From Hippopus hippopus (lineage: Eukaryota > Mollusca > Bivalvia > Cardiida > Cardiidae): a stretch of DNA of 64,000 bases. The notes below the pieces were generated by a model. That model was not told where the DNA came from. It searched no databases and saw nothing but the letters and a program-made list of their open reading frames with translations. The stretch is from assembly GCA_946811185.2 (NCBI GenBank), contig OX328113.1:806001-870000 (forward strand), read 5' to 3'. Position 1 is the stretch's first letter; every line of letters begins with the position of its first letter. Position numbers and translations under genes: made by a program. This document shows positions 1 to 64,000 of the stretch, piece by piece.

Positions 1-245
1 TAAATTTTAAAGACTTCAAAATGTGAACAACAAATTGACCTGAGAATACCAAAATTTCAAACTACACAGATAACTTACGGCAATGGACTATAAATGTGAC
101 CTTATTGGTGCACATTTTTTTTTCAGCCATTTGACCTCCTTGTAAACCAGAGTTGATCCACTTTCAAAATAGTCCATTGATATTGTCAAACCTTCATAAT
201 TTTTTTACCATTGTACTGAAAATATCACCTCTAGAGTAAACCCTC
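1..245 (-). repeat. Degraded copy of the 145-bp repeat family
   Basis: The text can be aligned loosely, in reverse, to the 145-bp unit of the array at 57.4-59.9 kb. Recognisable parts are a 'ccactttcaaaat' stretch, 'gatattgtcaaac' and 'cctctagagtaaac'. It is divergent, so this is an old fragment. No coding potential was seen. Confidence 0.5.
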
Positions 246-269
246 TGTTTTTCTAGTTGATTGAATTTG

Positions 270-562
270 CGTTTATTTATCGTCGCCACCGGTTGCCCAT
301 ATAGGCGATGCCCCCTGAAGTCTGTTAGTATTGTTACGGGGGATAGTGCAGATACAGGACGAAACCCATCTTAAGTTACGCCTGGTTCTTTTACGTGCTC
401 GGTGTATTGCACCGTCACACGGGACCTCGGTTTAACGTCTCATCCAAAAGACTATTAATAATTTTAGATAGCCAGCCGTGGGGATCGAACCCACACCCTC
501 AAGTGACTCGAAACATCATGTTCACGAGTCCTACGCTCTACCTATTGAGCTATGCGGGCTGG
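270..562 (-). mobile_element. tRNA-derived SINE (candidate full-length)
   Basis: Read on the minus strand, the element begins at about 562 with a tRNA-like head. The D-arm pairs GCTC with GAGC, and a perfect B-box (GGTTCGATCC) lies at about 480-491. The head is followed by a body of about 190 bp that contains a stretch resembling conserved SINE body domains of marine invertebrates (plus-strand text 'gggacctcgg' and 'aacgtctcatcc'). The acceptor and anticodon arms do not fold as in a working tRNA, so this is a SINE head rather than a tRNA gene. It would be transcribed by RNA polymerase III from its own A and B boxes and moved by a partner LINE. The 3' limit is uncertain. Confidence 0.65.
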
Positions 563-885
563 TCGTTTTTCTAGTGCCTAGTGAATGCAACTTTTATACT
601 GAAGGCAACACATCATTAAACATGCCCTACATACCAAGACAAAAAAATCTGCACCTGTGCACGACTTTCCGCAGTTCTTTATGTACAATATATTCTTCTC
701 AAACCCTGGCTACATTTCTTTTCACACCTTTCTTAAAGAATAAAGTAGGGGTGAGAGAGGAATAAACCTTGATGCAATGACTATAATCAATCTAAGGGAA
801 AAATAAATCCCCTAATGGAGATTCAAACCAGCAACCTTCTAGCCTCAAGTCCTGTACTCTACTTCATGTTCTTCCAAGGCTTTGT
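563..885. other. Intergenic, nothing recognised
   Basis: AT-rich sequence without a convincing open frame, RNA gene or repeat boundary. Confidence 0.5.
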
Positions 886-1105
886 TTAACTCTTTACAAA
901 ATTTTTGACTGGTCCAAATTGAAAGGATTTGCAGAGGACAAAATAAAGGTGACATAAAAATTGAAACTTGACTTTAGAAGAGTAGAAAACATTTCAGGAA
1001 AAGGAGAAAATGCTGGTACCAGCATTTTCTCCTTTTCCTACAATGTTTTCAAAAGGCTTCTTTCTCATGGTTGTTAAAAGCCCCGATTATATGGTAAAAG
1101 GTTAA
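886..1105 (+). mobile_element. MITE-1 copy, TTAA-flanked
   Basis: Non-autonomous element of about 220 bp. It starts TTAACTCTTTAC and ends GGTAAAAGGTTAA, so the ends are inverted and both flanks are TTAA. The centre is a long palindrome (arms of about 30 bp) peaking at about 1017, where 'gaaaatgctggta' meets its reverse complement. It has no coding capacity. TTAA targets and CCC/GGG-like ends fit piggyBac-type mobilisation. That assignment is inferred from termini only. Confidence 0.8.
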
Positions 1106-1170
1106 AAAACTTTTATGCAAAGAAACAAAATATATGAACGAGACCAGATGTACCTGAATCAAGAGTAATA

Positions 1171-2265
1171 CAGTAGAATCTCGGTGATTCGAACGCCCAA
1201 TTTTTCGAAACTACCAGGTTTTTCGAAGCTTACCATCAGTCCTGATGTATTTTGCTATTATTTTATTTAAAAATATTACCGATTTTTCGAATTTCAATCA
1301 TTCAAAAATTCAATTTTTCGAATAAATCTGTCAGCCCCAATGAAAGAAATTCCCATTAAAATCCATCTCAAAGTTCCAAGTTAAAAAATGTCCAGCACAG
1401 TGGAGCATAAAGGTCATGTTTCCTCTGAGCAGTAAATATCGATTGTTACACACCTGATTGATTTCACAGGTACATTGTATTTTTGCATATACAGGTAATT
1501 GACACATTGTCAAATTGTTAACTCGCTTGAGTGATAATCCTTAATTGATTAAACGTTGATTGGGCATCATTAAAAAAATAAACATTGATCATGTGATGTT
1601 TTTAGAGTATGGACGATCAGTGAAAATGAAAGTATCATGAACATGAAATACTTTACATCTGTATTGAGGTAGATTCTGGGGAAACTGAAAGTAGACTATT
1701 TTTGGAGAATTCAAGGACAGTTGAAAGTAAAAGTAGAAAATAAAAATGCACAACAGACCAGTTGGCAATCCTCGGGTGATCCGTTGATCAAGTCAGAAGT
1801 AGTTACGGAATCAGCCGAGTTGTGACGAGTGCATAACGGACGTGACTAGTAAAATGTGGATTGCCTGCAAAGATCTTCAATAGTGTACTTATTGCATTCT
1901 GATGCAGATCGTTGCTGGCCACTCACATGAGCCATTTCTTTCCTGCTTTTTTTATTGGTAAATTAGTCATCAGTATGAGTACATTTCACGCTGTTGTAGG
2001 ATGTAAATAAAATAAAAAGGTAAGTTCATGTTGTTTTGTTTTCAAGGGTTGTCAAGGATAAGGAGCGATGAGAAACTTTGCTAATCATTTTTAATGCTAA
2101 TACAGGAGTCTGTGTACATTGCCTATGGGCAAACTGTTTGTCAAATATCATTACCGAATGGAAACTTGCGAACACTTCCGAAAACTGATTTCAAAAATTT
2201 GAAATTTCAATAATTCGAAGAAAATCTGACGGTCCCTATCACTTCGAATTACCGAGATTCGACTG
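1171..2265. mobile_element. pogo/Tigger-like non-autonomous element
   Basis: Both ends carry inverted repeats of about 25 bp. The left reads CAGTAGAATCTCGGTGATTC, and the right, reversed, reads CAGTCGAATCTCGGTAATTC. The element is flanked by TA on both sides (1169-1170 and 2266-2267). Ends beginning CAGT.GAA with a TA duplication are typical of the pogo/Tigger branch of Tc1/mariner. The 1.1-kb interior has no long open frame, so it is a deletion derivative. More 'ttcgaa' motifs cluster just inside each end (1205-1325 and 2200-2240) and could be transposase binding sites. Confidence 0.75.
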
Positions 2266-2267
2266 TA

Positions 2268-2590
2268 ATGCATTCCACATTTGGAAGACCAAGGCAAATA
2301 TTGTTTTTTTTTAAATTCTTCACTTACTAAATGAGTACAGAAAACTAAGAACCCTTGATGGCCTAAATCCTTCTACTGGCTGTGATTCTGCTTATTGTCT
2401 TGCATTCATCATTATGTATGCATTGTGAATTGAATTGTGAAATAATTAAATAATTTCTCAAATATTAATAATAATAATAATATTATTAATGTAGAAAAGG
2501 TGAAATATACACTACATTTAACTTGCCTGGAACCACATGACCAAAAATCTTTTTGAATTTCTTTTTCTTTAATTTCAGCCCTGAACAACT
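2268..2590. other. Intergenic with short ATA microsatellite
   Basis: An (ATA)n stretch lies at about 2463-2490. Nothing else was recognised. Confidence 0.5.
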
Positions 2591-4560
2591 GCATTGATCC
2601 CTTCTCCTCGTCTTTCTCCCTCCCTATGCCTTTCATCGTTCCTCTTTTACTTTCCCTCCCCCACCTTCAGGTCCCCTCCCTACGTGCCCCTCCCCTTCAT
2701 TTCTCCCTCCCCCCTCCCCCCCACTTGTCCCCCCTCTAACCCCACCCTCCCTTCCCCTAACCCTCCCTCCTTACTTTACCTTATTTAACTATTCTACCAT
2801 CCTACACTTTCTCTCTTCTCCTTTCTTCCTCCTTTCTCTCCCTTTCTCTCCTTCTCACCCCCTTTCTTCCTCCTTTCTCTCCCTTCCTATCCTCTCTGCC
2901 CCTTCCATTCTTCCTTCCTTTCCTCCTACTTTCCTTCCTTCCTTCCTTTCCTTCCTTCCGTCTTTCCTTTCTCTCTTCCTTTCTTTCCCTCTATTCCTTC
3001 CTTTCTCTCCCTCCCTCTTCCTTCCTCTTCTCTCTCCCTCCCTCCTTTCTTCCTTATTTCCTTCTGTCCTTCCTTCCTTCTGTCCTTTCTTCCTTCCTTT
3101 CTATTCCCTATAAAACTACCATAAATCTACCTTCTTATCTACTATTTATTTCCTTACCAATTAAACCTACTTACCTACTTTTTCTACCTACAAAATTAGT
3201 CTACCAACTTACCTACTCTACTTTCCAAGTTATCTACTCTAGACGTCTCACTCTACCTAATTAAACTCTGAAAACATACCTACTCTACCAACCTACCTAA
3301 CTTCTCAATCTAACAACCTACTGATACACCCACCTACTAATCAAGCTACCAGTCTACCTGCCATCCTTCCTGCTGACTCTACCTACATGCACTACCAAAA
3401 TAAATACTCTACATCCTCTCTACTCTACAAAGCTACCTACATTCTCTTTCTATGTACCGACTCTACTTACGTACATACTTAGACTACCAGAATAAATACC
3501 CTTCACCCTTTCTTCTTATGCTTTCAAAATACCTATCAACCTCTATACCTACCTAGCTACCTTCCCTTTCTGCCTCCTAACTACCTACATACATACACTA
3601 CCAACATGAATACCCTACATTATCTCCAGGCTACCTACCTACCTACCTAACTTTCTACATTACCTACCTACCTACCTTCCCACCTACTTACCAATCAACC
3701 TACCTAGTGGACTCTACTTACTGACCTACCTGCCAACCTACTCTTTCTGCCTGCCGACTCTACCTGCATACACTATGAACCTACCTACACTACATCCTCT
3801 CTACTTTTCCTACTTATCTGGCTACAAACCTACCTATACTACAAACCTACCTAATAACTCTTGCTATGTAATGACTACTTACCTAAATATCAACAAACTC
3901 TACATCCTACCTTCTCTACTGACCTAATTACTTTACCCTTCTGTACTTTTTCCATTCTACCTTCCTACTATACCCACATACCTACTCTTCTATGCTACCT
4001 ACTCTACTCTACCAACCTTCAGACTGCCTTCCTACTATAAACTTTCTTTTCTAATTCTACTGACCTATCTTCCTCCTTACAACTACCTATCTACCTCTAC
4101 CTTTCTACTTCATCTACCCCTCTAGCCTGTTATGCATTTCCAACCCACCTACCCTACCTACAATATCTATCATAGCTATATCTTCCTACCTAACCTTATC
4201 ACTTTACTATCCAATTTACTTACTCTTCTCAACCTACCTTAACTTATCTACTTAAATACTTACCTACCCACTTAATCTACCTACTCACACTACTCTACCT
4301 AACTACCTACCTACTCTACCCAACTCTACTTACCTACACTACTAAAACTACCTTACCTACTAAACTACACTAACTACCTAACTACTACCCCTCCAAACCC
4401 AAAACCCACCCCTTCCCAACCCACCCCTCCCCTCCCACCCATCCCCAACCCTTCCCAAAACCCAATCCTCACCCCTCCCGACAAAACCCAACCCACAACC
4501 ACTAACCCAACCTACAATCCAAAATACTTCCTCCCATTCCAAATCCAACACAACTTTAAC
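2591..4560. repeat. 2-kb pyrimidine-rich low-complexity tract
   Basis: The plus strand is almost entirely C, T and A, with G rare. Three zones follow each other: CTCC/CCTT repeats (2591-3110), degenerate CTAC/CTACCTA repeats (3110-4380), and CCCAAC/CCCACC-rich sequence (4380-4560). Open frames here come from base composition and are not genes. Such tracts can form triplex DNA and are often assembled badly. Confidence 0.9.
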
Positions 4561-6577
4561 CAGCCCATCTTTTCTAAGAAAAATCTCCTTCCCAATTCCC
4601 TAATTAGAATAGTGATAGAAATAAAATTACATTTTATATACTCAGAGGGATTAAGTAAAATGACATGTGGTTCCAGTATTCTTAGATTGAACAGAGAAGG
4701 CTCAGAAATAATAACAAGGGTTTTACAACTGCCAGAATGTCTTTGCTATAATCAAGTCCTAAATTTAGTACAAGGAAATCATAGAATAATGTAAAAATAA
4801 AGAAAGGCATAGAATAATGTACAAGAAATAACAACAAAAACATTGATTGATTAAATGGGGTTTTATCCTGTTTTCAAAATTATTTCAGTCCTATCATGGC
4901 AACAGCTCACATATATAGTTGTTAACTAAATGAAAATATGCTTAGTATTATTTTGTCTTTTGACAATATTTGGCTCAAAGGCTGTAACTCAATCTATCTA
5001 AAAGCAGGATCACTTTTGACCTGACAGCTTTAATTCAAACAATCCTGGTAGATAGTTCACAAAATATTACTGCATACCAAATATTACAAGTTGTAAGCAT
5101 AATGGTCTTAAACAAGACCATCCAACAAAGCATAAGACATTAAATCATTTCTTTTTACATTTCTGAATCATGTTTGACATGAATATTAAAAACTAAACTT
5201 TCCTTCTATAACAATCTGCAAAAGTTTCTCATTGAGTGTTTTATTTGTATTATTTTTACAATAAAAATCCTCAACATAATTATGACTTTCCATGAGATGA
5301 CTTTTTTTTCATAACTTTTGTTGGCAGACAATAAATAATACCAGCAAAACTCTTTCAGCAAGAGTTTCAACATACTTTTGTATTTGATCTGTCAGCACCC
5401 AACATTGCATAAAACATCCAGTTATCATTATTATCTTATTTCTAGATCAAATATCTCTTACATAAATCAATATGCTACACATGAATAGGCCTATCAAAAA
5501 CTGAAATTTTCTTCATTAACAATCTGAAAAAGTCTCCCATTAAATGCTTTACTTGTACATTTTTGGAATAAACATCCTGAATATTTGATTTTCCTTATGA
5601 TGATTATCCTTTTACATTTTTAGGTTTTGGTCTCAGATCTGAAACACAATTGCTTGAGATTGGATGTAAAGAACTGCAATTTCCTGCACTGAGCACAATC
5701 TTTAGGTAAAGTTAAGACCAACTATAGTTTTCTCAAGTCACCATATACATACACATCTATACACACACACTTTTAAATATACACATTTTTTTCTTTTATC
5801 ATTCTTTTTCCCAATTACTATTAATTTTCATGAAATATAATAATTTTTATTTAATGTTATTTTCTTAATCATTTTCATAAATATTTTTCTACAGACATAA
5901 AATATCTCATTTCTTTGCCTTCATTCGTTTTTCTATTATATTCTTCTTCAATTTTCTTAATAAAATATTTCAATTTCTTTAGCATTTTTCCTTAATTTTA
6001 CAGTCCTGTCTTTTCAATTGTTATATTCTCAATAGTATGTCCATTTTCTGAATCATCTGCTGCCACTTCCATCCAGGGTGTCATGATTTGGGACAATGTC
6101 GTTATGCATTTTGGTCTTCAATCATCATACTAGTTATATGGGTGGAAAATAGTGCAGTAAGTTCCGATTGCTTGTAGAACTGATTGATAAAATTGTGTAC
6201 CTCGCAAAAAGAAAGTCATTACCTTTGTAAAATTAACTACATCCCTTATTAGGCAGTAAAATGTCATTCACATCTTTGAGTAAACCTTAGGTGTAGCTGG
6301 ACAAAGGATCAGACAACCTGAACTTCAATTACACTAGTGCAGATCCATGTTATGTGGAAGGCCCATTCTTACACGTGTTATGTGGCATTTCAGTATCATA
6401 AACCACTCTTTCCTGCAGTAAGTTTTTAGGAAGTGTTGCATGAAGTGAGTCATTGTACTGATTCTTGATGGTTGTGAAAGTGTGCCTCTAGATGACCGTG
6501 ACCTGACTAGCCTGTACCACCTGTATGCTAGAGATTCATCACAGGGCTGTGATAGAGTTGTCATAAGGTTTTTAAAG
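4561..6577. other. AT-rich intergenic stretch
   Basis: No gene recognised. A segment at 4843-4925 recurs, diverged, at 11005-11095 (shared 'attatttcagtc.tatca' and 'gcaacagct'). This indicates an interspersed repeat of unknown class. A short (AC)n lies near 5762-5770. Confidence 0.5.
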
Positions 6578-6583
6578 ATTTCA

Positions 6584-6775
6584 CAGAGCTCCAGATAAAG
6601 GGAGTGATTTTGATTTCAAAATTGAAAATATCAATTTTTCTCCAATAAACCCTATGTTATGGGTATTCATTAGAATTGTCTCACAAATATGATTCTAATG
6701 AGTACCCACAACATAGGGTTTGGAAGAATAGTAATGGATTTAGAATACCGTCACTCCCTCTTATCTGGAGCTCTG
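6584..6775. mobile_element. MITE-2 copy with 6-bp flanking repeat
   Basis: The 192-bp element has inverted ends of about 24 bp starting CAGAGCTCCAGATAA. An inner palindrome is centred near 6680 (AAACCCTATGTTATGGGTA and its reverse complement). It is flanked by ATTTCA on both sides (6578-6583 and 6776-6781). The CAGAG start fits the YARNG consensus of hAT ends, but the flanking repeat is 6 bp instead of 8. It is non-coding and could fold end to end into one hairpin. Relatives lie at 24467-24653 and 29444-29631. Confidence 0.8.
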
Positions 6776-6786
6776 ATTTCATATTT

Positions 6787-7015
6787 GAACCCTTTTCCAC
6801 AGTCATGATCCCAGTTGAACAATCCTGAAAGAAGAATGCTTTGGAAAACATTGTGGGAAAAGGAGAAAATGCTGGTAACCAGCATTTTCTCCTTTTCCCA
6901 CATTGTTTCTAGCCTTCACACAGCAAATTTCAATTTTTCAGTCACATTTGTTTTGTCGTCTGCAAATGCTTTCATTTTGGATAAGTTCTTAAATTGTGCC
7001 GTTTGGTAAAGTTAA
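6787..7015 (-). mobile_element. MITE-1 copy
   Basis: It has the full central palindrome (about 6846-6908, nearly perfect arms around GGTAACC) and the right flank ending TTTGGTAAAGTTAA. The left end is decayed (gaacccttttccac). Orientation is opposite to the copy at 886-1105. Confidence 0.8.
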
Positions 7016-7215
7016 AGCTATTCTGTGACCTTTGGTTACCAAATTTCAAAAAGACCAGAGAAATTATCATGAGCAATGACCTTCAGTGTGCTAAGTTTTT
7101 TCTTGACATGATTTTTACCTACTTTAGTTTAGATCATTAACTATAAGTTGCAAGGGAACCAGTATTAAAATGTCTGGCAAATTTTAATGATAGGACCAGC
7201 GCCATTCACTTTCAC

Positions 7216-8399
7216 TAGTGTTGGGCAATCGGTTTAAAATCTCAATCGATTATTGCTTTGTAATCGGAAGAGCATACCAACTGGCTATCAGTAGTACAAT
7301 CGGTTTCTCCATTTAACTGAGAATGCCTTTTTGCTTTAAATACTGTGACAATATTGTCTACATGTACATGATATTAAGTTTATAAAGATGTTGTGTTCTG
7401 CACTTTAATCAACGGAAATACATTACAATTAAATTTTCTGCTTTATTCAATATCATTCATTTTGTTCCTTACATTTCAATTTCCAAATGAGTTAAAAAGA
7501 ATCAGACATAATTCAAGCATTTGCAGACGACCCCCCCCCCCCCCCCCCGTCTGCTATAGATCTGTATTTTCATTTCATAAAACAACATTTTTTTTTCCGC
7601 TCATGAACAGAATTTTAGCTTCCACTCATTGCTTTATTCAGAGATTTGTGTAAATTCACTGTTTAAATTCATTATTGAAGATGAGAAGATAGTTTGAAGT
7701 CCCTCTGATCGGATGATGCCACGCTGCTTATTGTAGTGTCATGGGTTTTCCCGTTTTTTTGGCGATCTATTTTTTCGTGACAATTAATTTTTGGAGAAGT
7801 ATTACTACATGATTTGACATCAATTAGTCAGTTTGAATAGCCTGTAACTTTAAAATATGTCACTTTACACTTGATAAGAGGATTAACACCTTTGTTACTT
7901 TGTCATAAATGACTCGCCAGCTTCATTATCATCCGCGTGTCCTTCGCATTTTATACTGATCGTGTTTAACCCATAGTTTTGCCGGATGCGCGCAAGCTAG
8001 GTTATATGAAGCTCTAGACGATAATTTCATACATCAGATTGACATTTAGGCAGATATTTTTCATCGTCAAAGAGGGGTCATTTCAAATTTCAAAGTGTCA
8101 AAACCCGGGCTCAGGGATCAAATGAGAAGCTTGCCGAGTTATGAAGTTTTGTCAAGACATCCATGGACAAAGATTTCTTTCTCATTTTTCCGACCAATTT
8201 TCGTGTTTGTTATCCACTATGTTTAATCGCAATTTATAATAGTCACAAAACCAAGTGCTAAAAACCAGAATTCAAGTTTTGGCACCAAGCGAGTTCAGGA
8301 ACCGACTACAATCGATTCCGGGATTTCTCAATCGATTATCGTAATCGGAAGCCAAAACCAACTGACTTTTGACTATAGTCGATCATCAGCCCACCACTA
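7216..8399. mobile_element. hAT-like element TAG-1, copy 1, 8-bp TSD
   Basis: The 1184-bp element starts TAGTGTTGGGC and ends GCCCACCACTA (imperfect inverted ends). It is flanked by an exact 8-bp duplication ACTTTCAC (7208-7215 and 8400-8407), the hallmark of hAT insertion. Subterminal 'aatcgattat' motifs occur at both ends (7247 and 8330). No transposase is encoded. The interior holds a C-run (about 7530-7548) and the shared core block (about 7660-7960) also seen in other elements here. Further copies lie at 12950-15405 (split) and 16460-17628. Confidence 0.88.
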
Positions 8400-8499
8400 A
8401 CTTTCACCAACTTTTTCTTTTTTTGTGCCAAATTAAAATTTCTGTTGCGAATCGTATGAAATCCCGTGAAAGTTTAGGTCCTGTTTATTTAATGTTCCT

Positions 8500-8530
8500 G
8501 TTATTATTATTATTATTATTATTATTATCG
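8500..8530. repeat. (ATT)n microsatellite
   Basis: About nine ATT units. The leucine run it would encode in one frame is an artefact. Confidence 0.9.
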
Positions 8531-8577
8531 GTCTCCTCTGTTTCTGGGGACTCTTACCACCCGTATGCCACAGAGGT

Positions 8578-9243
8578 CAGGGTCCAAAAATTTCCAGGAA
8601 AGGCACTCGTCCTGTAGGACAAGTGACTTTGAAAAAACACTTGCCCTGCTTTGATCCGTACTCGTCCGCCGAGAAAAACCATTCCAATATTGGACTCTGA
8701 CGGTTTCTTTTTTTTTTTCAGACAAAACGGAAACGTTACAACAAACCTTAAATACCGGGTTTTAAAAACCGGTACCAGTTATCCGGTCAATTTACAGAAA
8801 TTAATAAAGCCAAAACAACACAGTTTTTCGAATTGGTTTCGGGAAAGTATTTGCGTTAATGTTAATATTGTTTGTTTTAATAATTAGCAAAGTCGGTCAG
8901 ATTGAATTAGGTACACCCGAAGCATATTATGAGATTTTTGTTTGCAATGAAAGGTCCCAGGTTATATCATTAGGCTGACTTGAAACCGGTCTTTATTTGG
9001 GGCGGGGACCAGCACGTTTTATGTTCTGTTTCAAAATTTGATTTCCTGAATACCCTTAATTCGCTTATTCAATAATTGAATGGCCATTTTGTCTCGTGTA
9101 AGTTAAATATTCATCTGAAAAACTTGTTTTACTATCTCCTATTCACCACTCGTCCTGCCGGACGAGTATGAGTGATATTTCACTCATCCTCATCCATTTC
9201 TTACTCGTAAATACGAGCGGACAATTGGGTTTTTTGGACCCTG
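8578..9243. mobile_element. hAT-like element with CAGGGTCC ends, 6-bp TSD
   Basis: The inverted ends read CAGGGTCCAAAAA (left) and its reverse complement (right). AGAGGT lies on both sides (8572-8577 and 9244-9249). Inside both ends are palindromic ACTCGTCC/GGACGAGT motifs (about 8606-8630 and 9148-9180), which may be transposase binding sites. It is 666 bp and non-coding. The CAGGG start suggests hAT, although the flanking repeat is 6 bp. Confidence 0.8.
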
Positions 9244-9299
9244 AGAGGTGAAGGCCGCCACCTATTTCTAGTGGCGGGGGCCCTGGAAATTAACAAGAC

Positions 9300-9620
9300 A
9301 AACATATGGACTAAGTTTCATGAACACTGAACAAAAAATGTACTCTCTAGAGTTTCTACCCACCTTTCATGAATACTGAATTGTAAGTATCAACAGAGTT
9401 CCTTGAACAATGGATCGAGAATACATATAAGGATTTGCTAAGGTACACCTGATCACCTCTATTTCGACCAAGTGTGCCCAATTTCATACTTGTCTCAGAT
9501 ACCATCAAGAAATGTATTCCGAGTTTCATGAGCAGTGGACCAAAAACAGTCTTTAGAGCACAAGGTTTTTCCATGGTATGAACTCATGACTTACTTTTTG
9601 GCCAAATGTCATGAACACAA
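9300..9620 (-). repeat. Degraded 145-bp family copy
   Basis: Reverse-oriented relatives of the 57.4-59.9 kb unit: 'catgaa..ctgaa', 'cagataccatcaag' and 'cacaaggtttttc'. Strongly diverged. Confidence 0.5.
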
Positions 9621-9799
9621 GATCTGTGGCTGCTAAAGGGCATACAGGTAAGCACTTTGTGGTCAAGCAAGCTAATATCTAAAAACGCACAAAAAACCCA
9701 CCCAACTTTTTCAACCCCAAAGTGATACAAAAAAAAATCCATACAAGCTTCAAACTGACTGGATAAAAAAATAGGCTGGATCATGAAATCAAAAAATTT

Positions 9800-9940
9800 T
9801 TCAACCAGCATTTATTCCTTTTTCCACAATGTTTTCTAACCAATCAAAGACAAGTTCCATAATATGAGTCACATTTGAATTGGCGTCTGCAGATGCCCTC
9901 AATTTGGACAAGTCTACAATTTTATTGTGCAGTTAAGACT
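9800..9940 (-). mobile_element. MITE-1 right half, broken at hairpin tip
   Basis: It begins at the centre of the palindrome (AACCAGCATTT) and runs to the outer end. The other half is missing. Confidence 0.65.
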
Positions 9941-10004
9941 ATAAAGAATCAATATGAATTTAAAAGGGCTTCAGTACTCAATATAATCAATAATCCAAAA
10001 GTCA

Positions 10005-10225
10005 TTAAACCTTTACGACACAATCCAGACTTTTAATTAACTTGACAGAGAATAATTTTGAAAACATCGTGGGAACTGGAGAAAATGCTGGTAACCAGTA
10101 TTTTCTCCTTTTGCAAAAATATTTTCTAATCTTACAAATTTCATAATTTGAGCAAAATTTATTTTGTTGTCTGCAGATGCTTTCAAAAACAGAAGTCTAA
10201 ATTTTTGCCATTTTGTAAGCTTTAC
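10005..10225 (-). mobile_element. MITE-1 copy
   Basis: The left end is TTAAACCTTTAC at 10005. The central palindrome lies at about 10063-10130 with some mismatches. The right end is eroded. Confidence 0.7.
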
Positions 10226-10249
10226 AATAGCTTGTTTTGATGACCTTGA

Positions 10250-10640
10250 GATGAAAGGCCTTTGAAAATATTGTGGGGAAAAAAAATGTTTGTATTCAGG
10301 AAGGTCCTCGTTTAGAGCAAAGTACCTGCCAGTGTAGATTCAAAACAATGGGAAAATTCTCTCCAGTTTTATCTTTTATCAAATCGCCTGCAACTTGGCA
10401 CTAAACTCTTGCCTCAACATTTGTTGCTGTGTGCAGTCTGATCTTGATCTATACAATACTTTTTTTATGATCCCATGGTGATAAAAGAAATAACTACAGA
10501 TTATATTTTGTGTCTTTGGCCAGATCTCTTTTGAAAAACATTGTGGCAAAGGGTAAACGTAAATTTATAGAAATAAGCAGTTCTCATTTGCAACAATGTA
10601 TTAACATTTGTTCTATCTTTGTATTCTCTACAAATATGTT
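10250..10640. repeat. MITE-1 and MITE-3 debris
   Basis: Fragments resemble MITE-1 arms (10256-10290 and 10520-10560) and the MITE-3 palindrome arm (GTGCAGTCTGATCTTGATCT, about 10432-10451). There is no gene. Confidence 0.5.
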
Positions 10641-10655
10641 TCAAGGTAGGCCACT

Positions 10656-10886
10656 TGACACTTTACCATAAAATCCTAAATTTTAACGACCCTTATAAAA
10701 AAACTTTTGAAAACATTGAAAGAAAAAGGAGAAATGCTAGTGATCAGCATTTTCTCCTTTTCCCACAATGTTGTCTCTACCCTATCGAAGACAGGTTCCA
10801 TCTTTTGAGCCAAAGTTAATTTGTCATCTGCAAATGCTTTAAATCTGGACAAGTGTATATTTTTGTCGTTTGGAAAAAAGGGTTAA
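10656..10886 (-). mobile_element. MITE-1 copy
   Basis: The right end reads GGGTTAA (TTAA 10883-10886). The palindrome lies at about 10708-10770, with a variant tip (TGATCA instead of GGTAACC). Confidence 0.75.
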
Positions 10887-11004
10887 ATGAAAGACTTACC
10901 CGAAAATGGTAACCCTGTCTATCAATTTAACCTTTAGATGCCCAGCACTGTTCCATCACCGTCTAGAAAGTTCATTTAGTGAGAGGTTGTAAGTTCAACT
11001 TAAT

Positions 11005-12110
11005 CTATCTGCAAATAAATAATTTATTGAATGGTGTTTTACACTGTTTTCAACATTATTTCAGTCATATCACTGCAACAGCTAACATATTCAGGGCTTC
11101 CCCTGTAAATTTGTGTGCCATTAAATTGGTCAGCTCATAAAAATTGGGGCCAGTAAGAGCCAAGTTAGGTAGCCACATAGTACATTAGACACTTCAGTTT
11201 ATTGGCCCATGTAACTGCTACTAAATCCATTGCTCAGTAAAAAACTTTTCATTCCTATTTGTGTTCCTTTTTCCCCTAAGGGTTTTCAAGGTTGTGAGCC
11301 GCAGAAACATAGAAATTGTGTTTGCACTGTAATACAGTGCAGAAAATAATTCATTTTCTTCAATATTTGTATATTGAAATATGTTATATATACTGCATGC
11401 TTTGTAAATAATTGTTATGACCATTGAGCTTATAAAAAGTTATGCTTATGTGTCAAAAGAAAACTTCTGTTCTGTTCTGTAATACAGCGTTGTACTTTTA
11501 AAACTGCAAACCTGCCAGAATTCCTGGCTTTTTAATGACGATTACAGAAGTAATTTTGGATTGTGTGAAAAAGGGATAATTGTATTATTTCATTTTATCT
11601 TTAAAAAAGTACTAAAGGTTACATCTGTTAAATGGTCCTTTTATTCTGGTCTTCACTCTCTATATGAATGTCCTATACCTTCTCTGACACTTGTTTCAGT
11701 GTTATCACTTAGAGAAAGTGGCCTACTAATCTCTTCTTCTTACCCCCTCCCCCACCCCGTCTTATTCAACACATTCATTTTATAAAACCACTTAAGTTTT
11801 TCCCTCATTATTAATCAGCAAATTTAGCATTCACTTATATGTATCCCACTTATAGTTTGATACATTTGAATAACTTTACTGCTTAAAGTCATTATCAAAG
11901 CTAAAGAGCTAGTCTGAAGTTTTTCTAAATGGACAATGTCATATTGACATCTTGTTGTGTCAAGGGTTTTCATGTTTATTTGTGGGGATTCTAATTTTCA
12001 TGTCAGTTAACTTTTGGTATTTTCGAATGATTTTACATAAGGGTAACAAGAAACTTTATTTTACTCTAGATAAGCAGATTAACACCATTATTAAGCTTTG
12101 CACAGGCCTC
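11005..12110. other. Repeat-derived stretch with a core-block copy
   Basis: 11005-11095 repeats 4843-4925. CAGGGCTTCCCC at about 11094 looks like a hAT end, but no partner end was found. 11800-12100 is a diverged copy of the core block shared with TAG-1 and others (order kept: 'gtctgaagt', 'caatgtca', 'ttgttgtgtcaagggttttc', 'tcagttaacttttgg'). No gene recognised. Confidence 0.55.
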
Positions 12111-12317
12111 GGCCGAGTGGGCAATTTGGGCAAAAAAGTTGCCTGATTTCAAAAGACTTTGCTCGATTCGCCAAGAAAAGCGAAATCCAAGTCACCTGAA
12201 AAATTGGAAAGTCACCTCGCGTATACTGACTAATCATCTGGTGTCTAATCTACATTCTTACGAACAAAGTCCGTAACAAAGAAACAAATGAACAAATGCA
12301 TGGCTGAAATACAAACC

Positions 12318-12404
12318 ACATCCGGCAGGATTCGAACCCACGGCGGACAAGATTTTTCGAGGTTTAAAAGACCAATACCATAACCACTGAGCTAAAGAGA
12401 TATC
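12318..12404 (-). other. tRNA-like sequence (pseudo-tRNA or SINE head)
   Basis: On the minus strand a D-arm-like AGCTCAGTGGTTA, a possible anticodon loop CTTTTAA (anticodon TTT) and a B-box GGTTCGAATCC appear in tRNA order. The T-stem and acceptor do not pair properly, and the spacing between the anticodon arm and T-arm is too long. It is therefore not called a functional tRNA. Confidence 0.55.
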
Positions 12405-12949
12405 TTCCTAACGCAGTTGTTAGGTATTGTATTTAAGTCGGGACAAAGCCATGCATGAAGGAGTGGTCTCCCGTAACAACATAATCAGCGTGTGCCTTAC
12501 CCGATTTACAGCTAGTGTCCAATCAGCAAGTTTAATTAGTTTACAACATACCAAGAGTCTGATTTAACAAGTGATTGTTAATTAAAGCCAATAGAGACAG
12601 AGTGTGCTGTGCTTTTTCTAGCTTGAGGTTTTTGTACCCTTTGGTAACTTGAGTTGGGGGTACACAAACAAGGATGGGGGTTCAGATCTAAACTACATAA
12701 TTTCATTTAAATATCAAGTTTTAATGACAGCCTACTAAAAGATAAATTGTTTGCATGCAATATGCGCATACAAGATTTTATAGATAGATCTACATGTTCA
12801 CAGTTATAAGCTCTTCAAACACTTTAGGAACCTTTCCTCAAACCGTGCAAACATTTTTGGCAAAATCAATTCTAATGTTTGCTAAAACAAGCAAGTAAGT
12901 GAAATACCATGTAACTGGTCCAATTCCTGTACAAAATCTATCAAATCGG
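12405..12949. other. Intergenic, nothing recognised
   Basis: No open frame of note and no repeat boundary seen. Confidence 0.4.
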
Positions 12950-13199
12950 TAGTGTTGGGCAATCAGGTTAAAATCACAAACAATTATCGCTTTGTAATCC
13001 GAAGAGCACACCAACTAGTTATCAGTTGTACAATCGGTGTCTCCATTTAACTGAGAATGCCTTTTTGCTTTAAATACTGTGACAATTTGTCTACATGATA
13101 TTAAGTTTATAAGGATGTTGTGTTTTATACTTTAAAAATCAATGGAAATACAATACCATTTAGATTTTTTGCTTTATTTAGTATCATTTATTTAAGGGT

Positions 13200-13430
13200 T
13201 TAACCCCTTTACCACACATTGCCGACTTTCAACGACCCCGAGGAAGAAATCTTTTGACAGCATTGTGAGAAAAGGAGAATATGCTGATAATAGCATTTTC
13301 TCATCTCCCCACAATGTTTCTTAGTTGAACAACGAAAATTTGCTTCATTTTAGATACACTGACATTTTTGTCTACAAATGTTCGCAATTTGGATGGGTCA
13401 AAAGTTTTGTCATGTGGGAAAAGGGGTTAA
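13200..13430 (-). mobile_element. MITE-1 copy with TTAA at both ends
   Basis: It starts TTAACCCCTTTACCACAC and ends GAAAAGGGGTTAA, a good view of the CCC/GGG inverted ends. The palindrome is partly decayed near its tip (ctgataatagca). Confidence 0.82.
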
Positions 13431-13651
13431 CAAACCACTTTCTGTATGTAAATGTCTTATTTGTAAATAAAAGCCACACCCATTTATCTCTTCTTATTTT
13501 GTTTCGAACAAGAGAGAAATAAGTGGATACTTTTATCTATGTAGTTATATAGCAATACAATAACTAGAATGAGTAGATATGACTGAAAAAAAAAAAATTA
13601 TGATGGTGATAGTGTTGGTAAAAGAAAAACGGTTGAAAACAGCAGTTCTTC

Positions 13652-14459
13652 CAGGGTTCAATCTAGCCTGCGTTTTTGCGCCAATGGCGCGATTTTAAAG
13701 TCCTTGGCCCATTTTTGAAACTCCAGTGCGCCAGATTGGCGCAAAATCCAAAGCATCGGCGCTTTTCCGATTCCGTTGTGCGCCGCCATTAACTTTTTTT
13801 AAGTATAGTTTTTAGCGAGTCAGTGTTAGAAGACGCTTTCCGCAGTATTGAAATTTGACTGCAAAGCATCGCAGCAACACGGAGAGCGTTACTGGTATTC
13901 GGATATTCACGGCACATGAACAAGCGCGATGGAAACCAGCTTTTGAAAACATGTCTGCAACGCAAACACAGAAACGAATCGGTGATTTCTTTTCTGGCGG
14001 AAATTCTGCCAAACAAGCGAAAACGCAGCAATCGGGTGAAACTAATGGTGAAAAACAATCAGGTGATGGAAAAGCTGGGAAATCGTATGCAAAAAAATTT
14101 CTAACTGAGTGGCTACAAAAGCCTCAATTTCACTGGCTTCGTTACGACGATGCAAAAAAAATTGTAATACAAGTCACTTGTATAATACAGCAATCATTTA
14201 AAACAAATGATTTTTAGTGTTGTTACATAAATTGACCTCTTAACAACTCAATCACTATCCCCATACACAATTAAGCAGTAAATTATCTGGATTTACTTCC
14301 TTTATATGGTAAGTCAGTAATAATTGAGCTTTTAAAATGCCAAGATCCTGGTTATTTGGTTGTTAAAAAGTGCTGGCCCATCTCATAATACTGGTGGCCC
14401 CTTTTTAAAATATTGATGGGCCACTGGCCCATTCTGACAAAATTCTAGATGGAACCCTG
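13652..14459. mobile_element. hAT-like element CAGGGTTC with 6-bp TSD
   Basis: The inverted ends are CAGGGTTCAATCTAG (left) and CAGGGTTCCATCTAG (right, reversed). TTCTTC lies on both sides (13646-13651 and 14460-14465). It carries a remnant of a transposase N-terminus (13855-14217). Subterminal GCGCCA/TGGCGC palindromes lie near 13680-13790, and 'tggccca' motifs lie at both ends. It is related by its ends to the elements at 33625-34446 and 55781-57200. Confidence 0.85.
13855..14217 (+). pseudogene. hAT transposase N-terminal remnant
   Basis: An open frame of 120 codons lies inside the 13652-14459 element. The first half contains the string KRIGDFF. The second half contains FLTEWLQKPQFHWLRYDD, which resembles the segment just before the TTF/BED-type zinc finger of hAT-family transposases (a 'W...P.WL.Y' pattern). 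The zinc-binding cysteines and the whole catalytic part are absent, so it is a deletion derivative. The ATG at 13855 may not be the original start: an inner methionine at 13951 precedes the conserved part. Confidence 0.55.
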
Positions 14460-14465
14460 TTCTTC

Positions 14466-14763
14466 TTTTACTAACACATACTCCTCTCAAAAATAATTTC
14501 TCTCAAAAATAATACCTATCAATAAACTGTTCTTTAAAACATTTATCGAAAATAACAATGGTTTTGAAAACATACCCTTCTCTTGTATAACCTTAAAGTG
14601 AAAGGGAGGTAATCAGTAATCAACTAAAATTATTTTTCTTCAGAGTTACTTCTCTTTATCAAGTTTTTTTTTCCCACCATTGACACCTAAACCTTTGTAA
14701 ATATATATATTGTGTGGTGTGATAGGCAATATTGCCTTTTTTTCCTTAATAAAGTTATTATTA
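14466..14763. other. Insertion debris between element halves
   Basis: AT-rich, ending in 'cttaataaagttattattatta', which could be the tail of a retroposon. Nothing else recognised. Confidence 0.4.
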
Positions 14764-15405
14764 TTATTTTGGACCTTTAATTTTAATTTCCAAACGAGTT
14801 TTAAAAAAATGCTGACATATTTCAAGCATTTGCAGACGACACCACCAAACACCCCCCCCACCTATATTTTCATTTCCTAAAACAACAATTTTTTCACTCA
14901 TGAACAGAATTTTAGCTTCCACTTATTGTTTTATTCAGAGATTTGTGTAAATTCACTGTTTAAATTCATTATTAAAGATGAGAAGATAGTTGGAAGTCCC
15001 TCTGATCAGACGATGCCACGCTGATCATTGTGGTCATGGGTTTTCACGTTTTTTTGGCGATCTATTTTTCGTGTCAATTAATATTTGGAGAAGTATTACC
15101 ACATGATTTGACATCAGTTACTCAGTTTGAATAGCAGGTAACTTTAAAATGTGTCACTTTACACTAGATAAGAGGATTAACACCTTTATTATGTTGTCAT
15201 AAATGACTCGCAAGCTTCATGATCATTCATGTGTCCTTTGCATTTTATACTGATCGTGTTTAGCCTGTATTTCTGCCTGATGCATGAAAGCTAGGTTATA
15301 TGAAGCTCTAGACCATAATTTCATGCTTAAGATTGACAATTAGGCAGATACTTTTCAGCATTAAAGACATGTCATTTCAAATTTCCCAGCGTCAAAACCC
15401 GCACT

Positions 15406-15822
15406 ATTGTCAACTTCGGAAGATAGTTGCCAATCCGCAGCTCATTCATTTATTATTGAAAAGAACAAAGACAATTTAAACTGGGCCATCTTTCACTAGC
15501 AAATAATCAAATTGCAGCCAATATTCGTCCGCTAAAGCAAACGACCTTGTTAATGCTTTATTTTATTTTACAATCCTAGTAACAAAAATTTTAAAGTCGG
15601 CAAACTAATCAAAACACAGCCGCAACCTTTTGGGCACAAAAAATATAAAATCATATGATAACCTTAAAACGTTCTGGTTTAGCATCTGTATTTAAAATCT
15701 GGAAAACTCTAAGTTAGAGTGAGTGACTGTAAACATTTCGCTGCAGATTATCCCTGAAATTACAGTTCTATGAATTTCATTGTTTTTAGGGTGATTTTTT
15801 TGTACGTTCTTGTACGTATAGC
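15406..15822. other. Intergenic, nothing recognised
   Basis: No repeat end or gene seen. Confidence 0.4.
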
Positions 15823-18245
15823 CAGGGCTTTCAATAGGATTTAAAGTAGAAGGGCAATTTCCAAAAGTAGAAGGGGGGTCTGGTGGTCCTCCCCCAGTGG
15901 GAGCCATGGGGGCAGTGCCCCCTGTCTGGGGGTCCAGGGGGCCAAAGGCCCCCGGACGAAAACGAAAATTAGGTGTTTATAGACATGGAGAACCACATAT
16001 CCAGGGGAGGGTATTAGGTGCCATTTCTTGTCCTTATTCCCCCCCCTTTTCTTTAGAAACATGGAGAAGAATATAATGAAGAGGATCAAATAAAACAGAA
16101 CTTTTTGTCAACGAAGCTTAACTTTACTATTTCATCCCCAAATTTTGTTAATATGAAAATGAATGGTAATCAACAATGGCTCTTGGAGATGAGTCTATAG
16201 TATTTTTTGAATTTGTTTTGTTGATTTATCTGTCAGTTTTGTGCGAAATCATGCATGAGAAAACAATGCAGAATTCCAAAAGCATTTTTGGGCATTTTCA
16301 TCACACAACTTGCAAAATGTACTGCTGATTACCAATCATTTTCACATTCACTCTCCAACCAGTCATCATAAGAGGGTGGCGGTGACTTGACAAAAAGTTG
16401 CACAGCTTTAGCATATAGACAAACTTCATCTCTGACAAGCTCTGCAAATTCCTTAAAAGTAGTGTTGGGCAATCGAAAACCTCAATCGATTATCACTTTT
16501 AAATCAGAAGAGCAAACCTACCAGCTATAGGTTGTACAATCGGTTTCTCCATTTAACTGAGAATGCCTTTTTGCTTTAAATACTGTGACAATATTGTCTA
16601 CATGATATTAAGTTTATAAAGATGTTGTGTTTTTCACTTTAAAGATCAATGGAAATACATTACCATTAAATTTCCTGCTTTATTCAATATCATTCATTTT
16701 GTTCCTTATATTTTAATTTCCAAACGAGTTAAAAAGAATCAGACATATTTCAAGCATTTGCAGACGACCCCTCTCCCCCCCCATAGATCTATAGTTTCAT
16801 TTCATTAAACATTATTTTTTTTCACTCTTGAACAGAATTTTAGCTTCCAATTCTTGTTTTATTCAGAGATTTGTGTAAATTCACTGTTTAAATTCATTAT
16901 TAAAGATGAGAAGATAGTTTGAAGTCCCTCTGATCGGACGATGCCACGCTGCTCATTGTGTCATGGGTTTTCACGTTTTTTTGGCGATCTATTTTTTTGT
17001 GACAATTAATTTTTGGAGAAGTATTACTACATGATTTCACATCAGTTAGTCAGTTTGAATAGCAGGTAACTTCAAAATCTGTCACTTTACAGTAGATAAG
17101 AGGATTAACACATTTGTTATTTTGTCATTAAATGACTCGCCCGCTTCATCATCATGCGCGTGTCCTTCGTGTTTTATACTGATCGTGTTTAGCCCATATT
17201 TCGGTCGGATGCGCGCAAGCTAGGTTATATGAAGCTCTAGACGATAATTTCATGCGTCAGATTGACATTTAGTCAGATATTTTTCAGTGTCAAAGACAGG
17301 TCATTTCAAATTTCCAAGTGTTGAAATCTGGGCTTAGGGATCAAATGAGAAGCTTGCCAAGTTGTCAAGTTTTGTCAAGACATCCATGGACAAAAATTTC
17401 TTTCTCGTTTTTCCGGCCAATTTTCGTGTTTGTTATCCACTATGTTGAATCCAAGAGTGTGATTAATATAAGTCAAAAAACCAAGCGCTAAAAACCAGAA
17501 TTCAAGTTTTGGGACTCAGCGAGTTCAGGAATCAACTACAATCAATTCCGAGACTTTCAAGCGATTATCGGAATCGGAAGCCAAAACCAACTGACTTTCG
17601 ACTATAGTCGATCATCAGCCCACCACTATAAAAGACAAGTCTTTTCGGCTCAATCTAACTCTTGCGAGTCTTCTGTGCATTTGTGTTCAGAAGATTCGTA
17701 GACATGCTGGTTTGTTCACATAGCCCGTTTCCGATTGTCGCAAAACAACCTAGCACGATTCCGAGACATTTTGAGCCCAACCCATACCGATCCAATTCAC
17801 ATCGGCCCGGATGATTCAGACTTTATTACCTGGAACACCTCTGTCAGCTTTTTGGACCCCTCAAGTAAATAGAGATCCAAACATTACCATGACGACGGTG
17901 ACCCTCCCCAAAAATAGACTAAAGGCCGAAACCACGTAGACCGAAACGACCAGGTTGAAACAAGCGATAAAAAATACCGATTTCCGGCACTATTTTGTAA
18001 ACAAACTATTCGCGAGACAGATCGGAAGGTGCAGTTAATTTTATTACGTTTTTAGTGATAGTGCTATGTTTTATAAGCAAAATAATCGGTAAAAACATTC
18101 AGATAACGCCGTTCTATTCCGACTTTTATATTCTGGATTAAAAAAAAACACCATTGGCCATTTTTTGTAGGACAAAAGTAGCCGGGGGGTTCGGTCAAAA
18201 TAGACGGGTGAAATCCCGGGCCCCCGGCTCTTAATGAAAGCCCTG
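15823..18245. mobile_element. hAT-like element CAGGGCTTTCA carrying a nested TAG-1
   Basis: The inverted ends are CAGGGCTTTCAATAGG (left) and CAGGGCTTTCATTAAG (right, reversed), and ATAGC lies on both sides (15818-15822 and 18246-18250). The left subterminal part is unusually GC-rich with CCCCC/GGGGG palindromes (15875-15955). The element is interrupted by TAG-1 copy 3 (16460-17628), so its own length was about 1.25 kb. No transposase is visible. Confidence 0.75.
16460..17628. mobile_element. hAT-like TAG-1 copy 3
   Basis: 1169 bp, collinear with copy 1 over its whole length. It starts TAGTGTTGGGC and ends GCCCACCACTA. The flanks share TAAAAG (16454-16459 and 17629-17634), which may be an eroded 8-bp duplication. 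It contains the core block at about 16870-17170. Confidence 0.85.
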
Positions 18246-18344
18246 ATAGCAGAGAAAAACTGTAGGTGATTTTTCTACTTTATACGTGAATCACGTACAT
18301 TTATACGTAATCGCACACACTGAGAGAAAACTCAAATTTTGCTA

Positions 18345-18836
18345 TTTATTACCTGACATGACCCATTTTCATACTCTTCTGAGAAATCATCAAGACAAAC
18401 ATTGTGACCAACTTTCAAAAGTATTTCTTTGAAAATATTGCCCCTAGAGTATACACAAGGTTTTTCTAAGATGTGAACTAGTGACCCATTTTTTGAACCA
18501 AAATGACCCATTTTCAAAATTGTTTGAGATATCATCAAGACAAATAAGTCCAGTGACAGCTTTCCAGAGAATTGCACTGAAAATGTGACCTCGAGATTGT
18601 GCACAAGATTTTTCTAAGATCTGACTTAGTGACCTAGTTTTTTAATGGACATGACCCATTTTCAAAATCATCCGAGATATTATCAAGACAAACATTTTGA
18701 CAAAGTTTCATGAGTATCAGGCTGAAAATGTGGCCTCTAGAGTGTACACAAGGTAAAATGTGACCACGCTTGATGCATGATAGACACAGCAGGAGCACAA
18801 AAGCTCGCCTTCAGCCTTTCATGCTCAGGTGAGCTA
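18345..18836 (-). repeat. 145-bp family, minus-strand copy with 5' cap
   Basis: About three diverged units follow a 5' cap that reads, on the minus strand, TTTTTAGCTCACCTGAGCAT. The same cap starts the array at 57.39 kb. The copy abuts a broken MITE-1 at 18840. Confidence 0.75.
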
Positions 18837-18839
18837 AAA

Positions 18840-18972
18840 ATGGAAAAAATCCGGTAACTATCATTTTCTCCTTTTCCGTTAATATTTTCTGTTGAATCGA
18901 AATCAAATCTCATCACCTTAGCTAGATTTCATTTATTGTCTTCAAATGCTTTACAAAAGGATGTCTGAACTT
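18840..18972 (-). mobile_element. MITE-1 right half
   Basis: It starts close to the hairpin centre (GGTAACTATCATTTTC) and runs outward. The left half is replaced by the 145-bp family copy. Confidence 0.65.
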
Positions 18973-19055
18973 TTTCCTCCACCAAGACTGAAAGAAGTAT
19001 GAGCTATATGTGAAAAAGAGTTCAACTTTTGCAAAAAACAAAGAATAAAACTTAC

Positions 19056-19428
19056 CACTAAATGCAGGATGGTACTTCAAATCTTGTAATTCTACAGCCA
19101 GCATTGAATCTACTGAAGCAATTGTGATGTAGTAAAAAGAATTATCCTCCACTTTCACCAACACCATAGGGTGACCAGATGTTTTCAAACTGTAGACAGC
19201 AAAATTGGATCGATGGCCCACACAAAGTCTATCAGACCACAACTCAAGAAACTGCACTTGACCAAGAATTCGGAAGTCTTTTAATTTGCTATGTTTTGGC
19301 CTGAAGTTAGTCAATTCAAATGCCTGTATAGTTTGTTTAATAGCCAAACAAGTAAAAGTTTTAGAGGTCTGAAAGTGACCTGTATTTGTACTGAACAGAC
19401 GGCAGTCTTTTGTGTCTGCTATCTTCAC
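19056..19428 (-). CDS. Internal exon with part of a CNH domain, MRCK-like kinase
   Basis: On the minus strand an open frame of about 120 codons ends at a strong donor (AGTG then GTAAGT, exon end at 19056). An in-frame TGA lies just upstream (19447-19449). The likely acceptor is near 19416 (GATAGCAG), so the exon probably starts at about 19415 and the codons before it are intronic. The protein reads ADTKDC, then TFTCLAIKQTIQAFEL, then LCVGHRSNFAVYSL, then SVDSMLAVEL. This order matches the middle of the citron-homology (CNH) domain, closest in my judgement to the Cdc42-binding kinases (MRCK, Gek in flies), which control actomyosin. No other exon of the gene could be found here, which implies long introns full of transposons. 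The exon looks intact. MRCK rather than another CNH protein is inference. Confidence 0.62.
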
Positions 19429-20623
19429 AGGATCCGATTCATAACGTCAAGGGCAGATGTGTGAAACAATTTGATATATCTTTCTCTACCTACAAATGAA
19501 AATAAACATCATCTCACTGGAACAGTCCATATGGTGAACAAGAGCGGCAAATTGTCGCAAGATACGCCCGTCCCACCGCCAGTTGTCAAGGGGGTATAAT
19601 AATCGTAAAGGGCAGGTAATGCAACAAACATGTTTACCAAGTCTCAAGTCAATTTGACTTGAGGTGACAAAGTTCCGTTCCAGACAAGCAAGAAATACTG
19701 TAAAAATTAAGATCAAAGTGGAATTACTCGAAATCCGCACTAGGTAGAGTTATTGTTCTTGCGCACTGTACTCTGTAATATTGCAACAAACATGCATACC
19801 AAGTTTCAAGTCAATCGGACTGGAGATGACAAAATTATGCTCCAGACAAGCAGAAAATGCTGTAAAAATGACGATCAAAGGGAAATAACTCAAAGACAGC
19901 ACAAGGTAGAGTTATGGTTCTATTGCACTGCAATCCGTATTATTGCAACTAACACACATGCCAAGTTTCAAGTCAATCAGACTGGAGATGACAAAGTTAT
20001 GCTCTGGACAAGCAGAAAATCGTATAAAAATGACGATCAAAGGGAAATAACTCAAAGACTAGAGCTCTAACAATACACTCGAGTATTCGGTGCACTGAAT
20101 ATTTTTTTCCCCGCGAATACGTATCGTATTCGTCTGTCCGAGAACCGAATATTGGCGAATACAAAAAAAAATCCGGGATGCTTACTTACTCAGTCAAGTT
20201 CAACAAAGTTTTGCCCGAAGAAGAAACCTCGTGAATTTTATCTAGATGTAAACAATGATTGAAAGGGAAGCAACTTCGAGAGGTTTGTATGACGCTTTAT
20301 GGCATATGACGTGAACTACTCAAAAAGGAATTAAAACAATTGAAAATCGATGTTTGTTCTAAATTTCAATTATAAGAATTAAGAAATATAAGTTTTTATT
20401 ATTTATCGTCACTGTGTACAGGTTTACCATTAATATAGCAACATGCGGTAAAGGAGTCTCTCGTATTTCCCGCAAAATGTCAGACGAGATAACAATTTGA
20501 CAACTGATTGGTGTATCAATGTTGAGTGTACAGATTTAAATGATTAAGAGTGTGCATAAAGTATGTGTGAGATGTCTCCTACAAATTTAAAAAAAAAATT
20601 ATAGTATTAAGCAGTAGAGTTGA

Positions 20624-20852
20624 TTAACCCATTACCAAATGATAAAATTTTAGACTTGTTCAAATTGAAAGCATTTGCAGAAGACAAAATGAATGTTGCT
20701 AAATTGATGATTCATGGCTTTGATAGAGCAGAAAATATTGTGGGTAAAGAAGGAAATCCTGGTTACCTGCATTTTCTCCTTTTTCCACCATGTTTTCAAA
20801 AGGCCTTGGCCTCAGGGTCGTTGTAAGTCGGGATTGTGTGGTTAAGAGTTAA
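20624..20852 (+). mobile_element. MITE-1 copy inside the hAT 5' region
   Basis: TTAACCCATTACC (20624) to GGTTAAGAGTTAA (ending 20852), with TTAA on both sides. The palindrome has a few mismatches (gtgggtaaagaagg). Insertion here may separate the transposase frame from its promoter or first exon. Confidence 0.85.
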
Positions 20853-21113
20853 TCAGTGATTATTTTTAAATGATAATAGCATGTAGATAAATACATAAAT
20901 GAATAATTTAAAAAATAAAATGTAAATTATGTAATATTGAAAAATCATTAAATTAAAATTGAAAGTTCTATGCATCTTTTCTTTTTATTGATTAATGATT
21001 TAAAAATGAGGAAAGAATAATGATATAATTAGTTAATTACATGGATTAGAATAAAAAGTTAATATGCTTCTTTTAATTATATCTACAGGTACACTTGTAA
21101 GAACACATCTAAC

Positions 21114-22937
21114 ATGGCCATCCATCTTTGTCGGAAACATGGGATTGAAGTTTCTGGAGCTAGTCCGAAATCAGCACAAACAAGTACTTCTAATCCACCT
21201 GTGTGCTCTCCCCAGCCATCTACAAGTGGTCTACAGATGGTAGCTAAGCCAGAGCAGCCCAGTTTAAAGCAAATGTTTCAAGCCAAATTAGGTCAAGACA
21301 GCAAAAGGGCAAAAGAAATCACTAAAAAAATCACCGTACTTCTCGCAACAGACATGAGGCCTCTCATGTTGGTAGACAACAAAGCATTTAAAGACCTTTT
21401 AGAATGCCTAGAGCCTAGATATCATGTTCCATCAAGGGTCACTTTCAGTCAGAAGCATATTCCTGCCCTTTATCATGAGACATGTGATCAACTCAAACAG
21501 AAGTTAAAGCATGCCGACACACTTGCGATCACAACAGACAGATGGACATCTAGAGCTACACAGAGTTATATTACAATTACTGTACATTACATAGATGATG
21601 AATGGAATCTCCAAAGTGCTGTCCTCCAAACCCGTCCGATGTTTGAATCCCACACTGGCAATAACATTGCAGAAGTACTTAGGTGTGCTGTTGATGAATG
21701 GCAATTAAAAAGATTTCATGGTATCCAACCAGTTACTTCAGATGGAGCTGCTAATATGGGAGTTGCATGTAGAGAAGGGAATTTCAAGCCACATATAAAG
21801 TGCTTTGCACACACAATTAATCTAGCTGCACAGCAAGCCTTGAAGATTCCTGAAGTTCAGCATCTCATTGGCAGAATAAAAAGGATCGTCAACTTTTTCC
21901 ATAAGAGCACAACAGCTGCCCATCTACTTACTCTGAAGCAGGAGCTACTGCAGCTTCCAAAACACAAACTTCTCACTGAGGTTAAAACCCGATGGAACAG
22001 TGCCTATGACATGATCCAGCGCTACCTTGAACAACAGGCTGCAGTCATGGCAGTTCTTGTCTCACAGGAGGTGCGTAAAGACCCAGACCTTGACACTCTC
22101 TCTCCAGGAGATATAACATCAGCAGAGCAGCTTGTTTTGATTATGGAGCCCCTCAAAACCATCACAACAATCCTCTGTGAGGAGCATCAGCCAACGATAT
22201 CCATGGTTATGCCACTCTTGAACAATTTGATGAGTAGTCTTTCACCTAGTGATGGTGACCCAAAGACCATTAAATCTGTTAAACAGGCCTTGCTCAATGA
22301 TTTGAAAAAAAGGTACCAGGAACCTGAAATAAGGGACATACTGTTGCAAGCTACCATACTCGATCCAAGATTCAAAACTTTGCCCTTTCTCCAGATCGAT
22401 GAACGCCTGCATGCCTATGCTAAAGTGGTACATTTGACTAATTCCATAAATAAACCCCGAATAAAAGTGGAGAAAGAGGAAAACACCCAACCCAGAAAAT
22501 CTCAAGCAGAGGCTACAGAACCAGCACTACCAGCTCTGGAAATTGCTGAGCCTGTGGTTGTTTCTGATTCTGAGGATGTTGGCCCACCTGCAAAAAAAGC
22601 AGCTCTAGACACTCTTCTGGGGGATGTTTATGTTTTAAAAGAGGAGCCAGCAACCAAGTCACAGCAACAGTTGATTGAACAAGAATTAGACAAATATAAA
22701 CAATCGGACCCGTTAAACTTAAGCCATTCTCCTTTAGATTGGTGGAGGGAGAACCAGTACAATTTTCCTCATGTTAGTCGAGCTGCAAGACACTTGTTAT
22801 GCATACCCGCGACCAGTGTCCCAAGTGAAAGGGTGTTTAGCACTGCAGGAGATGTTGTATCTGCTCAGAGGGCAGCACTGAGCCCTGAGCATGTGGATAT
22901 GCTGGTGTTCTTGAAGAAAAATATTAAGTTGTGTTAA
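21114..22937 (+). CDS. hAT-family transposase, ZBED-like (Ac group)
   Basis: A frame of 607 residues. Cut-and-paste transposase of the hAT superfamily. The RNase-H-like catalytic residues are visible: D142 in ITTDRW, D210 in TSDGAANMG and E572 in SVPSERVFSTAG. Also present are the CxxH motif C230-H233 (KCFAHTINLAAQ), the RW motif R293-W294, LDPRFK at 416-421, and the C-terminal dimerisation segment (about 541-600, DWWRENQYNFPHVSRAARHL onward). The BED zinc finger is incomplete. The frame stays open upstream to a likely acceptor (TATCTACAG at about 21090) and reads YTCKNTSNMAIHLCRKHG, the second half of a BED finger. The first half, with the CxxC, must lie on an upstream exon, and I could not find one. 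The ATG at 21114 would give a protein lacking DNA binding. A low-complexity acidic insert (about 450-500) is unusual. There are no frameshifts or stops, so this copy was active recently. Confidence 0.93.
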   Translation: MAIHLCRKHGIEVSGASPKSAQTSTSNPPVCSPQPSTSGLQMVAKPEQPSLKQMFQAKLGQDSKRAKEITKKITVLLATDMRPLMLVDNKAFKDLLECLEPRYHVPSRVTFSQKHIPALYHETCDQLKQKLKHADTLAITTDRWTSRATQSYITITVHYIDDEWNLQSAVLQTRPMFESHTGNNIAEVLRCAVDEWQLKRFHGIQPVTSDGAANMGVACREGNFKPHIKCFAHTINLAAQQALKIPEVQHLIGRIKRIVNFFHKSTTAAHLLTLKQELLQLPKHKLLTEVKTRWNSAYDMIQRYLEQQAAVMAVLVSQEVRKDPDLDTLSPGDITSAEQLVLIMEPLKTITTILCEEHQPTISMVMPLLNNLMSSLSPSDGDPKTIKSVKQALLNDLKKRYQEPEIRDILLQATILDPRFKTLPFLQIDERLHAYAKVVHLTNSINKPRIKVEKEENTQPRKSQAEATEPALPALEIAEPVVVSDSEDVGPPAKKAALDTLLGDVYVLKEEPATKSQQQLIEQELDKYKQSDPLNLSHSPLDWWRENQYNFPHVSRAARHLLCIPATSVPSERVFSTAGDVVSAQRAALSPEHVDMLVFLKKNIKLC

Positions 22938-23077
22938 AACTTTGACAGTGATGCAGTGCCACCAGTGTTATTTGACAAATAAGTTGAAATTACCAGAAAA
23001 CACTTTTTTTAAATGATAATGAAAGCAATTGAAAACACCATGAGAAACAAACAGAATTTCTGACCAATTACAAAAGA

Positions 23078-23144
23078 CAAACATTGTGGGAAAAAGACAA
23101 AATGGTAACTAACAAGCATTTTGTCTTTTTCCCACAAAATTTTC
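23078..23144. repeat. Variant of the MITE-1 hairpin core
   Basis: The palindrome AAACATTGTGGGAAAAAGAC opposite GTCTTTTTCCCACAAAATTT has the same outer arms as MITE-1, but AGAC/GTCT replaces GGAG/CTCC. The outer MITE ends were not recognised. It lies after the transposase stop, inside the hAT. Confidence 0.55.
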
Positions 23145-24466
23145 AAGCAAAATCTCCTGGGGTCATGAAACTTTTGATTGTGTTTAAATTTCAATATTAC
23201 CATTTGTCCTTTCCTTTTAAAATCAATATTTAAAGCCAGATAGGCTTTTTTCATTACTTTATCAATATTGATATGACTTTTTTTAATCCAAAGCGTTGAA
23301 AAAATAATTCATTTTGTGCCTGGAAAAAAAACTTATATTCGTGAATAAATATTCATATTCGTGCCCTTGTATCGTGATGTGTATTCGTATTCGTGACCTA
23401 CTGTATCGTTACAGCCCTATCAAAGACAGCACGAGATAGAGTTATGGTTCTTTTGCACTGCACTCCGTATTATTGCAACTAACACACATGCCAAGTTTCA
23501 AGTCAATCAGACTGGAGATGACAAAATTATGCTCCGGACAAGCAGAAAATGCTGTAAAAATGACGATCAAAGGGAAATAACTCAAAGACAGCACGAGGTA
23601 GAGTTATGGTTCTTTCGCACTGCACTCCGTATTCTTGCAACAAACACACATGCCAATTTTCAAGTCAATCAGACTGGAGATGACAAAATTATGCTCCAGA
23701 CAAGCAGAAAATGCTGTAAAAATGATGATCAAAGGGAAATAGCTCAAAGACAGCACGAGGTAGAGTTATGGTTCTTTCGCACTGCACTCCCCCTTAATGA
23801 GATCTATCCACCCATGAAGTTTCATAACCGTAGCTAGCATAGTTTTGGAGATATGCTTTGGACAAAATTCAAGTATGAATATAAACAAAGGGAAATAACT
23901 CAAAAATTAAGTAAGCAAGAGTTATGATTCCTGTGCACTGCACCCCCCCCCTTAATGAGATCTATCCACCCATGAAGTTTCATAACCTTAGCTAGTATAG
24001 TCTTGGAGATATGCTGCGGACAAAATTCAAGTATGAAAAACAACAAAGGGCAATAACTCAAAAATTAAGGAAGCAAGAGTTATGATTCCTGTGCACTGCA
24101 CTCCCCCTTGATGAGATCTATCCACCCATGAAGTGTCATAACCTTAGCTAGTATAGTCTTGGAGATATGCTCCGGACAAAATTCCAGTATGAAAAACAAC
24201 AAAGGGCAATAACTCAAAAATTAAGTAAGCAAGAGTTATGATTCCTGTGCACTGCACTCCGCCTTGATGAAATCTATCCACCCATGAAATTTCATAACCG
24301 TAGCTAGCATAGTTTTGGAGATATGCTCCGGACAAAGAATGGGGACGCCGCCCGCCCGTCCGCCCGCCACGGGTGATCCCATAATACGTCCCGTCTTCGA
24401 CGGGCGTATAAAAATCTATTTATATCAAAATCTACAATTAAGTATGAAGTTTATGTAATGCCAGAT

Positions 24467-24653
24467 GTCCAGATAAGATAGTAATGTTATTCTCAGTCCA
24501 TTATTTCTCTTCCCTACCCTATGTTGTAGGTACTCATTAGAATCATCTCAATGAGGCCACTGGAATGGGTACCTGTAACATAGGGTTTAGTGGAGAATTA
24601 TTAATATTTTCAATTTTGAAATCCAAATTCCTGCCTCTATCTGAAACTCTGTA
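24467..24653. mobile_element. MITE-2 copy, degraded ends
   Basis: It keeps the inner palindrome (ACCCTATGTTGTAGGTACTC and its reverse) and the adjacent 'ggagaattattaatatt'. The CAGAGCTCC ends are partly lost (TCCAGATAAG left, ATCTGAAACTCTG right). Confidence 0.7.
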
Positions 24654-24894
24654 ATGCTGTTTTCAAATTTGGTGGTCTGATACCTTTTAATTTCTTTCAA
24701 CCAATAAAATTTTTTGTCAGGATATGCTCTTAAGAACCACTGCATCAATCATGTATCGATTATGCAAATGAAGTTTCCAGAGAGAGCAAGTAGTCTCTTG
24801 GTTTTAACAAAGGACTCGTTTTCATTTTCCTTGTCACTTAAAGTTTCAGTAAAACTTAATTTTTTTTGTGAAGATTTTCTGTGTAATAAATGAT

Positions 24895-25160
24895 TCATGC
24901 ACTGGTAAAAGGAGGCCCAAGGCATCTCTGTAAAGCATGCTGCCAAGAAAGACATCACGTAATCATGAACCCATAAAATCACATTTTGTCTACCATCAAC
25001 TCCATCTGGAGACAGAAAGATCCTTTGTCATGCAGAAAATCTACAAATAACAAAAAGTTTCAATCCATTTCAGCCTGTGCGGACTGCCCAGGCTGATATG
25101 GGTCGATACTTTTTTTGCAGTTGCATTAAGCTCCCTTTTCACACAACATGGCTCATATCT
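24895..25160. repeat. Interspersed repeat R3, copy 1
   Basis: It shares order and sequence with 31530-31775: 'catctctgta', 'atgaaccca', 'aaaagttt', then 'gcaggctgat' versus 'cccaggctgatatggg', then 'cattaagc.cccttttcaca'. Class unknown. No coding capacity seen. Confidence 0.6.
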
Positions 25161-25334
25161 AATCATACGTATTAGTGTTTCACAAGAAATTTTGATGTGA
25201 GGCATAATACATACCACTAGCAAATAATAGAAGTTCTATAAGTACTACAAGTACTGTAAGTTGTTCTTCAGGTACCAACTCCACTTGATACACAGGCTTC
25301 TTCTCACTTTTATCACCGGTTTGAATTAAAACTG

Positions 25335-26194
25335 CAATGTTCTGCCGAGGATTTTAAAAAGTAGAGACAAATGTCTCACTCGTCCAGAAAAGTTTGAGAC
25401 ATTTTTAAAAATTCGGGGACAAAATCTAGTATGCATTAACATGCTTTAAAAATAAGAAATTGAAATTAGTTCCACATACTTGTTAATTGCTATGTTCTCT
25501 TTCACTGGCCAAAATGTGGATTTAAATGCAACTAACACGGCTGATTACTTCTCATTGAGACTTTCCCTACTTTACAATCTTAAAATCTCCCATGGTGGTT
25601 GATCTACGACAGACATTCTCTGCACGTCGAACATAGAGTAGTAGTTCTGGAGTTGCATGTTTTTTTTTTTTCAGTAAATGCATACTTTTTGGGTTTTTTT
25701 TAAAACACATTTTACAACCCATAAAGTTGCAGTCCTGATCATACATAGAATATTCTTTTAAATACTATGAACTGTCGTACAGGTATTTTTTTACTATCTT
25801 TTGAAGATGTTGATTGAGTGGGAGGAGTACTGGGCATCAGAACATTATCAGACTTTGAGCTCTGATTGTTGGTATGCTTTGGCTGACCATGGAAGCTTTG
25901 GATAGTACCTGGCTTTTTCGCGACATTTTCCGACTGAGATTGCAGAAGATACTTCGTCATGACAGTAAAGTACATGATCAATACTTGGTTGATGTTTTCG
26001 GTCTGCGTCCAATCAAATTTCATTTTGCATATATGCACCTTCGGCGCCCATGAAAAACACTAAATTGTAATAGTTAAGTAGCTGATTCCATGATTTTTGG
26101 TATGCGACAGGAATCGCCTTTTACCAATTTTTTCTGCAACATTTTGAATTTTTTAGTGAGAAAATCACAAATATGCGGCCTCGGCAGAACACTG
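25335..26194. mobile_element. hAT-like element CARTGTTCTGCCGAGG with 6-bp TSD
   Basis: The inverted ends are CAATGTTCTGCCGAGG (left) and CAGTGTTCTGCCGAGG (right, reversed). AAACTG lies on both sides (25329-25334 and 26195-26200). 860 bp. It contains a minus-strand open frame (25739-26038) that may be a transposase remnant. Confidence 0.82.
25739..26038 (-). pseudogene. Unrecognised frame in a hAT-like element
   Basis: About 99 codons on the minus strand. The part from MKFDWTQTENINQ to about residue 80 looks protein-like (polar, with a hydrophobic VLIMYFTVM stretch and a KKPGTIQSFHG string). By position it is probably the N-terminal end of a lost transposase, like the frame at 13855-14217. 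I do not recognise a domain. Confidence 0.35.
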
Positions 26195-26401
26195 AAACTG
26201 TAATACATAATAACATCTGATTTATAAAAATATAGTGCATTTGATGATCTAGACAGAATCTGAGTCCATATACACCAACCATTCTCAAGAACATTCTTTG
26301 TCTTATTCTCCAGATTTTTAACACACCAAATGGTTTATCTGATCAGAAGTTGTGTTACTCTCAAACTTGGACACTCTTGCAGAATAAGGCAGAACATTCT
26401 T

Positions 26402-26470
26402 AACAAGAGGGCCAAGATGGCCATGGATCACTCACCTGAATTTTTGAGAGGACCATAGCCATTTTTTTTT
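26402..26470 (-). repeat. 145-bp family 3' cap fragment
   Basis: Plus-strand AAGAGGGCCAAGATGGCCAT is the reverse of the cap that ends the 57.4-59.9 kb array (ATGGCCCTCTTG), followed by 'tcactcacctga'. Only a short piece is left. Confidence 0.55.
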
Positions 26471-26641
26471 TTGAGGTATTGAAACTTTGGAAACAAAATC
26501 ATTATTTTGCCAAGCAATTTTGAAAAGGTCACCTGTAAAAGTCATTTCAAAATCTGTCACCACCCCTAAAATCAACACCACAGCAATGATTTTAATACTT
26601 TCAAATTTAGAAAATCTTGGAGAATAGGACTGAGAACATTC

Positions 26642-26850
26642 TTAACCCTTTACCACACAATCCCGACTTTTGACAACCCTGAGAAAGAAAACATTGTGGG
26701 AAAAGGAGAAAATGCTGGTAACCAGCATTTTCTCCTTTTCCCATAATGTTTTCTACCCTTTCCAAATCAAATTTCAATTTTTGATTCACATTTATTTTGT
26801 CTTCTGCAAATGCTTTCAATATGGACTAGTCCAAAATTTTGTCATTTGGG
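26642..26850 (-). mobile_element. MITE-1 copy
   Basis: It starts TTAACCCTTTACCACAC with TTAA at 26642-26645. Its palindrome (about 26690-26754) is nearly perfect. The right end is truncated at 'gtcatttggg'. Confidence 0.85.
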
Positions 26851-26953
26851 TTGTCATCTGGTTGGCCCAGATCAATATCAATGCTTCCAATTTGGTAGAG
26901 TGCAAAATTTTGTTGCTTAGTTAAGCTTTCTATAGAAAAGTATTTTCTGTTAC

Positions 26954-27227
26954 CTGTGAATATGGGAAATAACAGCATTAAACACATCCGGGTACAGTCC
27001 AACCACAATTCCTTCAAGGGCCTCCATGGCAGTGGTGTAAGCTTTGGCATTTTTGTCGGCAGACTACTTGTGCTTCTTGATGACATGTTACAAGTTGGTG
27101 GGGCAGTTCCTGATGATGCCTGATGACGTAAACATGTTTCTATCTAATTCCCCCACAATGATTCCCAATAATGAAGCTTATTATTGAGCCCCAGCTGTTC
27201 TTGTGAAATGACCTTTGTTGTTGTTTG
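26954..27227 (-). pseudogene. Decayed coding exon of unidentified gene
   Basis: Minus-strand sequence between an acceptor (TTTACAG, 27228) and a donor (CACAG then GTAACA, exon end 26954) reads as protein in pieces. The first frame gives SFHKNSWGSIISFIIGNHC. After a frame change near GGGGGAATTAG, a second frame gives NMFTSSGIIRNCPTNL, a TAA, HVIKKHK, a TAG, then KAYTTAMEALEGIVVGLYPD and VFNAVISHIHR. The continuity of plausible protein across one frameshift and two stops suggests a dead exon. I could not assign the family with confidence. It is on the same strand as the MRCK-like exon, but there is no evidence that they belong together. Confidence 0.45.
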
Positions 27228-27277
27228 CTGTAAAGAATAAATAAATGATGAAAAATAAATTCAGTACAAGGAGATAA

Positions 27278-27365
27278 CTTTTTTGATTACCACACAATCT
27301 CCAATTCTAACTACCCTCAAGAAGAAGCCTTTGAAAACATTGTGGGAAAAGGAGTAAATGCTGGT
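27278..27365 (-). mobile_element. MITE-1 left half, broken at hairpin tip
   Basis: It runs from 'gattaccacacaatctcc' to 'aatgctggtaa' and stops exactly at the centre of the palindrome, where a 145-bp family element begins. Confidence 0.75.
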
Positions 27366-27596
27366 AAGAGAAGACACAAGAGAGCCATGATAGCCCTGAA
27401 GTTTCTCACCTGAGTCTTTTGACCAAATATGACCCATTTTCAATCTCCTTTGAGATATTATGACAAACATTCTACCAAGATTTTCATGAGTATTTGACCG
27501 AAAAAGGTTTTTCAAGGTAAAAGTTGACAATGCACGATGGACACAGCACAATCACAAAAGCTCACCTTGAAGACTTTGTGCTCAGATGAGCTAAAA
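27366..27596 (-). repeat. Short 145-bp family element with both caps
   Basis: Minus-strand copy. The 5' cap (TTTTTAGCTCATCTGAGCAC on the minus strand) is at about 27594, and the 3' cap (AGGGCTATCATGGCTCTCTT) is at about 27370-27389. One unit or so lies between. It shows that the caps and the repeat move as one element. Confidence 0.75.
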
Positions 27597-27609
27597 AGAC
27601 AGTTTCACA

Positions 27610-27738
27610 AATAGAGTCTAGTAGCTTATGTCAAAGGTAATTATATTTTGTTGTGACCCCCACAAATTCCAAAATGACCCCCATTATTTTTGACTAGGCT
27701 CTATTTTTGATGGCAAAGGAAAACCGTGAAGGCTTATT
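27610..27738 (-). mobile_element. Fragment of the CAGGGTTTTCC hAT-like element
   Basis: Reverse match to the left part of 29778-30855: 'tgtgacccccacaaattcc', 'aaaatgacccccattatttt' and 'ggcaaaggaaaaccgtg'. Confidence 0.65.
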
Positions 27739-27739
27739 A

Positions 27740-28203
27740 TGTGAACTGACTGTATTGCTTCTGGACTTAGCTAAACTACTCAAAATGAAAAATAGTTCTC
27801 CTGTTAAGATAAAGTTGGAAGATCCATACTAGCCACTATAACAAAATTGCTGGAGAGACTGTAAAATTGGGTCCAAATCTTAATTTCTACACTCCCTACC
27901 TCCCCTCATCCACCAAGTCAGAGGGAGACACCAACTCCTACTTTTATCACGGCATGGCACTTGAAGCCTCAAAGTGCCCTTCCCAGCCCCCTGCCCCCCA
28001 CCCCAATCCACCCTGCCCTTTTTTCTTCTGGCTGGAGCACTGGTTGACAATCTTCAGTTTGACTTCAGCAGGATGCAATTCTTTTCCCAGAATGCTTTTG
28101 TTTTCCCCATGTAAGGGTATACATTCATGTCCTATTTTCCTTATAAGGTATTGAATTTCCACCTGCTAAAAAAATTTGGGTCAAAATCTGGTTTAATGCC
28201 CCT
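27740..28203. other. Intergenic, nothing recognised
   Basis: Open frames here (for example 27867-28154) are proline-rich by composition and show no domain. Confidence 0.4.
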
Positions 28204-28417
28204 TTAACACTTAATGCGCAGAATCAATTATTTGCACCTTTTCAAATTGATAAAAACAGTCCAAAATAGAGCTATTTCAAGGTTATTTTCATCTGAATAT
28301 CTAATATCGTAGCAGACAGTGCAGATCAAGACCAGACTGCACGTTCTGTGCAGTCTGATCTTGATCTGCACTGTCTGCAAAAACAACTCAAGTCGGTTCC
28401 AGGGCTTTAAGGGTTAA
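28204..28417 (+). mobile_element. MITE-3 copy, TTAA-flanked
   Basis: It starts TTAACACTTAATGCG and ends AGGGTTAA, with TTAA at 28204-28207 and 28414-28417. It contains the palindrome AGACTGCACGTTCTGTGCAGTCT within longer arms (about 28323-28372). Its right TTAA is also the left TTAA of the neighbouring MITE-1. Confidence 0.75.
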
Positions 28418-28862
28418 TCCTTTATCACACAATCCCGAGTCTTAAATACCCTAAGAACAAAGCCTTTTTGAAACATTGTTAGAAAAGGAGAAAATCCTGG
28501 TAACCAGCATTGTCTCCTTTTCCCACAATGTTTTCTACCCCAACAAAGTCTAATTCAGTCATCTGAGCCTCATTTAACTCTTTACCAAACAACAAAATTA
28601 TAGACTGGTCCAAATTGAAAGAATTTGCAGACGGCAAAATGAATACGGCTGAAAAATTGAAATTCCTTTTGGGAAGGGCAGAAAATATTGTGGGAAAAGG
28701 AGAAATTGCTGGTTACAGCATTTTCTCCTTTTCCCACAATGTTTTCAAAAGACTTCTTTCTCAGGGTCGTTAAAAGTCGGGATTGTGTGGTACAGAGTTA
28801 AATGTCAGCTACAAGTGATTTCAATTTGGACAAATCTAGCTTTTTGTTGTTTGGTAAAGGGA
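28414..28862 (-). mobile_element. Outer MITE-1 copy interrupted by another MITE-1
   Basis: The left part 28414-28577 carries the palindrome. The right part resumes at 28798 ('atgtcagctacaagtg' to 'gtttggtaaaggga'). Between them lies a second MITE-1 in the opposite orientation (28574-28801). Confidence 0.85.
28574..28801 (+). mobile_element. Inner MITE-1 copy, TTAA duplicated on insertion
   Basis: The ends are TTAACTCTTTACCAAAC and GTGTGGTACAGAGTTAA. Removing it with one TTAA restores a continuous outer MITE-1. This shows directly that the family transposes into TTAA and duplicates it. The palindrome lies at about 28682-28745. Confidence 0.9.
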
Positions 28863-29062
28863 TTACCCTTGAAAAGCTAAATAAATGAAACAAAATTTTC
28901 CATTCTATAGTAAAAACCCAAATATTGGGATTCCATGTTTGATTTCCATAGAAAGAAACTTCCATAGAAGACAGCGCATATCAAAGATCAGGCAGCACAC
29001 TTTGTGCAGTCTGATCTTGTCTTCAAAAGTACCTGGAGTCATGTTTAGCAGCCTATGGGTCA
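28863..29062 (+). mobile_element. MITE-3 copy
   Basis: 'aaaagctaaataaatgaaa' at the left and 'tttagcagcctatggg' at the right are the two inverted ends. The central arm is partly decayed (AGATCAGGCAGCACACTTTG). It abuts MITE-1 on both sides. Confidence 0.7.
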
Positions 29063-29288
29063 ACTCTTTACCACATAATGCCAACTTTCAACTACCATTA
29101 GGAAGAAGTCTTTAGAAAACATTGTGGGAAAAGCAGAAAATGCTGGTAACCAGCATTTTCTCCTTTTGCCACAATGTTTTCAACTCAGTCAAAGGAAAGT
29201 TTCATCATTTGAGCCTCACTGAAATTGTTGTCTGCAAATGCTTTGAATTTGGATGGGTCTAACATTTTGTGGTGTGGTAAAGAATGAA
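29060..29288 (-). mobile_element. MITE-1 copy
   Basis: The palindrome at about 29117-29181 has one mismatch per arm (GGGAAAAGCAG, TTTTGCCAC). The flanking TTAA has decayed to TCAA and TGAA. Confidence 0.8.
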
Positions 29289-29443
29289 CTCCTTACCAAA
29301 CGACAAAAATGTCAATTTTCCCAAATATAAAGCATTTGCAGATGACAATAAATGTGCTGGTATTTGTGTCTGAAAGAGAAGACAGCTAGGTGAATGTGAG
29401 ATATGTCCATATTAAAACTATTTGCAGACAACAAATTTATAGT
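29286..29443 (+). mobile_element. MITE-1 fragments
   Basis: The left arm ('ccttaccaaacgac', 'aaagcatttgcagatgac') is present without the central palindrome, followed by another short arm piece (29412-29442). A further piece follows the MITE-2 at 29675-29711. Confidence 0.6.
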
Positions 29444-29631
29444 CAGAGCTCCAGATAAGGAGGAGTGATGGTTTTCTATATCCATTGTTACTCTTTCAAA
29501 CCTTATGTAGTGGATACTCATTAGAATCGTCTTGTTGAGGCAATTCTAATGAGTACCCATAATACAGGGCTTGGTGGAGAATAATTAATATTCTTAATTT
29601 TAAAATCAAAATCACTATAACTGGAGCTCTG
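29444..29631. mobile_element. MITE-2 copy
   Basis: The ends are CAGAGCTCCAGATAAGG and its reverse (AACTGGAGCTCTG). The inner palindrome is centred near 29535 (GATACTCATTAGAATCGTC and its reverse). It sits between MITE-1 fragments. No clear flanking duplication. Confidence 0.8.
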
Positions 29632-29777
29632 ATCAGTAGTCCACATCCTTGCATTGGCATGTCTGTGAAAGGTAGAAAACATTGTGTGGGGTAAAGATGA
29701 AAATACTGGTGAGGCCAAAACAAAATATGTGTGGTTCCAGTTACACACTTGAGAATTATATAGGGTCAATACAGGGG

Positions 29778-30855
29778 CAGGGTTTTCCCTTGGCAACAAA
29801 AATACGGGGTCATTGTGACCCACTAGTCAAAAATAATGGGGGTCATTTTGGAATTTCTGGGGGTCACAACAAAATGTAATTGGCTTAGATAGCTACTATT
29901 TGTGAAATATTGTGTGTTTATTTGTGTTTTCTATGCACTGTAAATCTTTTTATACCCTGTATGCTTTATTACATGGTGATAGATAAACAATAACACCAGT
30001 GATTCTCTATATAGAGGGAGCTTACAGCCTACATGGTTCATAAAGAGTATCTGGAGTATGCTTTATGTACACCTGTTTTTAACAAGCAAATATGCCCAAG
30101 ATAGCTGCAGAAAAGCTGTCAGATCTCAAAGTGATTTTAATCTTGCAAGAGTATCATCATGACCGCTAGTGTTTTGATCTTGCACAAGGGTTGGATTTTG
30201 AAGTTTGTGCATCTTCTATCTGTGGTAATGGGTTATTTTATTTTGTTTTTATTGTTTAATTGGTGAAAATAGCTTGTTGTCCGCCGGATTGGGAAGTCTC
30301 TATTGTTTAGCTTGATAGAGCTACCCATTTCGGCCGAAAATACATGACTTTCACCAATTAAACTGCCGATTCTTGTGGTTTGACACACGGGTCGCATTCA
30401 TGCCGCGGTTTTTAACGAATAAAAAAGTGTATCTCTTTAGCTAATTTACGGTAAACCCTCGAGACCTTGAAATGATTTTCTAAGTGCTCTTACCAGGCGT
30501 TTTATCATCTGATCTTTGTTTAAGGGCTATTCTTCCTTGCAGTCAGCAAGAATGACGTCGATTTTGACAGAGCCATATTGTTTTCATTCAAGATCGACTG
30601 GTTTAGTTTCGAGCCGTTTAAAGACGGACGGTTTTCTGGAAAAATCGATACACAGTCCAGTGTTTCGTCCCAATTTTACTTCGTACTCCACATTTTTTAT
30701 CTACTCATGGTGTCACATTGTCAGTAGTATATACGATCGTTAGTAACTCTTATCATATTTGTGTGTCAACAATGATGCACTGTTGAAAAAATAGCGCGTC
30801 ATTTTCCTTAAAAATGCGTCAAAACGCACAAAATCATGCGTCAAGGAAAACCCTG
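29778..30855. mobile_element. hAT-like element CAGGGTTTTCC, 6-bp near-TSD
   Basis: The ends are CAGGGTTTTCCCTTG (left) and CAGGGTTTTCCTTGACGC (right, reversed). The flanks are CAGGGG (29772-29777) and TAGGGG (30856-30861), one mismatch in six. 1078 bp. An open frame at 30516-30743 has no recognised domain. A fragment of the same family is at 27610-27738. Confidence 0.75.
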
Positions 30856-31400
30856 TAGGGGTGTGCAAATTTTCCCACTTGTCCACGGACAAGTTGGACT
30901 GACTTTTCCACTTGTCAGCAGTAAAAGTTTACTTCTCCAAATAAATAGCGTAAATCAGTGGTGTATTGAAAATTTGTTTTGATGAGTCTTAGTCTGCAGT
31001 CACCTACTCTTAAAAACAGTATAGGTCAAAAGAGAAGGTGCGTGTAACTTTCTCGTAAAGGAACCATGTTCAGAGCGACAACTTCCAACCTAATGGCCTG
31101 TCGAATTACCTGTCAGTTATTAGCTTCCACTTTTTGTCTTAGAGAGAGATTTATGTAAAATCGACGTTTAAAATCATTATTAAAGCAAAAAAGTCAGTTC
31201 CAAATGCCTTTGATCGGACAATGTCAAACCCACCTTTATTGTGTCATGGGTTTGCGCGTCAGACAAGTTGGGCATAGGAATTCCGCACTCGTGACAAACT
31301 GATCTGAAAGTTATTTTATTTTTCAAAAGTATTTCTTTTCAAACACACCCGAGTATAACTAACAGAGGTGAAACGACACGGAATTTTCCAGCTTTTCCAA
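30856..31400. other. Element remnant with core block
   Basis: A palindrome CTTGTCCACGGACAAG lies at about 30889-30904. 31130-31270 is a copy of the shared core block ('gatcggacaatgtcaa', 'tattgtgtcatgggttt'). The borders could not be set. Confidence 0.5.
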
Positions 31401-31529
31401 AAGATGATGATTACATTAAGGTGTTATGAAATATTATATAATCAATAGATAAAAACAATGTTTAGGGTCAGGCACAAAAAATAGACACAGTGAGGTAACC
31501 AGAACCACATATATTTAAGCCATGCCCTG

Positions 31530-31775
31530 ACATAAGGGGGCTTTGTGCATCTCTGTAACCCATCGTAACAATCAAGCCATCACATACTTATGGATCCATA
31601 ACAGCCACTTTTTTGAACTGACTCAATCATGAGGTGGACTGGTCTTTGAACAACCAGAAAATTGGCAAGTAGTGAAAAGTTTTGGCCATGGTTGGCCTGC
31701 GCAGGCTGATCGGAGTCCATACTTTTTGCAGATTCATTAAGCCCCCTTTTCACAGAGCATGGTACATTTCATATT
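31530..31775. repeat. Interspersed repeat R3, copy 2
   Basis: Collinear with 24895-25160. See that entry. Confidence 0.55.
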
Positions 31776-31785
31776 GACCTGACCA

Positions 31786-31868
31786 GCATTTTGTCTTTTC
31801 ACCACAATGCTTTCAAAAAACTTCCCCATCAGAGTTGTTAAAACATGACACTGTGTTATGAAGGGTTT
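31786..31868 (+). mobile_element. MITE-1 right half, broken at hairpin tip
   Basis: It starts ACCAGCATTTTGTC and ends at 'tatgaagggttt'. The left half is missing. Confidence 0.65.
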
Positions 31869-31915
31869 ACAAAACACCAATGAACTTTTTTATTTACACT
31901 TCTCTCTTCCAGCAA

Positions 31916-32127
31916 TTAACCCTTATCCTGCTAAATAAATGAAATGAAAGTTTCAAACAGATGATAAAAACCCAACTAATGTTATTTCAATTGATATTTT
32001 GTGGGGAAAACATCTCCTTGTCTGACAGTGTAGATCTAAGATCAGACTGCACAGAATGTGCAGTCTGATCTTGCTCTACACCGTCTGCAAAAGGTCATTA
32101 AGTCATGCTTAGCAGCCTAAGGGTTAA
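31916..32127 (+). mobile_element. MITE-3 copy, best preserved
   Basis: TTAACCCTTATCCTGCTAAAT at the left and GCTTAGCAGCCTAAGGGTTAA at the right form inverted ends of about 15 bp flanked by TTAA. The central palindrome is AGACTGCACAGAATGTGCAGTCT with extended arms (about 32027-32090). The CCC/GGG ends and TTAA target are like MITE-1, but the interior is unrelated. Confidence 0.85.
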
Positions 32128-32150
32128 TGGTTTGTCAGCTATTGCCCAAC

Positions 32151-32358
32151 TTAACCCTTATCAACTAACCCTACCTTTTTTATGACCCTAGGAAAGGTTT
32201 TTTAAATCCATGTGAGAAAAGGAGAAAAAGCTGGTAACCAGCAAATGCTTTCTACCTTTCCTGAGAACTTAGGCTTGTTCGTACTAATTCTGAATTTGTT
32301 GTCTGCAGATGTTTTGAACATGAAAAAGTATAAAATTTGTACTTCAGGAAAGGGTTAA
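32151..32358 (-). mobile_element. MITE-1 copy with shortened hairpin
   Basis: TTAACCCTTATC (32151) to GGAAAGGGTTAA (32358). The right arm of the palindrome lacks about 25 bp ('accagcaaatgctttctacc'). Confidence 0.8.
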
Positions 32359-32429
32359 CACTTTCCCAACAACCCAAAGGAAGACAGCCATTAAAAACAT
32401 TCAGAGATAATAAAATGCTGGGTAGATCT
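32355..32429 (-). mobile_element. MITE-1 left half, target of the F1 element
   Basis: TTAACACTTTCCC, then 'gaagacagcc' and 'aaatgctgggta' can be read as a decayed MITE-1 left half. The right half ('ccaacattttctac') follows the F1 element at about 35851-35880. Confidence 0.55.
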
Positions 32430-33599
32430 AATGGTAACAAGACGTTTCGCCCCCAAGACGTTTCCCCCCTGGTCGTTTCGCCTCTATTTTTCACCCCTAG
32501 TTGTTTTGCCCCTGAACCCTAGTCGTTTCGCCCCCAAACCATTTCCTCCCCTAGTCGTTTCGCCCCCAAACAATTTAAGAGAGAAAGAGAGAGAGAGAAC
32601 TGTACGGGTAACAAGACGTTTCGCCCTCAAGACGTTTCCCCCCTGGTCGTTTCGCCTCTATTTTTCACCCCTAGTCGTTTCGCCCCCAAACCATTTCCTC
32701 CCTTAGTCGTTTCGCCCCCAAACAATTTAAGAGAGAGACAGAGAGAGAGAGAGAATGAGCACCTTTAGAGAATAATGGTTCAAAGAATCTTGAATGACAG
32801 TGTATATTAAGAATTATTACAATAATTTTAATCATAATTTTCTATAATGAAGACAGAAAATATATATATATGTTTACCGATGTCAGTTGATCACCTTTTT
32901 CAATTCAATTCAATAAACTTTATTTGTTCCACGTATGTACAACATTATTATTAGTAAATTATATAGTATTACTAGATCTAGTCAGAGAAAATATTTGCGT
33001 CCGGTGTAGGCCACACCAGATAATGAGTTAAATGAGAAATCGATCGTAACGAGCAATATCTCCTTGTTTATTTGGTTTGAGTTATTAATCACACGATGTT
33101 CACGCAATTAATGCAATTCATGCTGAGGTGAGAAAACGCATGCTTTATGCAAAATTAAACGTCTTTAATTATATCATTAGCACCTTTACCAGGTTAGTTT
33201 TTTAAATTGGACGGTTGGTTCTTTAACAGTGTCGATGCGCAATGGTTGAAAAAGGTCAAGTTTTCATAATTGGTATATCTGTTGTTTCAAGAAAATCTTT
33301 TATACACCGACGAAAGGGCTTATCATCATTCATCTTTGAAAATGTTGTACGTTGTGTAAGATACTAGAACGGAATTATGTCAGTTTTGTGCATTTCATGT
33401 CAGGAAGAAGTAAATGGCCGCCGCCAATCTATTTCTCATGATAGGTGTTAGGGATAGCAACATTGGTTTTGTGTTATATAGTTTGATAGCTTGTTTTCGC
33501 CATTGTACTCTCTGCTTTAGACGTTGCATGTTTACCGACGAAACAAAGTACCCGTAAAGCTAAGATTTGAAAAACAACGTGAATATCCGTCCATAGTTT

Positions 33600-33624
33600 A
33601 TCTATCTATCTATCTATCTATCTA
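33600..33624. repeat. (TATC)n microsatellite
   Basis: About six TATC units. They continue after the hAT-like element (34447-34462, CTATCTGTCTATC), so the microsatellite was the insertion target. Confidence 0.85.
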
Positions 33625-34446
33625 CAGTGTTCAATCAAGAGCGCGCCATTGCGCCATAGTCCCCCAAAAATTTCAGATGGCGCAATTCTAAACCAACCTC
33701 GGGCCCGTCGGGCGCATTCAATCGTAACAGTGGCATTTCGTGAATTAGGGTCCTTTTTGCCCGTTTCTGCTTTTTCCGCTCAATAAACATAATGCCGATC
33801 TTTCTAGTGAGAATTTACCGTTAACCTGACGGAGGTTATGGCTAAGATAAAACTGGTAACCCGCTACTGATCTTTGTATCGGACGGTTTCGAGAGAAAGA
33901 CGGGTACCAGAGGTTACGATTCTTTTAGTTTCCGCTGATCATTCAACATTGCAATGAAGCGCTTTTTCTGAGTTTTTTTTTAAGCCTCAATGGCGCAAAA
34001 AAGGCAAAAGCTATTGAAAATATTACTTCAGAAGGCACAATCGGGCCAGTACCTAAGCGTAGTTAGGCGTCGATAATAATACCCCACAGAAACGCGACTT
34101 TCAACTAGAAATGATCGAGGTGAAATTTAAATCCTTCTGTGAAGGGATATCAGAATTTCCAAAAGTTTACCATTGACAGATACATTTCGTCATTTTTTTA
34201 GGATTAAATTAATGGTGGAAACAAGGTTGCGTCAATAACGATGATAATTTCTGCAGTGATGCAGAATTATAAGCATCATATTCATAGATACATGAATGAG
34301 ATTATACTTGTTCAATAAAAAGGTTAACATTTCAGTAAGAAAGAATGATTTTTTTTGTGTGGCCCCCAGTTTTCAAAAATGGCCCCCTATTTCAATGTCT
34401 GTGGGCGCAATTGGCCTTCTTTCAAGCCAAGCTAGATTGAACACTG
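33625..34446. mobile_element. hAT-like element CAGTGTTCAATC, copy 1
   Basis: 822 bp with inverted ends CAGTGTTCAATCAAG (left) and CAGTGTTCAATCTAGC (right, reversed). It is inserted in a TATC microsatellite, so the exact duplication is ambiguous. It shares its length of sequence with 55781-57200 ('ggcgcaattct', 'ccaacct', 'gggcccgtcgggcgca', 'ttccgctgat', 'tggccccctattt'). Non-coding. Confidence 0.82.
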
Positions 34447-35127
34447 CTATCTGTCTATCTATATACTCAATTCTTGATTAAGATTAAAATTCAGTAATGG
34501 AAAAAAAAAAAACATTGAGGGAAAAGAATCATTTATAACTGTATCTCCTTTTGTCATGATGCTGATCACCTATAGTAGACAAGATGATACAGCACATGAT
34601 GCCGATCTGATCTCGTTCTATATCTCTCTTTCACCTTCAAGGTCATCTTTTAAAGGATTAATGCCATCCAAAATTGTTCTCTGGTTGAAAGAGTGCACCG
34701 TGTTGCTGGTCAAAAGGCTTTAGATCACGTGCCATCATAATCCTATTAGGCCCGATTATCAACTCGTTAATTACGTATTACGCAATCCATGTCATTTTAA
34801 TTTTGCTACTGTGAAGTCGCGTAATTGATTACGCAACCCTTTGTCACCTTATGCATTACTTTCAGTACTTTGAAGATACATAACAGTTTTTTTTTTTTTT
34901 AACAAAACATTGATGTGTGCACCAGTTTTTATCAGAAGGCATAGATGCGTTTATATATCTTTATGTAGAAATACAAATTTTTGTGTAAAGAGATTTCACT
35001 GTCTTGATTTATCATTTATACTTCTGAGGTTCATCGGCAAAAAGGTTGATTGATATTGGACAGATAAGTTGTGAACTTTGATCCAGATTTTGCATTTTTC
35101 CTGAAACATGGGTGCACTTAAAAGGGG

Positions 35128-35133
35128 GGAGGG

Positions 35134-35178
<45 letters not shown>

Positions 35179-35215
35179 GAGAGAGAGAGGGGGGAGAGAG
35201 AGAGTGGGAGAGAGA
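35128..35215. repeat. (GA)n purine tract
   Basis: GA repeats with G-runs. Frames reading through it are artefacts. Confidence 0.9.
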
Positions 35216-35261
35216 GGTGCAATACAGGGTAAGACTGAGATTAGTTTTGTCTTCAATAGCA

Positions 35262-35450
35262 TACAATAATCGAAGCAGGGAAGTAGCAGAACATTGGCAG
35301 CAGTTTTACTACAGAGTAAATGCTTGTTACCAGTATTTTACCCTCTTTTCATAGTGTTCGACCATTCATACACTAACATCATAATTTGAGCAACTTTTGA
35401 TACCTTCTTGTTTTTTGTCTGTTAACCGAAAAATTGGTCGTTGTAAAGCT
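35262..35450 (-). mobile_element. Heavily decayed MITE-1
   Basis: 'gaacattggcagcag', 'aatgcttgttaccagtattttacc' and 'tttgtctgttaaccg' keep MITE-1 order. Inside F1. Confidence 0.45.
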
Positions 35451-35879
35451 AGGGTGATCAGTTTCTTTCATTAATAGAGTCTTTTTGCTTTCTTTTAAAT
35501 GTAACTTTTAACCTTTTACCACACGAATAAGAATTTAATTTTTGATAAGGGTCTCATTGTCTTAATTATGCAAATGTTAAAAAAGAAATTGTGAACTATG
35601 TTTACTTACCTGTTTAAAGTTTGAAAAAATATACATGACCATATTCTGATATTTTCCTCATATCACCATTGACCTGCTATAAAAATTTATAAAAGTTCTA
35701 AGGTACAATTCAGTTTTATCTTGTATAGGAGGCGAAATGACTAGGGGGGAAACAACCAGGGGGGGGCGAAACGACCAGTGGGGGCAAAACGACCAGGGGG
35801 GAAACGACCAGCGGGCAAGGTTTTGGGACGAAACGTCCCGGTACTGATCTAACCAACATTTTCTACTTTCTTTCTACAG

Positions 35880-37354
35880 CCTAAGCTGTCTGATAGGGTA
35901 TAAAGCATTAGTTTTGGTGGTTACCAACTATTTATGCCAATAAACCGGTTGGTACGATCAATCCTGGACAAAAAAATCTCGGGGACGAAAAAAACTCGAT
36001 AACAGCGTGCATTTTAACTTTCACAGTGTTTTCAATTTATGATGCTTTCGGTCTCAATATCAGTCTTAGGGAAACCGTTCCATAACAACAACAGTATTCA
36101 AATGATATGTAGATCTAGATCTATTAGAGCAACATTTCTGTTAGTCCTATTCATAAGACCCTACGTACGTTATTTCACATTTTGACATTCATCGTGTACG
36201 TAGGGTCTTATCGGTTCCTTCTTAGGTTTCTTTGGCAAACTCTGACATCGAATTTTGTTGCTGTTTGAGCAACAAATTCGGACACTTAAATTACAAAATG
36301 CCCAATAAAACTTATATCGTAACAAGATAAATCAATATTGAACCGATTTAAAAGACTTGGTTGTAAAAAACTTAAATTTTATGAGTTAAATCTGTTTCTA
36401 TTTTTGAAGTGAAACCGGTGTGTAAGAGTGTAGTTAACGCAAGTAAAAGAATTTTTTTAAACGAAATTCCTATACCTCCATTAAAGTGTTGCAGAAAGGG
36501 GCAACCCTCATTCACAAACATAACTTTGCCTAGAAAGAAGTACTGAATCGTCTAATGGTCCATAACAGACGGTTATAGAGTTTTAAGACTATTTATAAAG
36601 AAAAGAAACGCCGAGAGAATGTCCTAGTAATTTGTCCCAAATCTAGTTCGTTCCAACATATTCTGAATCGATTGCCCGGATTCTTCCTCCAACATGTGTT
36701 TCTGATACTTTCTGGAGTTGGTCTGTTAAATTGAGTGATAACTTTCTTGAATGATTGGTTAAGTGTTACATATCGGATTTTAAGATATTTTATGTGCATG
36801 GCTTTATTTTACGTAGATAAAGACATGGACATAAATGAATGTACGGCAGTAAGGCTGCAAGTATTTATGTAAAATATAACTTTGGCAAATATTGAAAAGC
36901 TTCATTTCATGAAAGAAGAATTAGATCTATCGTCGATCGACGTGTTTTCGAGGGGTGCAAGAACCCGAAATGCATCCCAGTTTTCTTGCGTACTATGAAG
37001 TGAAAGACGTCACCTTTTTGTATGAACCCCTTATTTGAATGCAAACAATAGTTTCACTGCTGTTAATTTAGGAACTGCAACCAAAACAAGACTGTATGCA
37101 TGTTTCTAAAGGAAAGATCGGTTTTCATGGCATTTTTATGACCTTTTTTTGGATCCGATTTTTTTTTTTTTTGTTTGGTCTCCTACGACAGAAAAAAAAT
37201 TTCCAGACTACTCGCTGTTATTACTGAGAGTGAATATTTCCAGCCCTTTTATTACGACACTGAATATTTTCAGGTGATTTATGATAAAGTAGTTTTGAAG
37301 AAAATTCCTAGTCCTCCTTCACAGCTGCTAATAAATTTGATAGAAGGAACCAAA
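35880..37354. other. Intergenic with a 16-bp perfect inverted repeat
   Basis: ATAAGACCCTACGTAC (36153-36168) and its exact reverse complement (36196-36211) could form a stem with a 27-nt loop. It could be a small element end or regulatory hairpin. No gene recognised around it. Confidence 0.5.
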
Positions 37355-37859
37355 ACCGGTATTTCCGCTTAGGGTACACTTACCCCCTGAGCTGTAAATC
37401 TGTGGTTAAGATTTCATATTAGAGGGTTGGACAATAATGGTTCTCAACTACAGCTTAAGCAACCCATATTTATGATTTGCAGCAAAAAACGTCTGTTAGA
37501 TCAAGATAATTGTGAAAATTTTCAGTTTAAAGTAATTAAAAAGCTGAAAAGATGGTCTATAGTCTCTGATCGGGCTAAGTCTAACTGAAGATTCTGTTGT
37601 ATCATGGGTTTCTGCGTTTTTTTGCACCGATCAAATTTTCGTGTCTGTTAATTTATGGATAGGTATTTCCGCATGATTTGACAAAGAAAATGTCAATAAG
37701 GGTGTCAGTTTACTGCAAAACTGTCATTTTACACAAGATAACGGAAAAATGGATTCTTTTTTTTTCTTGCGTGAGGTTTCGCGTGTAGCCAAAATTTATT
37801 ACGTGCATTTCAATTCCACAACTTGATTTTCGCATTAATTTGCTTGAGCAGAAATACTG
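37355..37859 (-). mobile_element. MITE-4 (about 520 bp, core-block element), copy 1
   Basis: Collinear with 44975-45479 and, reversed, with 56184-56706: 'taccccctgagctgtaaatctg', 'ataatggttctcaacta', the core block, then the end ...GAAATACTG. Non-coding. Confidence 0.7.
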
Positions 37860-39161
37860 CAAAATGCATTATTGTTTATTTTCTGGAATTCTAGTGCTGC
37901 TGTCAAGAGGCCAAGGGACGCTAAATTTTACACTCGTCCATCCCGTTCATCGCACTGCAAAAACTGAAGATAATTAACTTAGAACTGTTCATTTATATTA
38001 ACCAAAACAGTTACTTCTAGTGATAGGAAGCATTTTAGTTGAGTTTTGGTATACATTATGTTTTTTCATGAACTTTTCAATAGATATTTAAAGCCACGCA
38101 ATGAGGTCGGGTTTCCCATGTCTAAATTCAGCTCCTGGCACAAGACCGAAGGCTGAATATGTTGTTATCGTTGAATATACATGATTCAAGTAGGGACTAT
38201 GATTATACAGGCATTTCACATTAATTTATGTGGGGATTATGAAAATAATTTTGGTAAACAGAACTTCATTTAAATATTCGTCAAATAAAACCGTCAATTA
38301 AGCCCTTCGAATCGTTGGTCCACCCTGTCACTTATTCGTATTCTGAAATGCATGTTGGACACAGGAAATTGTGCAAAAACACCGATCTTTATGCAATTGA
38401 CAGAGCCAGTGAATTCATAATCGTTACTAAATGCAGTTCAAAATATCTAAAAGGTTAAAAAAAAATTGGTTGCCAAAACCATTGTTACAATCCCGTGGGG
38501 GGTGGGGGGTGTGGGGGGGGAACCCGATTTCATTCAAAAAACCATTCGGAATGTCGGTTCTTTATTTAACCCAAAATATGCTTGTAAATATGGCTGCATT
38601 TGTGTTGGAAAAAGTTACACGATTGAATTCTAGATGAATATATCATGAATGTGGCCCTTTTTCAGAGAGAAAAAAGTAAATTTGTATCCAGTTAAGTCAT
38701 CTTTCATGTTAAGTTCAGCGCTTTTTCAACATTATCTCGGATTTTAGGAAATCGAATTTGCTACATAGAACTAAGTGGGGCCCGTTTAGACGTAACATGC
38801 AAAAGAAAAGTAAAATGTGAAATGTCCGATAGATAAATGTTGAACGGCAAACAAGCATGTGTACGTCTAAATATTTGGACTACATTTCTGTAGGAAAATC
38901 GGGGGCCGCTAAGGGCGATCCCTGGCTGGGGCGACAGGCATGGCGTATCCACGAGTCTGCAAGTACGAGGAAGACAGCAAATAGCCAATGATAACTGGCA
39001 ATTACCGTGTTCCTGTAGATAATACGGGATCACAATATCGAAATATAACAATGAGTTCAGTAGACTTACTTATTATTATGCCTCCCGAGCCGATACAGCT
39101 TCCTCTTGTTCCCGAGCTAGCCTTCCCGCTTGAAAAGTATTGTCCAATTTTGATTGGTTGA
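37860..39161. other. Intergenic with G-run
   Basis: 38496-38520 is a run of G-tracts (GGGGGGTGGGGGG then GTGGGGGGGG) able to form a G-quadruplex on the plus strand. No gene recognised. Confidence 0.5.
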
Positions 39162-40002
39162 AAGGTATACAGTCATTTCGTACCATAACCATTTCGTACC
39201 ATATATTATAGTACCATTTCGTACCAAAGAATTACCATTTCGTACCATAATATTACAATTTCGTACCATAACTTACGAATTCGTACAACATTGATAGTTT
39301 ATTTACCTCACGATTATTAAAATGTATTTTTCAATGAATTTTTAAAAAATGTTGCTTTTATAATTGCAAAAAGTTTTAATAGTTGCATTTGTTGCATACG
39401 TATTTATAAAGTAAATATTCGTTAATCAATTAAAGGAAGCAATCGATGTTTGACACAGTTGATAGATAATTACATTGTTAGGTTAATGTTTGTTACAAGA
39501 TTGGTAATTACAATTTGAAAATAATTTGTTTGGTGTTTGCCTTTAATTATAGAATGTCGAGTGATAGCTGATCATCCGTGTTTGCTAATTGAGTAAATCA
39601 CAACATAATTTTTAAAGTATATATAACCCTTGAATTGTTTCCAAAATTGAAACAGAAATGTCAAATGCAAAAGCGAAAAAATCATCATAGCATCATTCAT
39701 CAATGCATTCATCCATTATGTTTCGTTTATATCTATTATAATCTTGTCTTATATTGCGAGTATTATTAATCAAATAAACTTTTTTACATCCAAGTTCGAC
39801 TGTTATTTTCTATTATCTAAGTAGATTTTCTCAGTGAAATCATGATACAAAATGACCACACATATGGTACGAAATGATAATATCATGGTACGAAATGACC
39901 ACACATATGATACGAAATGGTAATTTCATGGTACGAAATGACCAATCCTATGGTACGAAATGACTGGTACGAAATGGTTATGGTACGAAATGTCCATAAT
40001 TC
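39162..40002. mobile_element. Terminal-array element F2 (motif CATTTCGTACCAT)
   Basis: The left array (39171-39297) has five CATTTCGTACCA-like motifs. The right array (39848-39992) has seven in the opposite direction (TGGTACGAAATG). The outer ends start GGTATACAGTCATTTCG and GGAATTATGGACATTTCG. GTTGAAA flanks both sides (39157-39163 and 40004-40010). The 550-bp interior is AT-rich and non-coding, so this is a non-autonomous member. Confidence 0.75.
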
Positions 40003-40747
40003 CGTTGAAATATGCAAGACATGAAAGGTGAAAGGTCAGAATGAAATTATCAAAGGACTGGTAGTCCTTCAACCTTGAGCACGGATTGTATTACTCGAAT
40101 AAATTGACCTTTTGAAAATGACCTTTATGTAAAGAAAAAATAAAGAGTGAATATTTTTATCATCGGGTATAATAACAGTACAGAAATTCTGTTAACGATA
40201 AATGTCAGGTTTGACCCTTACTGTGCCATGGTCAAAACATGAGAATTTTTTGCGGATGACACAGATCAAAACCAGACAGAACAGAAAGTGCTTCTTAGGT
40301 CTATGTCACCTGCCACGTATTACCAATTTAAACCAACAAAATCATGTTTATTTCAGGTATTTTAAGTATTCTTTCAAGACACGATAAATCTATTAGCCGC
40401 ATAAAATGTTGAAATACGTTGACATAGTTCCCTCATTACCGACATATATGACAAAATTTTTCTAACGGACAGATTTTTTTAAAACTTTGCACGTACAAAG
40501 CTCATCAAGTCACTAGGAGATTACAGTTAAAATAGATGTGGGTCACTATGCTCGTTTCTGAGAAATTTTCCTTTGAAAAAGGTATATATACAGTTCCAAA
40601 GCTCAGCTTACTTTCGATTTTAAGCGTTTTTCTTTATTAGTCACTTATATAGGAAAATTACAGACGAAATATACAAATATAGTTACATCATTTTAATGAA
40701 AATTCATATATTTTCACACAAAAAATATTTAAAGGCCTGGTTTTGAG
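40003..40747. other. Intergenic with MITE-3 debris
   Basis: 40258-40315 resembles a decayed MITE-3 centre ('acagatcaaaaccagacagaa'). Nothing else recognised. Confidence 0.4.
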
Positions 40748-42385
40748 GGGATGCGGTCAAAACGTACCCAAACCAAAACGTACCCAAAATATAAGTCAAA
40801 ATGTACCCAAAAATAAAGTCAAAACGTACCCAAAGTAAAATTTCCTATGTACCAATTTCAGTGTTAGATATACATTAAAAATGTCATGTTTTTTACCTTT
40901 TCAGGGTGGTTTAACTCCAAACTCACTTTATATGCTTTCAATTCTTTAAAAAGAAGCATGTTTTCAGTCCCAAGGTACATTCAATTATGGGTGACGCGTT
41001 TTTGTCAGGACTAATCAGCTGTAACAAACTAGTGATCATTTAACAGTTTTATTTTCATAAAAGGTAATTGGACATTTTGTTACATAGTATTATGTATATT
41101 TAAACCCCTCCCTTTTTTTAAGGTTAACAAAAATAACTTAGATCTAGTCAATTTAAGTTTGAAATGAAAATGTTTGATACAATTAATTGAACATGTTTTT
41201 TCCCACTAAAAAGCGCAGGTTACCTTTAATTACACTATCCATAGTATCAACAATCCCTCTGAAAAATGGCTTTTCAAAACACTGTGGGAAAAGGAGAAAA
41301 TGCTGGTAACAATTTTCTACATTTCTCATAATGTTTTTTACCTTTCCAAGCCTTATCTAGTATGATATTTGCAAATGTTTTCAATCTTCAAGAGTCAAAG
41401 ATTTTATTGTTTGGTAAAGAGTGAAGTTCAAAATATTTTCAGTGCAGAATATACCTTATAATATCTCCCCCTCCAAAAAAAGTTTAACATTTTAATTCAG
41501 TGAAAAAATGATATAATTGATACTGGTAATGATATATAGGTGTAATTGAGTCACTGCTCTTAGACAACCAAATTTTTTACTTGTCCATATTTAAAGAATT
41601 TCCAAATGATAAAAATGTTACAAAAAAGAACTTCCAAAGGGTAGAAATGGAAAATATGAGAAAAATTTTCCATCAGCTCATTTACTAAATTTTAAAAAAA
41701 CAACCCTTCGGTTTTTCATCTGAACCAAACTGTCTCTCAAACCATAAAAATATTTGCAATGTAATTTTATTACCATGCAATCTACAACAGTTTAAAGACC
41801 ATTGTGAATAATTAATTTATTCACCACATTTAATTTGTTACACTCTTTTTGAGTGTGCAAATTGCAACTTATCTATCCAAACAATGTAATCAATGTATCA
41901 CATTTCTTTAACTGTTATATCATTGCTTTAAATGTGTTGATGCTTATGAATTTTTTTTTTTTTTTTTTTTTATAAAACATATCTTGATAATGATGGATAA
42001 ATATATCAAGGTATCTGATGCTTTTTTCATTAATAGCAATTGTATCTTAAGAAAGAAAGACATGGTTTTATCATGAAGCATTTAATTGACTTCGCTATGT
42101 AATATGTTTCATCATTGGTTTTAATCATGGAAGGCAAATTTAAAATAATGCAGAATTAAAAATCGTCAACATCAAGATGGTGATTTCATAATTTCTATTA
42201 ATTTGTACAAAGATTGAAGATAAAAATACTATAAAAATCGTGGGTACATTTTGACTTCACATTGGGTACGTTTTGACTCCACTTGGGTACGTTTTGACTT
42301 CACTTGGGAACGTTTTGACTCCACTTGGGTACGTTTTGACATGGGTACGTTTTGGTTTGGGTACGTTTTGACTGTACATAATCCT
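40748..42385. mobile_element. Terminal-array element F3 (motif GTCAAAACGTACCCA)
   Basis: The left array (40756-40843) has four motifs. The right array (42241-42374) has seven in the opposite direction (TGGGTACGTTTTGAC). The outermost 31 bp of the two arrays are identical in inverted order, including the hybrid spacer AAACC. Only a weak TTTGA flank is visible. The interior is AT-rich and contains a decayed MITE-1 (41235-41430) and a poly-T run (41950-41971). Confidence 0.75.
41235..41430 (-). mobile_element. MITE-1 copy inside F3
   Basis: 'aaaacactgtgggaaaagga' then 'aaatgctggtaac', with the opposite arm shortened. It ends 'gtttggtaaagagtgaa'. Confidence 0.7.
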
Positions 42386-42464
42386 TTGATATATATATAT
42401 TTACCTTAAAACCCTGATTGCTGTTTGTTCTGCTGTAATTAAAGTCGGTTTTCTTTAGGTACGT

Positions 42465-43289
42465 ATTTCATTTCCATCTTACCAGTCCTGCCTAATCATA
42501 ATTTTATTAGATAACCGTGTAACAAACTTAGTAAAGTAAGTACATACTAAAATTGTCGAACAATCCATTAAATCCGTTTACTTCATTCATAATTTGCATA
42601 TTGATTACATTCTGCGGTTTGTAAAACGTCAGTAATTAGCACAATTAAATGTGTTCTTTCATCTCCATCTTACCAGTCCTGCACAATGGGATATCAAATT
42701 TTTTACTGTATTTCCATTGCGTACTTTCCAATTTTCCATTTCGCCATCTAAGCATACCTGTATAACGGAGAAAATATCGCTACAATTACTTTTTTTAGTG
42801 GTACAAAAATATTATATTATGTTTATACTTGTCGATGAACCTAATTAAAGGTCAATTATTACAAATAAACACATTTAAATCATATGTGGTTACTTTAATT
42901 TAACAAGTTTTATATATTTCCATTGCGTACTTTCTTTTCCTTTCCCTCAGCCTCGCGCAATTGAAATTTTAAAGGAAGTTTCATCATCTGTGTCCTCAAT
43001 AGGATAAAAAAAAAATTTGAAAAAAAAATTTGTTTCAAGTAAATATCCATTTCAGACTGACAAAATCTGGACTTTAAAAGTTGCTTTGAGTACTGTGTAT
43101 TTTACTAAGTTGAACTTAGTAAATTTTCCGTTTCGCCATCTGAGAATACCTGCATCATGGAAAAAATATCACTAGGAATACATTTTTCAACGGTACTTGT
43201 AAAACATTATTTTTTTGCTTATACCTGTGGATAAACCTTATTAAGGATAAATGAGTAATTTATACGTTTGAAATCATACATAGTTAAAT

Positions 43290-43356
<67 letters not shown>

Positions 43357-43815
43357 CCATTGCGTACTTTCTTTTCCATTGCACCAGTCCTGTGCAATGG
43401 AAATTTGCGAGATCCAAGTTTCAACATCTACACAGATATTAAAAAAAGTTTCAAAATTTATGCTTCAAATAACTATCCATTGAAAACAAAACACACACAT
43501 TTAACACTATAACCCACGTTTTTGCTATAATATATTGTACATGTATTAGATTGAATCTGGTAAATTTTCCATTACACCATCTGGGAATACCCGCAAAAAG
43601 GTAATAAATATCACTACAAATACATTTTGTTAGCGGTACAAAAACATAATTTTTGGTTTTTACCTGTATATTTACCTTATTAAAGATAAATGAGTACAAA
43701 TAAACGCGTTTGAAATAAGTTACATTTACTCTATTCAATAAGATAAACATAATATATTTCCATTGCGTACATTCTTTTCCATTGCGCCCATTGCTCTATA
43801 ATATTTCCATTGGGT
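42465..43815. repeat. Tandem units of about 400 bp with CATTGCGTAC motifs
   Basis: Three diverged units share 'ttttccatttcgccatct', 'atacctg', 'gaaaatatc.cta' and 'attaaagataaatgagta', with starts near 42730, 43122 and 43564. Each unit is followed by TTTCCATTGCGTAC, some with CCATTGCGCCC. The motif layout resembles the terminal arrays of F1-F5. No inverted partner array was found in the window. (TA)n(TG)n lies at 43292-43352. Confidence 0.65.
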
Positions 43816-44369
43816 GTCAGGAGAAATCGTCCTCTGGAGAAATCGTCCCCTGGAGAAATCGTCCCCAAACTGCATGGGGACGATTTCTCTGGAGAAATCG
43901 TCCCCTGGGAACGAATTCTCTGGAGTTAAATTTGGAGATATCGTCCCCATCCCCATTTTCAAAATTCATATAATCATATTGTTGTTAAAGTTGTCTTTGA
44001 AAAACATTTTTGAAGTTTTTTTTCTTGTTTCAGTATTTACTTTGTGTAACGTTCTTCAGTCTAGAGCTATTTGATTACACTGTCATTGTTTATACAGCAA
44101 TTTTCACACTTACAAGTTGTTGTTAACGCCTGTCACGCCTTCCACAGGTAGCTTTACACCTGAAAGGTTTTTAAATTTTCTGTTTGTTTGAATTGGATTT
44201 TAAACCAAAGCAATTACGAAATATATATCTTCATAAAACAGTAGTCATGCGGTCATTAATTGGAATCAATATCTCTCTCCCTCCCTCTCTCTTTCTCTCA
44301 ATCGGCATGGGTCTTTCATGTATTATAATGGGTGTCAGTCCGTAGAATTCTCTCTCCGTATATCTCTGT

Positions 44370-44594
44370 CTCCGTATCTCTTCTCTTCTCTCTCTCTCTC
44401 TCTTTCTCTCTGTCTCTCTCTTCTGCTATCACTTCGCAAGGAATATTAATTTTTGTTTTATTTATCTGAATTTTACGACCGTAGATCTGTCTTTATCGTC
44501 GTAGATCCCCCCGTCTCTCAATCATTCAACATGAGGGTGTTAATTTATTTTTTTTCAGTATTTTTTTTTTCCGTCCGTTGATCTCTCGATCTCT

Positions 44595-44645
<51 letters not shown>
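44370..44645. repeat. (CT)n microsatellites
   Basis: Two CT runs, 44375-44420 and 44597-44641. Confidence 0.9.
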
Positions 44646-44646
<1 letters not shown>

Positions 44647-44974
44647 GGGTTACTATATAAATATTTTTTTTTTTTGTATTGGGTTCTTTTTTTAAATAGT
44701 CGGTTTTTTGTTTCATTTCGGCCTTTCGATCGTGAACGTTTTCATTGACTTGATCACCACACAAGAGTGTTTCTGGACACTGATTTCTGTATTCTCTACA
44801 AGTAAACATTTTCTAGACGATTCCATGTTCAGAAAACACTAACTGAAAAGGCTGGTTTACTTGCAGTCTACACATAACTTTCCTGCCCTTGTAAACGTAA
44901 ATTTCCGGACAGTACTTTACAGAAATTTCGAAAACGTCCCTGAAAAGGAGGAAATACGTTTAACCAGCTCTAGG

Positions 44975-45479
44975 ACTTTCTTGTTCCCGTGCATTTTACC
45001 CCCTGAGCTGTAAATCTGGGGGTAAGATTTCATATTAGAGGGTATGACAATAATGGTTCTCAACTAGAAGTAAAGCAATTAATATGGATAATCATCCAAA
45101 AGTCTGTTATATTAAGATATCTGTGGAAATTTACTGATTAAATTCATTAAAAAGCTGAAAAGACGGTCTGAAGTGACTGATCAGACAATGTCAAAAGGAA
45201 CATTTTGTTGTGTCATGGGTTTCCGTGTTTTTTGCACCGAGTTTTTTTGCATGTGTGTTAATTTATAGATAGGTATTTCCGGGTGATTTGACAATAATTT
45301 ATCAATACGGGTAGCAATTAAGTTCAAATCCTGTCATTTTACACAAGTTAAGCGGATAATAGCCCTTTTTTCCTACGTTTTTTTTCTTACGTGAGGTCTC
45401 GATTGTAACCAAAATTTGTTACGTGAATTTCAATTTTATAATGTGATTTACGCACTAATTTGCGTGAGTGGGAACACTG
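44975..45479 (-). mobile_element. MITE-4, copy 2
   Basis: It runs from 'taccccctgagctgtaaatctg' (44999) through the core block to GTGGGAACACTG (45479). Inside F4. The left end is not sharp. Confidence 0.7.
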
Positions 45480-46192
45480 ATAAGCCTTTCATTAATAGGG
45501 AAATAATTTATGTACTTAGTTCTTCGATGAGAGGATGAACCTTTGTAACAGTCACTAAAATCAAATAAGCATAATCAATTTCTCTTGCCGACTGATGAGA
45601 GAGACAGAGAGGCAGAGAGGCAGAGAGACAGAGAAACAGCCAGACAGACAGACAGGTGTTCGGACAGGAACCCATATACATTGCATAAATTTATCCTTGC
45701 CGTATGAAGGAGAGGTAGAGGGAGATGCAGACTCATAATTTTAGTATTAAAATACATTTAACGACCGAAAAAGTACTGTTATAAGAACATAAATACCTTT
45801 GTTTTAAAATCAAAATCAGCAAGTAGAACTTTTTAAAAATCGTTCAGGTGTAAAGCTGTGACAAGTGTGAACAACAACTTGTAAGTGTGAAAATTGCCGT
45901 ATAAACAATGACAATGTAATCAAATAGCTTTTGACTGAAGAAAATCGTCTCACAAAGTAAATACTAAAGCAAAAAAAAAAAAACTTCAAAAATGTTTTTC
46001 AAAGACAACTTAAACAACAATATATTTGAATTTTGAAGATGAGGACGATATCTCCAAAATTTAATTTGGGGACGATATCTCCAGAGAATTCGTCCCCAGG
46101 AGCCGATTTCTCCAGAGAAATCGTCCCCAAGCAGTTTGGGGACGAATTCTCCAGGGGACGAATTCTCCAGGGGACGATTCCTCCAGCATTCT

Positions 46193-46489
46193 TTAGGCCT
46201 ACCGCGGCCGAAATATTGCGTTTTCTTGGCGCCATTTGGTTTGTTTAATGGAGGCATTCTTAACCAAACAGAGTTATTTTTTGCGCATTATAACACCGCA
46301 CGTAGACTGAACGCCGTTGTCATTTCCCTATCATTCAATATTAAATCCTTTGACATGTTATATAATTGTTTGTCTTTCGTAAAAACTTACAGCTAACAAA
46401 AGTTTTCATAACACCGTGGAACACATTCTTACTGGGTTGCAGTCAACGTATTTAAAAAAAAAAACAAGCACGCTGTATCCAAGTAAAAC
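46193..46489. other. Short intergenic stretch
   Basis: Nothing recognised. Confidence 0.35.
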
Positions 46490-46673
46490 ATGTCAAGAAC
46501 CGGGAAACATTACAAAAAGTTTGTTAAAAGGGCTGCAGATGATAAAGGCCAGCGCAGCCTTTTTACTTTCGGCGTGAAACGTTCGAATTCTTTGCAGATC
46601 GATCTACAGGTAATCAAATCTCCACATACTGAGTCTCAATCTGAAGTGCCGGTTCTGTCAGGCATCGCCGATC
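46490..46673 (+). pseudogene. Open frame interrupted by the F5 element
   Basis: The ATG at 46490 opens a frame beginning MSRTGKHYKKFVKRAADDKG. It contains RSLFTFGVKR, a pattern like the N-terminal leader of several transposase-derived proteins (inference, weak). It runs in frame into the 9-bp duplication TCGCCGATC. If F5 and one duplication are removed, the frame continues at 52788 for about 45 more codons (first residues LPLSEDHTTG) before a TAA. The insertion thus probably broke a coding sequence. The function is unknown. Confidence 0.45.
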
Positions 46674-48160
46674 GGGTAAGACTAGATACCGAAAATAGCC
46701 TATTTTCGCGAAAATAGCTTCCTTGTACGAAAATAGCTGCCATTAATTGTTGTCTGGATGTATGTTTGAATATATTGCTTTTATTTGTTATTTTTATATA
46801 CTATCTTTCATAATATATATTGATGACGTGTTGAAAAAGAGTGAATTGAAATTAATTGATCTTAACAGAGGTTTTATACAAATGAACTATGCATATGCAT
46901 AGCCCATTTTCGCGAAAATAGCTTCCCTGTACGAAAATAGCTTCCATTAATTGCTGTCTGGATGTATGTTTGAATATACTGCTTTTATTTGTTATTTTTA
47001 TATACTATCTTTTATAATATATATTGATGACGTGTTGAAAAAGAGTGAATTGAAATTAATTGATCTTAACAGAGGTTTTATACGAATGGACTTATGCATA
47101 TGCATAGCCCATTTTCGCGAAAAACAAACTTTCCCTGTACGAAAATAGAATCCATTAATTGATGTATAAATATGTGGTTGAATACATTGCTTTTATTTCT
47201 CTTTTTTTTTTTTTTTTACATTATCTTTCACTACATACCAGAAACGTATTTAAAGGCGTGAATTGTAGTTTATAGATCTTAAAAGAGTTGTTATATGACC
47301 GGAATGTACATGAATAGATCTGTATCAAATGTTTTTTTCTAATATCTTCGAAAACAATTGATTAACACGTCTTTTTTTCAAAATATGACACTAGATTTTC
47401 ATCTTAAGTTCTTTGTATTTGTTCGGTTTTTGTAAACATAATTAATCTATGGACAACAATGTGGAAAATAAACAGGAAATTGCTAATTACGAAGCACAAC
47501 AAATTCTAGACAGCTGCAACAAAAATAGCACATTACAATTCCAAAAGTAGCCCTATTGCAAGTTACTTTTGATAAATGTATAGATCTCTATTTTCTTTTT
47601 CTTTTAAATATGAATATGAACATGATAATGGTTTAATTTGTAGTACAATAATGGAAATAATTATTATCTATTGAGCTATAGCAAAGCACCAAATAGAAGA
47701 CTGAAAACGATTATCGTAAGTGTGACATCGATAACAAATCATTACCAGAGGTGTTATAAACCAATCAAACTATTTTCTTACGTTCGTCTGATAAAACTAT
47801 TTTCGTGATGACTCCCTATTAACACAAGCTATTTTCGTTAGGTTCCTATTTTTGTATCGAATGGGGGGAGTTATTTTCGTAGTCAGGAGAAAAATCAATT
47901 GAGAAAAAAAAATCGTGGAAAGAGGCCGCAGTCACAGGCAGTTTTCACTGGCAGAGTTATATTTTTCAACTGGCCAAGACCGGTTGAAAAAGGGAAAATG
48001 CGGGTAACCTGAACTTAATATCCTTTCCGCATTTTTTGGACACTTGCAGAAACCAGGCCTATTATTTCATTTGCAACTTGAGGATACAACATGCAAAGAA
48101 GTGGTTTCATTGCGGGGAAAATGAGAAAAAGCTATATAATAACAATGCCTATTGAAAATG

Positions 48161-48215
48161 GGGGTCCTGCTTGGCTTAGTGGTAAAGTGTAGGACCAGTA
48201 ACTTGAACGGTGTAT
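48161..48215 (+). mobile_element. tRNA-like A-box region, SINE fragment
   Basis: GGGGTCCTGCTTGGCTTAGT followed by GGTAAAGTGTAGGACC resembles the 5' half of a tRNA. No B-box follows. Confidence 0.4.
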
Positions 48216-48804
48216 TCTACGACGAAAATAGCATAATTTACATTTAAGAAAATAGGCCTGGTACTAGTTTTCTTTTGATTAAAATATATAAATTGATTTT
48301 AATTTATTCCTTCTTCTTTTATTGATATACGAAATATAACATGATAATGGTAGAAACATGATATCTGACAGACAGAATTGTATAATTTGCAGTATCAACG
48401 ATAAACCAAAACATAAAATAGAAGAAATTGATTATCGCATATTTATAGAAAGTGTGACATTGATAACACATCATTACCGGAGGTGTTATATCCGATCAAA
48501 AGTTTCTTTAAATCACGGGTTGAATTAATTGCAATAAAAAAAAAATTAATGTTTTTACCTCCCAATCAAGAAGTAAATTAGTACCATATAAATAAAAGAA
48601 CTTGATATATAAGAATGATAATGAAACAATATAGAGATTGTACAAATTTAGAATGTACCTTCGCAAGCTGTTTTCGTATATTCATGTGATTAAGTTTTTT
48701 TCGTCGTAACTTACTGTTGGTCCTTAACCTTTTAAAATAGATGAATTAATCTTTCCAGCCGATGATAATAATTGTCCTTTTCTATTTCAAAATTTATTGT
48801 TGGT

Positions 48805-48925
48805 GGTGGAATAGTATAACCTTATCTGACAGTATATATCAAAGGTCATACTGGAGGTTCTGTGCAGTGCAGCGATGTTAATCTACACTGTCTGCAAAGA
48901 AATCTGCGCTTATGAGCCTAAAGGT
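48805..48925 (+). mobile_element. MITE-3 fragment
   Basis: 'ttatctgacagt', 'ctacactgtctgcaaagaaa' and 'atgagcctaaaggtta' keep MITE-3 order. The centre is decayed. Confidence 0.55.
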
Positions 48926-49071
48926 TACCTTAGTCTATTTTTATTCAAAGATTGCTATTTTCGTATCGAATGGGATAAACTGTTTTCGTGTAAAAAAAAA
49001 AGAGAGGGAAATAAACTCATGAAAAGTAGCTGCGAGCACATGTTATTTGCAATTGAAGAGTGATGTTTTAG

Positions 49072-49200
49072 AGGGGCTCAGCCAGGTAGAGCAGTCCATA
49101 GCACACAGGACTTAAACTTGGCCGCTGGTTCGAGTCCCAAGCTCAGAAAATTTCTGTCCGAGGATTGATGCTACTCTGGAGTTTTCAGAAAAATATGTAA
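49072..49200 (+). mobile_element. tRNA-derived SINE fragment
   Basis: The head has a D-arm GCTC/GAGC and a B-box GGTTCGAGTCC (49128-49138). It is followed by 'aatttctgtccgaggattgatg', nearly the same tail as the SINE at 55535-55774. Confidence 0.65.
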
Positions 49201-49235
49201 GATATATAAGAAAATAGCGATCATCTTTTGAGATA

Positions 49236-51347
49236 CAGTCGAGCCGCGTTAATCCAGGCTCCAAATTTCCGGAAATCTCAAGATCCGGAAAAAAACATCA
49301 GGGAACGAATATTTTCTGTACAAATTTTACTTTTTATTCCGGAAATCCGTGTTCCGGAACCGGAATGGAAAAATCGGGAACGAAGGGTTAAAAAACAATG
49401 TAACTCTTTATCAGATAAACCGGACGTGGCCTGACTGTGCATCACACAATTTCCCCGGTACGTGATTTTGGACTGGTCCATAGTATGCATTTGTAACACG
49501 AGTATCAGTCTAGTATCAATTTATTTCAGATGGTTTTCACACATTTGAAAACAAACGTCTTAATTAGATGTTGTTTGGGAAAAGTGTTAATAGACATACA
49601 CGTGCCATCGTTAAGTGTCAGTTTGACAGATTATCAATACCTTTTCAGATCAAAGATCAGACCAGATATTCTGTCTACAGACTGATCTTGATCTACACAG
49701 GCCGCATATAAGCAACTTATGTTTTGAAAGGTTCTTGAAGGGCTTAATCTTTTTTGGCTCTTTGATGCTATACAAGCAATATCTCCTTTTTTCGTTATGT
49801 TTTCAAAGGTCACCTTCTGCAGAAGTAACTGAGGGAAATGGCTTAAGTTGTAACTGTGTTCTCCCTCTTAGAAAAATAGATCTAAAATAAAAATAAAAAA
49901 ATACGCAACCTCGTATTCCTTTTCTCTATTTATCAGTAATCCATTTATATTTAACACCAAAGCATTAATTATCGTATGCATTTTTTTTTGTTTTGGCTTT
50001 GAGCGATTTTTATATGAAAACAGCCAAACTTTTTTTTCTGCCGACTACACAAAACACGTGACATGACAGCCCAGGTGTTCAAGTAACAACCTTTACTAGA
50101 TGCAAAAAAGCATTAGCAGCTAATGTAAAGCAGGCATGATATTAGCTTATTGTGTGGTCATTTTGTATTGACTGGCAGTCTGCTTGTAGCAGGGTGTAAT
50201 TTTCTTGGAGCAAAACAGTTGTAAATATGTACAACAAACGCTTGCACTACAACCCTCTCGCTTCGAATGATTTGCACATTACATCAGACCCATGATCTTA
50301 ATTTTAACTCTTTATCACATGACAAACAGAGAAATGACTGGTCTAAATGTAAAGTATTTGCGGAAGACAATTTAAATGTAGTTAAAATGACATAATTTGT
50401 CTTTAACTGCGTAGAAAACATTATTGGAAAAGGAGAAAATGCTGGTTACCGTCACTTTCTCCTTTTCCAACAATGTTTTTGAAAGGCCTTTTCCTGAGGG
50501 TCTTTAAAAGTCGACATTGTGTGGTAAAGGGTTAACACTTGTGTACCCGCAACAGGCTTGAAATCGTTGACAGATGGCTTGTTTTACATTTTTGGTTATT
50601 CAAAATTACTCTGCCGATTGCAAAATGGCGGACGGTGTGGATAGACATCAGACTAAACAGAACACGCTGTCTGATCTTGGATCTACACCATCCACAGCTC
50701 TAACTATGACTTAACTCGTATCGGAAAGCAACTTCTTGTGGGCCAAAAGTGGTAAGAAAATACTGAAAACGTGTAGATTATTTCAAAACTGAAAACACGC
50801 CGAATCTGTTGATCAGCTACAGTTATGATCCCGTCACCGGTTGTAAAAATAGAACAAAATTTTGTCGGATATTACCCTTATTATTTCGGACACACATTCC
50901 ATACAAGTCTCTCGAAATTGAAAAATCAACAGTAATACTGTAATAAAAAAAAAAACAATTGTACTTGTGTTTCGCCCCCGCCCCTTTTTCGTGGCGTTTT
51001 TAAAAGTCATAATGTGCTGAGCTTTACAAGCTCACCCGTTTGTACAAAAGTTATACATGTACATGTGTATGCAATAAGGTATAAAGGGAAATTCGTGTAC
51101 AAAAAACACATTAAAAAAAATAGCAAAATGCACATTTATGACATTTTATTCTATTATATATCTGAACAATCGTAGGAAAAATACAGAGAAGTGCTTGTGT
51201 AAATCATACGCTATTGTAATTCCTACGATGCACAGTGTCCCTTATCAACATGGAAGTTGTGGGATCCCAGTTCACTGGTCCGGAAATACGGCTTATCTGG
51301 AAACATACGTAGGCAACAGAAGCGTCCGGATAAACGAGGTTCGACTG
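49236..51347. mobile_element. pogo/Tigger-like element nested in F5
   Basis: The ends are CAGTCGAGCCGCGTTAATCC (left) and CAGTCGAACCTCGTTTATCC (right, reversed), with TA on both sides (49234-49235 and 51348-51349). The left subterminal region carries repeated TCCGGAA motifs (49270-49360), and the right carries TCCGGA (51280, 51326). 2.1 kb. No transposase frame is visible. It contains MITE-3 debris (49640-49745 and 50620-50725) and MITE-1 (50304-50535). Confidence 0.75.
50304..50535 (+). mobile_element. MITE-1 copy
   Basis: TTAACTCTTTATCACAT to GTGTGGTAAAGGGTTAA, TTAA at both ends. The palindrome at about 50413-50477 has a variant tip (GGTTACCGTCAC). Confidence 0.88.
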
Positions 51348-51451
51348 TATACTATTTGATTTCTACAAGCACTTTGATTTGTGTGGAGTTTAACTATTCA
51401 TGGCTTGGCAAAGATATAAGGTAATGAATTAAGATAAGAATCGACACTTAC

Positions 51452-51517
51452 CTCACACAGGATACAGTGATCGTCACAAGTATCTCTACAAACACCACAT
51501 AAAATTAAATCTGACAT
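51452..51517 (-). CDS. Possible first coding exon, cysteine-rich
   Basis: On the minus strand an ATG at 51517 opens 22 codons, MSDLILCGVCRDTCDDHC then ILCE, ending in a strong donor (GAG then GTAAGT). The spacing C7-C10-C14-C18-C21 looks like part of a zinc-binding domain. It lies inside F5 but outside the nested pogo-like element, so it may be the start of F5's own protein, transcribed leftward. No following exon was found, and a chance frame cannot be excluded. Confidence 0.35.
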
Positions 51518-52787
51518 TTTGCACATCAAACATTAAACAAACGTATAAACGATTATTCAACATTGACCCCATCTTATATATCAGCTATTGATCGGTAAAT
51601 TTAAGACAAATGATTAAAAACTAGTTTAAGTAAAACTCCCAGGAACCTAAAGGGATACCAAAAAGGACTGCCGCATATTTAATGAATGTGCGAAATTAAT
51701 TAAAGGATTATTAGTAAAGGTATTATAATCCAATTATAAGTGATCAATACAGTTCGGAAAAGTCCGAGTCACATTAAAGCTGATTGACGGATCCCGGTAT
51801 TGCCCCCTTCCAAAGACAAAGTGATCAGCCATGGATTAAGACAATACACATGATATTATGCACATGTATTACAGGAAAAAATGTAAATGAGATATCGAGA
51901 AGTTTTTAAAAAATAACTTATCAAGGGCTAATTTTAATTTGTCAGGTGAGAAAACTATTTTCGTGGTAACTGGTTTCAATCTATTTTCATGCGGCCAGAT
52001 GATAAAAAAATATTTTCGTGAAAAATGTATACGAACAAACAAATGATATCTTTGCAGCAAAATAAACATTCAAAGGTTATTTTTTTATTGTAATGTGATG
52101 AAGCTATTTTCATAGATAGAAGTTGCAAGCTATTTTCGTGAAAACTGTATACAGACAAAAGCTATTTTCGTATAAAGAATGCTAGCGAGACAGAAATTTA
52201 TTTCTTGTATATAAGGTTTTGGTGTTTACCTGTCAGGTGTGAAAACTATTTTCGTGGTAACTGGATTCAATCTATTTTCATGTGGCCAGATGATAAAAAA
52301 ATATTTTCTTGAAAAATGTATACGAACAAACAAATGATATCTTTGCAGCGAAATAAACATTCAAATGTTATTTTGTTACTGTAATCTGATAAAGCTATTT
52401 TCGTAGTAATAAGTTGCAAGCTATTTTTGTGAAAATTGTATTCAGACACAAGCTGTTTTCGTACAAAGAATGCTAGCGAGACAGAAATTTACTTTTTGTA
52501 TATAAGGTTTTGGTGTTTACCTGTTTTTACCTATAAAAAATGAGGTTCATACAAAGTGAATCAAACATAAGAATAAAAGCTATTTTCGGGGAAAGAAATT
52601 CTTTCAAACTCTCACCAAATACCCATTGGTGGGTATTTTTTACATTATAGTATTCTCTGCAACAAACATACAATGAAACTGGTCGTCGATACACAGGTTA
52701 TGCCAGGCGAAAAGCTATTTTCGTAGAGGGAAAGCTATTTTCGCGAAAATAGGCTGTTTTTGGTATCTAGTCATACCGTCGCCGATC

Positions 52788-54223
52788 TCCCGTTGTCTGA
52801 AGATCATACAACTGGTGTAATCAAATTTCGCCAATGCAAGGGAAACTGTTCTTATGGATTGCACAAAACAATAGTAATTTTCTTTATGGTTAAATATCTA
52901 TGCACTTGTATTCAAATACTTTTTTAAAAATAATTTTTACCACTTAAACATCTAAATTTATCTGTCAAAACATCATTAGAAGTGAGACAGTACAAAGTCG
53001 CCATCTATTATAAGAGTAAGCCAATTTTGACAACTCTGGTTTTCCAAAAATTAGAGGCCCCAGAGAGGGTAAAATGAAATAAAAAATTCACAGCATCATT
53101 TCAGCAATATTCATTGCCTCCCTTGGATATTAACTCTACATTTACTTCCTACGAGAAAACCTGAAGGTCATAAAACAAAACACAGCTCTCAGAAAACAAA
53201 ATCTACAGTTATGTGATTTTTCGTGTAATTATTTCTGCTGTGGCACTGAAATATTACAATCTAACTCAGTATGACAGTGTTGGGGATAAAGAGGCTGTAA
53301 ATCTAAAAAAGATAACCTTTTATAGCTCACAGAAAAGGCTATTTTCTTGTCTCTGTAGTGATTTTTGTACCTGATTCAGTCTATTTTTTTAGGAAAAAAT
53401 GAATAAGGACCCCTCTGTCTTTCATATGGATATATTTCCCTTTAGGTGCCCCATACAAAACTTTGGCTATTAAAGTTCAAATGATAACCTTTTTAAACCG
53501 AAAATAGACGAAATAAAAAAAGTTTTAAGCTAAAAGTATCTTTTAAAATCTGCATATAAAAGAGACCTGACAAGTGATAATAAAATGGCGGGGAAAAGCA
53601 TGTGAGACGTCGCTTATGAACTTTTTTCCTATTGATAGGTATTTTTCTGTCATTAGATTCAAATGACAGTTCAAAACACCTTTGCTGCTAAAATATCAAT
53701 CATTTCCTTGAATGGATGATGTCACAGATACGAAAATATTGCCCGAGAACATAGTTGGCGAAATTCGATTACTAGCGAAATTCGCTTACTCTCCTATATT
53801 ATCACTGCACATGATGCAAACTGTACATCTCCAGACATAATATCCAAGCCTAGCCTTGTTACTTCCACAGATAGTGATTCCCTTGTATCATATGATGGCC
53901 GGAAAGCAGTTCTTCTAAAGTGTTAACTCCGGCACCCATGTGTGTACCACAGTAGTGTAAAAAAGGGCTATAAGCCTATATGTGCAAATGCTGTGAGATA
54001 TTTGGCCATAGTTTAAGCAGTTAAAGTGTGACTGTTTCACTTATTAAATTGCTGCACCTTTCTATTTACTGTATGCATGTACACTGCCATTAATTTGTTT
54101 TATTGATGTACCTTGAAAGTTAGTCTGATTTTTCCCAATTTGGCCAAAATCACGCTTGAATTTCCCAAAATGAAAGGCTAAGGCCCCTTCCCAATTTTTG
54201 GAAAATAGGCCCTGGAAACTCTT
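52788..54223. other. Mostly single-copy stretch
   Basis: It begins with the continuation of the frame broken by F5 (to about 52923). Two GCGAAATTCG palindrome-like motifs lie at 53757-53793. No other gene or repeat border recognised. Confidence 0.4.
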
Positions 54224-55236
54224 TAGAGCGTTGTCGGGTACACAAACCATCTGTAGTTTTGGGACACATGGTATAATTTCGTTGATGAACAGAAACACAC
54301 AAACGAATCGTCCTTTTTTTTAACCGTCTGATCCGTCGTCTGCACGTCCATGTAATATCAACATTTTTACAAAATAATATAAAGATAAATGTAGAATTTT
54401 TTTTTTAAGTACATCGCTAAAAAAATATGATTAACTCTTAATACTATAAGTCAACAAAAAGCAGCCCTTTGCCATTTTAAAATCATATTTACGAGATACA
54501 AACATGCCTAGAACACTCACAGAGCTTTTGCATTCTTCTAGCTACACTCGATTCTGCTTTGTAAGTGGTTCCAAAACACCCGACATAATTTTAATAGAAC
54601 CGGGTATTTTCAAACAAGGAATCATGTTGCATATTTTATTATGCAAAAATCTTGACTGTCCTTCGTTTTTCCAAACAATATGGATTCATATGGGTTTTGA
54701 CATATTTCTGACGTAAAAAAATGATCACAAGAGTGACTCAGAAATACACATACCTATAGGAGAAAAGTCTACCCTGTTGCGTAGTGGAGTAAAATGTCAA
54801 TGCAAAACTACAAGTGAAAGTATTTTGTTGCATACAGTATCTGCATTAGATATAGCCAGAAATATACCAATATGCTTCCATTAACTTCTATAATTAATGG
54901 ACTAGGAATTACTCTTTTTGAAATTGACCCCAAATCTGGAGGTTAACCCCTTTAAGAGTTTCATGATAACTATTTTTTAAAAAATTAGAAGGTGTCTGAA
55001 TATACCCTCCATCGTGTCCGAAAATTCCAGACGTGTCCAAAAACTAACTCCATACATTCACATTTAAGCTAGATTATATTACATCGATTTTAGTTATGCT
55101 AATGCCGAGTTCTCAAAATAAACGACGGGATACAGTAGGGTTTTCTAAATTTTCATAGTTAAAACCGTTTTGCGCATAATTAAAATAGTTGTGAAAACAA
55201 ATCCTTAGCTGTCCCAGTATACCCGACAACGCTATA
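54224..55236. mobile_element. Candidate TA-flanked element, AGCGTTGTCGGGTA ends
   Basis: AGCGTTGTCGGGTACAC (from 54227) and its reverse GTATACCCGACAACGCT (ending 55233) form inverted ends of about 17 bp, each next to TA. The 1-kb interior has no long frame. The superfamily is uncertain, possibly Tc1/mariner-like. Confidence 0.5.
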
Positions 55237-55261
55237 CCATTTGAATTGAAAAACAATTTTT

Positions 55262-55489
55262 TTACCCTTTACCCACACAATTCTGAGTTTAAACTACCCT
55301 GTGAAAGAAAGCTTTTGAAACATTGTTGAAAAATGAGAAAATGCTGGTAACCAGCATTTTCTGCTTTTCCAACAATGTTTTCTGATCTTTTACAGATAAA
55401 TCCCATTACTTGTGCCACATTTACCATGTCCTTTGGAAATGCTTCCCATTTGAATATGTGTAAAATTTTTGTAATATGGTAAAGAATTA
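55262..55489 (-). mobile_element. MITE-1 copy
   Basis: The palindrome at about 55312-55380 is mildly diverged (gttgaaaaatgag / ctgcttttccaac). The outer TTAA has decayed to TTAC/ATTA. Confidence 0.78.
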
Positions 55490-55534
55490 GGTGGGGTAAG
55501 GAGTTTCTAGTAATATGCTTCTGATCTCTAGAGT

Positions 55535-55774
55535 GCCGAGCCCTGGTAGTTCAGTCGGCAGCGTAAAGGACTTGAGAACAGGGTCATGGGTTCGATCCCT
55601 GGCTCATCCAATTTCTCTCTGAGGACTGATGATAGTTTTTGCAACAGGATTCATTCCTCTCCCATCGCTGACCTTTGTTTTGACGATAGTTATGTGGGAA
55701 AGCAGCCAGTGGCTTGAAAGAATATTGTGCACAGTACTGGTAAAAGAGGCTCCAGGAAAGCATGGATAGGTGCA
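55535..55774 (+). mobile_element. tRNA-derived SINE
   Basis: The head (about 55535-55610) has paired GAGCC/GGCTC acceptor bases, a D-arm and a perfect B-box GGTTCGATCC. The body starts 'aatttctctctgaggactgatg', shared with 49150-49175. It is the most complete plus-strand SINE here. It ends next to a hAT-like insertion. Confidence 0.72.
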
Positions 55775-55780
55775 CTTACT

Positions 55781-57200
55781 CAGTGTTCAATCTAGAGCGT
55801 GCCATTGCATCATAGGCCCCCTAAAGTCCCAGATGGCGCAATTCTGAACCAACCTTGGGCCCGTCGGGCGCACTCGATCGTAAAAGTGCCATTCCACGAA
55901 TTGGGGTCCTTTTGTCTGTTTCTATTTTTTCCACTCAAACATAATGCCGAGCTTACTAGTCTAGTAAGAATTTATCGATACTCAGACGGATAGACTGTTA
56001 TCGGTCTTCGTGTCAGAGTTTTGGCAGAATAACGGGTACGAGAGGTTACGATTTTTTCAGCATCCGCTGATATTTCAATATTGCAATGAGGCGATTTTCT
56101 GTATTTTGGAAGTCTTAATGGTACGAAAAAAGGCAAAAGTTGTTTAAAATATTATTTCAGAAAGCACAATTGGGCCAATTCCTAGTGTTCTACAGGCGCA
56201 GATTATTGCGTAAATCACGTTATAGAATTGAAATTCACGTAACAAATATTGGTTACACGGGAGACCTCACGTAAGAAAATACATGGACAAAAAAGGCCAT
56301 TATCCGGTTATCTTGTGTAAAATTACAGGTTTTGAAGTTACTTGTTATCCTTATTGGCAAATTTATGTCAGATCATGCAGAAATACTTATAAATCCAGAA
56401 ATTAACAGACATGAAAAATTGATTGGTGCAAAAAACGTGGAAACCCATGACACAACAAAATGTCTTTGACATTGTCCAATCAGAGTCATTTCAGACGCCT
56501 TTTCAGCTTTTTAATGACTTTAAGTAGTAAACTTACAGAGATATCTTAATATAAGAGACTTTTTTGCTACAAATCATCAATATGGATTGCTTTACCTCTA
56601 GTTGGGGACCATCATTGTCGTATCCCCTGATACAAAATCTTACCCCCAAGATTTTCAGCCCAGAAGGTAACTGTACCCTTGAAATAAAACGCTAGTGAGA
56701 ACACTGCAGTACCTACCCCTCCAAGCCAAGACAATAATACACCACAGAAACGCAAGTTTCAACCAAAATGGCACCCGGACGATCGTTTCAAAAGTTGGTT
56801 AGTTTATGATGAGAGAATTTAACTCTACTTTGAGGGATCGACAGGAAAGTTAAATCTCTGTCTGATGGGATATCAGAATTTTCAGAAGTTTACCACTGAC
56901 AGACATATTTCGTCATTTTTCTTTTCTTTTAGGCTAAGATTAATGGTGAAATCAAGGTTTCGTCAGTCACAATGATGATTTCCGCAGAGTTGTAGTTTTA
57001 TAGGCATAGTATTCATAGATAAATGAATGAGAATATACTTGTTAAATAAAAAGGCAACACTTGTTAAATAAAAAACGTTAACATTACGGTAATGAATTAC
57101 AATTTTTTATGTGTGGCCCCCCGTTTTCCAAAATGGCCCCCTATTTTAAAGTCTGTGGGCCCATTTGGCCCCCTTACAAGCAAAGCTAGATTGAACACTG
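55781..57200. mobile_element. hAT-like element CAGTGTTCAATC, copy 2, 6-bp TSD
   Basis: The ends are CAGTGTTCAATCTAGAGC (left) and CAGTGTTCAATCTAGC (right, reversed). CTTACT lies on both sides (55775-55780 and 57201-57206). Without the nested MITE-4 (56184-56706) it would be about 890 bp, close to copy 1 (822 bp). Non-coding. Confidence 0.87.
56184..56706 (+). mobile_element. MITE-4, copy 3, with 8-bp TSD and known empty site
   Basis: 523 bp with ends AGTGTTCT and AGAACACTG. The flanks are CAATTCCT (56176-56183) and CAGTACCT (56707-56714), two mismatches in eight. The uninterrupted relative at about 34046-34053 reads CAGTACCT once, which is the empty target site. It contains the core block in reverse orientation relative to 37355-37859. 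Confidence 0.82.
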
Positions 57201-57297
57201 CTTACTGCTGCAATATAACTGAAATTATGTTGAAAACGGCATTAAACCCCATATAATCAACAATGAATCAAATCTGATCTCCAGAAACTGAAATTCA

Positions 57298-57375
57298 GTA
57301 CTTTACCTCATAATCTTGAGTTTGATAGACCATGAGAAAGAAGGCTTCGGAAAAAATTGTGGAAATGAGATAGAT
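57298..57375 (-). mobile_element. MITE-1 left half
   Basis: 'actttacctcataatc' to 'attgtggaaatgag'. The hairpin and right half are missing and are followed by the 145-bp array. Confidence 0.6.
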
Positions 57376-57386
57376 CTACATCTAGT

Positions 57387-59862
57387 TCTTTTTAGCTCAC
57401 CTGAGCATGAAGTGCTCATGGGGAGCTATTGTGATCATGCTGCGTCTGGCGTGCGTCGTCCGTCGTCAACTTTTCACTTTGTGTACGCTCTAGAGGCCAC
57501 ATTTTCAGTCCGATATTCATGAAACTTGGTCAGAATGTTTGTCTCAATAAAATCTTTGAAAATGGGTCATGTTGGGTCAAAAACTAAGTCACTAGGTCAA
57601 ATCTTAGAAAAATCTTGTGTACGCTCTAGAGGCCACATTTTCTGTCCAGTACTCCTGAAAGTTGGTCAGAATGTTTGCCTTGATGATATCTTGGATGAGT
57701 TTGAAAATGGGTCATGTTGGGTCAAAAACTAGGTCAGTAGGTCAAATCTTAGAAAAACCTTGTGTATGCTCTAGAGGCCACATTTTTCTGTCCAACACTC
57801 CTGAAAGTTGGTCAGAATGTTTGTCTTGATGATATCTTGGACGAGTTTGAAAATGGGTCATGTCGGAAACAAAAGTAGGTCACTAGGTCAAATCTCAGAA
57901 AAACCTTGTGTACGCTCTAGAGGCCACATTTTCAGTCCAACACTCTTTGAAGTTGATCAGAATGTTTGTCTTGATGATATCTCGGATGAGTTCGAAAATG
58001 GGTCATTCGGGGTCAAAAACTAGGTCAGTAGGTCAAATCTTAGAAAAACCTTGTGTACGCTCTGGAGGCCACATTTTCAGTCTAATACTCTTGAAAGTTG
58101 GTCAGAATGTTTGTCTGGATGATATCTCACATGAGTTCAAAAATAGGTTATGTGGGGTCAAAAACTAGGTCATTAGGTCAAATCTTAGAAAAACCTTGTG
58201 TACGCTCTAGAGGCCACATTTACAAACCAAAACTCCTGAAAGTTGGTCAGAATGTTTGTCTTGATAATATCTCAGACGAGTTTGAAAATGGGTCATGTTG
58301 GGTCAAAAACTAGGTCAGTAGGTCAAATCTTAGAAAAACCTTGTGTATGCTCTAGAGGCCACATTTTTCTGTCCAACACTCCTGAAAGTTGGTCAGAATG
58401 TTTGTCTTGATGATATCTTGGACGAGTTTGAAAATGGGTCATGTCGGAAACAAAAGTAGGTCACTAGGTCAAATCTCAGAAAAACCTTGTGTACGCTCTA
58501 GAGGCCACATTTTCAGTCCAACACTCTTTGAAGTTGGTCAGAATGTTTGTCTTGATGATATCTCGGACGAGTTCGAAAATGGGTCATTCGGGGTCAAAAA
58601 CTAGGTCAGTAGGTCAAATCTTAGAAAAACCTTGTGTACGCTCTGGAGGCCACATTTTCAGTCTAATATTCTTGAAAGTTGGTCAGAATGTTTGTCTGGA
58701 TGATATCTCAGATGATTTCAAAAATAGGTTATGTGGGGTCAAAAACTAGGTCACTAGGTCAAATCTTAGAAAAACCTTGTGTACGCTCTAGAGGCCACAT
58801 TTACAATCCAAAACTCCTGAAAGTTGGTCAGAATGTTTGTCTTGATAATATCTCAGACGAGTTTGAAAATGGGTCATGTTGGGTCAAAAACTAGGTCAGT
58901 AGGTCAAATCTTAGAAAAACCTTTTGTACGCTCTAGAAACCACATTTTCTGTCAAGAACTCTTGAAACTTGGTCAGAATGTTTGTCTTGATAATAGCTCA
59001 GGCGAGTTTGATAATGGGTCATGTGGGGTCAAAAACTAGGTCACTAGGTCAAAATCTTTGATAAACCTTGTGTACGCTCTGGAGGACACATTTTCAGTCC
59101 GATACTCCTGAAACTTGGTCAGAATGTTTGTCTTGATGAGACCTTGAATGAGTTTAAATTTGGGTCATGAGGGGTGAAAAACTAGGTCACTGGGTCAGAA
59201 ATTGGAAAAACCTTGTGTACGCTGTAGTGGCCACATTTTCAGTCTGATACTCTTTAAACTTGGTCAGAATGTTTGTTTAGGTGATATCTCAAAAGACTTT
59301 GATAATGAGTAATGTCACGTCAAAAACTAGGTCATTTGGTCAAATCTTAGAAAAACCTTTTGTACGCTCTAGAGGCCACATTTTCAGTCCAATACTCATG
59401 AAACTTGGTCAGAATGTTTGTCTTAGTGATATCTAAAAAGTGTTTGATAATGGGTAATGTCTGATCAAAAATTAGGTCACTAGGCCAAATCTTAGAAAAA
59501 CCTTGTGTGTGCTGTAGAGGCCACATTTTTAGTCCGAAACTCTTAAAAGTTGGTCAGAATGTTTGTCTTGATAATATCTTGAAAGAGTTCGAAGATGGGT
59601 AGTGTTGGATCAAAAACTAGGTCACTAGGTCAAATCTTAGAAAACCTTGTTTACTTTCTAGAGGCCTCATTTTTAATGCAGTACTCATGAAACTTGGTCA
59701 GAATGTTGGTCTTGCACCAGTTTGCAAGTGGGTCATTTTGGGTCAATAACTCATGAAAATCTTGGTAGAATGTTTGTCATAATATCTCAGAAGAGATTGA
59801 AAATAGGTCATGTTTGGTCAAATGACTCAGATGAGCGATTTCAGGGCCATCATGGCCCTCTT
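57387..59862 (+). repeat. 145-bp tandem array with end caps
   Basis: The 5' cap TTTTTAGCTCACCTGAGCAT contains a GAGCATGAAGTGCTC stem. About 16 units follow, mostly 145-146 bp (first step 136), each with 'gtgtacgctctagaggccac' and 'ttggtcagaatgtttgtc'. The 3' cap is AGGGCCATCATGGCCCTCTTG. Units at 57730-58310 and 58311-58891 repeat as blocks of four with a 581-bp period. Long overlapping frames (for example 57808-58023 and 58389-58604) come from unit length and lack of stops, not from genes. Capped single-unit copies elsewhere (27366-27596) suggest a rolling-circle-type mobile element with an expanded core. Confidence 0.88.
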
Positions 59863-59984
59863 GTTTCAAACTCTTTGCCATTTTATGTGAAAGAACAAAC
59901 CTTTTCAGATCTATGGTAGATCTAATGAGTTTCTTTTAAAATGCTATCCAAAGTCTGGAAATTTAGATTTAACCCAACAGCACA

Positions 59985-60206
59985 CATATCCACACAATCC
60001 CTGATTTCCATGGCCCTAGGAAAAAAGGCTTTTGAAAACATTGTGGGAAAAGGAGAACATTCTGGTAACCAGCATTTTCTCCTTTTCCCACAATGTTTTC
60101 TACTATATCAGAGTCCTAAAGTTAATTTGTACCAATATTGAATTTGTCATCTGTAGATGCTCTCACTGTAGAAGACTCTAAAATTTATTGCTTGTGAAAG
60201 GGTTAA
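59985..60206 (-). mobile_element. MITE-1 copy, sharing TTAA with the next
   Basis: The palindrome lies at about 60035-60100. It ends GTGAAAGGGTTAA (TTAA 60203-60206), which is also the start of the next copy. Confidence 0.82.
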
Positions 60207-60429
60207 GTCTTTACCAAACAACAAAATTTTAGACTTGTCCAAATTGAAAGCATTTGCAGACGACAGTATAATTGTGGCTCAAGTGATGAAATTTGTCTTT
60301 AATAGGATAGAAAGCATTGCGGGAAAAGGAGAAAATGCTGGTTACCAGCATTTTCTCCTTTTTCCACAATGTTTTCAAAACTTTTCTTTTCCAGGGTTGT
60401 CAGAATTCGAGATTGTTTTAGATAGTTAA
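60203..60429 (+). mobile_element. MITE-1 copy, tail to tail with the previous
   Basis: TTAAGTCTTTACCAAAC to TTTAGATAGTTAA. The palindrome lies at about 60310-60373 with the tip GGTTACC. Confidence 0.85.
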
Positions 60430-60559
60430 TAGACCTTCAGAGCTATACAAAACATTTGGGAAAAGAGACAAAAAAAATCTTGTTTGAAAGTCTTTAACAT
60501 AATAGATCTATTTTAAAGACAACTTTTTAAAACTGGAAGGAGTTTCTTGTAATTTTGCT

Positions 60560-60745
60560 TTTCAGTGTGTAGAAACCTGGATTTGACCCAAAAGCACACA
60601 TTCCTGAGCTTGATAGACTTTGAGGAAAAGAGATTTTTAAATTTTGTGGAAAAGAGTGAAAAAGAATTGTTTAGCATTTTTCCATTTTATACAGAGCCCC
60701 AGATAATTTTTTGAGCTGAGGAGTATTTAAAAGCATCATTTTCTT
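60560..60745. repeat. MITE-1 and MITE-2 fragments
   Basis: 60560-60690 keeps decayed MITE-1 order. CAGAGCCCCAGATAA at 60695 is a lone MITE-2 end. Confidence 0.5.
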
Positions 60746-61544
60746 ATGATAGGGGTGAAATGAAATGACTGTGCTTAAAAGGTAATTTCAGCCCAAAAAC
60801 TTCAAAAGGGGATAAAACTGTACTAGACTACAGTGGAACCCCGCTATAACGCTGTTGTCGGGAACCACGATCTACAACAGCGTTATATACCCGGTGAAGT
60901 ATATAACGCTGACCCCCCCCACACACACACACTACCCACGATCCATCCGCCGACCATTGCAAGAACTATGGCATCAATTAATTGCTGTTATTCGCCAATA
61001 TATTCAGAATAAAATAGTAATTTCCTGGTTATTATGGAAATCAACATTTTGAACAAGTCAGGGTAGCCAAAATAATAAGTTTTAATTTGGGGCTGTGTCA
61101 AAAATGATAAGGGCAAAGTCTTGCAAATTTATACATAGTAGCGGTGGAGCTAGATCTAGTTCAAATACTTAGACGTAGACATGCATATTTACGTTGAAGC
61201 ATTTATTTATCGGGCATTTTACAATTTATTTTTTTTTTTCAAATGATTCCCAGTTAGTTCTATTACCAAAACTGGTCATTCAAACATCGGTACAGGTATG
61301 TAAAAGAACTTTGTTTATCTTTAGGACCATGTTTACTAGAAATTATTCAGCCGCTGTTCAGCTGAATTACAGCCTAGTTCATTCAGAAATCAAATAAAAC
61401 GCTATCATGTTGAATTGCAGACAGTGTCGTCGCCATGTCTTTGGACGGGTTGTCAATCTTGAAATAAACGGATCTTAAATATGATCTTACCTTGTTTAGG
61501 CATAACAGAAGTAGCTTTCTACGAAAACGCTTTGGGTCATAGTT

Positions 61545-61625
61545 CAGCTGCAGATGGTATAGATCCAAGATCAGACTGCACATTCTTTGAAGTCTGACGT
61601 CTATCTACACCGGCCGAAAAGACTT
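61545..61625 (+). mobile_element. MITE-3 right part
   Basis: 'gatccaagatcagactgcac', 'agtctgacgt' and 'ctacaccggccgaaaa', then the TTAA that begins the next MITE-1. The left part is missing. Confidence 0.6.
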
Positions 61626-61849
61626 TAACCCTTTACCACACTTTCAAGACCCTGAGAAAGACAGCTTTTGAAAAGCATCTGGAAGAGAGAAGAAAATTCT
61701 GGAAATCAGCATTTTCTCCTTTCACCACATTGTTTCTACCCTACCATGAACGGATTTCAAATTTGGCTCACTTTTTTTTCTTTGTTTGTCGTCTGTAAAT
61801 GCTCTGAATTCGGACATGTCTAAAATTTTGTAGTTTGGTAAAGAGTTAA
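61625..61849 (-). mobile_element. MITE-1 copy, TTAA at both ends
   Basis: TTAACCCTTTACCACAC to TTTGGTAAAGAGTTAA. The palindrome is diverged on its left arm (atctggaagagagaag). Confidence 0.82.
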
Positions 61850-62264
61850 AAATTGTCATCCTGCCATGGGCAATGAACGATTAAATAAGACCATAAACAT
61901 TTAACTTGCCATCCGTAAAGATTTCACACTAGTCGTTTATCCACAAAATTAATGTTTGCTGTAAAGTTTGCATTAGGGGTATGACGTAACGCGCCAATAA
62001 TTCAAAGCGAGAGAGTTGTACTGTAAGCATTTGTCGTACACACTTACAACTGTTTTGCCCGAAGAATTTACACCTGGTTATGGGCTGACCTTCAATCAAA
62101 ACAAACGATATCTCGCTTGCTTATATGATTTGATACAGCCTTTTTGCGTATCGTAATGATTATTGCTAGAACACCCCAGTCGTGTCACATGTATATTGTG
62201 TAGTCGGCAGAAAAAAAAAGTCATTTGGCCTCTTATGGAGCAACTATTCATGCTTCTGCTGAAG

Positions 62265-62330
62265 ATGCCTTTCGAAAATGTTGTGAAAAATGGCGAAACT
62301 GCTGACAGAACATCCAAAAGCCGCAAATGA
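62265..62330 (-). mobile_element. MITE-1 left half, broken at hairpin tip
   Basis: 'gcctttcgaaaatgttgtg' to 'gcgaaactgctg' matches the left arm and stops at the palindrome centre. Confidence 0.5.
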
Positions 62331-62331
62331 A

Positions 62332-62465
62332 TTAACCCTTACGCATCTTTCAGGGATAAAGTTGCTGTTGCGGCCTCTGTAGATCAAGATCAGACTGCAG
62401 ACTATATGTCTCGTCTGATTTCTGATCGTAAACTTCTCGGTCCGCTGTGAAGAGGCATTTGTTAC
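62332..62465 (+). mobile_element. MITE-3 copy, truncated
   Basis: TTAACCCTTACGC start with the arm 'tagatcaagatcagactgca' and a decayed opposite arm. The right end is lost. Confidence 0.6.
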
Positions 62466-63198
62466 AAAAAAAAAAAACCCAATGTTTCATTTTTTGTGTA
62501 TAATTTCATGACTGAGAATTACTATTGGTTGACTCGGCTCTTGAAGGATTCATCCTCATTACAGTTTTACGCACGATGTACATCATTATGCAGCTGATCA
62601 TCCTGTCAGAAATATTTTCCAAAAATTAAAAGTCAGATATTTTGGAAAATATATTTTCAGTATTTAGTATTCGTGAATATTTTGACTCTCTGGAGTTAGG
62701 ACTAGACATAAAATATTTTTGATAGTAATTTAACGTGTCCGAACATTAAGAGTGTCCGAATACATTGGCGAATTACGGTACATTTGATATTGCTATTAAC
62801 GGTCCACATACAGAAATTTATTGATGTTAAGTTTGCCTGATGTAAGTTTGTGTATTTTATGTGAAGACAATTATGGGCTGAAGTCCTTTTGTATTCAGCT
62901 GTGTGTGTATTTGTCAAACAAAGCAATTGGGCACAGCCGTAGGTGATAGAAGTAATCAACAAGGTACAACAAGGTAAAGGTGTGAAAAATTATCACATTA
63001 TATGCGCAGTATCGATTTTACACCAGTATTTGGTCTATAGGTAGTTATGCTTTTACATTGGGGACTCGTATCAGCGGAACGGTGGATTCGGACCAGACTC
63101 GAGAATGGTCAACCCCCCGAAATTTTGGGAGCCATAGGACACCCGTGTTATAATAGGGTCAGCGTTTTAGCGAAGTTCGTTTTAATGGGGTTCCACTG

Positions 63199-63633
63199 TA
63201 TGCTAGACTATATTAACAACAACAACAAAAATCTTAGTGCTCTGTGATGCTTACTTCACAAGAAATAGAGGTTAAAACTTTGGGTTTTCACCTGTCTGAA
63301 AGTTGATAATGAATTTTGACTTCTGGTGGTCTGTCGTAACATCACAAGTCTGGCAAGATATGGTCGCCATATAATGAACACATGTAGAAAACTCAGAATT
63401 CGTGTATATTCAAATTGCTTGTCATGTTTCAATCACTTGTGTGCCGCAGAATTGTAACCTGGTTCTCCCTTATATCTTGCTACAGTGATGGGAAAGAAAT
63501 TTTGAATGAATTAGCCTAATGGAGTTAGTATTTATATAAAGAGAAGTTATTCTTTTGTAGGAAACAAAGCTATCTTGAAATTTATTTCTTGAAGCTATTT
63601 CAATTACAACACTGAACTTACTGATACATAGCT
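63199..63633. other. Intergenic, nothing recognised
   Basis: A short AAC repeat lies near 63214-63227. No gene. Confidence 0.4.
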
Positions 63634-64000
63634 CAGGGTTCCCACAGCTTTTTCAGACAAGAGGATTTTGTCATCCCCTAGATTAACAAATTTGAAAAAC
63701 TGGGGGTTTTCTGAAAATAAAGGGGGTTATACTGTACTTTTACCAATAAATGATTAATTACCTCAGAAAAATGGTATACTGTAGTCGTCATTACTTTAAT
63801 TTGTAAAAATTCACCGTTTAAATTTAGATGACAGAGCAGTTTGAAGTGCCTCTGATCATATGATATCAAACTGACCATGTTGTGTCATCAGTTTTCTTGT
63901 TTTTTTCCAGGACCCATTTTTTAATTCATTTGATTTTTAATCGGTCGGTGCGAGCCTGACGATTAGAGAGACCACAAATTTCGAAAATTTGTCTGCTGAG
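63634..64000. mobile_element. Left end of a hAT-like element running off the window
   Basis: CAGGGTTCCCACAG at 63634 has the form of a hAT end. 63775-63905 contains the shared core block ('agcagtttgaagtgcctctg', 'gatatcaaactga', 'ttgtgtcatcagttttc'). The right end is outside the window. Confidence 0.45.

Follow-up and report, generated by a model that had tools for sequence, protein, structure and literature searches.

Five transposon-like elements, F1 to F5, lie within about 20 kb of the 64-kb stretch of Hippopus hippopus DNA analyzed here (the window), and the arrays of short sites in their inverted ends are probably bound by a Mutator-like (MULE) transposase that would act in trans, encoded at another place in the genome. 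F1 to F4 hold their sites in one register while each carries letters of its own, and these four look like a single transposon type in which the site changes across the entire array at once. Positions below are those of the window; elements and target duplications are given without strand.

Detection and borders of the elements

Inverted arrays were sought de novo, blind to where they had been predicted. The detector took words of 7, 8 or 9 bases that cluster in three or more copies, and required a reverse-complement cluster of the same word 0.2-8 kb downstream. At word lengths of 7, 8 and 9, it returned 30, 19 and 12 matches, respectively, all of them inside F1-F5; F1 was detected at length 7 only, and F4 at 7 and 8. 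No other inverted pair of word clusters was found by this detector in the window, and none arose in 60 Markov-simulated windows (20 per word length), confirming the original prediction of five segments with inverted motif arrays within about 20 kb.

The elements are mostly well bounded. Target duplications were looked for around both ends of each element, with 400 random pairs of places as the control. F5 (46674-52778) is flanked by the duplication TCGCCGATC (46665-46673 and 52779-52787), which matches at nine of nine bases, a score reached by 0.75% of the random pairs. F1 (32432-35845) lies between copies of GATCTAA (32425-32431 and 35846-35852), and F2 (39164-40003) between copies of GTTGAAA (39157-39163 and 40004-40010), each 7/7. 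These two duplications are weak alone, because 13.5% of the random pairs reached a score of 7 in the same wide search; in addition, an off-register alternative for F2, TGAAAGGT (8/8), scores higher than GTTGAAA. The borders of F1, F2 and F5 were set by their duplications, and those of F3 (approximately 40747-42382) and F4 (approximately 43812-46191) by array register only. Around F3 no convincing duplication was found, the sole match being the off-register, AT-rich ATATTTA (7/7), and around F4 there was none, the best score being not above 6.

Architecture of the F1-F4 ends

From the tip inward, each end of F1-F4 consists of a tip followed by 11-base sites. The tip is 11-13 bases long, a length measured in F1 and F2 and, in F3 and F4, assumed from the register. 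Allowing up to three mismatches, we counted 14 sites in the left and 6 in the right end of F1, 6 and 8 in F2, 4 and 7 in F3, and 5 and 6 in F4, which additionally has copies in the opposite orientation. The left array of F1 occupies 32432-32740, with its tip block duplicated at about 32607, and the right array approximately 35729-35845; the inverted arms of F4 are about 320 bases long (43820-44141 versus 45853-46184). Site 2 starts 16 bases after site 1, leaving a 5-base linker, in seven of the eight ends, the exception being F1, in whose right end the next site detected lies 29 bases on. Deeper in F2 and F3 the pitch is mostly 20-25 bases, versus 16 at the tip, and the linkers of these elements (3-14 bases) vary in both sequence and length. 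A motif of 12-15 bp with irregular spacing had been predicted; the repeated site proved instead to be 11 bases long, with regular spacing at the tip, and is mostly preceded by C (16/20 sites in F1, 12/14 in F2 and 11/11 in F3) or, in F4, by G (11/11).

The sites form four families, GTTTCGCCCCC in F1, ATTTCGTACCA in F2, AAAACGTACCC in F3 and AAATCGTCCCC in F4, which agree in a common core, NWWW-CG-YNCC. The expectation that the motif differs from one element to the next was thus borne out in F1-F4, where family-specific letters are set on a similar core. CG stands at the center of 44 of the 56 sites, TG or CA at the center of 7 (F1, 4/20; F2, 1/14; F3, 2/11; F4, 0/11), and CC at the center of 5 of the 20 F1 sites. 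The mean pairwise identity of the sites is 0.80 in F1, 0.94 in F2 and 0.95 in F3, compared with 0.56, 0.50 and 0.68 for the five bases upstream and 0.35, 0.38 and 0.49 for the five bases downstream. Because their site letters are conserved more than the flanking bases, the arrays of F1-F3 are not simply satellite copies. F4 is reversed: its five upstream bases (0.96) exceed the site (0.85), with 0.33 downstream, which is the pattern expected of plain tandem copying.

Relatedness of sites and tips

The site consensuses of F1-F4, chosen after the arrays had been seen, agree with one another more closely than do random 13-mers drawn from the window, with 0.4% of 3000 random sets reaching their score, 0.5% of 3000 when a CG was required, and 1.2% when F5 was added. 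CG pairs with CG in five of the six pairings among F1-F4, and the best pairing of F1 with F3 is on the opposite strand. Between elements, tips scored a mean of 0.84, compared with -1.42 (sd 0.47) for random sets, none of 1000 of which reached the tip score. This comparison is partly circular, since register decided where the F3 and F4 tips lie and every tip takes in the bases immediately preceding the site. The tips, like the consensuses, were chosen after the arrays had been seen, and each element contributes two ends that do not count as independent. Counting those register-placed tips, GG lies within the first three bases of 8 of the 10 tips and GGTAW occurs in 4 of the 10; the GGTAW tips of F5 resemble the left-end tips of F1 and F2.

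F2 and F3 were compared site by site; their consensuses agree at 7 of the 11 site positions and have fixed differences at positions 2, 3, 4 and 11. F2 reads T, T, T and A at these positions in 13, 14, 14 and 14 of its 14 sites, and F3 reads A, A, A and C in 11 of 11 at each, so that the contrast has one exception in 25 sites. In all four F2 and F3 arms, AACC stands directly before site 2 and before no other site. F2 and F3 look like one array design whose letters were changed in concert, as judged from a single comparison with one copy of each element.

All five elements look like DNA transposons, as proposed. The common design proposed for them holds for F1-F4, with their shared first pitch, and fails for F5, which is built differently. 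Similarly, the predicted radiation of one transposase type is consistent with F1-F4, which would represent one type with a site that changes across the whole array, and does not extend to the layout of F5.

Layout of F5

In F5, the tip is followed by a palindromic stretch, CCTATTTTCGCGAAAATAGC, and the arms carry tandem units of 204 and 291 bases. With one mismatch allowed, CTATTTTCG-type words are scattered along the element (27 on the plus and 11 on the minus strand), and another 25 occur in the rest of the window. The left half, before a nested element, contains 12 plus- and 10 minus-strand words in mixed orientation; the inverted arrays of F5 are therefore clean near the ends only. The nested element (49236-51347) is an inverted-repeat element with TA flanks that appears, by eye, to be pogo/Tigger-like. 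Tandem expansion is visible both in the F5 arms and in the duplicated tip block of F1, and tandem repeats are common in the window (58 rows, overlapping ones included).

F1-type ends elsewhere

An open frame across the left array of F1 was compared with 5.8 billion proteins and gave seven matches (P0001-P0007; E 3e-16 to 1e-2), located on contigs 0.8-7 Mb long, seen as protein letters, not DNA, and possibly from the window's own species. In P0001-P0006, the match begins at residues VTG (VTR in F1), which in F1 are encoded by GTAACAAGA of the tip. Compared with one another, these six have an identity of 0.04-0.17 upstream and of 1.00 at the three initial tip residues; at least 25 upstream residues are present in four of them (P0002, P0003, P0005 and P0006), P0001 and P0004 having MV only. 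The low upstream and complete tip identity indicate, at the level of protein letters, that the F1-type end recurs with a sharp outer border at the predicted tip, in flanks that are different and unrelated in those matches that have them. P0001-P0004 have an interior in common that is unlike that of F1, and P0005 and P0006 stop too close behind the array for their interiors to be compared. The seventh match, P0007, is weak (E 0.0099), lacks VT and differs in sequence.

The array frames of F3 and F4, used as protein queries in the same way, gave no matches. Exact two-site DNA patterns were found in viral contigs in two stretches for F2, one for F3 and none for F1 or F4, and the F3 pattern in no prokaryote genome contig. 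Three candidate further copies (L001-L003) have two or three adjacent sites with no inverted partner array within the stretch examined, and were attributed to chance or unrelated repeats.

Coding content and class

The five elements contain 39 open frames of 60 aa or longer (9 in F1, 11 in F4, 19 in F5, and none in F2 or F3). The 10 of these that were run against Pfam, among them 8 F5 frames of which 6 overlap the nested element or fall entirely inside it, revealed no MULE, P-type/THAP or other transposase; their sole Pfam row was DUF4094 (E 0.13), below its cut-off. Based on these 10 of 39 frames, a transposase is likely absent from F1-F5.

Long inverted ends with short subterminal repeats are frequent, not universal, among MULEs, and MULE target duplications are usually 8-10 bp. 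Ends of this kind are found in F1-F5. Inverted ends made of multiple short direct subrepeats, the trait of type 2 Foldback elements, are found in F1-F4, whereas F5 has larger units in mixed orientation. The nine-base duplication of F5, being of a MULE length, supports assignment to the MULEs. Against the overall reading of F1-F5 as elements with arrays bound by a MULE transposase count (i) the seven-base duplications of F1 and F2, the off-register alternative in F2, and the absence of a convincing duplication in F3 and F4; (ii) the F3 and F4 arrays, with no protein-level matches elsewhere; (iii) the mixed orientation in the left half of F5; (iv) the F4 upstream bases, more alike than the site itself; and (v) the Pfam result, with no transposase signal in 10 of 39 frames. 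On balance, F1-F5 are most likely non-autonomous type 2 foldback Mutator-like elements.

Two other classes were considered and rejected. Helentrons and Helitrons are not known to make target duplications or to have inverted ends, and satellite-bearing elements of that class do not fit the inverted clusters in five of five elements or the nine-base duplication of F5. Kolobok elements make a TTAA duplication, and KolobokP elements have 3-5-bp duplications and long terminal direct repeats (PMC9587614); the duplications of F1, F2 and F5 are 7-9 bases long and not TTAA, and the ends are inverted, the cases of F3 and F4 not being decided by duplication.

Comparison with known array-ended elements

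The original prediction was of an undescribed radiation, which is only partly right. The plan is already known, having been published for the mosquito Muta families and the nematode element Tm1, and motif arrays that diverge between related families are known from the VANDAL elements of plants. In Aedes aegypti, all 14 MULE families described have 8-9-bp duplications and 12 have TIRs of more than 100 bp, 10 of these 12 with 9-15-bp subterminal repeats (PMC5225508). Muta1 moves in yeast and is termed a type 2 Foldback; its 12-bp repeat is present in nine copies, separated by spacers of 3-4 bp (PMC5225508). The resulting pitch of 15-16 matches the first pitch of 16 in F1-F4. Muta1, Muta5 and other Aedes MULEs resemble F1-F4 in having inverted ends with a short terminal motif followed by subterminal repeats, there of 12 or 15 bp, and many Aedes derivatives are likewise non-autonomous with heterogeneous interiors (PMC5225508). 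Unlike F1-F5, the Aedes families have identified transposases (with FLYWCH in 13 of 14) and 8-9-bp duplications (PMC5225508), compared with no transposase in 10 of 39 frames and 7-bp duplications in F1 and F2. The CpG-centered core common to four families, and the passage from a pitch of 16 at the tip to mostly 20-25 inward in F2 and F3, also set the window apart. What it adds to the known plan is the register shared by four families and the contrast between F2 and F3.

Tm1, a Mutator/Foldback element of root-knot nematodes, is similar in its 7-bp tips that differ between ends, its variable number of 13-15-bp repeats, its mostly 9-bp duplications and its MITE-like non-autonomous copies, and differs in having one repeat consensus, with other letters, and an identified Phantom-type MULE transposase (PMC3169594). 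The Drosophila foldback element Tetris has repeats of about 220 bp and 8-10-bp duplications (PMC4079207). MULEs are reported in bivalves by transposable element surveys (PMC10294476, PMC8905726), and a MULE survey lists mollusc groups, the words "tandem" and "foldback" being absent from its main text (PMC6446971). Among the matches listed, by titles and the starts of abstracts and with subscription papers and Repbase outside the scope, no mollusc study of array-ended MULEs was found.

Proposed mechanism and alternatives

We postulate that the DNA-binding domain of the transposase, a FLYWCH zinc finger in the closest relatives, would load on several sites of one end, and that the same transposase would also load on the inverted array of the other, bringing the two ends together. 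The enzyme would cut beside the GG-rich tip, and the element would be reinserted with a target duplication of 7-9 bases. Because a single site is short and common, it would be the large number of sites that makes the enzyme specific to its own family. Were the binding domain to change, the array would follow, with slippage and gene conversion carrying sites that fit the new preference across both ends, and the tip and linkers would persist, as F2 versus F3 suggests. The type of transposase, its binding, movement in trans and co-evolution with the array are what we infer here. More speculatively, and we consider this doubtful, F1-F4 may be snapshots of a single transposase lineage that changes its own specificity by exchanging letters at all sites of its two end arrays, with tip, register and linkers kept, F2 and F3 having caught a switch (ATTT to AAAA before the shared consensus CGTACC, then A to C); the near-invariant CpG would then allow binding across the entire array to be gated in one step by DNA methylation.

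The same design and binding mechanism could serve, at least for F1-F4, a transposase of the P/Galileo, hAT or Dada type. Galileo makes 7-bp and Dada 6-7-bp duplications, in keeping with the 7 bases of F1 and F2; the tip signatures of P (CA) and hAT (YAGNG) are not those of the GG-rich tips seen here, and a nine-base duplication flanks F5, in which GGTA is likewise present at the tip. Galileo, a member of the P superfamily, resembles our elements in having several demonstrated transposase-binding sites inside long, internally repetitive inverted ends (PMC3688188). Its three sites, bound through a THAP domain, are arranged differently, two of them within long direct repeats, not in a short-unit array, and the third at a distance of about 70 bp from the end (PMC3688188), and the 16-base pitch is matched by Muta1 (PMC5225508). 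We regard such a transposase as unlikely.

We consider it improbable that ordinary minisatellites, expanding within inverted-repeat elements otherwise unrelated to each other, gave rise to the arrays and that these have no binding role. The abundance of tandem repeats in the window, the expansions in the F5 arms and the F1 tip block, and the F4 upstream bases, as conserved as the site, would all fit. Minisatellites would not account for the site letters kept in F1-F3 across linkers that vary in sequence and length, for site cores that agree across F1-F4, or for the confinement of word clusters with inverted partners to F1-F5; a reading as lone microsatellites is disfavored. A role mainly in binding an anti-silencing protein of the element, not the transposase, seems very improbable to us. 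The model for it would be VANC of the VANDAL transposons, which are MULEs; to our knowledge, VANC is known from plants only. Its targets are arrays of short tandem-repeat motifs that differ between related families, diverging along with the binding protein, and they serve anti-silencing from non-coding regions, not from inverted ends (PMC5735166). The CG centers, with TG or CA in 7 of 56 sites as cytosine methylation would leave, are in accord with such a role, but methylation would not explain CC in a quarter of the F1 sites (5/20), and in F1-F4 the arrays abut both tips in near-fixed register, as transposase sites would.

The window bears on an open problem, namely how transposases and the DNA sites they use can change in step and remain functional. 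Four adjacent families with a common first pitch and CpG core and different fixed letters would form a natural test series. The array-ended plan of mosquitoes and nematodes is suggested to extend to this genome, in which array ends are easily filed as minisatellites.

Interiors and nested sequences

The interiors of the five elements are mostly unrelated, as had been proposed, except that F3 and F5 each hold one copy of a dispersed palindromic repeat. A further element, with ends CAGTGTTCAATC, is nested in F1 (33625-34446), and a related copy lies at 55781-57200.

End arrays of the transposon-like elements

The short sites repeated in the inverted end arrays of four elements, F1 to F4, are usually centred on CG; in seven of the 56, however, the central dinucleotide is replaced by TG or CA, the pattern that germline CpG methylation would leave. 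These TG- or CA-centred sites comprise 4/20 in F1, 1/14 in F2, 2/11 in F3, and 0/11 in F4. Five F1 sites instead carry CC at this position. The left terminal block of F1 is also duplicated in tandem (32433-32598 versus 32607-32750, 84% identity), and F1 thus has two left tips.

Nested elements and other repeats

An element with CAGTGTTCAATC ends occurs twice: the copy at 33625-34446 sits within F1, and the other spans 55781-57200; by eye, the 6-base repeats CTATCT and CTTACT lie at or adjoining its ends. Nested in the fifth element, F5, is a TA-flanked inverted repeat (CAGTCGARCC..., 49236-51347), which by eye appears Pogo/Tigger-like. A 480-base dispersed repeat has three copies (37371-37859, 44996-45479, and 56197-56679), of which F4 holds one and the 55781-57200 element another. 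A second dispersed repeat, of ~210 bases with a near-perfect 66-base palindrome as its core, occurs at 22 places in the 64 kb window (e.g., 896-1105, 26642-26842, 50335-50535, and 60020-60400), including one within F3 and one within F5.

Inspected by eye, a 624-aa open frame on the + strand (21063-22937) reads like a hAT/ZBED transposase; tandem repeats of ~160 bases lie on both sides of it (19617-20059 and 23420-24336). Finally, a satellite with a 145-base unit (57555-59714, 14.9 copies) has a relative, inversely oriented, at 18345-18840.
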